Positions 1-41,748 of a stretch of DNA of 41,748 nt are shown one piece after another. Each line of letters begins with the position of its first letter. The first letter of the stretch is position 1. This DNA comes from Conexibacter sp. (GTDB lineage Bacteria; Actinomycetota; Thermoleophilia; Solirubrobacterales; 70-9), in NCBI GenBank assembly GCA_018263295.1, contig JADFCZ010000046.1, positions 1 to 41,748 of the forward strand, given 5' to 3'. The position numbers were made by a program, and so were the translations under genes. Under the pieces are notes generated by a model. It was given only the letters and a program-made list of their open reading frames with translations. It was not told where the DNA came from and did no database searches.

Positions 1-14
1 CTCGCGCTCGCCGG

Positions 15-20
15 TAAGCT
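15..20 (+). promoter_or_regulatory. -10 box (TAAGCT) of leaderless lipoprotein gene
   Basis: TAAGCT ends 8 nt before the GTG at 29. The same hexamer lies before the GTG at 33230. It fits the TANNNT spacing rule seen across the window and supports GTG 29 as the start. The -35 region lies outside the window. Confidence 0.45.
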
Positions 21-28
21 GGCGCGCG

Positions 29-1414
29 GTGGAGGTCCGTCGATCGAAAGCGCCGCTGTGGTCGCTCGTCATGCTGCCGTTGCTGGCCGTGCTCGGCGTC
101 TCGCTCTCGGGCTGCGCGTGGGAGCGGCCTGAGGATCCGGTCGTGGTGACCGGTGCCGAGGTGCCGAGGCTGGTCGGCGTGCCGCCCGGCGAAGTGATCG
201 CCTACCGCTGGCTCAACGACCGCTGGGAACAGCTGCCGGTGCAGGTCGACGAGCGCGCCCTGATCGACCTCGGCAGCGTCTACAACCAGGCTCCGAACGG
301 CTTCAGGGTCCTGACGTACACCGACCCGGGCACGTTCGCCGGGCCGGACCCGAACGTCGCCCTCGATGACAACGACGAGATCGCGTTCATGGGCCTCGAC
401 GCCGGGGTCAAGGCGAACGCCGGCTCGCGCCCGCCTGACGTGGTCGCTGGGAGCGGCGAGGAGATCAGGATCCACGATCCGGTCGGCAACCCGGCCGACG
501 CATACGTCTACCTCTACCGCCAGACCGGCAACCTGCCGCAGGACGCCGGCCGCTCCTACGTCGACTACGACTTCAACCTGCTGTCGGGCGACTACAAGGC
601 GACCTACAAGCTCCAGGACGGTCCCAACCCCGAGGACTCAACGGTCGAGACCCCCTACTACAGCCGTCACTTCGCCGACCGCTGGACATCCGACGGGCTG
701 CGGATCGCGGCGCCCGGCGCCTCGGGCGCCGACATCCTCGACCGCCACAAGAACCTGTTCGCGCCCGGCACCTGCGGCCGCAGCGAGGACACCTTCGACG
801 ATGCCGAGGGCGCCTTCATCGTCAACAAGAGCGGCCCGATCCGCGCGATCCGCTCCTACATCGGCGCCAACAGCGGACCGCTGACCGGTCGCCAGCACAT
901 CTTCTACGAGCGCAGCGAGGAGATCACGACGTTCCTTCGCGTCCACGCGATCCCCGGAGTCATGGATTTCTTCGACTACAGCCCTGCGGCCACCGGGATG
1001 ACCTACCGCAGCGACGTCGATCGCGACGGCGTCACGATCGACGGTCAGCCCGACAGCGTCGACTCCGGCAGGATCCGTTGGGAGACCGTGGACGGGTCGC
1101 AGGGCGGGCTCTCGATCGTTCACGACGTGGACACCGACATCGCCGGCCTCGGCTGGACCTCCTACTACTTCGACGACAGCACGCCGGCGTCGAGCGCGCC
1201 GGAGAAGCAGTGCACGGGCGACAACGCCGCCTACGGGTCCAGCGGCGTCTACGTCAACCAGTCGATTCCAAACACCGATCCGAGGACGACACCGTTCAAG
1301 TCGCTCACGGACCGACGGACGATCTTCTACGAGCGGCCGGGGCAGGCCAACGGCGTCAAGCGCGCAGAGCAGCTCGATCGTCCGATGGAGGTCGCGGTCA
1401 CGCCTGCCGACTGA
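29..1414 (+). CDS. Secreted lipoprotein of unknown function
   Basis: This is a 461-residue protein with a lipoprotein signal: a basic start, a hydrophobic stretch at about residues 10-25 and a lipobox LSGC with Cys29. The mature protein should be tethered to the outer face of the membrane. The rest is Asp/Gly/Tyr-rich, soluble and without transmembrane segments, and looks like an all-beta extracellular domain (for example FEYRQ/FYERSEE-type strands and several DxDxD turns that could bind calcium). I recognise no catalytic motif or family. It starts at GTG 29, preceded by a TAAGCT hexamer at leaderless spacing. The next gene begins 92 bp after the stop and has its own Shine-Dalgarno, so this is probably a single-gene unit. 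The reading frame is certain; function is unknown. Confidence 0.8.
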   Translation: MEVRRSKAPLWSLVMLPLLAVLGVSLSGCAWERPEDPVVVTGAEVPRLVGVPPGEVIAYRWLNDRWEQLPVQVDERALIDLGSVYNQAPNGFRVLTYTDPGTFAGPDPNVALDDNDEIAFMGLDAGVKANAGSRPPDVVAGSGEEIRIHDPVGNPADAYVYLYRQTGNLPQDAGRSYVDYDFNLLSGDYKATYKLQDGPNPEDSTVETPYYSRHFADRWTSDGLRIAAPGASGADILDRHKNLFAPGTCGRSEDTFDDAEGAFIVNKSGPIRAIRSYIGANSGPLTGRQHIFYERSEEITTFLRVHAIPGVMDFFDYSPAATGMTYRSDVDRDGVTIDGQPDSVDSGRIRWETVDGSQGGLSIVHDVDTDIAGLGWTSYYFDDSTPASSAPEKQCTGDNAAYGSSGVYVNQSIPNTDPRTTPFKSLTDRRTIFYERPGQANGVKRAEQLDRPMEVAVTPAD

Positions 1415-1488
1415 GCCGGCCTTCGTGGGTGGCCGGCTGTTTGCCCGCCACGGCGTCGGGTAGCGCATTCGCAGGAGGGTCAAACCCC

Positions 1489-1499
1489 AGGAGAGGGGG
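1489..1499 (+). promoter_or_regulatory. Strong Shine-Dalgarno of small-gene pair
   Basis: A purine run AGGAGAGGGGG sits 7 nt before the GTG at 1507. It decides the start of the small gene and marks one of the few clearly leadered genes in the window. Confidence 0.6.
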
Positions 1500-1506
1500 C
1501 GAAACA

Positions 1507-1716
1507 GTGGACCGGGAACGAGCCCAGCTCGATCAGATGCTCGACGAGGGTCGCCCGTTGCAGGAGATCGAGGATCGGATCGCAGAGATGCCGGTGACGA
1601 AAGAGGCGAAGGCGGCCCTGTGGTTGCGGACCTGCCTGCGAACGAGGGCACAGCGGGAGTCCGAGGAGGGCTGGAAGTACCGGCAGCTCGGCGGCGAGGA
1701 GTGGGTGGCGCGATGA
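1507..1716 (+). CDS. Small hypothetical protein (69 aa)
   Basis: This highly charged, probably helical 69-residue protein reads VDRERAQLDQML at its start and ends GGEEWVAR. It has no signal peptide, membrane segment, Cys pair or recognised domain. The middle (DEGRPLQEIEDRIAEMPV) resembles a short helix-turn-helix-like or scaffold helix pair, which is a weak resemblance only. The start is GTG 1507 because of the strong upstream Shine-Dalgarno. Its stop overlaps the next start as ATGA, so the two small genes are translationally coupled and probably work together. Coding is supported by the RBS, the coupling and GC-rich third positions. Confidence 0.6.
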   Translation: MDRERAQLDQMLDEGRPLQEIEDRIAEMPVTKEAKAALWLRTCLRTRAQRESEEGWKYRQLGGEEWVAR

Positions 1717-2012
1717 GCCTGCGCAGGGACCGGCCCTCAACCACGGAGGATCGCCGGCGAGCGTCCGAAACCGAAATGGCCCTCACCGCCTATGAATACG
1801 CGATGACCCGACGGGCCTCACTCAGCCTCCGGGCGGTCGCGGCCGAGCTCGGCCAGGTCCACCCCGAGACGGAGACCCCGGCCGAACGCAGGCGACGGGC
1901 ATCCGGATGCCTGGAGAAGGTCAAGGAGTCCGAGCGGATCCTCGCCGAGATGGCGCGCGATCGCGTCGGCCCCGGGGCGATCGGCAAACCCGGCCCCTCC
2001 GCCCAGGGATAG
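1713..2012 (+). CDS. Small hypothetical basic protein (99 aa)
   Basis: This 99-residue, Arg-rich cytosolic protein is coupled to the preceding gene by a 4-bp ATGA overlap. It has a predicted helical core around residues 25-80 (AYEYAMTRRASLSLRAV onward) and a Gly/Pro tail. No known motif is recognised. The size, charge and pairing would suit a nucleic-acid-binding or regulatory role, but this is a guess. The gene ends 62 bp before the homocysteine methyltransferase, which has its own -10 box, so the two-gene unit probably stands alone. Confidence 0.55.
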   Translation: MSLRRDRPSTTEDRRRASETEMALTAYEYAMTRRASLSLRAVAAELGQVHPETETPAERRRRASGCLEKVKESERILAEMARDRVGPGAIGKPGPSAQG

Positions 2013-2059
2013 CTCTGCCGCGTTCCCAGGTCCCGATGGCGCGAGCCGGCCGCCGCGGT

Positions 2060-2065
2060 TAGGAT
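2060..2065 (+). promoter_or_regulatory. -10 box (TAGGAT) of homocysteine methyltransferase gene
   Basis: TAGGAT ends 9 nt before ATG 2075, placing the transcription start at or within about 3 nt of the start codon. No Shine-Dalgarno is present. Confidence 0.5.
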
Positions 2066-2074
2066 CGAACGTCG

Positions 2075-3016
2075 ATGGCCGCGGAACGAGGGGACGCGCT
2101 TCCCCAACTCGGCGAAGGAGTCTTTCTCACCGACGGTGGGATCGAGACCTACCTGATCTTCCACCGCAACCTCGAACTGCCCGAGTTCGCTGCGTTCGAC
2201 CTGCTCAAGGACGAAGCCGGCCGGGACGAGCTCCGCGCCTACTACCGCCCGTTCATGGCGATGGCGGCCGAGCGCGACCTCGGCTTCGTGCTGGAGAGCC
2301 CGACCTGGCGGGCGAATCCCCGCTGGGCGGGGCGCGTCGGCTATGACTCCGACGAGCTTGCGGCGGCGAACCGCTCCGCGATCGTCCTGATGGAGGAGCT
2401 GCGCGGCGAGGCCGTGGACGGCTCGCGAGTCGTGATCAGCGGCTGCGTCGGGCCGCACGACGACGGCTACGTGCCCGGCGAGACTCTGGACGCGGACGCC
2501 GCCCGCTCGTACCACTCCGAGCAGATCGGGACGTTCGCCGAGACCGCCGCCGATCAGGTGACCGCGGTGACGATGACCTACGTGGAGGAGGCGATCGGAA
2601 TCGCTCGGGCCGCCGCCGACGCGGGGGTTCCCGCAGCCATCTCGTTCACCGTCGAGACGGACGGCCGCCTGCCGAGCGGCCAGCCGCTCGGTGACGCGAT
2701 CCTCGAGGCCGATGGCGACGACGGCAGCGAGATCGCCTACTTCATGGTCAACTGCGCCCATCCCACGCATTTCGGCGACGTGCTGGGTCCCGGCGAGGAA
2801 TGGGTGGGCCGGATCCGAGGGCTGCGCGCCAACTCCTCGACGATGAGCCACGCCGAGCTCGACGAGGCGGAGGAACTCGACGAGGGCGATCCGATCGACC
2901 TGGCCGAACGCCACGGGGCGCTGAAGGAGCGATTGCCGGGCCTGACCGTGTTCGGTGGCTGTTGCGGAACCGACGCCCGCCACGTGGAGGCGATTCGTGA
3001 CGCCGTGACGAGCTGA
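2075..3016 (+). CDS. Homocysteine S-methyltransferase family protein
   Basis: This 313-residue cytosolic enzyme is of the zinc-dependent homocysteine S-methyltransferase (pfam S-methyl_trans) family, which moves a methyl group from a donor such as S-methylmethionine or betaine to homocysteine. The barrel opens with LTDGGIETYL (residues 18-27). The zinc triad is visible as NCAHP (Cys227) and GGCCGT (Cys296, Cys297) near the C-terminus. The length matches the stand-alone YitJ/MmuM-like domain. A TAGGAT -10 box 9 nt upstream indicates a leaderless message starting at ATG 2075. The GST-fold gene follows 9 bp after the stop, so the two are probably co-transcribed. The methyl donor cannot be read from the sequence. 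Confidence 0.9.
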   Translation: MAAERGDALPQLGEGVFLTDGGIETYLIFHRNLELPEFAAFDLLKDEAGRDELRAYYRPFMAMAAERDLGFVLESPTWRANPRWAGRVGYDSDELAAANRSAIVLMEELRGEAVDGSRVVISGCVGPHDDGYVPGETLDADAARSYHSEQIGTFAETAADQVTAVTMTYVEEAIGIARAAADAGVPAAISFTVETDGRLPSGQPLGDAILEADGDDGSEIAYFMVNCAHPTHFGDVLGPGEEWVGRIRGLRANSSTMSHAELDEAEELDEGDPIDLAERHGALKERLPGLTVFGGCCGTDARHVEAIRDAVTS

Positions 3017-3025
3017 AGTCACGCG

Positions 3026-3679
3026 ATGACCATCGTCATCACCGCATTCGAACGCTCGCCCGACGGCGGCAAGGGCCTGGCCCGCGATACGCGCGTTCGC
3101 TGGGCATTGGAGGAGGTGGGCCTGCCCTACGAGGTGCGCCTCGTTTCGTTCGAGGCGAAGAAGGAGCAACCGCATCTGGGCCTGCATCCGTTCGGCCTGA
3201 TCCCGACCTACGAGGAGGGCGATCTCGTCCTGTTCGAGTCGGGGGCGATCGTGCTCCACATCGCGGAGAACCATCTGGGTCTGCTCCCCGAGGATCCCGG
3301 TGCGCGGGCGCGGGCGATCACCTGGATGTTCGCCGCGCTCAGCACCGTCGAGCCGCCGATCCTCGAGATCGTGATCGTCCGGTTCGCGGAGGGCGACAAG
3401 CCGTGGTCCGAGGAGCGCCTGGAGCTGGTCAAGGACCGGATTCGCGACCGGCTGGCCCAGCTGTCCGACCGGCTCGGGGACGCGGAGTGGCTCGACGGTG
3501 AGTTCAGCGCGGGCGACCTGATGATGGTGTCGGTCCTGCTCCGGTCGCGGCCCTCCGGGCTCCTCGACGAGTTCCCGAACCTGGCGGCCTACGCCGCACG
3601 CGGCGAGGCCCGGCCCGCCTACCGACGGGCCTTCGCCGCCCAGCTGGCGATCAACGCCCCCGACCGGGTCTCCGATTGA
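3026..3679 (+). CDS. Glutathione S-transferase family protein
   Basis: This 217-residue protein has a thioredoxin-like N-terminal half (residues about 2-80) and an all-helical C-terminal half. The N-domain carries the cis-Pro region and ESGAI loop (FGLIPTYEEGDLVLFESGAIVLHI) used by GSTs to hold the gamma-glutamyl part of a thiol. The C-terminal half contains the usual GDLMMVSVL helix, equivalent to the GST N-capping box. It sits 9 bp downstream of the homocysteine methyltransferase, a link to sulfur metabolism. Most actinobacteria use mycothiol rather than glutathione, so the true thiol or even the activity is open. The family call is firm; the substrate is unknown. Confidence 0.85.
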   Translation: MTIVITAFERSPDGGKGLARDTRVRWALEEVGLPYEVRLVSFEAKKEQPHLGLHPFGLIPTYEEGDLVLFESGAIVLHIAENHLGLLPEDPGARARAITWMFAALSTVEPPILEIVIVRFAEGDKPWSEERLELVKDRIRDRLAQLSDRLGDAEWLDGEFSAGDLMMVSVLLRSRPSGLLDEFPNLAAYAARGEARPAYRRAFAAQLAINAPDRVSD

Positions 3680-3687
3680 GCGAAGCC

Positions 3688-4218
3688 TCAGGGCCGGCCG
3701 ACGACGCAGACCGCCGGGACCGGGTCCAGATCCTCGGCGAGGATCCGGTCGACCGAGAACCCGCCCTGGCGCACCCGGCCGGCCAGCTCGTCGCCGAGGT
3801 CCCCGGTGCGATCCGGCGCGAAACCGCGGGCGTCCCAGAAGACGTGAACGGTTCCACTCCGGGCGAGGTGCCCGCGGACGGCGCCGAACGCCGCCTCCGG
3901 CTGCAGCCGGAACGGAGCGCAGTTGAACGCGAACACCTTGTCGAAGCGCTGATCACCCAGATCGGCGTCCTCCAGCGCGACGGCCTCGAGCACGGCCCTG
4001 GCTGCATCGATGTGCTCGCGGTTCCTCCGCGTGGCCGTCGCGATCATCTTCGGCGAGCGGTCGATCGCCGTGAGCGTGCCCGTCGTCAGCCTCTCGCAGA
4101 CCAGGTCGATCGCCACACCGTGACCGCAGCCGACCTCCAGCAGGCGGTCGGACGGGCCGACGGCGAGAGTGTCGACCGCCCAGACGAGTCGTTCCGATGC
4201 CCTGCCCGCCGTGGGCAC
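3688..4218 (-). CDS. Class I SAM-dependent methyltransferase
   Basis: This 176-residue cytosolic methyltransferase has a compact Rossmann fold. Motif I is LLEVGCGHG at residues 26-34, the acidic ribose-binding residue is in TAIDRSPKM at about 50-58, and a motif IV-like FDKVFAFNCAPF follows near 95. It starts at GTG 4218, one base after the stop of the cytochrome c gene, so it is the second gene of a two-gene minus-strand unit and relies on coupling. Its 3' end lies 8 bp from the end of the convergent GST gene. Substrate cannot be told. Confidence 0.85.
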   Translation of the reverse strand: MPTAGRASERLVWAVDTLAVGPSDRLLEVGCGHGVAIDLVCERLTTGTLTAIDRSPKMIATATRRNREHIDAARAVLEAVALEDADLGDQRFDKVFAFNCAPFRLQPEAAFGAVRGHLARSGTVHVFWDARGFAPDRTGDLGDELAGRVRQGGFSVDRILAEDLDPVPAVCVVGRP

Positions 4219-4219
4219 C

Positions 4220-4636
4220 TCACTCCGTCCCCAGCCAGGCGAGGAAATCGACGAGGCCTTCGAACTTCTGCGGCTTCTTCTCCTTCAGAGCCTCGTAGCT
4301 CGGCATGATCCCCGGACCCTCGGCCACGGCCGAGGCGATCTCGGCCCGGCTCAGCTCGGTGCCGACGCCGGTCAGATCGGGGCCCGGCCCATTGCTGCCG
4401 GACTCGCCGATCCGGTGGCAGGCCAGACACCCCGACTGCGCCGCCACGAGCCGTCCGGCCTCCAGTTCCCCGGGAACGGCGATTTCGATCTCGACCGGAG
4501 ATTCCGCGACGGGCGACGTCGACGGCGTCGACGTCGGCGGCGCCGGGTCATCGTCACAGCCCGCACCGGCGAGGGCGAGCGCAACTGCGCCGGCGGTCGC
4601 GAGCGCGATCCGGTCGAGCCGTCGGCCTCCTGCCAT
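4220..4636 (-). CDS. Exported c-type cytochrome
   Basis: This is a monohaem cytochrome c of 138 residues. A signal with basic N-region (MAGGRRLDR) and Ala/Leu-rich core ends in AGAGC (Cys27), a poor lipobox, so it is either lipid-anchored or signal-peptidase-cleaved. A Pro/Thr/Ser linker follows (residues 30-47). The haem site is CLACH (Cys70, Cys73, His74), and Met111 in GIMPSY is the likely distal ligand. I chose ATG 4636 rather than ATG 4651 because GATAAT lies 6 nt before 4636 and would be inside the longer reading. Small cytochromes like this carry electrons outside the membrane. No oxidase or cytochrome-maturation genes are nearby, so the partner is unknown. Confidence 0.88.
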   Translation of the reverse strand: MAGGRRLDRIALATAGAVALALAGAGCDDDPAPPTSTPSTSPVAESPVEIEIAVPGELEAGRLVAAQSGCLACHRIGESGSNGPGPDLTGVGTELSRAEIASAVAEGPGIMPSYEALKEKKPQKFEGLVDFLAWLGTE

Positions 4637-4642
4637 CGCACG

Positions 4643-4648
4643 ATTATC
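4643..4648 (-). promoter_or_regulatory. -10 box (GATAAT) of cytochrome c gene
   Basis: On the minus strand GATAAT is followed by 6 nt and then ATG 4636. It matches the bacterial -10 consensus in five of six bases and makes the upstream in-frame ATG 4651 an unlikely start. Confidence 0.5.
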
Positions 4649-4666
4649 CATCGTCTTGCCGGCGCG

Positions 4667-4672
4667 TAGGAT
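4667..4672 (+). promoter_or_regulatory. -10 box (TAGGAT) of RibD/DHFR-fold gene
   Basis: TAGGAT lies 13 nt before ATG 4686, predicting a leader of about 7 nt. It overlaps the alternative in-frame ATG 4671, which therefore could not be transcribed. Confidence 0.4.
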
Positions 4673-4685
4673 GCGTCGCGAGGCG

Positions 4686-5348
4686 ATGAGCAGGCTCCGG
4701 TGTCACATCTCGATCTCGCTGGACGGCTTCGTCGCGGGCCCGAACCAAAGCGAGGAGGAGCCGATCGGCGAGGGCGGCGAGCTGCTCCACGACTGGGTCG
4801 TCTCGCTCGCCGCTTGGCGCGAGACCCACCACCTCGAGGGCGGTGAGGAGAACGAGAACTCGCGGATCGTCGCGGAGGCGCGCGGGAACATCGGGGCGGC
4901 GGTGATGGGCCGGAACATGTTCGGGCCGATCGGAGGCGGCCCCTGGGACGGCGAGTGGAACGGCTGGTGGGGCGACGACCCGCCGTATCACTACCCGGTC
5001 TACGTCGTCACCCACCACCCGCGCGATCCGGTCGAGATGGAGGGCGGGACGACGTTCCGCTTCGTCACCGACGGGATCGAGTCAGCGCTGGAGCAGGCGA
5101 GGGCCGCGGCCGGCGGCAAGGACGTGATGCTCTGGGGCGGCGGCCAGATCATCTCCGAGTACCTGGCGGCGGGACTGATCGACGAGCTCGAGCTCCACGT
5201 CGTCCCGATCGTGCTCGGCGCCGGCTCACGCCTCTGGGACGGCCTCGATGGGCCGATGAAGTACGAGCTGGTCCGGGTCGTCGAGGCGCCCGGCGTCACC
5301 CACCTGAAGTACCGGACGGGCCTGAGCGACTCGCGGGACCCGGCCTGA
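4686..5348 (+). CDS. Dihydrofolate reductase / RibD C-terminal domain protein
   Basis: This 220-residue NADPH-dependent reductase fold protein opens with the typical CHISISLDGFVAGPN (residues 5-19), has the VMGRNMFGP loop near residue 75, and near the C-terminus the nucleotide-binding KDVMLWGGGQII and the strand ELELHVVPIVLGAG. These are the marks of the YwjB/RibD-C branch, which is usually annotated as DHFR-family but mostly untested in function. It is divergent from the cytochrome c gene. The stop abuts the convergent stop of the next gene with no spacer. ATG 4686 is chosen over ATG 4671 because of the TAGGAT box. Confidence 0.85.
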   Translation: MSRLRCHISISLDGFVAGPNQSEEEPIGEGGELLHDWVVSLAAWRETHHLEGGEENENSRIVAEARGNIGAAVMGRNMFGPIGGGPWDGEWNGWWGDDPPYHYPVYVVTHHPRDPVEMEGGTTFRFVTDGIESALEQARAAAGGKDVMLWGGGQIISEYLAAGLIDELELHVVPIVLGAGSRLWDGLDGPMKYELVRVVEAPGVTHLKYRTGLSDSRDPA

Positions 5349-6608
5349 TCAGTCGGCGACCCGGAATCTGAGGCCGGCCCGCTCGAAGCGGGGGGCCGAC
5401 TGGGTGCCGAGGGCGGCGGCCGGGGTCAGACAGCCGAGCGAGTGCGGGACGGGCGAGCGCTCGGAGAGGATCAGGCCGGCCTCGCCGATCATCTTCGCCG
5501 TGGTCAGATAACCGGGGTGGCCGTCGGCCTCGACGTCGACCTCGATCCGGTGCTCGCCGGTGGTGGCGCCCTCGATGCGCATCGACCACCGCCAGTCCTC
5601 GAGGCGGTCGGCGGCGGGGCCGGCGCCGGAGTCGGGGAGGACGCGGCCGAGGACCGAGCTGATCCGCCGCTTCGCGCCCGGGCCGGCGAGGAGCGTGCGG
5701 CGCATTCCGGCCTGGACCGCCGACAGCGCGCCGGCGGCGGCGAGGCGCGCCGGCAGGGTGAGCATGCCGCCGTCGAGGGCCATGCCCTCGCGATAGCGGA
5801 AGGGCGGGGGAGGGTCGCCGGGGGCGGTGATCTCGGCGGTGCGCTGGATCACCGCCGGGTTGATGAAGGCCGCCGGGCTCATCGGCGCGAGCACCGCGGT
5901 GCCGTTGCGGCGGACTCCGATCTCGATCGGGCTCGTCTCACGGACGAGGAGCGCCCGTGCGGGGTCGTCGATCAGCGCGCCGGGATCGGCGGCGACGGCG
6001 GAGTCGGGGTCGGCCGTCACCTCGACCATGCTCTGACTCGTCCCGCCCGAGACGCCGTCGGAGGGGCGAGGGATCCCCGGCGGCATCTTCACCCGGACCT
6101 CGAGGTCGACCGCGGCGAGGTCCTCGCCCCAGCGGGAGCGCGCCGCCTCGGCGGCCATCAGGACCGCGAGGTCGGGCGGCAGCGCCTCGAACCCGGCGAC
6201 CTGGACGATCGCCACGCCGCGGGCCCGCGCGGGCTCGTCGAAGTCGCGAAGGATGGTGCGGACGAACGGGATCTCGCCGCTGAGGTCGAAGTAGTGGGCG
6301 CCCTCGGCGACGCAAGCTGCGATCACCGGCCGGGCATGCCGTGTATAGGGCCCGACGAGGTTGAGTACGACCTTCGACCGCGCCGCCAGCGCCCGCAGCG
6401 ACTGCTCGTCGCCGGTGTCGGCGGCGATCTTCTCGGCGCCGGCGACGCCGACGTCCAGCAGGACGCGTTCGAGCTTGACCGGATCGCGGCCGGCCGCCGC
6501 CCAGTTGAAACCGTCCTCGAGCGAGCGCTCGTTGAGATAGGCGGCGACGCGCCGACCGGTTACCCCGGTGGCCCCGAGGACGACGACGGCGAGATCCTTT
6601 TCGGCCAT
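5349..6608 (-). CDS. Saccharopine dehydrogenase-like NAD(P)-binding protein
   Basis: This 419-residue protein has an N-terminal Rossmann fold (VVVLGATGVTGRRVAAYL, about residues 8-25) followed by VVLNLVGPYTRHARPVIAACVAEGAHYFDLSGE-type sequence, read in two segments at about 80-115. This is characteristic of the saccharopine-dehydrogenase-like and trans-acting enoyl reductase group of actinobacteria. Members include mycobacterial lipid enoyl reductases, but most lack known substrates. The region after residue 150 (PPGIPRPSDGVSGGTSQSMV) is also family-typical. A TAGGGT hexamer 6 nt before ATG 6608 suggests a leaderless single-gene transcript. The gene is tail-to-tail with the RibD/DHFR gene. 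Confidence 0.82.
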   Translation of the reverse strand: MAEKDLAVVVLGATGVTGRRVAAYLNERSLEDGFNWAAAGRDPVKLERVLLDVGVAGAEKIAADTGDEQSLRALAARSKVVLNLVGPYTRHARPVIAACVAEGAHYFDLSGEIPFVRTILRDFDEPARARGVAIVQVAGFEALPPDLAVLMAAEAARSRWGEDLAAVDLEVRVKMPPGIPRPSDGVSGGTSQSMVEVTADPDSAVAADPGALIDDPARALLVRETSPIEIGVRRNGTAVLAPMSPAAFINPAVIQRTAEITAPGDPPPPFRYREGMALDGGMLTLPARLAAAGALSAVQAGMRRTLLAGPGAKRRISSVLGRVLPDSGAGPAADRLEDWRWSMRIEGATTGEHRIEVDVEADGHPGYLTTAKMIGEAGLILSERSPVPHSLGCLTPAAALGTQSAPRFERAGLRFRVAD

Positions 6609-6614
6609 GCGCCC

Positions 6615-6620
6615 ACCCTA
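6615..6620 (-). promoter_or_regulatory. -10 box (TAGGGT) of saccharopine dehydrogenase-like gene
   Basis: On the minus strand TAGGGT is followed by 6 nt and then ATG 6608. The G-rich spacer could alternatively act as a short Shine-Dalgarno, so the leaderless reading is moderate. Confidence 0.35.
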
Positions 6621-6685
6621 ATGATGGGAATCGGCACCGGGGTCGAGGTGGCCGGAATCCGACCGCGGCGGGGTGGGACCGCTGC

Positions 6686-6691
6686 TAGATT
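6686..6691 (+). promoter_or_regulatory. -10 box (TAGATT) of tRNA-Val gene
   Basis: TAGATT ends 10 nt before the first base of the tRNA and would start transcription about 4 nt upstream of the mature 5' end. No convincing -35 hexamer is seen. Confidence 0.4.
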
Positions 6692-6701
6692 GCCGGACCC
6701 C

Positions 6702-6774
6702 GGGCGTTTAGCTCAGTTGGGAGAGCGCCAGCTCGACAAGCTGGAGGTCACTGGTTCGAGCCCAGTAACGCCCA
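6702..6774 (+). tRNA. tRNA-Val (anticodon GAC)
   Basis: The cloverleaf folds without mismatch: acceptor GGGCGTT with AACGCCC, D-stem GCTC with GAGC, anticodon stem CCAGC with GCTGG, T-stem ACTGG with CCAGT, and the TTCGAGC T-loop. The seven-base anticodon loop TCGACAA puts GAC at 6735-6737, which reads GUC/GUU valine codons. The discriminator is A6774 and CCA is not encoded. It stands alone between a divergent gene and the acyl-CoA dehydrogenase. Confidence 0.96.
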
Positions 6775-6838
6775 TCCACCGGGGTTGACGGGCGTCCGCC
6801 GGCGGGAGACCTCCGTGATCGTCTCGCGCAACGGTGAC

Positions 6839-6844
6839 TAATCT
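6839..6844 (+). promoter_or_regulatory. -10 box (TAATCT) of acyl-CoA dehydrogenase gene
   Basis: TAATCT ends 7 nt before ATG 6852. It overlaps the in-frame GTG at 6834, arguing against that longer start. Confidence 0.42.
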
Positions 6845-6851
6845 CCGGCCC

Positions 6852-8015
6852 ATGAGCACAACTGAGACGACTTCAGCTTCCGGCGTCTACGAGGTCCCCG
6901 AGGAGCTGCGCGACTTCCGCGACCTCGTCCGCCGCCTCTCGCAGGAGCAGATCGCGCCCCGCGCCGCCGAGATCGACGAGAAGGGCGAATACCCCTGGGA
7001 CATCCGCGAGCTGCTCGCCTCCCACGACATCCTCGGCCTGCCGTTCCCGACCGAGTACGGGGGGACGGGCACCGGCACGCTGATGCAGCAGATCGCGGTC
7101 GAGGAGATCGCGAAGTCCTGCGCGTCGAGCGCGCTGATCCTGATGGTCCAGGAGCTGGGGACGCTGCCGATCCAGCTGTTCGGCTCCGACGAGCTCAAGG
7201 AGCGCCTGTTGCCGAAGTGCGCGAGCGGCGAGTGGTCGCCGGCCTTCGCGCTGTCGGAGCCCGAGGCCGGCTCGGACCCGGCCGCGATGCGGACGACCGC
7301 GGTCAAGGACGGCGACGAGTGGGTGATCAACGGTTCGAAGAACTGGATCACCAACTCGACGATCGCCGACTTCTACGTCGTCTTCGCCGTCACCGACCGC
7401 GAGAACAGGCGGATCACGGCGTTCGTCGTCGAGAAGGACCGGCCCGGCTTCTCGATCGCGAACCTCGAGCACAAGCTCGGCATCAAGGGCTCGCCCACCG
7501 GATCGCCCGTCTTCGAGGACTTGCGGGTGCCGGAGGAGAACGTGATCGGCGAGGTCGGCCGCGGGCTCTCGGTCGCGCTCGGAACGCTCGAGCGGACCCG
7601 CCTCGGCGCCGCGGCCCAGGCGGTCGGAATCGCCCAGGGCGCGACCGACTATGCGGTCCAGTACGCCAAGGAGCGGGTCGCGTTCGGCAAGCCGATCATC
7701 GAGCTGCAGGGGATCCAGTTCAAGCTCGCCGACATGGCGACGCGGACGGCGGCGGCGCGCGAGCTGCTCTACACCGCCTGTTCGAAGATCGATCGCGGCG
7801 ACCCCGACAAGGCGCAGTACAGCTCGATGGCGAAGCTGTTCGCCTCCGACACGGCGATGGACGTGACCGTCGAGGGCGTCCAGGTGCTCGGCGGCTACGG
7901 CTACGTCAAGGAGTACCCGCTCGAGCGGATGATGCGAGACGCGAAGATCACCCAGATCTACGAGGGAACCAACGAGATCCAGCGCGTGGTGATCGCCCGC
8001 TCCCTCTCTCGCTAG
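6852..8015 (+). CDS. Acyl-CoA dehydrogenase
   Basis: This 387-residue FAD-dependent acyl-CoA dehydrogenase oxidises an acyl-CoA to its 2,3-enoyl-CoA. Family landmarks are in order: an N-terminal helical domain, FALSEPEAGSDPAAM and NGSKNWITNS for FAD/substrate contacts in the beta domain, and the C-terminal helical domain with GVQVLGGYGYVKEYPLERMMRD. The IYEGTNEIQ segment has the usual catalytic Glu. The sequence fits the short/branched-chain or butyryl-CoA group, but chain length is not certain. It is probably leaderless at ATG 6852. The last 68 bp are also coding on the opposite strand for a methyltransferase C-terminus. No electron-transfer flavoprotein genes are nearby. Confidence 0.93.
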   Translation: MSTTETTSASGVYEVPEELRDFRDLVRRLSQEQIAPRAAEIDEKGEYPWDIRELLASHDILGLPFPTEYGGTGTGTLMQQIAVEEIAKSCASSALILMVQELGTLPIQLFGSDELKERLLPKCASGEWSPAFALSEPEAGSDPAAMRTTAVKDGDEWVINGSKNWITNSTIADFYVVFAVTDRENRRITAFVVEKDRPGFSIANLEHKLGIKGSPTGSPVFEDLRVPEENVIGEVGRGLSVALGTLERTRLGAAAQAVGIAQGATDYAVQYAKERVAFGKPIIELQGIQFKLADMATRTAAARELLYTACSKIDRGDPDKAQYSSMAKLFASDTAMDVTVEGVQVLGGYGYVKEYPLERMMRDAKITQIYEGTNEIQRVVIARSLSR

Positions 8016-8778
8016 CGGCCGCGGGCGCGTTCGGCTCAGCGCGCTCGGCGAGAGCCGAGATGTCGAAATCGGTCGCCTTCACTGGACCGTCGCCACGAGT
8101 GATCGCGACCCCGCCCGATTCGACGGTGATCTGCGCTGCGAGGCCCGGCAGGGTCGCCGAGGCGAGCACCACCTCGGCGATCAGGCGGCTCAGCGGGACC
8201 TCCGGTGCCCAGTTCGTGATCTCCTCCTGCCCGAGTGGGGTGTGGCCCCATCGCCAGTCCTCGATGACGTAGACGCCGCCGGCACGGAGTCGTGGGAAGA
8301 GTGCGTCGAAGGATGCCTTGGTCGGTCCGTAGAGGTGGGAGCAGTCGTCGACGACGAGGTCGAGCTCGGCGGTGCCGAACTCCTGATCGACGAGCCGCGC
8401 GAGCTCCGCTTGGTCGCCCTGGTCGACTCCGCCGAACGCTCGAACCGAGTCGCCCAGGCCACTCACCGATGCGTGTTCGTGGATTCGATCGCGGACATCC
8501 GGGAGCGTCTCGAGGTCGATGGTCACGAGCTTCTCGGGCCGTGTGAGCTCGGCGAAGAGGACCGCGCTGCCGCCGCCGTGGATGCCGAGCTCGAAGATGC
8601 GCCGAGGTTGCAGGTCGCTGAGAAGCTTCGCGAACTCCTCGATCTCGGCCGGGGACTTGAACACGAAGAAGTCCCCTTCCGTGATCTGCATGCCCCCACG
8701 GTCGAAGTAGTCGTCCGGCATCGCCTGGAACGTCGTGTCACCGAGTTGGAAGCGATCCCCTGTCAGCCAGGTCAGCAT
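7948..8778 (-). CDS. Class I SAM-dependent methyltransferase (Methyltransf_24-like)
   Basis: This 276-residue protein has motif I RRIFELGIHGGGSAVLFAEL, then LVTIDLE, the acidic DLVVDDCSHLYGPTKASF, and AGGVYVIEDWRW. This is the pattern of the Methyltransf_24/TylF/cephalosporin-hydroxylase-like group, which methylates sugars or small molecules with a metal ion. I chose ATG 8778 because TAGGAT lies 8 nt upstream; a GTG at 8850 in the same frame would add 24 residues but lacks a start signal. The Arg/Ser/Gly-rich tail of about 22 residues is encoded antisense to the conserved end of the acyl-CoA dehydrogenase gene and is probably disordered. Substrate is unknown. Confidence 0.82.
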   Translation of the reverse strand: MLTWLTGDRFQLGDTTFQAMPDDYFDRGGMQITEGDFFVFKSPAEIEEFAKLLSDLQPRRIFELGIHGGGSAVLFAELTRPEKLVTIDLETLPDVRDRIHEHASVSGLGDSVRAFGGVDQGDQAELARLVDQEFGTAELDLVVDDCSHLYGPTKASFDALFPRLRAGGVYVIEDWRWGHTPLGQEEITNWAPEVPLSRLIAEVVLASATLPGLAAQITVESGGVAITRGDGPVKATDFDISALAERAEPNAPAAASERGSGRSPRAGSRWFPRRSG

Positions 8779-8786
8779 TGTCCCGA

Positions 8787-8792
8787 ATCCTA
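8787..8792 (-). promoter_or_regulatory. -10 box (TAGGAT) of methyltransferase gene
   Basis: On the minus strand TAGGAT is followed by 8 nt and then ATG 8778. The same hexamer serves the genes at 2075 and 4686. Confidence 0.5.
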
Positions 8793-8868
8793 GATGCCGA
8801 CTGCCTCCCCGAGGGTTACGAGGGGCCACCGTCACCCGCTCGGTCTCCACCGGTCGTTCGCGTCACCA

Positions 8869-8874
8869 TAGACT
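8869..8874 (+). promoter_or_regulatory. -10 box (TAGACT) of glutaredoxin-fold gene
   Basis: TAGACT is followed by 7 nt and then GTG 8882. Hexamer and spacing are identical to those before ATG 26546. Confidence 0.5.
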
Positions 8875-8881
8875 CCGGCTC

Positions 8882-9181
8882 GTGCGCATCTACGTCTGCT
8901 GGGACAACAAGGCGAAGCACCCGATAATCGGCGAGCACCCGTGCGGGGTCGCCTACGAGGCCGTCGTCGAGGCGGGCTACGAGCCCGAGGTCGTCAAGGC
9001 CTACGGCTGGGCGAAGCTGCCGCAGGCGTTGAACTTCACGTCGGGCCGGAAGGAGGTCCGGGAGCTGACCGGCAGGGATGAGGTCCCGGTCCTCGTCCTC
9101 GACGACGGCGGGTTCGTCGCGGGCACCGCCGAGATCGTCGCCTGGGCCAAGGCGAATCCGGCCGCCGCGGCGGCGGGCTGA
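8882..9181 (+). CDS. Glutaredoxin / GST N-terminal-fold protein (99 aa)
   Basis: This small cytosolic protein has a thioredoxin-like fold. The N-terminal strand MRIYVCWDN leads into EHPCGVAYEAVVEAGY, in the place of the CPxC active site and first helix; only one Cys (HPC) remains there. The cis-Pro segment is DEVPVLVLDDGGFVAGTAEI near residues 66-85. It ends in an Ala-rich tail. This is the arrangement of single-cysteine glutaredoxins and GST N-domains. A role in thiol exchange is plausible but the partner thiol is unknown. The start is GTG 8882, placed by the TAGACT box 7 nt upstream. Confidence 0.75.
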   Translation: MRIYVCWDNKAKHPIIGEHPCGVAYEAVVEAGYEPEVVKAYGWAKLPQALNFTSGRKEVRELTGRDEVPVLVLDDGGFVAGTAEIVAWAKANPAAAAAG

Positions 9182-9206
9182 CCGTCCCGGCGTCGTAGGG
9201 CGGCTG

Positions 9207-11075
9207 GTGCTGGCCGACGCGCTCGGAACTTACGCAACGGCGATCGGCCTGATCGCGGTTGCGACCGCGCTCGGCGCCGGCATCCTCGCCGCGGCCGGTG
9301 CGCGGCGGCTCTCGCCGGTCGCCCCGGTCGTCGGGCTCGCCGCCGCCGCGGTGATCGCATGGTGGGCCGTCCGCCTCCCCGGACACGGGCTGACGGCGCT
9401 GCTCGCGCTCGTCGTCCTGGCCGCGGCCGCCGCCGTCTTCGCGGCCGTGCGGCTGGACGACGCTCCCGCAGTCATCTCGCGGATGCTCCCGAGCGGCGTC
9501 GTCGCACTCGCCGCCGTCTCGATCCCGTTCGCGGCCGAGGGACACTTCGGGGTGCTCGGCACCGGCTTCAACGTCGACATGTCCCAGCACCTGTTCGCCG
9601 CGAGCTGGCTCGCCGACCCCCAGGGCCTGAGCCCGAGCCTGTTCCGGAACGGTTATCCGCTCGGGCCGCACGCGCTCACGGTCGCGGGGAACGAGATCAC
9701 CGGTGAGCTGACGATCGCGTTCACCGGCGTGACGATCGCGGTGCCCGTGATCGCGGCGATGGCCACGGTCGCCGCGCTCGACTCGCTCTCTCGTCTGCGA
9801 ACCGTGATCGTCGCCGCCCTGACCGCGCTCGCCTACCTCGTCGCCAGCTACCTCGCGCAGGGCGCGTTCAAGGAGCTGTTCGAGGCCGCATTCCTGCTCG
9901 GGTTCGCGCTCTGGCTCCGCGAGCTGACCCGGAACCGCGACCGCGCCGGGAATGGCCTGCTCCGGCTCGTGCCCGGCGCGGTCATAGCCGCGGGCGCGCT
10001 CTACGTCTACAGCTGGCCCGGGCTCGCCTGGCTCGGTGCGACGTTCGTGCTCTGGGCGCTCGCCGAGCTCTTCGCCCGCCGCGACGACCCCGGCGGGGCG
10101 CTCCGCCGGATCGCGCCCGCGGCGCTCGTCGCCGTGGTGCTGGTCGCGGTCGTGGCCGCTCCCGAGCTCGACCGGATCTCGAAGTTCGGGACCAGCGTCG
10201 ACGCCGTCACCGAGCGGACCGCGCGTCCGGCCGGCCCGGCGCCGAGCCCCGGCACCGGCGGCACCGGCGCCGGTGCCGGAAGCGGGGGAGGGGGCAAGCC
10301 CGCGGCGAAGTTCGAGCGGCCGGAATACGACAACGATCTCGGCAACCTCTTCGGCCAGATCAATCCGGCTTCGGTCTTCGGGGTCTGGCCGAGCGGCGAT
10401 TTCCGGGTCAATCCGGGTGACGGGGCGATCCCGGCGCCGGTCTTCTACCTCGGAGCCCTGCTCGGGGCGGTCGCCCTCGGGCTGGGACTGATGGCCGCGT
10501 GGAGGCAGTCGGAGGCGGCGCTGCTTGCAGCGTTCGCCGCGGCGGCCGCGATCTGGCTCGCGACCCGGGTCGGCAGCACGCCGTACACGAGCGCGAAGGC
10601 GCTGCACATGCTCGCCCCGGTGGTGATGCTGATCGCCGCCCGCGGCGTCCTCGACCCGCTCGCGCCGGTGCCGTTGCGCGAGCGCGCCCCACGCCTGATG
10701 GCCGCCCTCGCCGCCGCCTTCGCTGCCGCAGCCGCGTTCTCGAGCGTGCTGGCGCTCGCCAACGCGCCGGTCGGGATCGACGACTACACCCCGGGCGTGC
10801 GCAAGCTCGCGAACCGCTTCGGAGACCAGGCGACGCTCCTGCTTGCGCCCGCGAACGTGATCGCCGACCAGCGCGGCACCGAGTTCTACGGCTGGGAGCT
10901 CCGCGGGGCCGGCAGCGCCGAGGTCGCGGCCCTGCCCGGCGTCGGCTCCGCTCCCGAGGGGATCACGCGCGTCCTCGTCGTCGGCGGCGATCAGGAGCCC
11001 CCGTTCGACGACGTCAAGCGGATCGGCAGCTCCAACCGGGTCGTGCTCTGGCAGGTGCTGGAAGGCGGTCAATAG
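9207..11075 (+). CDS. Polytopic membrane protein, GT-C glycosyltransferase-like
   Basis: This 622-residue integral membrane protein has many hydrophobic helices across residues 1-320 and 410-550. Residues about 335-375 form a Gly/Pro/Ala-rich external linker, and a soluble tail follows after about 555. The first large loop has FNVDMSQHLFAASWLA and RNGYPLGPHALT, resembling the Asp/His-bearing first loop of GT-C type, lipid-linked-sugar glycosyltransferases; this is a family resemblance, not a certain assignment. Start is GTG 9207, with AGGG 6 nt upstream. It lies 25 bp after the glutaredoxin-fold gene. Its TAG stop is part of the TAGCAT box that serves thrS. An O-antigen polymerase-like role is an alternative. 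Confidence 0.72.
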   Translation: MLADALGTYATAIGLIAVATALGAGILAAAGARRLSPVAPVVGLAAAAVIAWWAVRLPGHGLTALLALVVLAAAAAVFAAVRLDDAPAVISRMLPSGVVALAAVSIPFAAEGHFGVLGTGFNVDMSQHLFAASWLADPQGLSPSLFRNGYPLGPHALTVAGNEITGELTIAFTGVTIAVPVIAAMATVAALDSLSRLRTVIVAALTALAYLVASYLAQGAFKELFEAAFLLGFALWLRELTRNRDRAGNGLLRLVPGAVIAAGALYVYSWPGLAWLGATFVLWALAELFARRDDPGGALRRIAPAALVAVVLVAVVAAPELDRISKFGTSVDAVTERTARPAGPAPSPGTGGTGAGAGSGGGGKPAAKFERPEYDNDLGNLFGQINPASVFGVWPSGDFRVNPGDGAIPAPVFYLGALLGAVALGLGLMAAWRQSEAALLAAFAAAAAIWLATRVGSTPYTSAKALHMLAPVVMLIAARGVLDPLAPVPLRERAPRLMAALAAAFAAAAAFSSVLALANAPVGIDDYTPGVRKLANRFGDQATLLLAPANVIADQRGTEFYGWELRGAGSAEVAALPGVGSAPEGITRVLVVGGDQEPPFDDVKRIGSSNRVVLWQVLEGGQ

Positions 11076-11078
11076 CAT
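11073..11078 (+). promoter_or_regulatory. -10 box (TAGCAT) of thrS, overlapping upstream stop codon
   Basis: TAGCAT begins with the stop codon of the preceding gene and ends 7 nt before ATG 11086. This favours 11086 over the in-frame ATG 11077, which lies inside the hexamer. Confidence 0.45.
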
Positions 11079-11085
11079 GACCCCG

Positions 11086-13014
11086 ATGGCGCAGATAACC
11101 GTCACGCTGCCCGACGGCTCTCCTCTCGAGCTCGACTCCGGAGCGACCGGGGCCGACGCCGCGGCCGCGATCGGCCCCGGCCTCGCGAAGGCCGCGCTTG
11201 CGATCCGGGTCGGCGATGAGACCCGCGACCTCGCGGCGCCGCTCGGCGACGGCGAGGCGATCGAGATCGTCACCGCGAAGAGCGACGGTGCCCTCGATCT
11301 GATCCGCCACGACGCCGCCCACGTGATGGCGACCGCCGTCTGCGAGCTCTATCCCGGCACCAAGGTCTCGATCGGCCCGCCGATCGACGGCGGCTTCTAC
11401 TACGACTTCGAGTTCCCGCAGGGGGCGGCGGTCTCCGACGCCGACTTCGAGCGGATCGAGGAGCGGATGGCCGAGCACATCGCCGCCGACGAGCACTTCG
11501 AGCGCACCGACATCTCCGTCGCCGAGGCGCTCGAGCGGTTCCGGGCCGAGGAGCAGCCCTACAAGGTCGAGCTGATCGAGGATCTCGTGACCAACGAGGG
11601 GGTCGAGACCGTCTCGCTCTACCGGAACGGGCCCTTCACCGACCTCTGCCGCGGTCCGCACGCGCCGTCGACCGGCCGGATCAAGGCGATCAAGCTGAAC
11701 TCGCTCGCCGGTGCCTACTGGCGCGGCGACGAGACCCGTCAGATGCTGACCCGGATCTACGGCACCGCCTTCTTCTCGAAGCAGGATCTCGCCGAGCACA
11801 TCGAGCGGATCGAGCAGGCGAAAGCTCGGGACCACCGCAAGCTCGGGCCTCAGCTCGATCTCTTCATCTTCCGCGAGGAGTCGCCGGGGATGCCGTTCTG
11901 GCTTCCGCAGGGGACCGTGTTGCTGAAGCTGATCCGCGCCCAGGTCGACGCTCAGCTCGCTAAGCGCGGCTACGTCGAGATCCGCACCCCGGAGGTCATG
12001 GACGTCGACCTCTGGCATCGCTCCGGTCACTACGAGAACTACCGCGAGAACATGTACTTCGCCGAGCCCTCCGACCGCGACCGCGAGGAGGCCGACCGCC
12101 GGTTCGCACTGAAGCCGATGAACTGCCCCGGCGCCTGCCTCGTCTTCGACGCCTCCCGCCACTCATACCGCGACCTGCCGCTGCGGCTCGCCGAGTACGG
12201 CAATGTCTCCCGCTACGAGCGCGAGGGCGTCCTCCACGGGCTGCTCCGCGTCCGGGCGTTCACCCAGGACGACGGTCATGTCTTCTGCACGCCCGACCAG
12301 ATCGGGCGCGAGGTGATCGACGTCTGCGAGGCGATCGACGAGCTCTACGCCACGTTCGGCTTCGAGGACGTGACGGTCGAGCTGTCGACGCGCCCGGCGA
12401 AGTCGATCGGCACCGACGAGCAGTGGGAGGTCGCCGAGAGGGCGCTCGCCGCGGCGCTCGACGAGCAGGGGCGGGAGTACAACCTCAATCCCGGCGATGG
12501 CGCATTCTACGGGCCGAAGATCGACTTTCACGTGACCGACGCGCTCGGCCGCTCCTGGCAGCTCGGCACCTGCCAGCTCGACTTCATGATGCCCGACCGC
12601 TTCGAGCTCGAATACCAGGGCGCCGACAACGTCAACCACCGGCCGGTGATGATCCACCGGGCGCTGCTCGGCTCGATGGAGCGCTTCGCCGGGATCCTGA
12701 TCGAGCATTACGCCGGCCGCTTCCCGGACTGGCTCGCGCCGACCCAGGCGGCGATCCTGCCGGTCGCCGACCGCCACGTCGAGGCCGCCGAGAAGATGCT
12801 CGGCCGGCTCGAGGCGCTCGGGGTCCGGGCGCGCGTCGACGGCCGCAGCGAATCGGTCGGCAGGAAGATCCGCGATGCCGAGCTCGCCAAGGTCCCGTAC
12901 ATGCTCGTGGTCGGCGACCGCGAGCTCGCCGACGGCGGCGCGGCCGTGCGCTCGCACGCCGACGGCGATCTCGGCGTGATGGACGCCGATGCCTTCGCGG
13001 CCCGGATTTCGTGA
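11086..13014 (+). CDS. thrS: Threonine--tRNA ligase
   Basis: This 642-residue class II synthetase charges tRNA-Thr. It has an N-terminal TGS domain (residues about 1-62), a SAD editing domain (HDAAH near 73-77), the catalytic core and a C-terminal anticodon-binding domain. The zinc ligands are visible: Cys347 in MNCPG, His398 in DDGHVFC and His524 in HRALLGS. The residue after MNCPG is Ala where Escherichia coli has His, and motif 2 reads VSRYEREG. The preferred start is ATG 11086 ([12 protein letters not shown]), matching the usual N-terminus and the TAGCAT box. No T-box or other leader is possible at this spacing. infC follows after 154 bp containing its own promoter signal. Confidence 0.97.
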
Positions 13015-13045
13015 CCGTCCCCTGCGCAGCGCCGGGATTGCTGTC

Positions 13046-13051
13046 TATACT
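13046..13051 (+). promoter_or_regulatory. -10 box (TATACT) of infC-rpmI-rplT operon
   Basis: TATACT matches TATAAT in five of six bases, the best -10 in the window. It predicts transcription from about 13058-13060 and so a leader of about 110 nt before infC. Confidence 0.55.
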
Positions 13052-13059
13052 GCGCCGCG

Positions 13060-13095
13060 ATGCAAGCCAGTCAGACCACGTCGCGCCGCACCTGA
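13060..13095 (+). other. Possible leader peptide ORF upstream of infC (11 codons)
   Basis: An ATG lies 8 nt after the TATACT box, the spacing used by leaderless genes here. It opens an 11-residue frame, [11 protein letters not shown], then TGA. A second short frame, GTG 13102 to TGA 13149, also lies in the leader. Either could be chance; no terminator/antiterminator pair is obvious between them and infC. Confidence 0.3.
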
Positions 13096-13168
13096 GCGCC
13101 CGTGCACTTGCGCATCCCGCGTCCCGACCACTCAACGCTGCCGGCTTGACCTTCGGCCTCAACTCCTA

Positions 13169-13732
13169 GTGCCGGTTCCGCGACGCTTCGATCGGCGTCC
13201 CCCCGACCGGGACCCGACTCGCATCAACGAGCGCATCCGCGTTCCCAAGGTTCGGCTGATCGGTGCCGACGGCGAGCAGGTCGGCGTCGTCGATACCGAC
13301 GAGGCCCGCCGGATCGCTCGCGAGGCCGATCTCGACCTCGTCGAGGTCGCCCCGGACTCGCGTCCACCCGTCTGCCGCCTGCTCGACTACTCGAAGTACA
13401 AGTACGAGCAGGAGCAGAAGGCCAAGCAGGCGCGCAAGCACCAGCAGCAGGTCAACGTCCGCGAGATCAAGCTGCGGCCGAAGATCGCCGACCACGACTA
13501 CGAGACGAAGAAGGGCCACGTCGAGCGCTTCCTCAACAAGAAGGACAAAGTCAAGGTCACGATCATGTTCCGAGGCCGCGAGCAGGCTCACCCGGAGCGC
13601 GGCCGCGCTCTCCTCGAGCGCCTCTACGAAGACCTCGGCGAGCTCGCCACGGTCGAGCAGGCGCCCCAGCAGGAGGGCCGCAACATGCACATGGTCCTCG
13701 CACCCGGCAAGATCGCCGGGACCGCCTCCTGA
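13169..13732 (+). CDS. infC: Translation initiation factor IF-3
   Basis: This 187-residue IF-3 keeps the 30S subunit free and checks the start codon. The N-domain begins at [16 protein letters not shown] (about residues 16-31), with [10 protein letters not shown] and [17 protein letters not shown] Lys/Gln-rich linker helix follows, then the C-domain with [17 protein letters not shown] and [12 protein letters not shown] 13169 leaves a 16-residue extension before RINERIR, similar to Escherichia coli IF-3. There is no clear Shine-Dalgarno, as is common for self-regulated infC genes that use weak starts. It is first of the infC-rpmI-rplT operon, preceded by a leader with possible short ORFs. Confidence 0.95.
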
Positions 13733-13751
13733 CCCGCCTCGGGCGCCGCGT

Positions 13752-13781
13752 TTGCACGGTTGGGCCGGGCTCTGCTTCAAT
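13752..13781 (+). promoter_or_regulatory. Possible internal promoter before rpmI
   Basis: TTGCAC (13752-13757) and TTCAAT (13776-13781) are 18 bp apart, each matching consensus in four of six bases. The -10 ends 10 nt before ATG 13792. It could supply extra rpmI-rplT mRNA. Confidence 0.3.
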
Positions 13782-13791
13782 ACCCCGTCCG

Positions 13792-13992
13792 ATGCCGAAG
13801 ATGAAGTCCCATTCCGGCGCGAAGAAGCGCTTCAAGAAGACGTCCACGGGCAAGCTCCGCGGCCGCCACGCGTACTCGAGCCACATTCTCGAGAAGAAGT
13901 CGCCGAAGCGGAAGCGCCAGATGGCGCGGCCCGTCGCGATCGCGCCCGCGGACACCTCGCGCGTCAACAAGCTGCTCGGAAAGAAGAAGTAG
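13792..13992 (+). CDS. rpmI: 50S ribosomal protein bL35
   Basis: This 66-residue, strongly basic protein has the family start MPKMKSHSGAKKRFKKT and end VNKLLGKKK. It is a large-subunit protein of normal length for bL35. It sits between infC and rplT in the conserved order, 59 bp after infC and 3 bp before rplT. Confidence 0.97.
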   Translation: MPKMKSHSGAKKRFKKTSTGKLRGRHAYSSHILEKKSPKRKRQMARPVAIAPADTSRVNKLLGKKK

Positions 13993-13995
13993 CCG

Positions 13996-14352
13996 ATGCC
14001 TCGCGCCACCAACGCAGTCGCCCGCCGGCGGCGCCGGAAGAAGACCCTCGCCCAGGCGAAGGGCTACTACGGGCGCAAGCACTCGAGCTACCGCTTCGCG
14101 AACGAGCAGGTCATGCGGTCGGGCCAGTACGCCTACCGCGACCGTCGCAACCGCAAGCGCGAGTTCCGGCGACTCTGGATCACCCGGATCAACGCCGCCG
14201 CCCGCCAGAACGACATGAGCTATTCCCAGCTGATGCACGGCCTCAACACGGCCGGCATCGAGGTGAACCGGAAGATGCTCGCCGACATCGCAGTCAACGA
14301 TCCCGAGGCGTTCCGCCGATTTGCCGAGGTGGCCCGGGAGGCCGTGGCGTAG
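13996..14352 (+). CDS. rplT: 50S ribosomal protein bL20
   Basis: This 118-residue protein is of normal length for bL20, an early 23S rRNA-binding assembly protein. The basic N-terminal helix ([20 protein letters not shown]) and the globular half with [11 protein letters not shown] and YSQLMHGL are clear. It is the last gene of the infC-rpmI-rplT operon and is followed by an intrinsic terminator. In other bacteria bL20 represses this operon; no binding site was identified here. Confidence 0.97.
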
Positions 14353-14377
14353 GTCACGGTCGCAGCGACGATTCCCG

Positions 14378-14404
14378 GGCGGTCCATGGTTGGGCCGCCT
14401 TTTT
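14378..14404 (+). terminator. Intrinsic terminator after rplT
   Basis: GGCGGTCC (14378-14385) pairs with GGGCCGCC (14392-14399) over 8 bp with one T-G wobble and a 6-nt loop. TTTTT follows directly. This is the clearest intrinsic terminator in the window. It separates rplT from trmH. Confidence 0.85.
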
Positions 14405-14429
14405 CGTTTCAGGACCGATTACGAGCGAG

Positions 14430-15149
14430 ATGATCACGAGCAGCGACAACGAGAGACTGAAGCGGGTGCGCAAGCTCCGCGACCGCAAATGGCGCGATCG
14501 CGAGGGCCTGTTCGCAACCGAGGGCGAGGATCTCCTCACCGCCGGGATCGACGCCGGCCGCTCCCCCGTGGACGTCCTCGTCGCACCCGGGTCCGGGATC
14601 TCCGGGGTGGAGGTCGAGGCCGAGCTGCTCGACGCCGCCTCGACCCTCGGCTCAGGAACGCGCGTGATCGCCGTCTGGGAGCTGTTCGCGGAGCCCAACG
14701 CGGGCCCCGCCGTCTACCTCGAGGGGGTCGGCGACCCCGGCAACGTCGGCACGATCGTCCGGACCGCGGCGGCGCTCACCGGTGCCCGGGTTGTACTCGG
14801 CCCCGGCTGCGCGGACGCCTACTCGCCGAAGGCCGTCCGGGCGAGCATGGGGACTTTGTTCGCCGCGCCGCCCACCCGCGGGCGAATCGGCGACACGCCC
14901 TCACCTCGGGTCGGGCTGGTCGCGCACGGAGGCGAGGACCTCGACGGCGTCCTCGCCGGGCTCGAAGCGGCCCCGACCCTGTGCCTGGGGGCCGAGCGGG
15001 AGGGGCTCTCGGCCGAGACGGCCGCGGCATGCGACGCCACCGCGACGATTTCGCTCCGCGACACCGCGGAGTCGCTGAACGTCGCCGCGGCCGCGGCGAT
15101 CGGCCTGCAGCGGATATCGTCGCTCGCCGCGGGCGGGGGAGCTGGCTGA
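14430..15149 (+). CDS. TrmH/SpoU family RNA 2'-O-methyltransferase
   Basis: This 239-residue SpoU-class enzyme methylates a ribose 2'-OH of rRNA or tRNA. The N-terminal substrate-binding part has NERLKRVRKLRDRKWRDREG. The knotted catalytic domain has motif 1 GDPGNVGTIVRTA, motif 2 CLGAEREGLS and motif 3 ISLRDTAESLNVAAAAAI. The same gene (tsnR-like) sits between rplT and pheS in many actinobacteria. Start is ATG 14430, 25 nt after the rplT terminator. The stop overlaps the pheS start by one base (TGATG), so this opens the pheS-pheT-arg transcription unit. The exact RNA target is not determinable. Confidence 0.9.
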   Translation: MITSSDNERLKRVRKLRDRKWRDREGLFATEGEDLLTAGIDAGRSPVDVLVAPGSGISGVEVEAELLDAASTLGSGTRVIAVWELFAEPNAGPAVYLEGVGDPGNVGTIVRTAAALTGARVVLGPGCADAYSPKAVRASMGTLFAAPPTRGRIGDTPSPRVGLVAHGGEDLDGVLAGLEAAPTLCLGAEREGLSAETAAACDATATISLRDTAESLNVAAAAAIGLQRISSLAAGGGAG

Positions 15150-16270
15150 TGCTGGAACGAATCGAGCAGATAAGAGAAGAGGGCCGGGCGGCGATCAGCC
15201 GCGCCTCCGACGCGGCGGCCGTCGAGGAGGCGCGGGTCGGCTTCCTCGGTCGCAAGGCCGAGCTGACGACGATCCTGCGCGGGATCGGCGAGCTCCCGCC
15301 CGAGCAGCGCGGACCCGTCGGCAAGACCGGCAACGAGGTCCGCCGCGAGCTCGAGGGTCTGATCGACGAGGCGAAGGCCCGGCACGAGCGGGCCGAGCTC
15401 GACGACCGGCTCGCCGCCGAGGCGATCGACGTGACGCTGCCGGGGACGCCGCCGGTCCTGCCCGGCCACCTGCATCCGCTGACCCGGACCCGGCGCGAGA
15501 TCGAGGACATCTTCGTCGGCCTCGGCTACCGGGTCATGGAGGGCCCCGAGGTCGAGCACGACTACTACAACTTCACCGCCCTCAACTACCCGCCCGGCCA
15601 CCCGGCGCGGATGCTCCAGGACACCTTCTACGTCGACGCCGGCTCGCTCGGCCCCGACCCGGCGCTGGTCGGCTCCGACGGCGAGCCGCTGACGGTCCCG
15701 CCGGGCCCGCGGGACGTCCTCCTGCGGACCCACACCTCGCCGATGCAGATCCGCGGCATGGAGGAGCAGGAGCCGCCGATCTTCATCATCGTCCCGGGGC
15801 GCGTCTACCGCCGCGACTCCGACGCCACCCACACGCCGATGTTCGACCAGGTCGAGGGCCTGGCGGTGGGGGAGGACATCACCCTGGCCGACCTCCACGG
15901 CACCCTGCTCACGTTCGCCCGCGCGGTCTTCGGCCCCGACCGCGACGTCAGGATCCGGCCGCACTTCTTCCCGTTCACCGAGCCGAGCGTCGAGGTCGAC
16001 GTCTCCTGCTTCCGCTGCGGCGGCACCGGCCGCTTCGAGAACGACCGCTGCAGCCTCTGCAAGGGGACCGGCTGGCTCGAGATCCTCGGCGCCGGGATGG
16101 TCGACCCGAACGTGTTCGGGTTCGTCGGCGAGCACGGCTACGACCCCGACCGGGTCCAGGGCTTCGCGTTCGGCATGGGCATCGAGCGGATCGCGATGCT
16201 CAAGCACGGCGTCCCGGACCTGCGGATGTTCTTCGACAACGACGTCCGGATGCTGGAGCAGTTCCGATGA
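15149..16270 (+). CDS. pheS: Phenylalanine--tRNA ligase alpha subunit
   Basis: This 373-residue catalytic subunit of the (alpha-beta)2 enzyme has an N-terminal coiled coil (about residues 1-90), then the class II core. HPLTRTRREIEDIFVGLGY, RTHTSPMQIRGM, GRVYRRDSDATHTPMFDQVEGL and FGMGIERIAML are all present. A Cys-rich insert, CFRCGGTGRF then CSLCKGTGWLEI, forms the four-Cys module found in many bacterial PheS. ATG 15149 overlaps the trmH stop by one base and GGGGGA lies upstream. The stop overlaps pheT by 4 bp. Confidence 0.97.
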   Translation: MLERIEQIREEGRAAISRASDAAAVEEARVGFLGRKAELTTILRGIGELPPEQRGPVGKTGNEVRRELEGLIDEAKARHERAELDDRLAAEAIDVTLPGTPPVLPGHLHPLTRTRREIEDIFVGLGYRVMEGPEVEHDYYNFTALNYPPGHPARMLQDTFYVDAGSLGPDPALVGSDGEPLTVPPGPRDVLLRTHTSPMQIRGMEEQEPPIFIIVPGRVYRRDSDATHTPMFDQVEGLAVGEDITLADLHGTLLTFARAVFGPDRDVRIRPHFFPFTEPSVEVDVSCFRCGGTGRFENDRCSLCKGTGWLEILGAGMVDPNVFGFVGEHGYDPDRVQGFAFGMGIERIAMLKHGVPDLRMFFDNDVRMLEQFR

Positions 16271-18729
16271 AGGTCCCCGTCTCCTGGCTCGCCGCCCATT
16301 GCGACTCCGGCCTCGACCCGGAGCGGCTCGCCGAGCGCCTATCCATGACCGGGACCGAGGTCGAGCGCATCGGCATCGCCGGCGCTCCCTCGCCCGACGG
16401 CTTCGTGGTCGGACACGTGGTCGCGGCCGAGCAGCACCCGGACGCCGACCGGCTCCGGGTCTGCACGGTCGACGCCGGCGAGGAGGAGACCCGGACGATC
16501 GTCTGCGGGGCCCCGAACGTGGCCGCCGGCCAGACCGTGGCGGTCGCGCTGCCCGGCGCCCGCCTCGGTGACGGCACGAAGCTGCGCAAGGCCAAGCTGA
16601 GGGGGATCGAGTCGGCCGGGATGATCCTCTCGGAGACCGAGATGGAGATCGGCGAGGAGTCCGACGGGATCGCCGTGCTCGACGTCGACGCCGCGCCCGG
16701 CACCCCGCTGTCGGAGGTGCTCGCGATCTCGGAGACCGTCCTCGACCTCGAGATCACCCCGAACCGCCCCGACTGCCTCGGCGTCTACGGGGTCGCCCGC
16801 GAGGTCCACGCGATCACCGGCGCCGAGCTCGGTCCCGAGCCGTGGGCCGAGGACGCCGAGGCGACGGGGGAGGGCGATGTCTCCGGTCTCGCGTCCGTCA
16901 GCGTCGAGGTGCCCGACCTCTGCCCGCGGTTCACCGGCCGGGCATTCACCGACGTCACGATCGGGCCATCGCCGCTGTGGCTGAAGGCGCGGCTCTCCGC
17001 CGCCGGCCAGCGGCCGATCAACAACGTCGTCGACATCACCAACTACGTGATGCTCCTGACCGGCCAGCCGCTGCACGCCTTCGACCTCGACAAGGTCCCC
17101 GGCGGCGAGATCATCGTCCGCACCGCCGCCGAGGGCGAGCGGATGACGACCCTCGACGACGCCGAGCGGGTCCTCGACGCCGAGAGCGTCCTCGTCTGCG
17201 ACCGCAACGGCCCGACCGGGATCGCGGGAATCATGGGCGGCCAGGTCTCCGAGGTCTCCGATGAGACGACCAGCGTGCTGCTCGAGGTCGCGACCTGGAA
17301 CGGCACCAACATCCTCCGGACGTCGAACCTGCTGGCGCTGCGCTCGGAGGCGTCGACGCGCTTCGAGAAGCAGCTCCATCCCGACCTCGCGATGCGGGCT
17401 CAGATCGTCGCCTCGAAACTGATGGTCGAGCTCTGCGGGGCCCGGCTCGTGCCGGGGACGATCGACGTCGACAACCGCCCGGCGTCGATGCACCCGTTCG
17501 ACCTCGGCTATCACCCGGCTCGCAGCGACGCCCTGCTCGGCATGGACATCGATCCCGACCGCGCCGGCGAGTATCTGACGCGACTCGGCTTCCACGTTCA
17601 CGGGAGCGCGCCGCAGGAGGCGATCGCGGTCACGGTGCCCCCCGACCGCCACTTCGACGTCATCCGCGAGATCGACCTCGTCGAGGAGGTCGCCCGCGTC
17701 CATGGCCTCGACGAGCACCTGCCCGCGACGCTTCCCGGCCGCGGCGGCGCGATCGGCGGCCTCGCCCGCCATCAGGTCCTGCTGCGCCGGGTCGAGGACC
17801 TGATCCGCGACGCGGGCCTCGACGAGGCGATCACCTGGAGCTTCGTCGACCCCGCCCGCGGCGGCCTCGCGGGACTCGATGCGATCGAGCCGGTCGTCGT
17901 CCACAACCCGCTGTCGGAGGAGCAGTCGGTGATGCGAACCGACCTGATCGGCGGCTTGCTGGCGGCGGCCGCCCACAATGTCGCTCGCGGCGCCGAGCGG
18001 GTCGCGATCTTCGAGTCGGGCCGCGTCTACCTGCCCGAGAAGCCGCCGCCCGAGGGAGGCCCGCTCGGCGGCCGCTTCGCGGGGATCCGCCCCTCGCCGA
18101 TCGCCGAGCCGCATCGGGTCGCGGCGCTGCTGATCGGAGAGCTGACCGGCGCCGGCTGGCGCCGTGCGGGTCGGCCCGCCGATTTCTACGACGCCAAGGG
18201 CCTGATCGAGTTGATCGGGGCCGGCCTCGGCGTGCCGGTGGCGTTCGAGCCGGAGCCGCGGCCGTTCCTGCACCCGGGCCGGGCTGCGACCGTGCTCGCC
18301 GGCGAGCGGCCGATCGGCTGGATCGGCGAGATCCACCCGGAGATCCTCGGCCGGATCGACGCTCGCTCCGGCGCTGCCTTCGAGCTCGATGCCGAGCCGC
18401 TGATCGCCGCCGCCACCGCCGGCGACGAGCGCTACGAGGACGTGACGACCCATCCCGCCGTCGCCGAGGACATCGCCGTCGTCGCCGATTCCGGCCTCGG
18501 CGCCGAGCGGATCCGGGCGACGATCGTCGCGGCGGGCGGCGTCCTGCTCGGCAGCGCGAAGGTGTTCGACGTCTACGAGGGCGAACAGGTGCCCGACGGC
18601 AAGCGGAGTCTCGCGCTCAGGCTCGAGTTCAGGGCTCCGGACCGGACCCTGACCGACACCGAGGTGGCGGAGGTCCGCGCGGGCATCGTCTCCGCCCTGG
18701 AGGGGATCGGGGCGGAGCTCCGTGGCTGA
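16267..18729 (+). CDS. pheT: Phenylalanine--tRNA ligase beta subunit
   Basis: This 820-residue subunit is of normal length. It has an N-terminal tRNA-binding OB fold (KVPVSWLAAHC start, HPDADRLRVCTVD at about 58-70), the B3/B4 editing domain (TPNRPDCLGVYGVAREV, NNVVDITNYVMLLTGQPLHAFD), a B5 domain, the inactive class II-like core and a C-terminal FDX-ACB anticodon domain beginning near HPAVAEDIAVV. It starts in a 4-bp ATGA overlap with pheS, and its end overlaps argC by 8 bp. Confidence 0.97.
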   Translation: MKVPVSWLAAHCDSGLDPERLAERLSMTGTEVERIGIAGAPSPDGFVVGHVVAAEQHPDADRLRVCTVDAGEEETRTIVCGAPNVAAGQTVAVALPGARLGDGTKLRKAKLRGIESAGMILSETEMEIGEESDGIAVLDVDAAPGTPLSEVLAISETVLDLEITPNRPDCLGVYGVAREVHAITGAELGPEPWAEDAEATGEGDVSGLASVSVEVPDLCPRFTGRAFTDVTIGPSPLWLKARLSAAGQRPINNVVDITNYVMLLTGQPLHAFDLDKVPGGEIIVRTAAEGERMTTLDDAERVLDAESVLVCDRNGPTGIAGIMGGQVSEVSDETTSVLLEVATWNGTNILRTSNLLALRSEASTRFEKQLHPDLAMRAQIVASKLMVELCGARLVPGTIDVDNRPASMHPFDLGYHPARSDALLGMDIDPDRAGEYLTRLGFHVHGSAPQEAIAVTVPPDRHFDVIREIDLVEEVARVHGLDEHLPATLPGRGGAIGGLARHQVLLRRVEDLIRDAGLDEAITWSFVDPARGGLAGLDAIEPVVVHNPLSEEQSVMRTDLIGGLLAAAAHNVARGAERVAIFESGRVYLPEKPPPEGGPLGGRFAGIRPSPIAEPHRVAALLIGELTGAGWRRAGRPADFYDAKGLIELIGAGLGVPVAFEPEPRPFLHPGRAATVLAGERPIGWIGEIHPEILGRIDARSGAAFELDAEPLIAAATAGDERYEDVTTHPAVAEDIAVVADSGLGAERIRATIVAAGGVLLGSAKVFDVYEGEQVPDGKRSLALRLEFRAPDRTLTDTEVAEVRAGIVSALEGIGAELRG

Positions 18730-19753
18730 GCGGCCCCAGCCCCTGAGCGGCGAGACCGCGGCGCGGGTCCTGGTCGCGGGCGCGTCCGGCTTCGCCGGGG
18801 CGCTCGCCGCCGAGCTCGTCTGGCACCATCCGCGGCTCGATCTGCGCGTGGCGACCTCGCGCTCGGACGCCGGGACGCGTCTGCCGGAGCTCTATCCGCG
18901 CTACCGGGCCGACATCGAGATGACCGAGCTCGACGTCGACGCCGTCGAGGAGTGCGAGGCGGCGATCGTCGCCTACCCGCACCACGCCTCCGCGCCGGTC
19001 GTCGCCGCGCTGCGGGAGCTGGGATTGCTCGTCGTCGACCTCTCGGCCGACTTCCGGCTTCGCGACCCCTACGTGTACCGCGAGTGGTACGGCGAGCTTT
19101 CGGCGCCCGACCTGCTCGGCGACGCCGTCTACGGGCTGACCGAGCTCTACCGCGACCGGATCCGCCAGGCGGAGTTGATCGCCAACCCGGGCTGTTACCC
19201 GACGGCCACCGTCCTGGCGCTCGCGCCGCTGGCCGAGGCCGGGCTGATCGAGGATGTCGTCGTCGACGCCAAGTCCGGCGTTTCCGGCGCGGGTCGGGGC
19301 GGGGGAGACCGGCTCGGCTTCGCGAACCTGACCGAGAACGCTTCCCCCTACGGCGTCGGCGGGCACCGGCACGAGCCCGAGATCGCCCAGGAGCTCGCGG
19401 CCCTCGCCGGCGAGGCGCCCTCGCTGACCTTCGTTCCCCACCTGCTGCCGCTCGATCAGGGCGAGCTCGTCAGCTGTTACGTCCGGCCCACGCGGGCCAC
19501 CGACGCCGCCGAGGTCCGCGAGCTCTACGCCGCCCGCTACGCCGACGAGCGGTTCGTCGAGGTCGTCGACCATCCGCCGGGCGTCCGCGAGGTCCGCGAC
19601 TCGAACCTCTGCCGGATCCACGTCGACCGCGACGCGGGCGGCCGGATCCTCGTCTTCGGGGCGATCGACAACCTCTGGAAGGGTGCGGCCGGGCAGGCGA
19701 TCCAGAACCTGAACCTGATGCTCGGGCTCGACGAGGGGGAGGGCCTGCGATGA
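18722..19753 (+). CDS. argC: N-acetyl-gamma-glutamyl-phosphate reductase
   Basis: This 343-residue NADPH enzyme carries out the third step of arginine synthesis, reducing N-acetylglutamyl-phosphate to the semialdehyde. It has the N-terminal Rossmann motif VAGASGFAGALAAEL, the catalytic Cys158 in NPGCYPTA, and GVSGAGRG and YGVGGHRHEPEI of the substrate pocket. GTG 18722 overlaps the pheT end by 8 bp and the stop overlaps argJ as ATGA, so expression is tied to both neighbours. Confidence 0.96.
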   Translation: MAERPQPLSGETAARVLVAGASGFAGALAAELVWHHPRLDLRVATSRSDAGTRLPELYPRYRADIEMTELDVDAVEECEAAIVAYPHHASAPVVAALRELGLLVVDLSADFRLRDPYVYREWYGELSAPDLLGDAVYGLTELYRDRIRQAELIANPGCYPTATVLALAPLAEAGLIEDVVVDAKSGVSGAGRGGGDRLGFANLTENASPYGVGGHRHEPEIAQELAALAGEAPSLTFVPHLLPLDQGELVSCYVRPTRATDAAEVRELYAARYADERFVEVVDHPPGVREVRDSNLCRIHVDRDAGGRILVFGAIDNLWKGAAGQAIQNLNLMLGLDEGEGLR

Positions 19754-20901
19754 GCTTCTTCCGCTCGCGCTGGGTCGAGCCGCCCGCGGGCGTCACCGAG
19801 CTCGAACCGACCGCTCTCGCGCCGGGATTCCGCGCCGCCGGGGTCGCCTGCGGGCTCAAGGAGTCCGGAGGGACCGACGTCGGGATCGTCGCCGCCGACG
19901 AGCCCGGAACCGTTTCCGCGCTGCTGCTGACGAGAAATGCCGCCGCCGCGGCGCCGATCGTCGTCTGCCGCGAGCGCTGCGAGGCCGGCGCGATCAGGGC
20001 CGCGGTCGTCAACTCCGGCAACGCCAACGCCGCCACCGGCGAGCGGGGCTACGCCGACGCCGTCGCGATGCAGGAGCGTTGCGCCGAGACGCTCGGGCTC
20101 GAACCCGCTGCGGTCGCCGTCGCCGAGACGGGGACGATCGGGGTCCCGCTCGACATCGGCCGGGTGATCGACGGGATCGACCGGGCGGCGGCCGGGCTCG
20201 GCGAGGCGGAGGGCGGGTCCTTCTCGGCGGCGATCATGACCACCGACGCCGGGCCGAAGCGCTGCTGCGTCAGCGCCGGGGGCGTCACGCTGTCGGCCCA
20301 GGCGAAGGGCGCCGGGATGATCGAGCCGGGCTACGCGACCATGCTCTGCTTCGTCCAGACCGACGCCGTCGTCGCCGATCCGGAGGCGGAGCTGCGGCAG
20401 GCGGTCGCCGGATCGTTCGAGCGGATCACGGTCGACGGGCAGATGAGCACCAACGACACGGTCCTGCTGCAGGCGAGCGGCGCTTCCGGGCAGCCGCTGC
20501 CGGACGGCCTGCTCGACGCGGTGCTGCTCCAGCTCGCGCTCGAGATCGTCGCCGACGGCGAGGGCGCGTCGCGGGTCGGCCGCGCCGCCGTCACCGGCGC
20601 GGCGAGCAACGGGGAGGCGGAGCGGGTCGCCCGGGCCATCGCCAACTCGCCGCTGGTCAAGACCGCGCTCTACGGTCGCGACCCGAACTGGGGCCGGATC
20701 GCCCAGGCGGCGGGCCAAGCGCTGGCCGGCGCCGAGCTGCCGGAGCTCGGGCCCGGCCGGATCGACGCCGCCGAGATGGCCGCTGACACCGGTGAGGCGG
20801 AGCTGTCGGTCGACATCGGCCGGGGCAGCGCCGCCGCCCACGTCTTCTTCAGCGACCTCACCCACGAATACATCAGGATCAACGCGGAGTACACGACATG
20901 A
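19750..20901 (+). CDS. argJ: Glutamate N-acetyltransferase / amino-acid acetyltransferase
   Basis: This 383-residue enzyme recycles the acetyl group from N-acetylornithine to glutamate. It is made as a precursor that cuts itself between Ala196 and Thr197 in GYATMLCF; Thr197 becomes the nucleophile. The preceding KGAGMIEP and the later FERITVDGQMSTNDTVLL and GRDPNWGRI are family signatures. Presence of ArgJ points to the cyclic acetyl pathway. Whether it also uses acetyl-CoA (bifunctional) cannot be told. It is coupled by ATGA overlaps to argC and argB. Confidence 0.96.
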   Translation: MSFFRSRWVEPPAGVTELEPTALAPGFRAAGVACGLKESGGTDVGIVAADEPGTVSALLLTRNAAAAAPIVVCRERCEAGAIRAAVVNSGNANAATGERGYADAVAMQERCAETLGLEPAAVAVAETGTIGVPLDIGRVIDGIDRAAAGLGEAEGGSFSAAIMTTDAGPKRCCVSAGGVTLSAQAKGAGMIEPGYATMLCFVQTDAVVADPEAELRQAVAGSFERITVDGQMSTNDTVLLQASGASGQPLPDGLLDAVLLQLALEIVADGEGASRVGRAAVTGAASNGEAERVARAIANSPLVKTALYGRDPNWGRIAQAAGQALAGAELPELGPGRIDAAEMAADTGEAELSVDIGRGSAAAHVFFSDLTHEYIRINAEYTT

Positions 20902-21776
20902 CCGACCGGATGAGCGCAGAGCAACGGGCCGCGGCCGCGGCCGGCAGCGTCGAGACGCTGCTCGAGGCGCTGCCCTACATCCGCGAGTTCCACGGGCGAA
21001 CCGTCGTCATCAAGTACGGCGGCGCCGCGATGAAGGACCCGGCGGTCCGCGACGAGTTCGCGCGCGACGTCGTCCTGCTCAAGTACGTCGGTCTCAACCC
21101 GGTGATCGTCCACGGCGGCGGTCCCGACATCAGCCACTACATGGAGCGGCTCGGCCTCGAGGTCGAGTTCGTCGACGGCCTCCGCGTCTCCGACGCCGAG
21201 ACGGTTGAGGTGGCGAAGATGGTCCTGCTCGGCAAGGTCAACTCCGAGATCGTCCAGCGGCTGAACCGGCTCGGCCAGCCCGCCGTCGGTCTCTCCGGCG
21301 AGGACGGGGCGATGTTCCAGATCCAGCCGGTGCCGGAGTCGGAGGTCGTCGGCTTCGTCGGCGAGATCGAGAACGTCGACGTCGACGTTCTCAACCACAT
21401 CGCGTCCGACTTCATCCCGGTCATCGCCGGAGCGGGCTCCGACCGCGAGGGCAACTCCTACAACGTCAACGCCGACAGCGCCGCCGGCAAGGTCGCCGCC
21501 GCGCTCCCGGCCTACAAGGCGATCTTCCTCACCGACGTCGAGGGCTGGCGCGAGGTGCCCGACGACCCCGAGACGCTGATCTCGCTCGCGACGGTGTCTG
21601 AAGTTGAAGCCGCCCTTCCTGATATGGGCGGCGGCATGAAGCCGAAGCTGACCGCGTGCGTCGAGGCGATCCACGGCGGCGTCCAGTCGGCCCACATCCT
21701 CGACGGCCGCCGCCCGCACAGCCTCCTGCTCGAGCTCTTCACCGATGCCGGCATCGGGACGAAGGTGACGCCGTGA
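20898..21776 (+). CDS. argB: Acetylglutamate kinase
   Basis: This 292-residue amino-acid kinase phosphorylates N-acetylglutamate. KYGGAAMKD (P-loop-like Lys), VHGGGPDIS, VGLSGEDGAM, YNVNADSAAGKVA and GGGMKPKL are all present. An N-terminal helix of about 25 residues precedes the core, the feature of hexameric, arginine-inhibited enzymes, so feedback control by arginine is likely. It starts in ATGA overlap with argJ and ends in GTGA overlap with argD. Confidence 0.97.
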   Translation: MTDRMSAEQRAAAAAGSVETLLEALPYIREFHGRTVVIKYGGAAMKDPAVRDEFARDVVLLKYVGLNPVIVHGGGPDISHYMERLGLEVEFVDGLRVSDAETVEVAKMVLLGKVNSEIVQRLNRLGQPAVGLSGEDGAMFQIQPVPESEVVGFVGEIENVDVDVLNHIASDFIPVIAGAGSDREGNSYNVNADSAAGKVAAALPAYKAIFLTDVEGWREVPDDPETLISLATVSEVEAALPDMGGGMKPKLTACVEAIHGGVQSAHILDGRRPHSLLLELFTDAGIGTKVTP

Positions 21777-22987
21777 GTGGGGTCGGTCGCGAGACAGCCG
21801 AGCGGGTGGGCGAACTGCGGGAGATCGAGGGCCGCTACGCGATGCCCACCTACCCGCGGGCGCCGGTCGAGTTCGTCCGCGGCGAGGGCTCGCGACTCTG
21901 GGACTCGGAGGGCCGCGAGTACGTCGACCTGTTCAGCGGCCTCTCCGTCCACAACGCCGGCAACTGCCACCCGCGCATCGTCGCGGCGATCGCCGATCAG
22001 GCGGCGACGCTCGGGGGAACTTCGAACCTCTTCTACTCGGAGCCGGCGATGCGGCTGACCGAGCGTCTCGTCACCTCCTCGCTCGGGGGCCGCGCGTTCC
22101 TCTGCAACTCCGGCACCGAGGCCAACGAGTGTGCGATCAAGCTCGTCCGCAAGCATGGGCACCTGCGGGGGATCGAGCGCCCTGAGATCGTCGTCCTCGA
22201 TTACGCGTTCCACGGCCGCACGCTGGCGGCGCTGGCGGCGACCCCGCGGCTCGCCCGCGAGGACCTCTTCGGCCCGCTGCCCGCCGGCTTCGTTCCGACC
22301 CCGCGCGACGACCCCGACGCGCTCCGCGCCGCCGTCGGACCGAACACGGCGGCGGTGATGCTGGAGCCGATCCAGGGGGAGTCCGGGGTCCACCCGATCT
22401 CCGCCGAGATGCTCGCCGCCGCCCGTGAGGCGACCGAGGAGGCGGGGGCGCTGCTGGTCTTCGACGAGATCCAGACCGGGATGGGGAGGACCGGGACCCT
22501 CTGGGCCTTCCAGGGCGGGCCCGTCGTTCCCGACGTGATGACGAGCGCCAAGGCACTCGGCGGCGGCCTGCCCGTCGGCGCCTGCGTGATCGGGCCCCGG
22601 GCGGGGGACGGGTTGACGCTCGGCGAGCACGGATCGACGTTCGCCGGCGGCCCGATCTGCGCCCGTTCGGCGCTCGCCGCGCTCGAGGTGATCGACAGCG
22701 AGGAGGTCCGGGCGAACGTCCTCGATCGCGAGACCCAGATCCGCTCCGAACTGGCGGGCGACCCCGCCGTCGGGGGGATCCGCGGCCGCGGCCTGATGCT
22801 CGGGCTCGAGCTGCGTGACGGGGTCGACGCAGCGGCGGTGGCGCGTGCCGCGCTGGAGCGGGGGGTCGTGGTCAACGCGCCGAATCCGGCCACCATTCGC
22901 CTCCTGCCGCCGCTCACGATCGCGCCCTCCGATCTCGGCGATGGCTGCGAGCGATTGCTGGCGGCCCTCAGGGCCGTCGCCGGCTGA
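21773..22987 (+). CDS. argD: Acetylornithine aminotransferase
   Basis: This 404-residue class III PLP aminotransferase makes N-acetylornithine from the semialdehyde. It has FLCNSGTEANECAIK (phosphate and PLP contacts), DYAFHGRTL, VFDEIQTGMGRTG, and Lys260 in TSAKALGGG for the Schiff base. GTG 21773 overlaps the argB stop (GTGA). It is the last arginine gene here: instead of argF-argR-argG-argH, a glycosyltransferase follows after 8 bp, perhaps in the same transcript. Confidence 0.95.
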   Translation: MSGVGRETAERVGELREIEGRYAMPTYPRAPVEFVRGEGSRLWDSEGREYVDLFSGLSVHNAGNCHPRIVAAIADQAATLGGTSNLFYSEPAMRLTERLVTSSLGGRAFLCNSGTEANECAIKLVRKHGHLRGIERPEIVVLDYAFHGRTLAALAATPRLAREDLFGPLPAGFVPTPRDDPDALRAAVGPNTAAVMLEPIQGESGVHPISAEMLAAAREATEEAGALLVFDEIQTGMGRTGTLWAFQGGPVVPDVMTSAKALGGGLPVGACVIGPRAGDGLTLGEHGSTFAGGPICARSALAALEVIDSEEVRANVLDRETQIRSELAGDPAVGGIRGRGLMLGLELRDGVDAAAVARAALERGVVVNAPNPATIRLLPPLTIAPSDLGDGCERLLAALRAVAG

Positions 22988-22995
22988 CCCGGTCG

Positions 22996-24096
22996 ATGAC
23001 GAGGATTCTTCAGGTCTTCCGACCGCGGACCGGCGGAACGTTCGGGCACGTCCGGGTGCTGTCGTCGAAGCTGGCCGAACGCGGGCACGAGGTGGCGGTC
23101 TGCGGGCCGCCCGGGGAGGGGGGCGACTTCGCGGTGCGGCATTTCGCCGCCGCGATCCCTCGCAGCCCGGCCCCGGCCGGCACGTTCGCCGCCGTGCGCG
23201 AAGTGGGACGCGCCTACCGGACCTTCCGGCCCGACGTCATCCATGCTCACGGCGCTCAGGCCGGCGTCGTCGCGAGGCTGGCGCGAGCAGCCCTGCCGGG
23301 GGTTCCGCTCGTCCACACCCCCCACCGCTACGCGTTCGACGACGGCGGCGGACCGACTCCGGTGCGTGCCGCCTACAGGGCCACCGAACGGGCTCTGATG
23401 CCGCTGACCAGCAGGGTCCTGTGCGTGTGCGAGTGGGAGCGGCGCCTCGCCGTCGACCTCGGGGCCGGCGATCGGGCCTGCGTGGTCCACAACGGCATCG
23501 ACCCGCTCGAGCCGCAGCCGCTCGAACCGCGGCTGGAGCGGTTCACCTCTGGGGGGCCGCTGATCGTGGCCGTCTCCGAGCTCTTCGCGAGGAAGGGCGT
23601 GCCGGTCCTGCTCGAGGCGATGGCGATGGTCCTCGTCGCCCGGCCGGACGCTCGACTGATCGTTGCCGGCGACGGGCCGGATCGAGCCGACGCCGAGGCG
23701 GCGCGCGATCGCCTCGGCGTCGCGAGCCGGGTTCTGCTTGCCGGCCACGTCGAGGCGGTGCCCGGATTGCTGACGGCAGCCGACGTCTTCGTGAATCCGG
23801 CCCTCGCCGAGTCGTTCCCCTACGGGATCCTCGAGGCGATGTCGCTGAGGTGTCCCTGCGTGGTCACCGCCGCGGGGGGGTCAGCCGAGGCGATCGTCGA
23901 CGGCAGCAGCGGCCGCGTCGTACCACCGGCCGATCCCGCGGCCCTCGCCGCGGCGATCCTGGAGCTGCTCGGCGACCCGCGGAGGGCCGGCGCCTACGGG
24001 GAGGAGGCCGCGCGGCGGGTCCGCGAGCGCTTCACGCTGACCAGCATGCTGGACGGCACCGAACGCGTCTACGAGGGCCTGCTGAGCGCCGGGTGA
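22996..24096 (+). CDS. GT4 family glycosyltransferase
   Basis: This 366-residue GT-B glycosyltransferase of family 4 works at the inner face of the membrane. The N-terminal lobe has PRTGGTFGHVRVLSSKLAERGHEV and DVIHAHGAQAG. The C-terminal lobe has the retaining-enzyme E-x7-E element in ESFPYGILEAMS, with ARKGVPVLLEAM and VAGDGPDR before it. Sugar donor and acceptor cannot be read. It is 8 bp downstream of argD, probably co-transcribed, and marks the change from housekeeping to surface-polysaccharide genes. Confidence 0.9.
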   Translation: MTRILQVFRPRTGGTFGHVRVLSSKLAERGHEVAVCGPPGEGGDFAVRHFAAAIPRSPAPAGTFAAVREVGRAYRTFRPDVIHAHGAQAGVVARLARAALPGVPLVHTPHRYAFDDGGGPTPVRAAYRATERALMPLTSRVLCVCEWERRLAVDLGAGDRACVVHNGIDPLEPQPLEPRLERFTSGGPLIVAVSELFARKGVPVLLEAMAMVLVARPDARLIVAGDGPDRADAEAARDRLGVASRVLLAGHVEAVPGLLTAADVFVNPALAESFPYGILEAMSLRCPCVVTAAGGSAEAIVDGSSGRVVPPADPAALAAAILELLGDPRRAGAYGEEAARRVRERFTLTSMLDGTERVYEGLLSAG

Positions 24097-24140
24097 GCCC
24101 GAGTCGCCGGCGCGGCGGCCTCGGCGTCCGCCGCCGGGCG

Positions 24141-24146
24141 TAGAAT
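24141..24146 (+). promoter_or_regulatory. -10 box (TAGAAT) of Thr-rich protein gene
   Basis: TAGAAT matches TATAAT in five of six bases and ends 8 nt before GTG 24155, predicting a leaderless message. Confidence 0.5.
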
Positions 24147-24154
24147 GCCCGCTC

Positions 24155-24562
24155 GTGAGTGAGGATCCGACCAGAGTCATGCCCCCGGACCGCGGCGGCG
24201 GCGGCGGGCGCCGAGGCGGCGGCGGGCGCAACGGCGGAGCCGGCGGGCGCGACCCCGACCGCTACGACGACGACGGTGGGATGAGCGGCGGGCAGAAGGT
24301 GGCGATCGGCCTGGTCGCGGCCCTCGTGATCGGCCTCGTGATCGCCGTGATCGCGCTGGCCGGCGGAGGCGGCAGCGACGATACGACGACCGTGCCGGCC
24401 ACGACCGAACCGACGACCACGACGTCGCCGACGACGTCGGTGCCAACCACGACCCAGCCGACCACCTCCACGACGACCTCAAGCACGGAGCCGACCACCA
24501 CGACGACGACCTCGACCTCGACCGAGACGCAGCAGACGGGGTCCGGTGGCATCAGTCCCTGA
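24155..24562 (+). CDS. Single-pass membrane protein with Thr-rich extracellular tail
   Basis: This 135-residue protein has a Gly/Arg/Asp-rich cytoplasmic head (1-45), one transmembrane helix at about 47-69 (KVAIGLVAALVIGLVIAVIA), then an outside tail of about 60 residues made almost only of Thr, Ser and Pro. The topology (basic head inside) is predicted from charge. Such Thr/Pro stalks in actinobacteria are often O-mannosylated and act as spacers; that is inference. No catalytic domain is present. The GTG start is placed by TAGAAT 8 nt upstream. The aldo/keto reductase follows after 15 bp. Confidence 0.75.
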   Translation: MSEDPTRVMPPDRGGGGGRRGGGGRNGGAGGRDPDRYDDDGGMSGGQKVAIGLVAALVIGLVIAVIALAGGGGSDDTTTVPATTEPTTTTSPTTSVPTTTQPTTSTTTSSTEPTTTTTTSTSTETQQTGSGGISP

Positions 24563-24577
24563 GGCCTGAGGCCGGCC

Positions 24578-25468
24578 GTGGACGGATCGGTCGCACGGAT
24601 GCGGCAGGCGGTCGACATCGCCCCCGGCGTGACGATGCCTCTGCTCGGCCTCGGAGTGTTCAGGATCCCACCCGGCCGGGAGACCGAAGGGGCGGTGGGA
24701 GCCGCGCTCGAGGCGGGCTACCGGCACATCGACACCGCTCAGGCCTACGGCAACGAGGAATCGGTCGGGCGCGCCATCCGCGCCTCCGGGCTGCCGCGTG
24801 CCGAGGTCTTCGTCACGACCAAGTTCGACGCCGCCCGTTCCGATCCGGTGCTCGAGCTGGAGCGGAGTCTGGAGAGGCTCGGTGCTGACCACGTCGATCT
24901 CTACCTCGTCCACACCCCGCGCGGGGGGCCGCGTCGCGCGTGGTCCGGGATGGAGGCGGCCTTCGAGCGCGGCATGACCCGGAGCATCGGAGTCAGCAAC
25001 TTCGGAGTCGCCGACCTCGAGCGGCTGCTGCCCGTCGCCGGTGTCAAGCCCGCGGTCGACCAGGTCCAGTTCAGCCCCTTCGCCTACCGGCGGCAGCTGC
25101 TGGAGGAATGTCGGTCGCAGGGGATCGAGGTGACCGCGTACAGCCCGCTGACGCACGGCGAGGAGCTCGACGACCCGACCGTCGCCGAGGTTGCGAAGCG
25201 CCACGGCCGGACGGCGGCGCAGGTCCTGCTCCGGTGGGCGATCGAGCGAGCGGTCGCGGTGATCCCCAAGTCCGCTCACCGGGAGCGGATCGTCGAGAAT
25301 GCCGCGGTTTTCGATTTCGAGCTGACTGCGGACGACATCGTCCGCCTCGACGCGCTCGATCGCAGCGGCGCCGCCGCGATCGCCGTCGAGAGGCCGTGGT
25401 GGACCCTCCGCGGCCGGCTGCGCCGCGTGAGCAGGACCGCCCGTCGCCGGCTGAGCGCCGGTCAGTGA
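24578..25468 (+). CDS. Aldo/keto reductase
   Basis: This 296-residue NADPH-dependent (beta-alpha)8-barrel carbonyl reductase is of the YvgN/2,5-diketogluconate reductase type. The tetrad is visible as Asp and Tyr in RHIDTAQAYGNEE, Lys in VTTKFD and His in LYLVHTP. IGVSNFGVADLERL, YSPLTHG and VIPKSAHRERI (cofactor phosphate binding) follow in the expected order. The tail ends in Arg-rich sequence. The start may be GTG 24578 or ATG 24599; both keep the whole domain. The 3' end overlaps the convergent GNAT gene by 7 bp. Confidence 0.9.
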   Translation: MDGSVARMRQAVDIAPGVTMPLLGLGVFRIPPGRETEGAVGAALEAGYRHIDTAQAYGNEESVGRAIRASGLPRAEVFVTTKFDAARSDPVLELERSLERLGADHVDLYLVHTPRGGPRRAWSGMEAAFERGMTRSIGVSNFGVADLERLLPVAGVKPAVDQVQFSPFAYRRQLLEECRSQGIEVTAYSPLTHGEELDDPTVAEVAKRHGRTAAQVLLRWAIERAVAVIPKSAHRERIVENAAVFDFELTADDIVRLDALDRSGAAAIAVERPWWTLRGRLRRVSRTARRRLSAGQ

Positions 25469-26517
25469 AACCGCGACAGCTCGCCGTCGAGCCGCGAGAG
25501 GACCGATGCGGAGGTGGACAGCGCCGCGGCGAGTTCGGCGTCGCCGGCCTTGATCACGGGCTGCCACGCGAGCCCAATCGCGGCGAGCCGCTCGCGTAGC
25601 GGCCGCTCCAGGTGCGGCTCGGCCCGCCCGCTCAGCACGGCGCTGCCCGAGGCGGACGCATAGCCGACCAACTCGCCGAAGACCGCATCTACCACACGCT
25701 CGCCGGCGGCGAGATGGAGGAGCCGGCTGACGCCGCCCGGACGCAGCAGGCACGCGTACCAGCCGACCGGCTTGTCGCCGCGGTCGACGATGCGGACAGC
25801 GAGGCGGCCGCCGAGCGCCTCGATCCTGCGGAACGTCGCATCGAGCTGCGGCTGGTCCCAGTCGACCGCGACCCTGAGCCCGCGCGAGATCGCCGGAAGA
25901 GCTTCGACGACGGAGGCGGCGTCGGCGTCGCGACCGTGGAATCCGGGCTCGGGCCGGGGGGGAGGGCGGCCGCTGATCCGCTCGCCGGCGGCGTGGGCGG
26001 GAAGCGCTCCGACCGGCATCAGCTCCCGCCCCACCTCCCGCCCTCGTGCTCGAGCAGCTATCAGGTCGCCGATCCAGCGCGCCGGGCGGAGGACGAGCAT
26101 GAAGTCCGCCGCGCGCGAGTAGTCGACCTGGCCGCCGAGCGCGCGCCAGGCGCGAACCACGAAATCCGTCGCCGAATCGGACCAGCTGACGTCCTGTGGG
26201 CCCTTGAGCTGCCGGGCGAGCAGCATTGCCCCGGACGCGCCGCGCCGATGCCCTTCGGAGACGACCAGGTCGCTCAGGCAGACGCCTCGAATCGGCCGCC
26301 CGTCGAAGAGCATCCTCCGGACCTGGGCGCGAACGAAGCCCACCACCTCGTCGTCCTCGACGGCGACCAGCGACGGAAGCTCCTCGTCGCTCCAGCCGTC
26401 GCCGAGGGTCGCATCCGCCAACTCGTCCTCGGTCAGCGGGAACCCCGGGAGGTTGGCCCGGAGCAGTCCCATCACGGCGGGAAGATCCGCCCGTCGCAAT
26501 GCTCGGATCTGCCCCAT
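25462..26517 (-). CDS. GNAT-fold acyltransferase
   Basis: This 351-residue protein has an N-terminal GNAT domain (about 1-150) with the acetyl-CoA motif A region DLVVSEGHRRGASGAMLLARQL. The C-terminal half (about 200-340) looks like a second, degenerate acyltransferase fold (VRIVDRGDKPVGWYACLL), as in tandem GNAT or FemAB-like proteins. The gene is divergent from the NadE-like operon. Only 28 bp separate the two start codons, and each has its own -10 box at 7 nt, so the genes are probably expressed together. It may acylate a product of that operon, possibly from the ACP; this is inference. Confidence 0.72.
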   Translation of the reverse strand: MGQIRALRRADLPAVMGLLRANLPGFPLTEDELADATLGDGWSDEELPSLVAVEDDEVVGFVRAQVRRMLFDGRPIRGVCLSDLVVSEGHRRGASGAMLLARQLKGPQDVSWSDSATDFVVRAWRALGGQVDYSRAADFMLVLRPARWIGDLIAARARGREVGRELMPVGALPAHAAGERISGRPPPRPEPGFHGRDADAASVVEALPAISRGLRVAVDWDQPQLDATFRRIEALGGRLAVRIVDRGDKPVGWYACLLRPGGVSRLLHLAAGERVVDAVFGELVGYASASGSAVLSGRAEPHLERPLRERLAAIGLAWQPVIKAGDAELAAALSTSASVLSRLDGELSRFH

Positions 26518-26524
26518 CGGGCGC

Positions 26525-26530
26525 AATCTA
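26525..26530 (-). promoter_or_regulatory. -10 box (TAGATT) of GNAT gene
   Basis: On the minus strand TAGATT is followed by 7 nt and then ATG 26517. It lies 2 bp from the -10 box of the divergent operon. Confidence 0.55.
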
Positions 26531-26532
26531 CC

Positions 26533-26538
26533 TAGACT
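26533..26538 (+). promoter_or_regulatory. -10 box (TAGACT) of NadE-like/AsnB/ACP/ligase operon
   Basis: TAGACT is followed by 7 nt and then ATG 26546, mirroring the divergent TAGATT box. There is no Shine-Dalgarno. Confidence 0.55.
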
Positions 26539-26545
26539 GACGGCC

Positions 26546-27502
26546 ATGAGTGGACCCCTGGACGGCTTCGACGCGGCCGCCTGCATCGACCGGCTGGCCG
26601 AGCAGACGAGCCGGGCGATCCGTGGCCTGGGCCGCCGCGGCGCCGTCGTCGCGACCTCGGGAGGAATCGACTCCAGCGTCGCCGCCGGGATCGCCGTCCG
26701 CGCGCTGGGCGCCGGGAAGGTGCTCCTCCTGCGGCTGCCGGAGCGGGATGTCGGCGACTCCTCGTCCCATCTCGCCGCCGAGCTGGCGGAGTCGCTCGGC
26801 GCCCGCAGCGTCGAGCAGCCGATCACCGATGCGCTCGAGGGTCTCGGCTGCTACAGCCAGCGCGACGAGGCGATCAGGGAGGTCTTTCCTGACTACCGCC
26901 CGGACTGGAAGCACAAGTTGGTCCGCTCCGCGCCCTCGGCCTCGATCACGGTCTTCTCGCTCGTCGTCGAGCGGCCGGACGGCACCCGCGAGCAGCGGCG
27001 GATGCCCCCCGGCGCGTACCTGACGCTGCTGGCGGCGACCAACATGAAGCAGCGGGTCCGGAAGCTGTGCGAGTACACGTGGGCCGACCGGCTCTCCTAC
27101 GCGGTGATCGGCACGCCGAACCTGCTCGAGTACGACCAGGGGTTCTTCGTCAAGGGCGGCGACGGACTTGCCGACGTGAAGCCGATCGCCGGCCTCTACA
27201 AGGGTCAGGTCTACGCCGTGGCGAGGGAGCTCGGGCTGCCGGAGTCGATCGCGAGCCGCGCCCCGACCACCGAGACCTTCTCGTTGCCGCAGAGCCAGGA
27301 GGAGTTCTACTTCGGCTACTCCTACGAGCGGATGGACGAACTGATGTGGGGCCACGCCCACGGCGTCGAGCCGGCGGAGCTCGCCCCCCGGGTCGGGCTC
27401 AGCGCCGACGAGGTCGGAGTCGCCTACGCCGAGATCGATCGGCGCCGTACCGCGACCGCCTATCTGCACGCTCCCGCGGTGTTGTTCGAGCCGGAGACCT
27501 GA
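26546..27502 (+). CDS. NAD synthase-family (NadE-like) ATP-dependent amidating enzyme
   Basis: This 318-residue N-type ATP pyrophosphatase resembles ammonia-dependent NAD synthase. The ATP P-loop is SGGIDS (residues 38-43). NMKQRVRKLCEYTWADRLSYAVIGT and PNLLEYDQGFFVKGGDGLADVKPI (read in parts, about 166-214) match the NAD-binding and P2 regions. Against a normal NadE it has an extra stretch of about 40-50 residues (about 111-160). It lacks the nitrilase glutaminase domain usual in actinobacterial NadE. Its place in an operon with an amidotransferase, ACP and ligase suggests a paralogue that amidates another adenylated carboxylate, perhaps fed ammonia by the AsnB-like neighbour. True NAD synthesis remains possible. 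Confidence 0.78.
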   Translation: MSGPLDGFDAAACIDRLAEQTSRAIRGLGRRGAVVATSGGIDSSVAAGIAVRALGAGKVLLLRLPERDVGDSSSHLAAELAESLGARSVEQPITDALEGLGCYSQRDEAIREVFPDYRPDWKHKLVRSAPSASITVFSLVVERPDGTREQRRMPPGAYLTLLAATNMKQRVRKLCEYTWADRLSYAVIGTPNLLEYDQGFFVKGGDGLADVKPIAGLYKGQVYAVARELGLPESIASRAPTTETFSLPQSQEEFYFGYSYERMDELMWGHAHGVEPAELAPRVGLSADEVGVAYAEIDRRRTATAYLHAPAVLFEPET

Positions 27503-27503
27503 C

Positions 27504-29468
27504 GTGTGCGGCATCGCGGGGATCGTCCGCCCCGATCCGGGGGATCCGGTCGACGAGCAGGCGCTGCTGCGCATGGCCAGGTCGATCCGACATCGCGGTC
27601 CGGACGGCTTCGGGCTTCTGATCGACCCGGGCGCCGGCCTGGTTTCGACCCGTCTGTCGATCGTGGATCTCGAGCACGGTTGGCAGCCGCTCGTCGACGA
27701 TCGCTCCGGCAGCGTCCTGGTCTACAACGGTGAGGTCTACAACCATCCCGAGCTGCGGGCATGGATGCGCACGCGCGGCGTCGAGTTCAGGACGCGAAGC
27801 GACACGGAGGTCGTCCATGCGCTCCTCGAACTCGAGGGCCCGGAGGGCCTCGGGCGCCTGAACGGGCAGTTCGCCCTCGCCTGGTGGCAGCCGCGGGCTC
27901 GTCGTCTGACCCTGGTCCGGGACCGGTTCGGGGTGCGCCCGTTGCACTGGTCGTGGCGCGACGACGGCGCACTGGTCTTCGGCTCGGAGGCGAAGGCGCT
28001 GTTCGCCTCCGGCGAGGTCTCCGCGGCGATCGACATGGCGGGCATCGACCAGGCGTTCACGCTCTGGGCACCGCAGTCGCCGCAGACGGCGTTCGCCGGG
28101 GTCGAGCAGCTCGAGCCCGGTGGGCTGCTGGTCTGGGAGCGCGGCGAGATCGTCGAGCGCCGGCGCTGGTGGCGGGCCGGACCGGAGCAGCCGGGCGCTG
28201 ACGCGGAGCTCGAGCCGACCCTGCGAGACAGCGTCGCCATGCGACTGCGGGCGGACGTACCGGTCGGGGCCTACCTGTCCGGCGGCCTCGACTCGAGTCT
28301 GATCAGCGCCCTGGCTCAGGTCGAGAAGGAGGGCGAACTGCGGACTTTCTCGGTCGCGTTCGACGACCCGGCATACGACGAGCGCGCCGAACAGGAACTG
28401 GTCGCCTCGGCGCTGGGCACCAGCCACCACGTGGTCGTCGCCGGAGCCGCGGAGATCGGGGACGCGTTCCCGGAGGTGATTCGCCACGCTGAGGTCCCCC
28501 TGGTCCGCACCGCCCCGGTGCCGCTCTACCTGCTGGCCCGGGAGGTCAACGAGCACGACCTCAAGGTCGTGGTGACCGGCGAGGGGGCCGACGAGCTCTT
28601 CTGGGGCTACGACCTCTTCAAGGAGGTCGCGATCCGCGACATGCACCGCGACGACCCCGACCGGGCCATGGAGCTGCTCGACCGCCTCTACCCTCACCTC
28701 GGCGCGAGCTCGCGACGGGGCCCTGGTTGGACCCGCTTCCTGCTCGAGATCGACGACGACGATCCGCTCGCCTCGCACCTGACCAGGGTCCGCTCGACGG
28801 AGTCCGTCCGGGCCTTCTACCGAGACGAGGTCCGCGCCGAGTTGAGCGTGGACGCCGCACTCGAACCGGTCCGCGACGAACTGCCCTCCGGCTTCGCCGG
28901 ATGGGATCCGCTCGAGCGCGCCGCCTGGCTCGAAGTCACCACCCTGCTCGAGCCGTACCTGCTGGCCGCGCAGGGCGATCGCGTGGCGATGGCCCACGGG
29001 GTCGAGGGCCGCTACCCGTTCCTCGATCATCGTGTCTACGCTTGCTCGGTCGGGCTCGGCGGGGAGGAGAAGCTGAACGACGACGAGGACAAGATCGCCC
29101 TTCGCCGGCTCGCCGACGAGCTCTTGCCGCCCTCCATCGTCGGTCGGCGCAAGCAGCCCTACAGGGCACCCGAGGTGACACCGTTCTTCTCCGCGTCGTC
29201 ACCGGCGTGGGTGGAGGAGATGCTCTCGACGTCGAGCCTCGAATCGGTCGGCCTCTGGGATCATCGCCGCGTGGAGGGCCTCCTGCGAAGGTGTCGCGAG
29301 GGCCGGGCGACCGGCGTGCGCGAGGGGATGGCGCTGATCGGGATTCTCTCGACCCAGCTCTGGCACGAAGCCTTCATCGCAACTTCCGGCCCCGACCCGG
29401 CCGAGACAGCCGCTCCAGCGGTAAGAATCGACCGCACGGTCGACCAAACATTGAGCGAGGTTCCATGA
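27504..29468 (+). CDS. Asparagine synthase-like glutamine amidotransferase
   Basis: This 654-residue AsnB-family enzyme has both domains. The class II glutaminase begins with the nucleophile Cys2 (MCGIAGIV), with RHRGPDG at 30-36, LVYNGEVYNH at 72-81 and SDTEVV. The synthetase domain has the pyrophosphatase loop SGGLDSS at 259-265, TFSVAFDDPAYDE and GEGADELFWGYDLF. It is about 100 residues longer than Escherichia coli AsnB, mostly near the C-terminus. AsnB-like proteins in surface-polymer loci, including those linked to exosortase A, amidate sugars or acyl acids rather than Asp. GTG 27504 follows the NadE-like stop by one base; the stop overlaps the ACP start. Confidence 0.88.
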   Translation: MCGIAGIVRPDPGDPVDEQALLRMARSIRHRGPDGFGLLIDPGAGLVSTRLSIVDLEHGWQPLVDDRSGSVLVYNGEVYNHPELRAWMRTRGVEFRTRSDTEVVHALLELEGPEGLGRLNGQFALAWWQPRARRLTLVRDRFGVRPLHWSWRDDGALVFGSEAKALFASGEVSAAIDMAGIDQAFTLWAPQSPQTAFAGVEQLEPGGLLVWERGEIVERRRWWRAGPEQPGADAELEPTLRDSVAMRLRADVPVGAYLSGGLDSSLISALAQVEKEGELRTFSVAFDDPAYDERAEQELVASALGTSHHVVVAGAAEIGDAFPEVIRHAEVPLVRTAPVPLYLLAREVNEHDLKVVVTGEGADELFWGYDLFKEVAIRDMHRDDPDRAMELLDRLYPHLGASSRRGPGWTRFLLEIDDDDPLASHLTRVRSTESVRAFYRDEVRAELSVDAALEPVRDELPSGFAGWDPLERAAWLEVTTLLEPYLLAAQGDRVAMAHGVEGRYPFLDHRVYACSVGLGGEEKLNDDEDKIALRRLADELLPPSIVGRRKQPYRAPEVTPFFSASSPAWVEEMLSTSSLESVGLWDHRRVEGLLRRCREGRATGVREGMALIGILSTQLWHEAFIATSGPDPAETAAPAVRIDRTVDQTLSEVP

Positions 29469-29737
29469 GTGAAACAGTCGGTGGCGAGGACGTCCGCAAG
29501 GAGATGCGGGTCTTCATCGAGGACAACTTCCTTTATCTGGATCCGGACGCCGACCTCGCGGACGACCAGGACCTGCTCGCTGCCGGGATAGTCGACTCCC
29601 TGGGGTTCGTCGAGATCGTCGAGGAGGTCCAGGCGCGCTACGCGATCAACGTGCAGGACGTGGAGATCACGGAGGAGAACTTCGGATCCGTGGACGCCAT
29701 CGCGCGATACGTCGAGCGGAAGCGGGCCGAGCCCTGA
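29465..29737 (+). CDS. Acyl carrier protein
   Basis: This 90-residue acidic four-helix carrier protein has Ser45 in GIVDSLGFVEIV as the phosphopantetheine site; DSL is the usual core. It starts in ATGA overlap with the AsnB-like gene and its TGA stop overlaps the ligase frame as CTGA. It is not beside fatty-acid synthase genes, so it is a dedicated carrier that should hold the acid activated by the adjacent AMP-forming ligase. It needs a phosphopantetheinyl transferase encoded elsewhere. Confidence 0.9.
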   Translation: MSETVGGEDVRKEMRVFIEDNFLYLDPDADLADDQDLLAAGIVDSLGFVEIVEEVQARYAINVQDVEITEENFGSVDAIARYVERKRAEP

Positions 29738-31236
29738 GACCGGCGGCGCTCGCCGAGGATCTACGAGCGACCGCCACGGCGCGGCCCGAGGCTGCCGCGC
29801 TGATCTCCGGGGACGACACGGTCTCCTACGCCGAGCTCGACCGCCGCGTCGACGGGGCCGCTGCCGAGTTGCGACGGCTCGGGGTCGGGCGCGGGGATCG
29901 GGTGGCGATCGTGATGTCGAACGGCACGCCGATGGTGGTCGCCGTCTACGCGGTGCTGCGTGCCGGCGCCGCGTTCTCGCCGATCAGCCCCGAGATCCTG
30001 CCCGCCAAGCTCGAACGGATCCTCGCCGACGTCGGCGCGTCGGCCGCGATCTGCGAACCGGGAAGCGCCGCCAAGCTGACCGAGGCGGCTCCGCCGCACG
30101 TCCAGGTGATCGACGGCGATGGCCTGCCCGGGAGCGCGGAGGGTGCCGGATTCCGCCCGATGGTCGGTCCGGACCTCGCAGCGGTCATCTACACCTCCGG
30201 CTCGACCGGCGAGCCGAAGGGCGTGACGCTGACCCACGGGAACATGTCCTTCGTCGCCGACTCGATTGCGGAGAGCATCGCCATGGACGCCTCGGACCGG
30301 GTTCTCTGCGTGCTGCCCCTGTACTTCGGCTACGGGCTCTACCAGCTTCTGACCTGCGTGCGGCTCGGCGCCACGCTGGTGCTCGAGCCGGGCTTCGGCG
30401 CCGGCGGGCGGATCGTCCAGCTGCTCGAGGAGCGCCGGATCACCGGGTTCGCCGCCGTCCCGACGATCTACCAGCTGCTGCTGTCCCTGCCGGGACTGGG
30501 CGAGCGCGGCTTCCCCGATCTGAGGTTCCTGACCAACGCCGGGGCCGGGTTGCCGACGCCGGTCGTCCGCTCGGTTCGCGAGGCGTTTCCCGACGCGCGC
30601 CTCTACCTGATGTACGGGCAGACCGAGTGCCAGAGGGTCTGCCGCCTCGACCCCGACGAGGTCGATGCCAGCCCCGACTCGGTCGGCACCGCCATCCCCG
30701 GAACCGAGGCCTGGGTCGAGGACGCGGACGGAGAGGTCGCCGCTCCCGGGATCGTCGGCGAGCTCATGGTTCGCGGCCCTCATGTCATGCAGGGCTACTG
30801 GGGCAACGAGGAGGCGACCGCACGCAAGCTCGGTCCCGGTCGCTGGCCGTGGGAGCGGGTGCTCGCGACGGGAGACCTGTTCCGTGCCGACGAGCGTGGC
30901 TACCTCTACTTCGTCGGCCGGCGCGACGACATCATCAAGTCTCGTGGGCAGAAGGTCGCACCGCGCGAGATCGAGGACGTCCTCCACGCGTTTCCGGGCG
31001 TTCGCGACGTGGCGGTCGTCGGCGTGCCCGACAAGCTCCTGGGCGAGGCCGTGCATGCCCACGTGGCGGCTGAGGCCGGGGTCGACCTCGAGGCGAAGGA
31101 GTTGCGACGCTACTGCGCGGAGCAGCTCGAGAGCCACATGGTGCCGAAGCGCGTCGTGATCCACGCCGACCTGCCGCGGATCGGTTCCGGGAAGATCGAT
31201 CGAAGGGCGCTCGCCGGCTGGACCGACGACGGCTGA
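29734..31236 (+). CDS. AMP-forming acyl-CoA/acyl-ACP ligase (ANL family)
   Basis: This adenylating enzyme of about 500 residues has the motifs YTSGSTGEPKGVTLTHG (about 151-168), MYGQTE, the hinge TGD, RRDDIIKSRGQKVAPREIE, and the catalytic Lys in GSGKIDRRAL near 487. The normal N-terminal domain, beginning about ALAEDLRATATARPEAAAL, is coded upstream of any in-frame ATG, GTG or TTG. The first available initiation codon is CTG 29734, which overlaps the ACP stop as CTGA, just like the ATGA coupling before it. TTG 29860-29870 would remove about 45 residues. It probably loads an acyl or aminoacyl group onto the ACP. Relatives occur with AsnB and ACP in exosortase-linked loci. Confidence 0.88.
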   Translation: MRPAALAEDLRATATARPEAAALISGDDTVSYAELDRRVDGAAAELRRLGVGRGDRVAIVMSNGTPMVVAVYAVLRAGAAFSPISPEILPAKLERILADVGASAAICEPGSAAKLTEAAPPHVQVIDGDGLPGSAEGAGFRPMVGPDLAAVIYTSGSTGEPKGVTLTHGNMSFVADSIAESIAMDASDRVLCVLPLYFGYGLYQLLTCVRLGATLVLEPGFGAGGRIVQLLEERRITGFAAVPTIYQLLLSLPGLGERGFPDLRFLTNAGAGLPTPVVRSVREAFPDARLYLMYGQTECQRVCRLDPDEVDASPDSVGTAIPGTEAWVEDADGEVAAPGIVGELMVRGPHVMQGYWGNEEATARKLGPGRWPWERVLATGDLFRADERGYLYFVGRRDDIIKSRGQKVAPREIEDVLHAFPGVRDVAVVGVPDKLLGEAVHAHVAAEAGVDLEAKELRRYCAEQLESHMVPKRVVIHADLPRIGSGKIDRRALAGWTDDG

Positions 31237-31308
31237 GCCCTCGGGACGTCCCCGGCCGGCCCCGAATCACGATCCTCAGAACCTGAAGCTGGGTACTGAT
31301 TGTTCCGC

Positions 31309-31314
31309 TACTCT
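31309..31314 (+). promoter_or_regulatory. -10 box (TACTCT) of copper oxidase gene
   Basis: TACTCT ends 6 nt before GTG 31321. It matches the window's TANNNT rule, but weakly matches TATAAT. Confidence 0.35.
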
Positions 31315-31320
31315 TGATCG

Positions 31321-33192
31321 GTGGGATGGACCAGAGGCGCTAGGACGTGCGCCGTTGTCGTGACATCGATGATCGCCTCGGCCGGAGTCGCCGAGGGGCA
31401 CGGAACCGGGGGCCTGCAGCTGCCGGAGGCGGAGATCCGGGCCTACGAGAGCGCCGTGCTGGGCGATGAGCACGCGGCCGAGCACGCCGAGCAGCGCCGG
31501 GACGAGCGCCGGGCGATGCGCCGATGGCAGGCGATGACCTCCCGCGAGCAGCGGCTGAAGGTCGCGCGCGAGCGCGAACTGTCGAAGCGCCTGGCGCGCA
31601 GGACCGCGGCCCGAGCCCCGGCGAGTGAGATCGGGCGCTGGACCCAGGCGCCGTTCGAGCTGCCGAACTCGTTCGCAATCCACACGGTTGTCCTTCCGAC
31701 CGGCAAGCTTCTCTACTGGGGCTTCCCCGACGGGCCGCCCAACATCGGCAACGCAACGCTCTGGGACCCCTCCAAGGGCTACGGCCCGAGCGCCTTCGAG
31801 GACGTGCCGCCGCCGGTCGTCGACCCTGACGGGGACGGCCCCCAACCGCCTGGCGTGGCCCCGATCTACTGCTCGGGGCAGTCCTTCCTGCCGAACGGCG
31901 AGGTGCTGGTGACCGGCGGCAACCTCGTCTTCCCCGGCTTGTCGGACCCGGCCTATCCCGACTGGGCGGGCCTGAACCGCGCCTTCACGTTCAATCCCTG
32001 GACCGAGCGCTGGACCGAACAGCCGCAGATGAACCAGGGGCGCTGGTATCCGACCCAGGTCGAGCTGGCTGACGGTCGCACGATCACGATCGGCGGCTAC
32101 AACGACGATCCGCCGGGCAAGGTGCTGAACATGGACCTCGAGGTCTTCGAGCCGGGTGCCGCGGCGGAGAGCGTCGGCTCGTTCAGCCTCCATCCCGAGG
32201 TGACCCTTCCGACCGGGCTGCTCTACCCGCACCTGTTCACCATGCCCGATCAGCGAGTGCTGGTGGCCGGCCCGCTGCCGCGCCACGCGGCCCTGATCGA
32301 CGCTCGTGACCCCGGCGATCCGATCACCTGGACCGACCTGCCGCGGAGCATCGAGCAGCGGAACGGCGGCTCGGCCGTGCTCGAACCGGGAACGCCGCGC
32401 GGCTCCTGGAGCGCGACGATGATCGGCGGCATCGGCGGGCTGCCGGACCCGGACGGCTCTCGGCTTCCGACCGCAACGACCGAGACGATCAACGCCCGCC
32501 GTGCCGGCGACGGCTGGAAGGCGTCCAGCCCTCTCAACCTGAGCCGTTCCTACCAGAACACGGTTCTGCTGCCCGACCGGTCGATGGTGACCGTCGGGGG
32601 CGGATACGGAGAGAATGAAGAGGACGGCGTCTACAGGATCGACAGCGACGGAGCGCGGCGCCAGATCGAGCTGTTCGATCCGGAAACGTCCGAATGGCGC
32701 CTCGGCCCGGCACAGCTCGAGGACCGCGGGTATCACGCCACAGCGGTCCTGCTGCCGGACGGGCGGGTGTTCTCGGGCGGCGACAACAAGCATCCGCTCG
32801 AACCGGACGGAAGCAACAGCAATACCGACACCGCCGAGATCTACTCGCCGCCCTACCTGTTCCAGGGAAGGCGCCCGGTGATCAAGAAGGCGCCCAAGAA
32901 GGCCGGTTGGAACCAGCGAATCAAGGTTCTCACGAAGGGCAGGTCGAAGGCGACCGAGGCCGTGCTCGTCGCCCCGGGCGCGACGACCCATGGGAACGAC
33001 ATGCATCAGCGTCTGGTTCCGCTGCGCGCGAAGAAGTTGAAGAAGAAGGGCAAGCGCAAGCCGGGCCCGACCGGGCTCGAGATCGTCACCCCGCCCGGCG
33101 CCGGTGTCGCGCCTCCCGGGTACTACATGCTGTTCGTGCTCAACGGCAAGGGCGTGCCGTCGGTCGCGAAGTGGGTGCGACTCGGCAGCTGA
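31321..33192 (+). CDS. Secreted copper radical oxidase (galactose oxidase/GlxA-like)
   Basis: This 623-residue protein has a short signal-like N-terminus (about 1-26, AVVVTSMIASAGVAEG), a charged helical region (about 38-100), a seven-bladed kelch-type propeller and a C-terminal Ig-like DUF1929 domain ending GYYMLFVLNGKGVPSVAKWV. All copper and cofactor residues of galactose oxidase have counterparts: Cys184 (YCSG) for the Tyr-Cys crosslink, Tyr243 (GRWYPTQ), Tyr471 and His472 (RGYHATAV) and His557 (ATTHGND). It should oxidise a primary alcohol, probably on a sugar, to an aldehyde with release of hydrogen peroxide outside the cell. Streptomyces GlxA does this during glycan deposition. The stacking Trp of the fungal enzyme appears to be Tyr260. 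Confidence 0.87.
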   Translation: MGWTRGARTCAVVVTSMIASAGVAEGHGTGGLQLPEAEIRAYESAVLGDEHAAEHAEQRRDERRAMRRWQAMTSREQRLKVARERELSKRLARRTAARAPASEIGRWTQAPFELPNSFAIHTVVLPTGKLLYWGFPDGPPNIGNATLWDPSKGYGPSAFEDVPPPVVDPDGDGPQPPGVAPIYCSGQSFLPNGEVLVTGGNLVFPGLSDPAYPDWAGLNRAFTFNPWTERWTEQPQMNQGRWYPTQVELADGRTITIGGYNDDPPGKVLNMDLEVFEPGAAAESVGSFSLHPEVTLPTGLLYPHLFTMPDQRVLVAGPLPRHAALIDARDPGDPITWTDLPRSIEQRNGGSAVLEPGTPRGSWSATMIGGIGGLPDPDGSRLPTATTETINARRAGDGWKASSPLNLSRSYQNTVLLPDRSMVTVGGGYGENEEDGVYRIDSDGARRQIELFDPETSEWRLGPAQLEDRGYHATAVLLPDGRVFSGGDNKHPLEPDGSNSNTDTAEIYSPPYLFQGRRPVIKKAPKKAGWNQRIKVLTKGRSKATEAVLVAPGATTHGNDMHQRLVPLRAKKLKKKGKRKPGPTGLEIVTPPGAGVAPPGYYMLFVLNGKGVPSVAKWVRLGS

Positions 33193-33217
33193 GCGAGTCG
33201 GTGCCCGGCGGCGAGCA

Positions 33218-33223
33218 TAAGCT
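33218..33223 (+). promoter_or_regulatory. -10 box (TAAGCT) of O-antigen ligase-like gene
   Basis: TAAGCT ends 6 nt before GTG 33230. CATAAG two bases upstream is an overlapping alternative, at 8 nt spacing. Confidence 0.4.
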
Positions 33224-33229
33224 GTCGGC

Positions 33230-35314
33230 GTGAGGAGCAGCAGCGAGACCGGCCCCGGCGAGCCGGACAGCCGGCGGTTCGCCGCGCTCACCGGTCGGCC
33301 GGAACTGATTCCCGGCCTGCTCGCGGTCGCCACGTTCCTGATCCTCGCGGCTTCGCAAGGGGGCTCCGGAGTGACCTCATGGGCTCCCGCGGGCCTCTTC
33401 ATGCTCGCGCTGACTGCTCTGGTCGCCTGGGTCTACCGTGCGCGGCTGCGCGCCTTGAGGCCCGCCACCCGCTGGGCGATCGGGCTCCTGGCGGCGTTCG
33501 TCCTCTGGAGCTACGCCTCGATCGCCTGGGCCGAGGTCGATGCGACCGCATGGGACGGGGCCAACCGCGCCCTTGTCTACCTGCTCGTGTTTGCCGCCTT
33601 CTCGATCGTCTCCTGGCGGGCCGGGTCCGCCGCCCTGGTGCTCGGCCTCTATTCCGTCGGCCTGGCGGTGATCGCAGCCATCGTGCTGATCGATGCGGCG
33701 GGGTCGACCGACGCGGCCCTGTTCCTGGTCAACGGACGGCTCGCCGAGCCGACGGGATACGCGAACGCAGTCTCAGCCCTGTTCATCGGCGGCTTCTGGC
33801 CGGCCGCCCATCTCGCCTCGCGCCGCGAGGTGTCGTGGGCGCTGCGCGGCATCCTGCTCGCCGTTGCCGGTCTCCTGATTCAGGTTGCCCTGATGCCCCA
33901 GAGCCGGGCGTCGCTGCTGGTGATGCCTGCGGCGCTGATCCTGTACCTGTTGGTGGTTCCGAACCGCCTGCGCGCCGCGATGTTCATGGCGCTGCCCCTG
34001 GCAGCCACGGCGCTGGCCGCGCCGGCGATCCTCGACGTCTTCGCGACGAACGACGAGGGTGGCGACGTCGGTGCGGCCTTCACCGGTGCAGCGGAGGCGA
34101 TTTCGGTCTCCTTCGTTGCGCTTGCGGTCGTCGGAACGCTGCTGGCGCTCGCCGATCGCCGCCTGGTCATCAGCGAGGCGTCATCGCGGACCGCAGGGCG
34201 GATCGCAGGTGTCATCGCTGCCGTGCTGGCCGTCGCGGCGCTCGCGTCCGCGGTCGTGGCGGTCGAAGATCCGATCGGATGGGTCGATGAGCGTTGGCAG
34301 GACTTCAAGGGCGACTACGACGAGGGCGGCTTCGGGTCGACTCGGTTCAGTGGCGATCTGGGAAGCGGCCGCTATGACTTCTGGAGAGTGGCGCTGAGCG
34401 ATGGCTTCGGGTCGGCGCCGCTTGCGGGTGAAGGTGCCGACAACTTCGCGGTCACCTATTTGGAGCACCGAGAAACGGGAGAGGAGCCGCTCTATCCGCA
34501 CAGCCTGCCGATGCGCCTCCTGGCCGGGACGGGCGTCGTGGGCACGCTCCTCTTCTCCGGCTTCCTCGTTGCGGCGGCAGCTTCCGTGATCCGCACGCGA
34601 GCGCGAGCGAGCGAGCCCCTGTCGCGGGCGGTTGCCGGAATCGCGCTGGCCGCCGCCGGCTACTTCTTCCTCCACGCGGGCGGCGATTGGCTGTGGACGT
34701 TCGCCGGGATCGCGATGCCCGTCATGGCCTGGCTCGGAATGGCGGGGGGCGGGATGCAGGCGGACGGGCAAGTGGGCGCGGCGTCCCGGTTCGGGCCGGC
34801 GGCGCGAGTCGGGGCGCTCGCCCTCGTGGCGGCGCTCGCCATCGTCGCCGTCGCTTCGCTGACATTTCCCTGGCTCGCCGCCCGCCTCACCGCGAGTGCG
34901 GCGGCGGACTGGCAGGCGGATCCCGAGGCCGCCTATTCCCGCCTCGACACCGCCCGCGCATTGAATCCCCTGTCGCCACGAGCCGATCTCGTCGCCGGCA
35001 CGATTGCGGTGCGAGACGGCGATGAGGAACGGGCGCGGATCGCCTTCACACGCGCCGCCGACCGCGAACCCACCAACTGGTTCGCGCTGCTCGAACAGGG
35101 CACGCTGGATATCGCCGCGGGACGCCGGGCGGAAGGTTTGGCCGCGCTGAAAAGGGCGGAAGCACTCAACCCGAACGAGTCCCTGATCGCATCGGCGTTG
35201 CGCCGGGCCCGAAGCGAGCAGCCGCTGACCAGCGCTCAGATCGACCGGGAGCTGCTCGACCGGGTCTGTGCACGGGTCGGCGCAACGCGCGATACCCGTT
35301 TTTGCAGCGAGTAA
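33230..35314 (+). CDS. O-antigen ligase/polymerase-like membrane protein with C-terminal TPRs
   Basis: This 694-residue protein has about 12-14 membrane helices (residues about 25-545), with the large outer loop of the Wzy/WaaL family at about 350-425 (RYDFWRVALSDGFGSAPLAGEGADNFAVTY in parts). This loop normally handles the lipid-linked glycan. NGRLAEPTGYANAVSALF at about 165-182 is the family's conserved Asn/Gly region. A soluble tail (about 555-665) has two to three TPR-like helix pairs (PEAAYSRLDTARALNPLSPRA, ERARIAFTRAADREPTNW). It would polymerise or ligate the surface glycan; which one is not clear. It probably starts without a leader at GTG 33230. Confidence 0.82.
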   Translation: MRSSSETGPGEPDSRRFAALTGRPELIPGLLAVATFLILAASQGGSGVTSWAPAGLFMLALTALVAWVYRARLRALRPATRWAIGLLAAFVLWSYASIAWAEVDATAWDGANRALVYLLVFAAFSIVSWRAGSAALVLGLYSVGLAVIAAIVLIDAAGSTDAALFLVNGRLAEPTGYANAVSALFIGGFWPAAHLASRREVSWALRGILLAVAGLLIQVALMPQSRASLLVMPAALILYLLVVPNRLRAAMFMALPLAATALAAPAILDVFATNDEGGDVGAAFTGAAEAISVSFVALAVVGTLLALADRRLVISEASSRTAGRIAGVIAAVLAVAALASAVVAVEDPIGWVDERWQDFKGDYDEGGFGSTRFSGDLGSGRYDFWRVALSDGFGSAPLAGEGADNFAVTYLEHRETGEEPLYPHSLPMRLLAGTGVVGTLLFSGFLVAAAASVIRTRARASEPLSRAVAGIALAAAGYFFLHAGGDWLWTFAGIAMPVMAWLGMAGGGMQADGQVGAASRFGPAARVGALALVAALAIVAVASLTFPWLAARLTASAAADWQADPEAAYSRLDTARALNPLSPRADLVAGTIAVRDGDEERARIAFTRAADREPTNWFALLEQGTLDIAAGRRAEGLAALKRAEALNPNESLIASALRRARSEQPLTSAQIDRELLDRVCARVGATRDTRFCSE

Positions 35315-35474
35315 ACCTTCCGGGTTGCCAACCTCCGGCCGATCTGTAATGATCCTCGCCTAGTTCCCCCTTGGGCGCCGACACCGTTCGTCGGATCGTC
35401 GGTCGGCCATCAGGTACTCATCACAGCACTCAGGGGGTTTGAGGCCGGTCGCTGGAAGATCAAGAGGAGTTTCC
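35315..35474 (+). promoter_or_regulatory. Promoter and long leader of LPFTG protein gene
   Basis: TGTAAT at 35345-35350 matches TATAAT in five of six bases and would start transcription about 118 nt before GTG 35475. TTGCCA at 35325-35330 is only 14 bp upstream, too close for an ideal -35. Within the leader CCGAC (35380s) can pair with any of three GTCGG repeats downstream. No known riboswitch class is recognised. Confidence 0.35.
35462..35469 (+). promoter_or_regulatory. Shine-Dalgarno (AAGAGGAG) of LPFTG protein gene
   Basis: AAGAGGAG lies 5 nt before GTG 35475, which decides the start and sets this gene apart from the leaderless majority. Confidence 0.6.
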
Positions 35475-35774
35475 GTGAAGTCGAGAATGATTCTCAGCTC
35501 GCTAGCTCTCGTTGTCGTGCTCGCTTTCGCTCCTACAGCGATGGCAAGCAACTCATCGGTTGAGACCTACGGCGGACAGGGTGGCGAAGTCGCCGGTTCC
35601 GTCTCCGGTGGCGATCCGACGGACCCGGGCGCTTCGGCGGATCCGGCCTCCAGTAGTAGCGCGTTGCCGTTCACCGGGCTCGATGTCGAGCTCTTGGCCG
35701 GTGGCGGACTCGTCCTGCTGCTTGGTGGAGTCGCGATGGCGCGGATGTCCCGCACCCGCGAGGACATCGCTTAG
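35475..35774 (+). CDS. Small LPxTG-anchored surface protein
   Basis: This 99-residue precursor has a signal peptide at 1-24 (hydrophobic core LSSLALVVVLAFAP, cut after AMA), a mature stretch of only about 40 residues rich in Gly, Ser, Asp and Pro, and a complete sortase signal: LPFTG at 64-68, a hydrophobic helix and a basic end (MARMSRTRE). A sortase would link Thr67 to the cell wall or to another acceptor. No sortase gene is in the window. The mature peptide is too short for an enzyme; an anchor point for the locus glycan or a structural peptide is possible but unproven. A 14-bp hairpin follows the gene. Confidence 0.8.
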   Translation: MKSRMILSSLALVVVLAFAPTAMASNSSVETYGGQGGEVAGSVSGGDPTDPGASADPASSSSALPFTGLDVELLAGGGLVLLLGGVAMARMSRTREDIA

Positions 35775-35791
35775 CGAGAAAAGCGGTTCGG

Positions 35792-35822
35792 GAGGGTGTC
35801 GCCACGTCGTGGCGGCGCCCTC
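35792..35822. terminator. Bidirectional hairpin between convergent genes
   Basis: A 14-bp stem (35792-35805 with 35809-35822, two T-G wobbles) closes a 3-nt loop. The plus strand has no proper T-run; on the minus strand TTTT follows about 9 nt after the stem. It lies between the LPFTG gene and the end of the opposing glycosyltransferase gene. Confidence 0.6.
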
Positions 35823-35842
35823 TCTGCATTTCGGGACCACGG

Positions 35843-37057
35843 TCAGCGCCGGCTCCGGTCGGCGGTGAGACGTTCGAGGGCACCGGTCAGGCGTAGCGCC
35901 ACATCCTCCCTCAGGTACTCGGCGGCAAGGTCGCGAGCGCGCTCACCGAGCATTCGCCCGAGCTCGGGATCATCCCGCAGACGACGAACCGCCGCCGCCA
36001 TCGCGTCGGGGTCCTCGGGCTCCGCGATGACCGCCGCGCCCTCGGCCAGTCGGCGAGTCTCGCCGTTGGCGGCGACGACCAGCGGGCGACCCAGGGCGCA
36101 GTAGTCGAAGAGCTTCGAGGAGATCACGTCGTCGAGGGAAGCCCGCAGCGCCACCAGCAGCGCGTCTGCGGCGAGTAGGTGGTCGGCAGCGTCGTCCGGC
36201 GACATCAGCCCCTCGATGCGGACGCGGCCGGGCGGCAGTTCCGCCGCCCGTGCTTCGAGCTCCTCGCGCAGGGGCCCGTGACCGATCAACAGGAGCTGAA
36301 ACCCCTCGCCGAGCCTCTCCGCGGCCTCCATGGCGGTGTCGAGGCCGTGGTAGAGACCGAGGTTGCCGGCATACGCCCAGACGAAGAGGTTCGTCGGCAG
36401 GCCGAGCTTCGCACGGTCGGGACGACGGCGACCGCGTTCGAGCCAGGCTCGCGTCGTGCCGTTGGGCATCACGTCGATCCGCTTGCCCGCCGGCGCGTGC
36501 TCGGCGATGTGTTCTCCGAAGGGCTCGGTCACGGTCGTGATCAGATCGGCCCGTTCGTACAGCCAGCGTTCCAGGACCTCGGCCGCCTTGACCGCCCGCT
36601 TCGAGTTCAGCTCTCCGAGAACGACCGCCGCCTTCGGCCATAGGTCGCGGACGTCGAGGACCCAGGGCACGCGGTGGCGGATCGCGAGGAGGGCCCCGGC
36701 AAGGCCGACGGTGAGGGGGGGCGAGCTTGCGAGGATCACGTCGGGCCTCCTCCGCAGGGAGCCGACGGCCGTGGCCATCGCCGCGAACGAGGCGTAGAGC
36801 TCGAGCCGGCTGCGCATGTTCTTGACCGGTGCGACCCGGACCCATACGTAGTCGACGCTGAGCTGCGTCGTTCGCTGCCTGACCAGGGGCCGCCCCCGGA
36901 ACGCCGGCTCGATCACGCCCTCGGGATGGTTGGGGACCGCGCAGATGACCTCGACCTCGTGGCCGCCGGCGCACAGGGCTTCCACGAATGGCTCTATCCT
37001 GAATCGGGCAGCCGTCACCTCCGGGGTGAAGTGCTGGCTTACGATCAGGACGCGCAT
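35843..37057 (-). CDS. GT4 glycosyltransferase (WbuB-like)
   Basis: This 404-residue GT-B enzyme opens with RVLIVSQHFTPEVTAARFR, VPNHPEGVIEPAFRGRP and VLDVRDLWPKAAVVLGEL, the signature of WbuB-type transferases that add N-acetylated sugars to the lipid carrier. The C-terminal lobe has YAGNLGLYHGLDTAMEAAERL and SSKLFDYCALGRPLVVAANGE for nucleotide-sugar binding. ATG 37057 is chosen because family similarity begins there; there is no clear Shine-Dalgarno or TANNNT box. It is divergent from the sugar-1-phosphate transferase, with 136 bp between starts that must hold both promoters. Confidence 0.9.
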   Translation of the reverse strand: MRVLIVSQHFTPEVTAARFRIEPFVEALCAGGHEVEVICAVPNHPEGVIEPAFRGRPLVRQRTTQLSVDYVWVRVAPVKNMRSRLELYASFAAMATAVGSLRRRPDVILASSPPLTVGLAGALLAIRHRVPWVLDVRDLWPKAAVVLGELNSKRAVKAAEVLERWLYERADLITTVTEPFGEHIAEHAPAGKRIDVMPNGTTRAWLERGRRRPDRAKLGLPTNLFVWAYAGNLGLYHGLDTAMEAAERLGEGFQLLLIGHGPLREELEARAAELPPGRVRIEGLMSPDDAADHLLAADALLVALRASLDDVISSKLFDYCALGRPLVVAANGETRRLAEGAAVIAEPEDPDAMAAAVRRLRDDPELGRMLGERARDLAAEYLREDVALRLTGALERLTADRSRR

Positions 37058-37193
37058 GGGGGAAGTTTCGCCAACCGAGAGCCAGAACCTTGCAAGTCCC
37101 GCGCGTGGAGCCGGGAGCGAGGAAACGACGGCAGAGGACCGCGGTCTTTCCATTGTTGAGGAACGGGCAGCAGCCGCCGATAGGACGAATGAC
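37058..37193. promoter_or_regulatory. Divergent promoter region between GT4 and priming transferase genes
   Basis: This 136-bp spacer separates two start codons facing away from each other. TAGGAC (37181-37186) lies 7 nt before ATG 37194. On the minus strand GAAACT lies 6 nt before ATG 37057. Both are weak -10 candidates. Confidence 0.3.
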
Positions 37194-38753
37194 ATGGCGA
37201 AGAGCAGGGCATCGGTGGAAGTGCCGGCGGCGATCGAGGAGTCGCCGCCGCGGGCATTGGTCAGATGGCGACCGGCTCAGTTCGTCTCTGGACTGAGGGA
37301 GCGACGCCGCAAGGGCTCGAGCCCGCCGATATTCGATGCCACGGCATTCGGCATCGACGCCGCGATGCTGGCCCTGGCAGCCCTCGCCTCGGTCGCCAGT
37401 GCTCCGGCGGCAAGCCTTCGGACCGACGTCTTCTCCCTCGCGGTCTTCGGCGTCCTGGTGCTCGCGGTGCTCGTCTATCTGGGGCTGTACCGCTTCACCT
37501 TCGCTTCCCACTTCCTCGAGGATGCCCGGACCATCGTTGCCGCGACGGCCATCGTGGCGATGTGCATGACGTTCGGGCGCGTGCTGATCTTCGACAACCC
37601 GGACGCCGCGGGCCAGGCCGTCCGGGCGTGGCTCTTCGCTTCGACCTATCTGATCGCCGCTCGGGGCGGCGCCCACATCGTCGAGGCGCGTCGCCGTCGG
37701 GAGGGCCTGATCGGACAGCGGACGTTGATCATCGGGGCCGGGGCGGTCGGCCGGCAGTTCGCCGATCGGCTGATCCATCGACCCGAGTTCGGGCTCCGGC
37801 CCGTTGCCTTCATCGATGACGATCCGCTGGTGATCGACGATGCGGAGGCGCCGTCGATCCCGATCCTCGGCTCGGAACCCGTCGAGCGTCACGGCTCGAA
37901 GCTCTTCGGCCCCGGTCTCGAGCGGGCGATCGAGAGCCTGAACGCCACGCACGTCGTGGTCAGCTTCTCGAACAGCTCACACCTGGCGGAGCTCGATCTC
38001 GTCCGCAGATGCCAGGCACGCGGCGTGACCGTCTCGGTGCTGCCGCGGCTCTTCGAAGGGGTCACCGACGATCTCCAGCTCGAGCGCATCGGAGGCATCC
38101 CGATCGTCTCGGTGCGCCCGAGCGACCCGAAGGGCTGGCAGTACGCGCTCAAGTACGCATCCGACAGGGTGGTCGCCGCAGTCGCGATCGTGCTCGTATC
38201 GCCGATCCTCCTGATCGCGGCGCTGGCGACGCTGCTGACACTCGGCCGACCGGTGCTGTTCCGGCAAGCCCGCGTCGGGCTCGACGGCAAGGAATTCGAC
38301 GTCCTCAAGTTTCGGACGATGCGCGATCCTTCTCCGGCCGAGCGGGAATCGGAGGCGGATCGCGTCGTTGGCGATGTCGCCCCGGGCGGCGTCGAGGGCG
38401 TGGATCGGCGGACCAAGGTCGGAACGCTGATGCGGCGGAGCTCGATCGACGAGCTGCCGCAGTTCTTCAACGTCCTCCGCGGCGACATGTCGCTCGTCGG
38501 TCCCCGCCCCGAGCGTCCCAGCTACGTCCAGCTCTTCGACGAGTCGGTCTACCGTTACGCCGATCGCCATCGGGTCAAGTCGGGTATCACCGGCTGGTCG
38601 CAGGTCCAGGGACTGCGAGGGAACACGTCGATCGCCGACCGCGTGGAGTGGGACAACTACTACATCGAGAACCGATCGCCCTGGCTCGACTTCAAGATCA
38701 TCCTGATGACCGTGCCGGCTCTGCTCCGCGATTTCGGCAAGCCCCGCTCCTGA
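37194..38753 (+). CDS. Polyprenyl-phosphate sugar-1-phosphate transferase (WbaP/CpsE type)
   Basis: This 519-residue initiating enzyme links a sugar-1-phosphate to undecaprenyl phosphate on the inner membrane face. It has four N-terminal transmembrane helices (about 48-170), a Rossmann-like middle (RTLIIGAGAVGRQFADRLI near 182-200), one helix at about 325-345 and the catalytic domain. There RPVLFRQARVGLDGKEFDVLKFRTM, RTKVGTLMRRSSIDELPQF (read in parts) and GDMSLVGPRPERP precede KSGITGWSQVQGLRG. This is the full polyisoprenyl-phosphate hexose-1-phosphate transferase layout. It is the likely first enzyme of the surface glycan made by this locus. ATG 37194 is supported by position and TAGGAC at 7 nt. 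Confidence 0.92.
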   Translation: MAKSRASVEVPAAIEESPPRALVRWRPAQFVSGLRERRRKGSSPPIFDATAFGIDAAMLALAALASVASAPAASLRTDVFSLAVFGVLVLAVLVYLGLYRFTFASHFLEDARTIVAATAIVAMCMTFGRVLIFDNPDAAGQAVRAWLFASTYLIAARGGAHIVEARRRREGLIGQRTLIIGAGAVGRQFADRLIHRPEFGLRPVAFIDDDPLVIDDAEAPSIPILGSEPVERHGSKLFGPGLERAIESLNATHVVVSFSNSSHLAELDLVRRCQARGVTVSVLPRLFEGVTDDLQLERIGGIPIVSVRPSDPKGWQYALKYASDRVVAAVAIVLVSPILLIAALATLLTLGRPVLFRQARVGLDGKEFDVLKFRTMRDPSPAERESEADRVVGDVAPGGVEGVDRRTKVGTLMRRSSIDELPQFFNVLRGDMSLVGPRPERPSYVQLFDESVYRYADRHRVKSGITGWSQVQGLRGNTSIADRVEWDNYYIENRSPWLDFKIILMTVPALLRDFGKPRS

Positions 38754-38783
38754 CCGGCCTGCCGGTCTGATCGCCGGCGATCA
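38752..38783. terminator. Paired palindromes between convergent genes
   Basis: GACCGG/CCGGTC (38752-38757 and 38762-38767, 4-nt loop) is followed at once by the perfect 16-bp palindrome TGATCGCCGGCGATCA (38768-38783), which contains the stop codon of the opposing gene. There is no T-run on either strand, so termination here is plausible but unproven. Confidence 0.4.
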
Positions 38784-39707
38784 GTAGCCGAAGGCCTGCC
38801 GGTAACGGCGCGTCAGGCGTCGAACCGTTTCCGCTTCCTCCGGGGTGAGGATCGAACGCCATCGCTCGTCGAGGGTGATCTCGCTCGAGCTCGTGAGGCG
38901 CATCCGGTTGCCGATGACGTGATGTTCGCCGGAAAGGAACTCGTAGGGGCCCGGCAGTGGTGTCAGGCCGACCATCGCGCAGATGCGCGCGAACTCGCGC
39001 TCGGGATCCCTGCAGAGGTCCTCGTAGCGGACGCGCAGTCGGCGCTCGGCCGGCAGCATCGCGAACAGGTCCTCGGCCTGGGAGCCGCGGCGGTTCCAGT
39101 AGCGAGACGCGTTGGCGATCCGCCCGCCGCGGGCGGCGCGCCGGTTCTTCGAGGCCCGGGACTTCTTCGAGGCGACGAACCCGAGCGAGTCGCGCACGAG
39201 GTGGACGACGTGCGGCGTGAGGTCGGTTGTGCGCTCGAGCAACCGCACCCTGCTCACGTCCTTCGATGCATCGGCGAAGACGGGCTTGCCGGTCACGGTT
39301 CGGGCGCTGTCCACGAGGGCCTGGTTGCGCAGGGCAACCGTGCGGACGTGCGAGCCGAGGGAGGACCCCCGTTCGGCGAGGGTCGACCGCAGTTCATCAC
39401 CGCGCTCACCCGACAGCAATCGTCGGCCCACGCGGCTGCGCGGCCGAAAGCTCGTCTGCCAGTGCGAGGGATCGAATCGGAAGCCGCGAGCGGCCATCTC
39501 GCCGCCGACCGCCGTCCAGAACGGGCACTCGGCGAGCGTCGCGCCGCACGAGCAGGGGTACTGCCCGGGGTCCGGCCAGTTGCTGAAGTTCGGGTCGGAC
39601 TCGCCGACGCAGACGATCTCGGGGTGCAGGTTGAGCAGGAAGGAGAGCAGGGTCGAACCGGTGAACGAGGTGCCGACGATGTAGAGGAACCGCTCCGGGG
39701 GTGGCAT
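38781..39707 (-). CDS. Sulfotransferase family protein
   Basis: This 308-residue PAPS-dependent sulfotransferase-like protein has the 5'-phosphosulfate loop VGTSFTGSTLLSFLL at residues 11-25 and the 3'-phosphate site VVHLVRDSLGFVASK near 170-185. The C-terminal part RLRVRYEDLCRDPEREFARICAMVGL is the usual end domain. A Cys-rich patch (PCSCGATLAECPFW) near 60-70 is of unknown role. ATG 39707 lies 16 nt after the stop of the upstream sulfotransferase and puts the loop at the usual place; a longer frame to 39782 would overlap that gene. It probably sulfates a sugar of the surface glycan. Confidence 0.85.
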   Translation of the reverse strand: MPPPERFLYIVGTSFTGSTLLSFLLNLHPEIVCVGESDPNFSNWPDPGQYPCSCGATLAECPFWTAVGGEMAARGFRFDPSHWQTSFRPRSRVGRRLLSGERGDELRSTLAERGSSLGSHVRTVALRNQALVDSARTVTGKPVFADASKDVSRVRLLERTTDLTPHVVHLVRDSLGFVASKKSRASKNRRAARGGRIANASRYWNRRGSQAEDLFAMLPAERRLRVRYEDLCRDPEREFARICAMVGLTPLPGPYEFLSGEHHVIGNRMRLTSSSEITLDERWRSILTPEEAETVRRLTRRYRQAFGY

Positions 39708-39723
39708 GGGCGGACGGCGAGGA

Positions 39724-40611
39724 TCAGGCGGCGACTTGCTCGGTCCGCCGCATGAATTCGAGGATGCGCTCGCCTTCCTCATCCGAGAGGTGCTTGCGCC
39801 ACGTCTGCGTCGAGTCGAAGAAGTCCATCGACGCGACCGCCCTCGCGAAGGAGGCCGACCAGGGCAGGTCCGCGAATCGGCAGATCTCGCCCAGCGCCTC
39901 CTCCGGTTTCCTGATCAGGGTCTCGTAGGCCAGCTGGTGGACCCGGCCGTCGAGCAGGGCGGAGTTGGCCGCGATGTCGTCGAGATCGAGCCGGATCTTC
40001 AATGCGGTCGACAGCTGCGGCCCGCCACCGAGTCCGCTCCAGGCCTCGAGGTAGGGCTCGGGTACCTCGCCCCACTGCCATTCCGGGGAGTCCGGAGCAC
40101 TCGTCACGTCGAGCCATCCGGCCTTGATCCACGAGCTGACCACCGAGCGCGGATCGCGCTGCAGGAAGACGAAGCGGGCATCGGGATAGATGCGGTGGAA
40201 GTAGGTCATACGGGCCCAGCCGGTCACCTTGACGAGTAGCCGCTTACGGCCCTGGTACCTGATCACGCGGCCGGTGGCGGCGCGTACGGGCTCGATCATC
40301 GCCTCATCGATCTCCTCGGGCACCTGAGGACTGTCGCGCCGCGAGAATCCCGGAAGGTAGCTCTCCCAGAACCGATACGCCTCGAAGGGTTTCGGGAAGG
40401 CGCGCCTGTGCTTGAGCCCGGTCGGAAGCGGTGCCGAGTACAGCCGCGAGAACACCGACAACCACGGCTGCCGGGGGAAGGTCTCGTTGAAGGTCGAGAG
40501 CCACGCGAGATCCTCGTGCCGAGCCAGAACGCGGTGGAGGAAGGTCGAGCCGCAACGGCCGGTCCCGACCACGATCAGCGGGCGTTGACCCGTAGCTCGG
40601 ACGACCGCCAT
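39724..40611 (-). CDS. Sulfotransferase family protein
   Basis: This 295-residue protein has the phosphosulfate loop VVGTGRCGSTFLHRVL (about 14-29) and the 3'-phosphate motif FLQRDPRSVVSSW (about 149-161). Later, VHQLAYETLIRKPEEALGEICRFADL marks the conserved C-terminal region. It differs from its downstream neighbour well beyond the two motifs, so the pair probably have different acceptors. A TAGCTT box 6 nt before ATG 40611 would drive both. Both enzymes need PAPS, whose synthesis genes are not here. Confidence 0.87.
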   Translation of the reverse strand: MAVVRATGQRPLIVVGTGRCGSTFLHRVLARHEDLAWLSTFNETFPRQPWLSVFSRLYSAPLPTGLKHRRAFPKPFEAYRFWESYLPGFSRRDSPQVPEEIDEAMIEPVRAATGRVIRYQGRKRLLVKVTGWARMTYFHRIYPDARFVFLQRDPRSVVSSWIKAGWLDVTSAPDSPEWQWGEVPEPYLEAWSGLGGGPQLSTALKIRLDLDDIAANSALLDGRVHQLAYETLIRKPEEALGEICRFADLPWSASFARAVASMDFFDSTQTWRKHLSDEEGERILEFMRRTEQVAA

Positions 40612-40617
40612 GGGTGA

Positions 40618-40623
40618 AAGCTA
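40618..40623 (-). promoter_or_regulatory. -10 box (TAGCTT) of sulfotransferase pair
   Basis: On the minus strand TAGCTT is followed by 6 nt and then ATG 40611. It matches the TANNNT leaderless rule. Confidence 0.38.
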
Positions 40624-40705
40624 ACAGGAAGCCCTGCAAGGACGCTGGACAAACGTCCGGTCCGTTCAGCCAAGTTCGTGAGGCGCGGAGGCGGGTCGAT
40701 AGCGG

Positions 40706-41748
40706 GTGGGACCGGGTGCCCTGAGCCCGGCTTGGGAAGGATCGGACATTCCAAAGCTCGCAAACACCGTAGGGATCGCTGTGCTGGCGCTGACGCTGAC
40801 GTTGGCGGCGCTCGTCATCCACGGCTCATCCGCAGCGGCGGCTTCCGGATGCGATCTGATCGCTTCGCCCGGCGGATCGGACTCCGCGCCCGGCACCGAA
40901 GCTGAGCCGCTGGAGACCGCCACGGCGTTGATCAGCACCCTGGAGAGCGGCGAGACGGGTTGCCTGCGTGCCGGCACGTACGTGGGTCGGCAGTTCGAGA
41001 TCAGGACGCCGGGGGTGACGCTGACCAGCTTTCCCGGCGAACGCGCGACGCTCCACGGACAGCTGCGCTTCGGCTACAAGGCGGACGGGTCGGTGGCGGA
41101 GAACATGAATCTGGACGGCCGCAACGATGACGAGCTCCTCGGGCCGCTCATCTACGCCGACGACGCGATCCTGCGTGGAAACGTCATCACCAACCACCAC
41201 CAGGGGATCTGCGTGGCCGTGAGCAACTACCAGGACCTCCCACCGACCCGCGGGGTCCTGATCGAGAACAACGTGATCCACGACTGCGGCGAGCTGCCGG
41301 CGACCAACCATCACCACGGCATCTACGTATCCCACGCGCGGGACACGGTGATCAGGAACAACGTGATCTACGGCAACGCCGACCGCGGCGTCCAGCTCTA
41401 CCCCGACGCCGACGACTCGATCGTCACCGGCAACGTGATCGACGGCAACGGTCAAGGCGTGATCTTCGGTGGCGGTCCCGACTCCTCTTCCGACGACAAC
41501 CTCGTTGCGGGCAACGTGATCACCGGATCGAACATCCGCTGGAACATTCAGTCCCACTGGCAGGGCCCGGTCGGATCGGGCAACGTCGCCCGCGACAACT
41601 GCGTCTGGACGACGAACGTGGAGTACCCGGGCTTGCCGCCCGGAAGCGGCATCGAGCCGGAGATGGTCGGCGCCCGCGCTTTCGACAACGTCGTCGCCGA
41701 TCCCGTCGGGCCTCGACGGGGTTGCGCAGCGGCGGCCAAGGCCGGTAC
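40706..41748 (+). CDS. Secreted right-handed beta-helix protein (3' end beyond window)
   Basis: The frame is open to the last base, giving at least 347 residues. A hydrophobic signal (VGIAVLALTLTLAALVIHG) ends in SSAAAAS. The mature start CDLIASPGGSDSAPGTEAEPL and LRAGTYVG is the usual opening of DUF1565-type parallel beta-helix proteins. About six turns follow with the repeating strand core NVI (GNVITNHH, NNVIHDCG, NNVIYGNA, GNVIDGNG, GNVITGSN), typical of PbH1 repeats. These proteins bind or cleave polysaccharides. The start is unsure: GTG 40706 keeps a Lys before the signal core, while GTG 40781 has AGGG 6 nt upstream but no basic residue. It is divergent from the sulfotransferases. Confidence 0.78.
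   Translation, partial: MGPGALSPAWEGSDIPKLANTVGIAVLALTLTLAALVIHGSSAAAASGCDLIASPGGSDSAPGTEAEPLETATALISTLESGETGCLRAGTYVGRQFEIRTPGVTLTSFPGERATLHGQLRFGYKADGSVAENMNLDGRNDDELLGPLIYADDAILRGNVITNHHQGICVAVSNYQDLPPTRGVLIENNVIHDCGELPATNHHHGIYVSHARDTVIRNNVIYGNADRGVQLYPDADDSIVTGNVIDGNGQGVIFGGGPDSSSDDNLVAGNVITGSNIRWNIQSHWQGPVGSGNVARDNCVWTTNVEYPGLPPGSGIEPEMVGARAFDNVVADPVGPRRGCAAAAKAG

Follow-up and report, generated by a model that had tools for sequence, protein, structure and literature searches.

The DNA analysed here (41,748 nucleotides from Conexibacter sp., hereafter the window) contains an operon that encodes a NadE-like enzyme, an AsnB-like amidotransferase, a carrier protein and an AMP-forming ligase, and the grouping of these four genes is a conserved unit rather than the product of chance. 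In 38 of 45 loci, sampled as those with a NadE-like gene and at least 6 kb of flanking sequence on each side, the AsnB, carrier and ligase genes all lie within 6 kb of the NadE-like gene, and almost none lie beyond that distance; the records that contain this module are named for about a dozen phyla, and the bacteria that carry it include Luteimonas, Nocardioides and Caldimonas. Literature searches for the gene combination found no description of it as one unit, and the four-gene set apparently has never been described as such; papers on floc formation and on Rubrivivax report AsnB-type genes in EPS clusters, the other module members being unnamed there. Judging from motifs, predicted folds and neighbouring genes, the operon may encode a carrier-based pathway whose product is an acyl group with a carboxamide, destined for a surface glycan, a reading in which our confidence falls a little short of even.

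Gene organization

The genes and the intergenic region on which the argument is built are the following:

22996-24096, plus strand: GT4 glycosyltransferase (Pfam)
25462-26517, minus strand: tandem-GNAT acyltransferase, 351 amino acids, divergent from the operon
26518-26545, no strand: intergenic region shared by the GNAT and NadE-like genes, with two -10-like hexamers in the sequence
26546-27502, plus strand: NadE-like N-type ATP pyrophosphatase (NCBIfam NF002048), ATG start, 318 amino acids
27504-29468, plus strand: AsnB-like glutamine-dependent amidotransferase, GTG start, 654 amino acids
29465-29737, plus strand: acyl/peptidyl carrier protein (Pfam PP-binding), ATG start, 90 amino acids
29734-31236, plus strand: VinN-like AMP-forming ligase, CTG start, with Lys487 and Arg301 (equivalent to VinN R331)
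31321-33192, plus strand: GlxA-like radical copper (galactose) oxidase (Pfam and NCBIfam)
33230-35314, plus strand: Wzy/O-antigen-ligase-like membrane protein with TPR (Pfam Wzy_C, below cut-off)
36930-38753, plus strand: polyprenyl glycosylphosphotransferase (TIGR03025, 353 bits against a cut-off of 296; start codon approximate)

The close joining of the four genes, claimed in a preliminary description of this DNA, was confirmed: the NadE-like and AsnB-like genes are separated by 1 nt, and 4-nt overlaps join the AsnB-like gene to the carrier gene (ATGA) and the carrier gene to the ligase gene (CTGA). The ligase start was placed at the CTG at 29734 because no ATG, GTG or TTG is present at the true N terminus of the ligase; CTGA is kept at this junction within the genus (L005, L102 and L103), and the majority of the remoter relatives examined have GTGA or ATGA there. 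The GNAT gene does share the promoter region, as had been stated, its start codon lying 28 nt from that of the divergent NadE-like gene. Each start codon is preceded, at a distance of 7 nt, by a -10-like hexamer (TAGACT at 26533-26538 on the plus strand, TAGATT at 26530-26525 on the minus strand), a spacing which suggests that the two divergent transcripts may be leaderless, and AATCTAC(C/T)TAGACT is kept ahead of the NadE-like gene in L005 and L102. The key residues had been reported as intact, and all are present: SGGIDS at positions 38-43 of the NadE-like protein, Cys2 and SGGLDSS in the AsnB-like protein, Ser45 in the carrier and Lys487 in the ligase (counted from the CTG). In alignments, each is invariant or nearly so among relatives.

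Distribution and genomic setting

A conserved neighbourhood beyond this genome, on which the preliminary description had made its model depend, is thus provided by the complete loci in about a dozen phyla. The co-occurrence of five genes, for which it had suggested a search, holds for the four-gene core, whereas the GNAT gene is recurrent but not universal. A relative of the NadE-like protein is encoded in at least 571 stretches confirmed by scan, which span hundreds of genomes; within the class, the module is carried by 10 of 249 genomes (the window genome and nine classmates), and in three of the 45 loci (L042, L060 and L069) the NadE-like gene has no nearby partner. The NadE-like member had been regarded as unusual to this actinobacterium, but it belongs to the module as a fixed component, genomes with an exosortase included, and the recurrence of the module across phyla rules out a peculiarity of this genome. 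Since in the sampled loci a protein labelled as NAD(+) synthase nearly always has these three partners as neighbours, many of these annotations are probably wrong.

The GNAT is a recurrent fifth member of the module in many lineages. The window protein, which matches Pfam Acetyltransf_1, aligns in a profile-profile comparison, over 288 columns (97%), with a GNAT family of about 350 amino acids that adjoins the module in other phyla. Its AlphaFold model (pLDDT 88.9) contains two GNAT folds in one chain, and the top full-length Foldseek matches are N-myristoyltransferases (TM about 0.5, E about 1e-14). Because the gene is found in only 15 of the 45 loci, transfer may elsewhere fall to other enzymes or be optional.

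The glycan setting was borne out by the glycosyltransferases, the glycosylphosphotransferase and the GlxA-like oxidase in the window, and genes for capsule/EPS export, glycosyltransferases and polysaccharide deacetylases surround the module in many unrelated phyla. The WbpA/B/E/D sugar-synthesis genes did not turn up in the Pfam-scanned stretches of the window. No genes for uronic-acid synthesis were recognized close to the module, which speaks against the proposed pathway.

The enzymes of the module

The NadE-like protein scores 405 bits against NF002048 (PRK00876; curated cut-off 313) and is a member of this subfamily; Methanosarcina acetivorans likewise matches NF002048. Its predicted structure (pLDDT 93.8) has NadE and NMN synthetase as the closest folds, an alignment of 66 family members contains 44 invariant residues, and a family-specific insert carries the invariant Lys124. 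The protein is predicted to be an ammonia-dependent amidase acting on some carboxylate, and, as the NAD synthase core is largely kept, it may act on something closer to a pyridine dinucleotide than has been assumed.

The AsnB-like protein belongs to the asparagine synthase fold family, with the Cys2 glutaminase and the SGGxDS synthetase motif. Its scores against TIGR03108, the XrtA-associated amidotransferase (340 bits, cut-off 817), and TIGR03104, the N-acetylglutaminylglutamine-amide amidotransferase (304 bits, cut-off 570), lie below the cut-offs, and its best solved match is the hydroxyamidotransferase 7ylz. Mutant analysis shows that an AsnB-type protein of P. gingivalis makes a uronamide, and its relatives from exosortase loci match TIGR03108 (PMC7468200).

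PltL-type PCPs and DltC are the solved chains closest to the carrier; among 72 relatives, at least 97% retain D44 and the phosphopantetheine serine S45. The ligase falls below the cut-off of the XrtA-associated TIGR03098 (400 bits against 592); the best solved match of a relative's ligase is VinN (281 bits), with TNxAAALP and MYGxTECKR in common. The roles of the VinN residues follow two publications, one of them a review. The carboxylate-binding R331 is invariant in 44 of 44 ligases (Arg301 in the window), and the amine-binding D230 and K330 are replaced by Gly and Gln in the window, Asp being present in 26 and Lys in 32 of the 44. Position 230 is coupled to position 299: Asp occurs with T299 in 26 of 26 ligases and any other residue with A299 in 18 of 18. 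In a phylogeny from which these columns were left out, the Asp label needs five changes, at least four of which are forced by supported branches, and the window ligase carries the switched form. These pocket residues predict a VinN-like ligase that takes a dicarboxylic acid. In most relatives, the acid would probably be L-aspartate or a close analogue; in the window lineage the amine-binding Asp is absent, and thus a diacid without that amine is more likely.

A gene for a PrmC-like methyltransferase is found in 19 of 26 loci with the Asp-type ligase, in none of 17 with the other type and in none of 28 class-II loci. The association of this gene with the Asp-type ligase is strong by plain count (Fisher 9e-7) but not significant when relatedness is allowed for, since the independent changes are few, with about 1.6 of four pairs agreeing and none disagreeing. 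All 12 tested genomes that bear the PrmC-like module gene contain a second, higher-scoring PrmC. PrmC-like proteins form a family that methylates amides.

Proposed pathway and alternatives

In the proposed order of steps, the ligase would adenylate one carboxyl group of a small dicarboxylic acid, the other being held by Arg301, and load the acid onto Ser45 of the carrier. The AsnB-like enzyme would free ammonia from glutamine and amidate a free carboxylate, the simplest candidate being that of the acid on the carrier. A different carboxylate, possibly that of a nucleotide-linked uronic acid, would be turned into a second amide by the NadE-like enzyme at the expense of ATP, and the roles of these two enzymes could be swapped. 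The tandem GNAT would then take the acyl group off the carrier and attach it to an amino group; the acceptor is probably a sugar within the glycan that the adjacent glycosyltransferases build. It is possible, although on the doubtful side, that this represents an undescribed pathway spanning phyla, in which carboxamide acyl groups of an asparagine-like or a malonamide/succinamide-like kind, N-methylated in certain lineages, are built on a dedicated carrier for surface glycans, the substrate class of the ligase has switched repeatedly via the coupled two-residue change, and a NAD-synthase fold has been recruited for glycan or acyl amidation. If the model is true, it provides testable chemistry for a module frequently met in loci for biofilms and capsules and helps to account for the AsnB, ligase and carrier genes in exosortase loci, and the two-residue code of the ligase predicts substrates.

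Carriers, stand-alone ligases, AsnB-like enzymes and GNATs are common in natural-product clusters, and the module might make a soluble product (an osmolyte, or a siderophore-like or antibiotic-like compound) with the polysaccharide genes as mere neighbours. The N-acetylglutaminylglutamine-amide pathway likewise uses an AsnB-type enzyme, albeit with a TIGR03104 match below cut-off here, and in the distant classmates L099-L101 the module alone matches the window while the flanks do not. Nevertheless, this is unlikely: polysaccharide genes surround the module in many unrelated phyla, and no further type of biosynthetic core gene was observed at its side with comparable frequency. It is quite unlikely that the AsnB-like and NadE-like enzymes are amide ligases joining an acid to an amine, yielding a pseudo-dipeptide or an amide-linked lipid; AsnB-fold proteins do include cyclases and the hydroxyamidotransferase 7ylz, and the NadE-like insert with Lys124 would fit such a role, but Cys2 of AsnB, which is invariant or almost so, is required only for glutamine-derived nitrogen.

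The synthesis of an amino-acyl linking sugar for exosortase- or sortase-cleaved proteins, on the pattern of the Wbp/Vim pathway in type IX secretion, appears distinctly improbable. Amino-acylated sugars have been proposed for exosortases, with AsnB-type and FemAB-type genes noted (PMC7468200), FemAB/Acetyltransf_6-like genes adjoin the module in L102 and L007, and, of 47 genomes that carry the module outside the class, 23 have an exosortase. However, none was found in the other 24, and PF09721 had no match in the window genome or its nine module-bearing classmates (0 of 10), so that dependence on an exosortase is rejected for the window's lineage. Highly improbable is a housekeeping origin, in which the NadE-like protein is the NAD synthase and the AsnB-like protein the asparagine synthetase of the cell, located here by chance. 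The curated names (NF002048, NAD(+) synthase; TIGR01536, asparagine synthase) favour it, and no second AsnB besides that of the module was detected in this genome (90% complete) or in two congeners. However, the NadE-like protein is not the organism's only NAD synthase, which the preliminary description had named as fatal to its model: a separate canonical nitrilase-type NAD synthase is encoded in the same genome, and a separate one also in all nine module-bearing classmates (10 of 10 in total). Moreover, the module is rare in the class, its grouping is kept across phyla, and several genomes of the same family (G059, G180, G186, G194 and G238) have no AsnB-type protein above trace matches. The separate NAD synthases and the AsnB-less family members lead us to reject housekeeping roles as a general account.

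Comparison with known systems

The proposed glycan-modifying pathway shares features with several characterized systems. TIGR03098 and TIGR03108 rank first or second among the NCBIfam models that match the ligase and AsnB, and an EPS setting is common to the module and XrtA systems, whereas the scores are far under the cut-offs and the window genome has no detected exosortase. The Wbp/Vim linking-sugar pathway of Porphyromonas combines AsnB-type amidation of a uronic acid with N-acylation of a sugar amine by a GNAT/FemAB-like enzyme, but its account names no carrier, ligase or NadE-like enzyme (PMC7468200). In fold and catalytic core, the NadE-like protein corresponds to NH3-dependent NAD synthetase and to the Francisella NMN synthetase (3fiu); it differs from them by an additional three-stranded insert (about residues 100-155), invariant residues of its own and constant operon partners.

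VinN/VinL of vicenistatin biosynthesis and AfcQ represent stand-alone aspartate-type ligases paired with a carrier, and have the same ligase pocket motif, the arginine for the free carboxylate and a stand-alone carrier. VinN, a beta-amino-acid ligase that activates aspartate-type diacids, works with a decarboxylase and feeds a polyketide; in the module, amide-forming enzymes take the place of the decarboxylase, and the window ligase lacks the amine-binding Asp. Dlt and AlmEFG aminoacylate cell surfaces, transferring unmodified D-Ala or Gly without an amidation step. Their acyltransferase folds differ from that of the GNAT, but both combine a ligase, a carrier and an acyltransferase to modify a surface polymer, as is proposed here.

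Gene organization and translation starts

The four genes of the module form an operon in the window, and the gene coordinates bear out the junctions proposed in the preliminary description: the first two genes are 1 nt apart, and each of the next two junctions is an overlap of 4 nt:

25462-26517, minus strand, GNAT gene, divergent from the operon
26546-27502, plus strand, NadE-like gene, first gene of the four-gene operon
27504-29468, plus strand, AsnB-like gene, second gene
29465-29737, plus strand, carrier protein gene, third gene
29734-31236, plus strand, AMP-forming ligase gene, fourth gene

The start codons of the GNAT and the NadE-like gene are separated by 28 nt (26518-26545), which contain two symmetric, divergent -10-like hexamers, TAGACT (plus strand) and TAGATT (minus strand), each 7 nt 5' of its start codon. 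This spacing suggests leaderless transcripts from two promoters within 28 nt; congeners share the motif that precedes the NadE-like gene. The true start of the ligase gene is not an ATG, GTG or TTG; its start codon is the CTG at 29734, inside the overlap CTGA with the carrier stop codon (29734-29737). CTGA recurs in the congeneric loci L005, L102 and L103; of the remoter relatives inspected, most read GTGA or ATGA at this spot.

Conservation of the module

The sample comprised 80 loci with relatives of the NadE-like protein, taken from at least 571 confirmed stretches, and in addition nine genomes of the class. In 45 loci the sequence extends 6 kb or more to either side of the NadE-like gene. 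Among these, AsnB was present within 6 kb in 41, the ligase in 40, the carrier in 40 and all three in 38, counts that do not speak for remoter members, because the sample was chosen by likeness to the window protein. Past 6 kb, partner counts drop to 0-1 per kb. Thus, a conserved neighbourhood does exist beyond this genome, with the NadE-like gene as a core member throughout the sample. The module is a real, strongly conserved unit, for which no published description was found in the literature searched. The records are named for Actinomycetota, Pseudomonadota, Myxococcota, Acidobacteria, Planctomycetota, Bacteroidota, Chloroflexota, Gemmatimonadota, Verrucomicrobiota, Ignavibacteriota, Nitrospiraceae and others. 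Within the class of the window, 10 of 249 genomes carry the module, a scattered distribution of the kind that an accessory and transferable function should show.

The key residues named in the preliminary description were all found and are invariant or nearly so in relatives: SGGIDS of the NadE-like protein (part of 44 residues invariant across 66 aligned sequences), Cys2 and SGGLDSS of the AsnB-like protein, Ser45 in the DSL motif of the carrier, and Lys487 of the ligase. No sign of decay was seen in the module genes.

It had been considered that the NadE-like gene might encode the only NAD synthase of the organism. This is not the case, as a complete nitrilase-type NAD synthase is encoded on another contig of the same genome, and a separate NAD synthase is present in 9/9 other class genomes carrying the module. 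The control genome of the archaeon Methanosarcina acetivorans has a NadE-like protein above the cut-off of NF002048, the family of the NadE-like protein.

Predicted substrate of the ligase

Two ligase classes accompany the module, and the window ligase belongs to class I. The top solved match of a class I relative is VinN, with TNxAAALP and MYGxTECKR motifs in common. VinN activates 3-methylaspartate or aspartate; in its pocket the amine is held by D230, with K330 and R331 as further key residues (PMC11253843). In AfcQ, a VinN-type enzyme that activates L-Asp, the Arg equivalent to R331 was modelled as holding the alpha-carboxylate (PMC12186527). R331 is invariant among 44 class I ligases. Asp occupies position 230 in 26 of them (D-type), all with Thr at 299, and the other 18, including the window ligase, have Gly, Ser, Thr or Asn at 230 and invariably Ala at 299 (non-D). 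On a class I tree built without the columns of pocket residues 230/299, this switch needs five changes, at least four of them on supported branches. The simplest reading of the pocket would be that the substrate has alternated several times between an acid of the aspartate type and a diacid that lacks the amine, and the ligase is best read as a predicted VinN-like diacid ligase.

Predicted amide formation

The AsnB-like protein retains its glutaminase and should obtain ammonia from glutamine. AsnB-type proteins amidate uronic acids, as does PGN_1234 of P. gingivalis (PMC7468200). In oxytetracycline, malonyl units are amidated by the AsnB-type OxyD. The NadE-like protein shares its fold and core with the ammonia-dependent NAD and NMN synthetases and has, in addition, a family-specific insert (~100-155) of three predicted strands that carries the invariant Lys124.

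A PrmC/HemK-like amide methyltransferase adjoins the module in L016, L023, L026, L031-L033, L044, L045, L080 and other sampled loci. Such a protein, mostly with an NPPY motif, is found near the D-type ligase in 19/26 loci, and in 0/17 non-D and 0/28 class II loci, an association that involves few independent changes and is not significant in a tree-aware test. In 12/12 genomes tested, a second, separate PrmC scores higher than the module-side one. As PrmC methylates an amide nitrogen, the presence of the gene near D-type ligases fits an amide product.

Surface-glycan setting and the GNAT

The window also encodes GT4 glycosyltransferases, a polyprenyl glycosylphosphotransferase, a Wzy-like protein and a GlxA-like radical copper oxidase. 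Near the glycosylphosphotransferase lie two adjacent sulfotransferase-family genes, and the glycan may therefore be sulfated:

38781-39782 and 39724-40611, minus strand, sulfotransferase-family genes

At 35439-35774 lies a gene for a small, apparently secreted protein that bears a sorting motif of the LPFTG type; an exosortase was not detected in the genome. In other genomes, the module lies amid polysaccharide export, chain-length, deacetylase and glycosyltransferase genes. An exosortase was found in 23/47 module genomes outside the class and in 0/10 inside it; the module is therefore not in itself an accessory of exosortases.

The GNAT gene is near 15 of the 45 well-flanked loci. Within the class, GNAT and NadE-like gene are direct neighbours in the window genome as well as in L005/L103, L007, L099 and L101; in L102, of the same genus, a gene that is FemAB-like by sequence (3395-4525) lies between the two. 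A similar Acetyltransf_6 gene (L007:7700-8830) adjoins the GNAT of L007. The GNATs of the module fall into two sequence families, which profile comparison aligns over 288 columns with 97% probability. The model of the window GNAT, which is of good confidence (pLDDT 88.9), predicts a tandem GNAT with N-myristoyltransferases as top solved matches (TM ~0.5), and we read the protein as a predicted acyltransferase.

Proposed function

The preliminary outline, in which the ligase loads an acid onto the carrier, the AsnB-like and NadE-like enzymes amidate or condense it and the GNAT transfers it to a surface sugar, appears right in form; what has changed is that its ligase can now be given a probable type of substrate, a diacid. 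It is quite possible, though somewhat short of probable, that the module builds an acyl group with a carboxamide on the carrier and then hands it to a surface glycan. The decoration of surfaces with acyl groups by way of a carrier is known; new here would be that amide-forming enzymes take part in it, among them one with a NAD-synthase fold recruited to this use.
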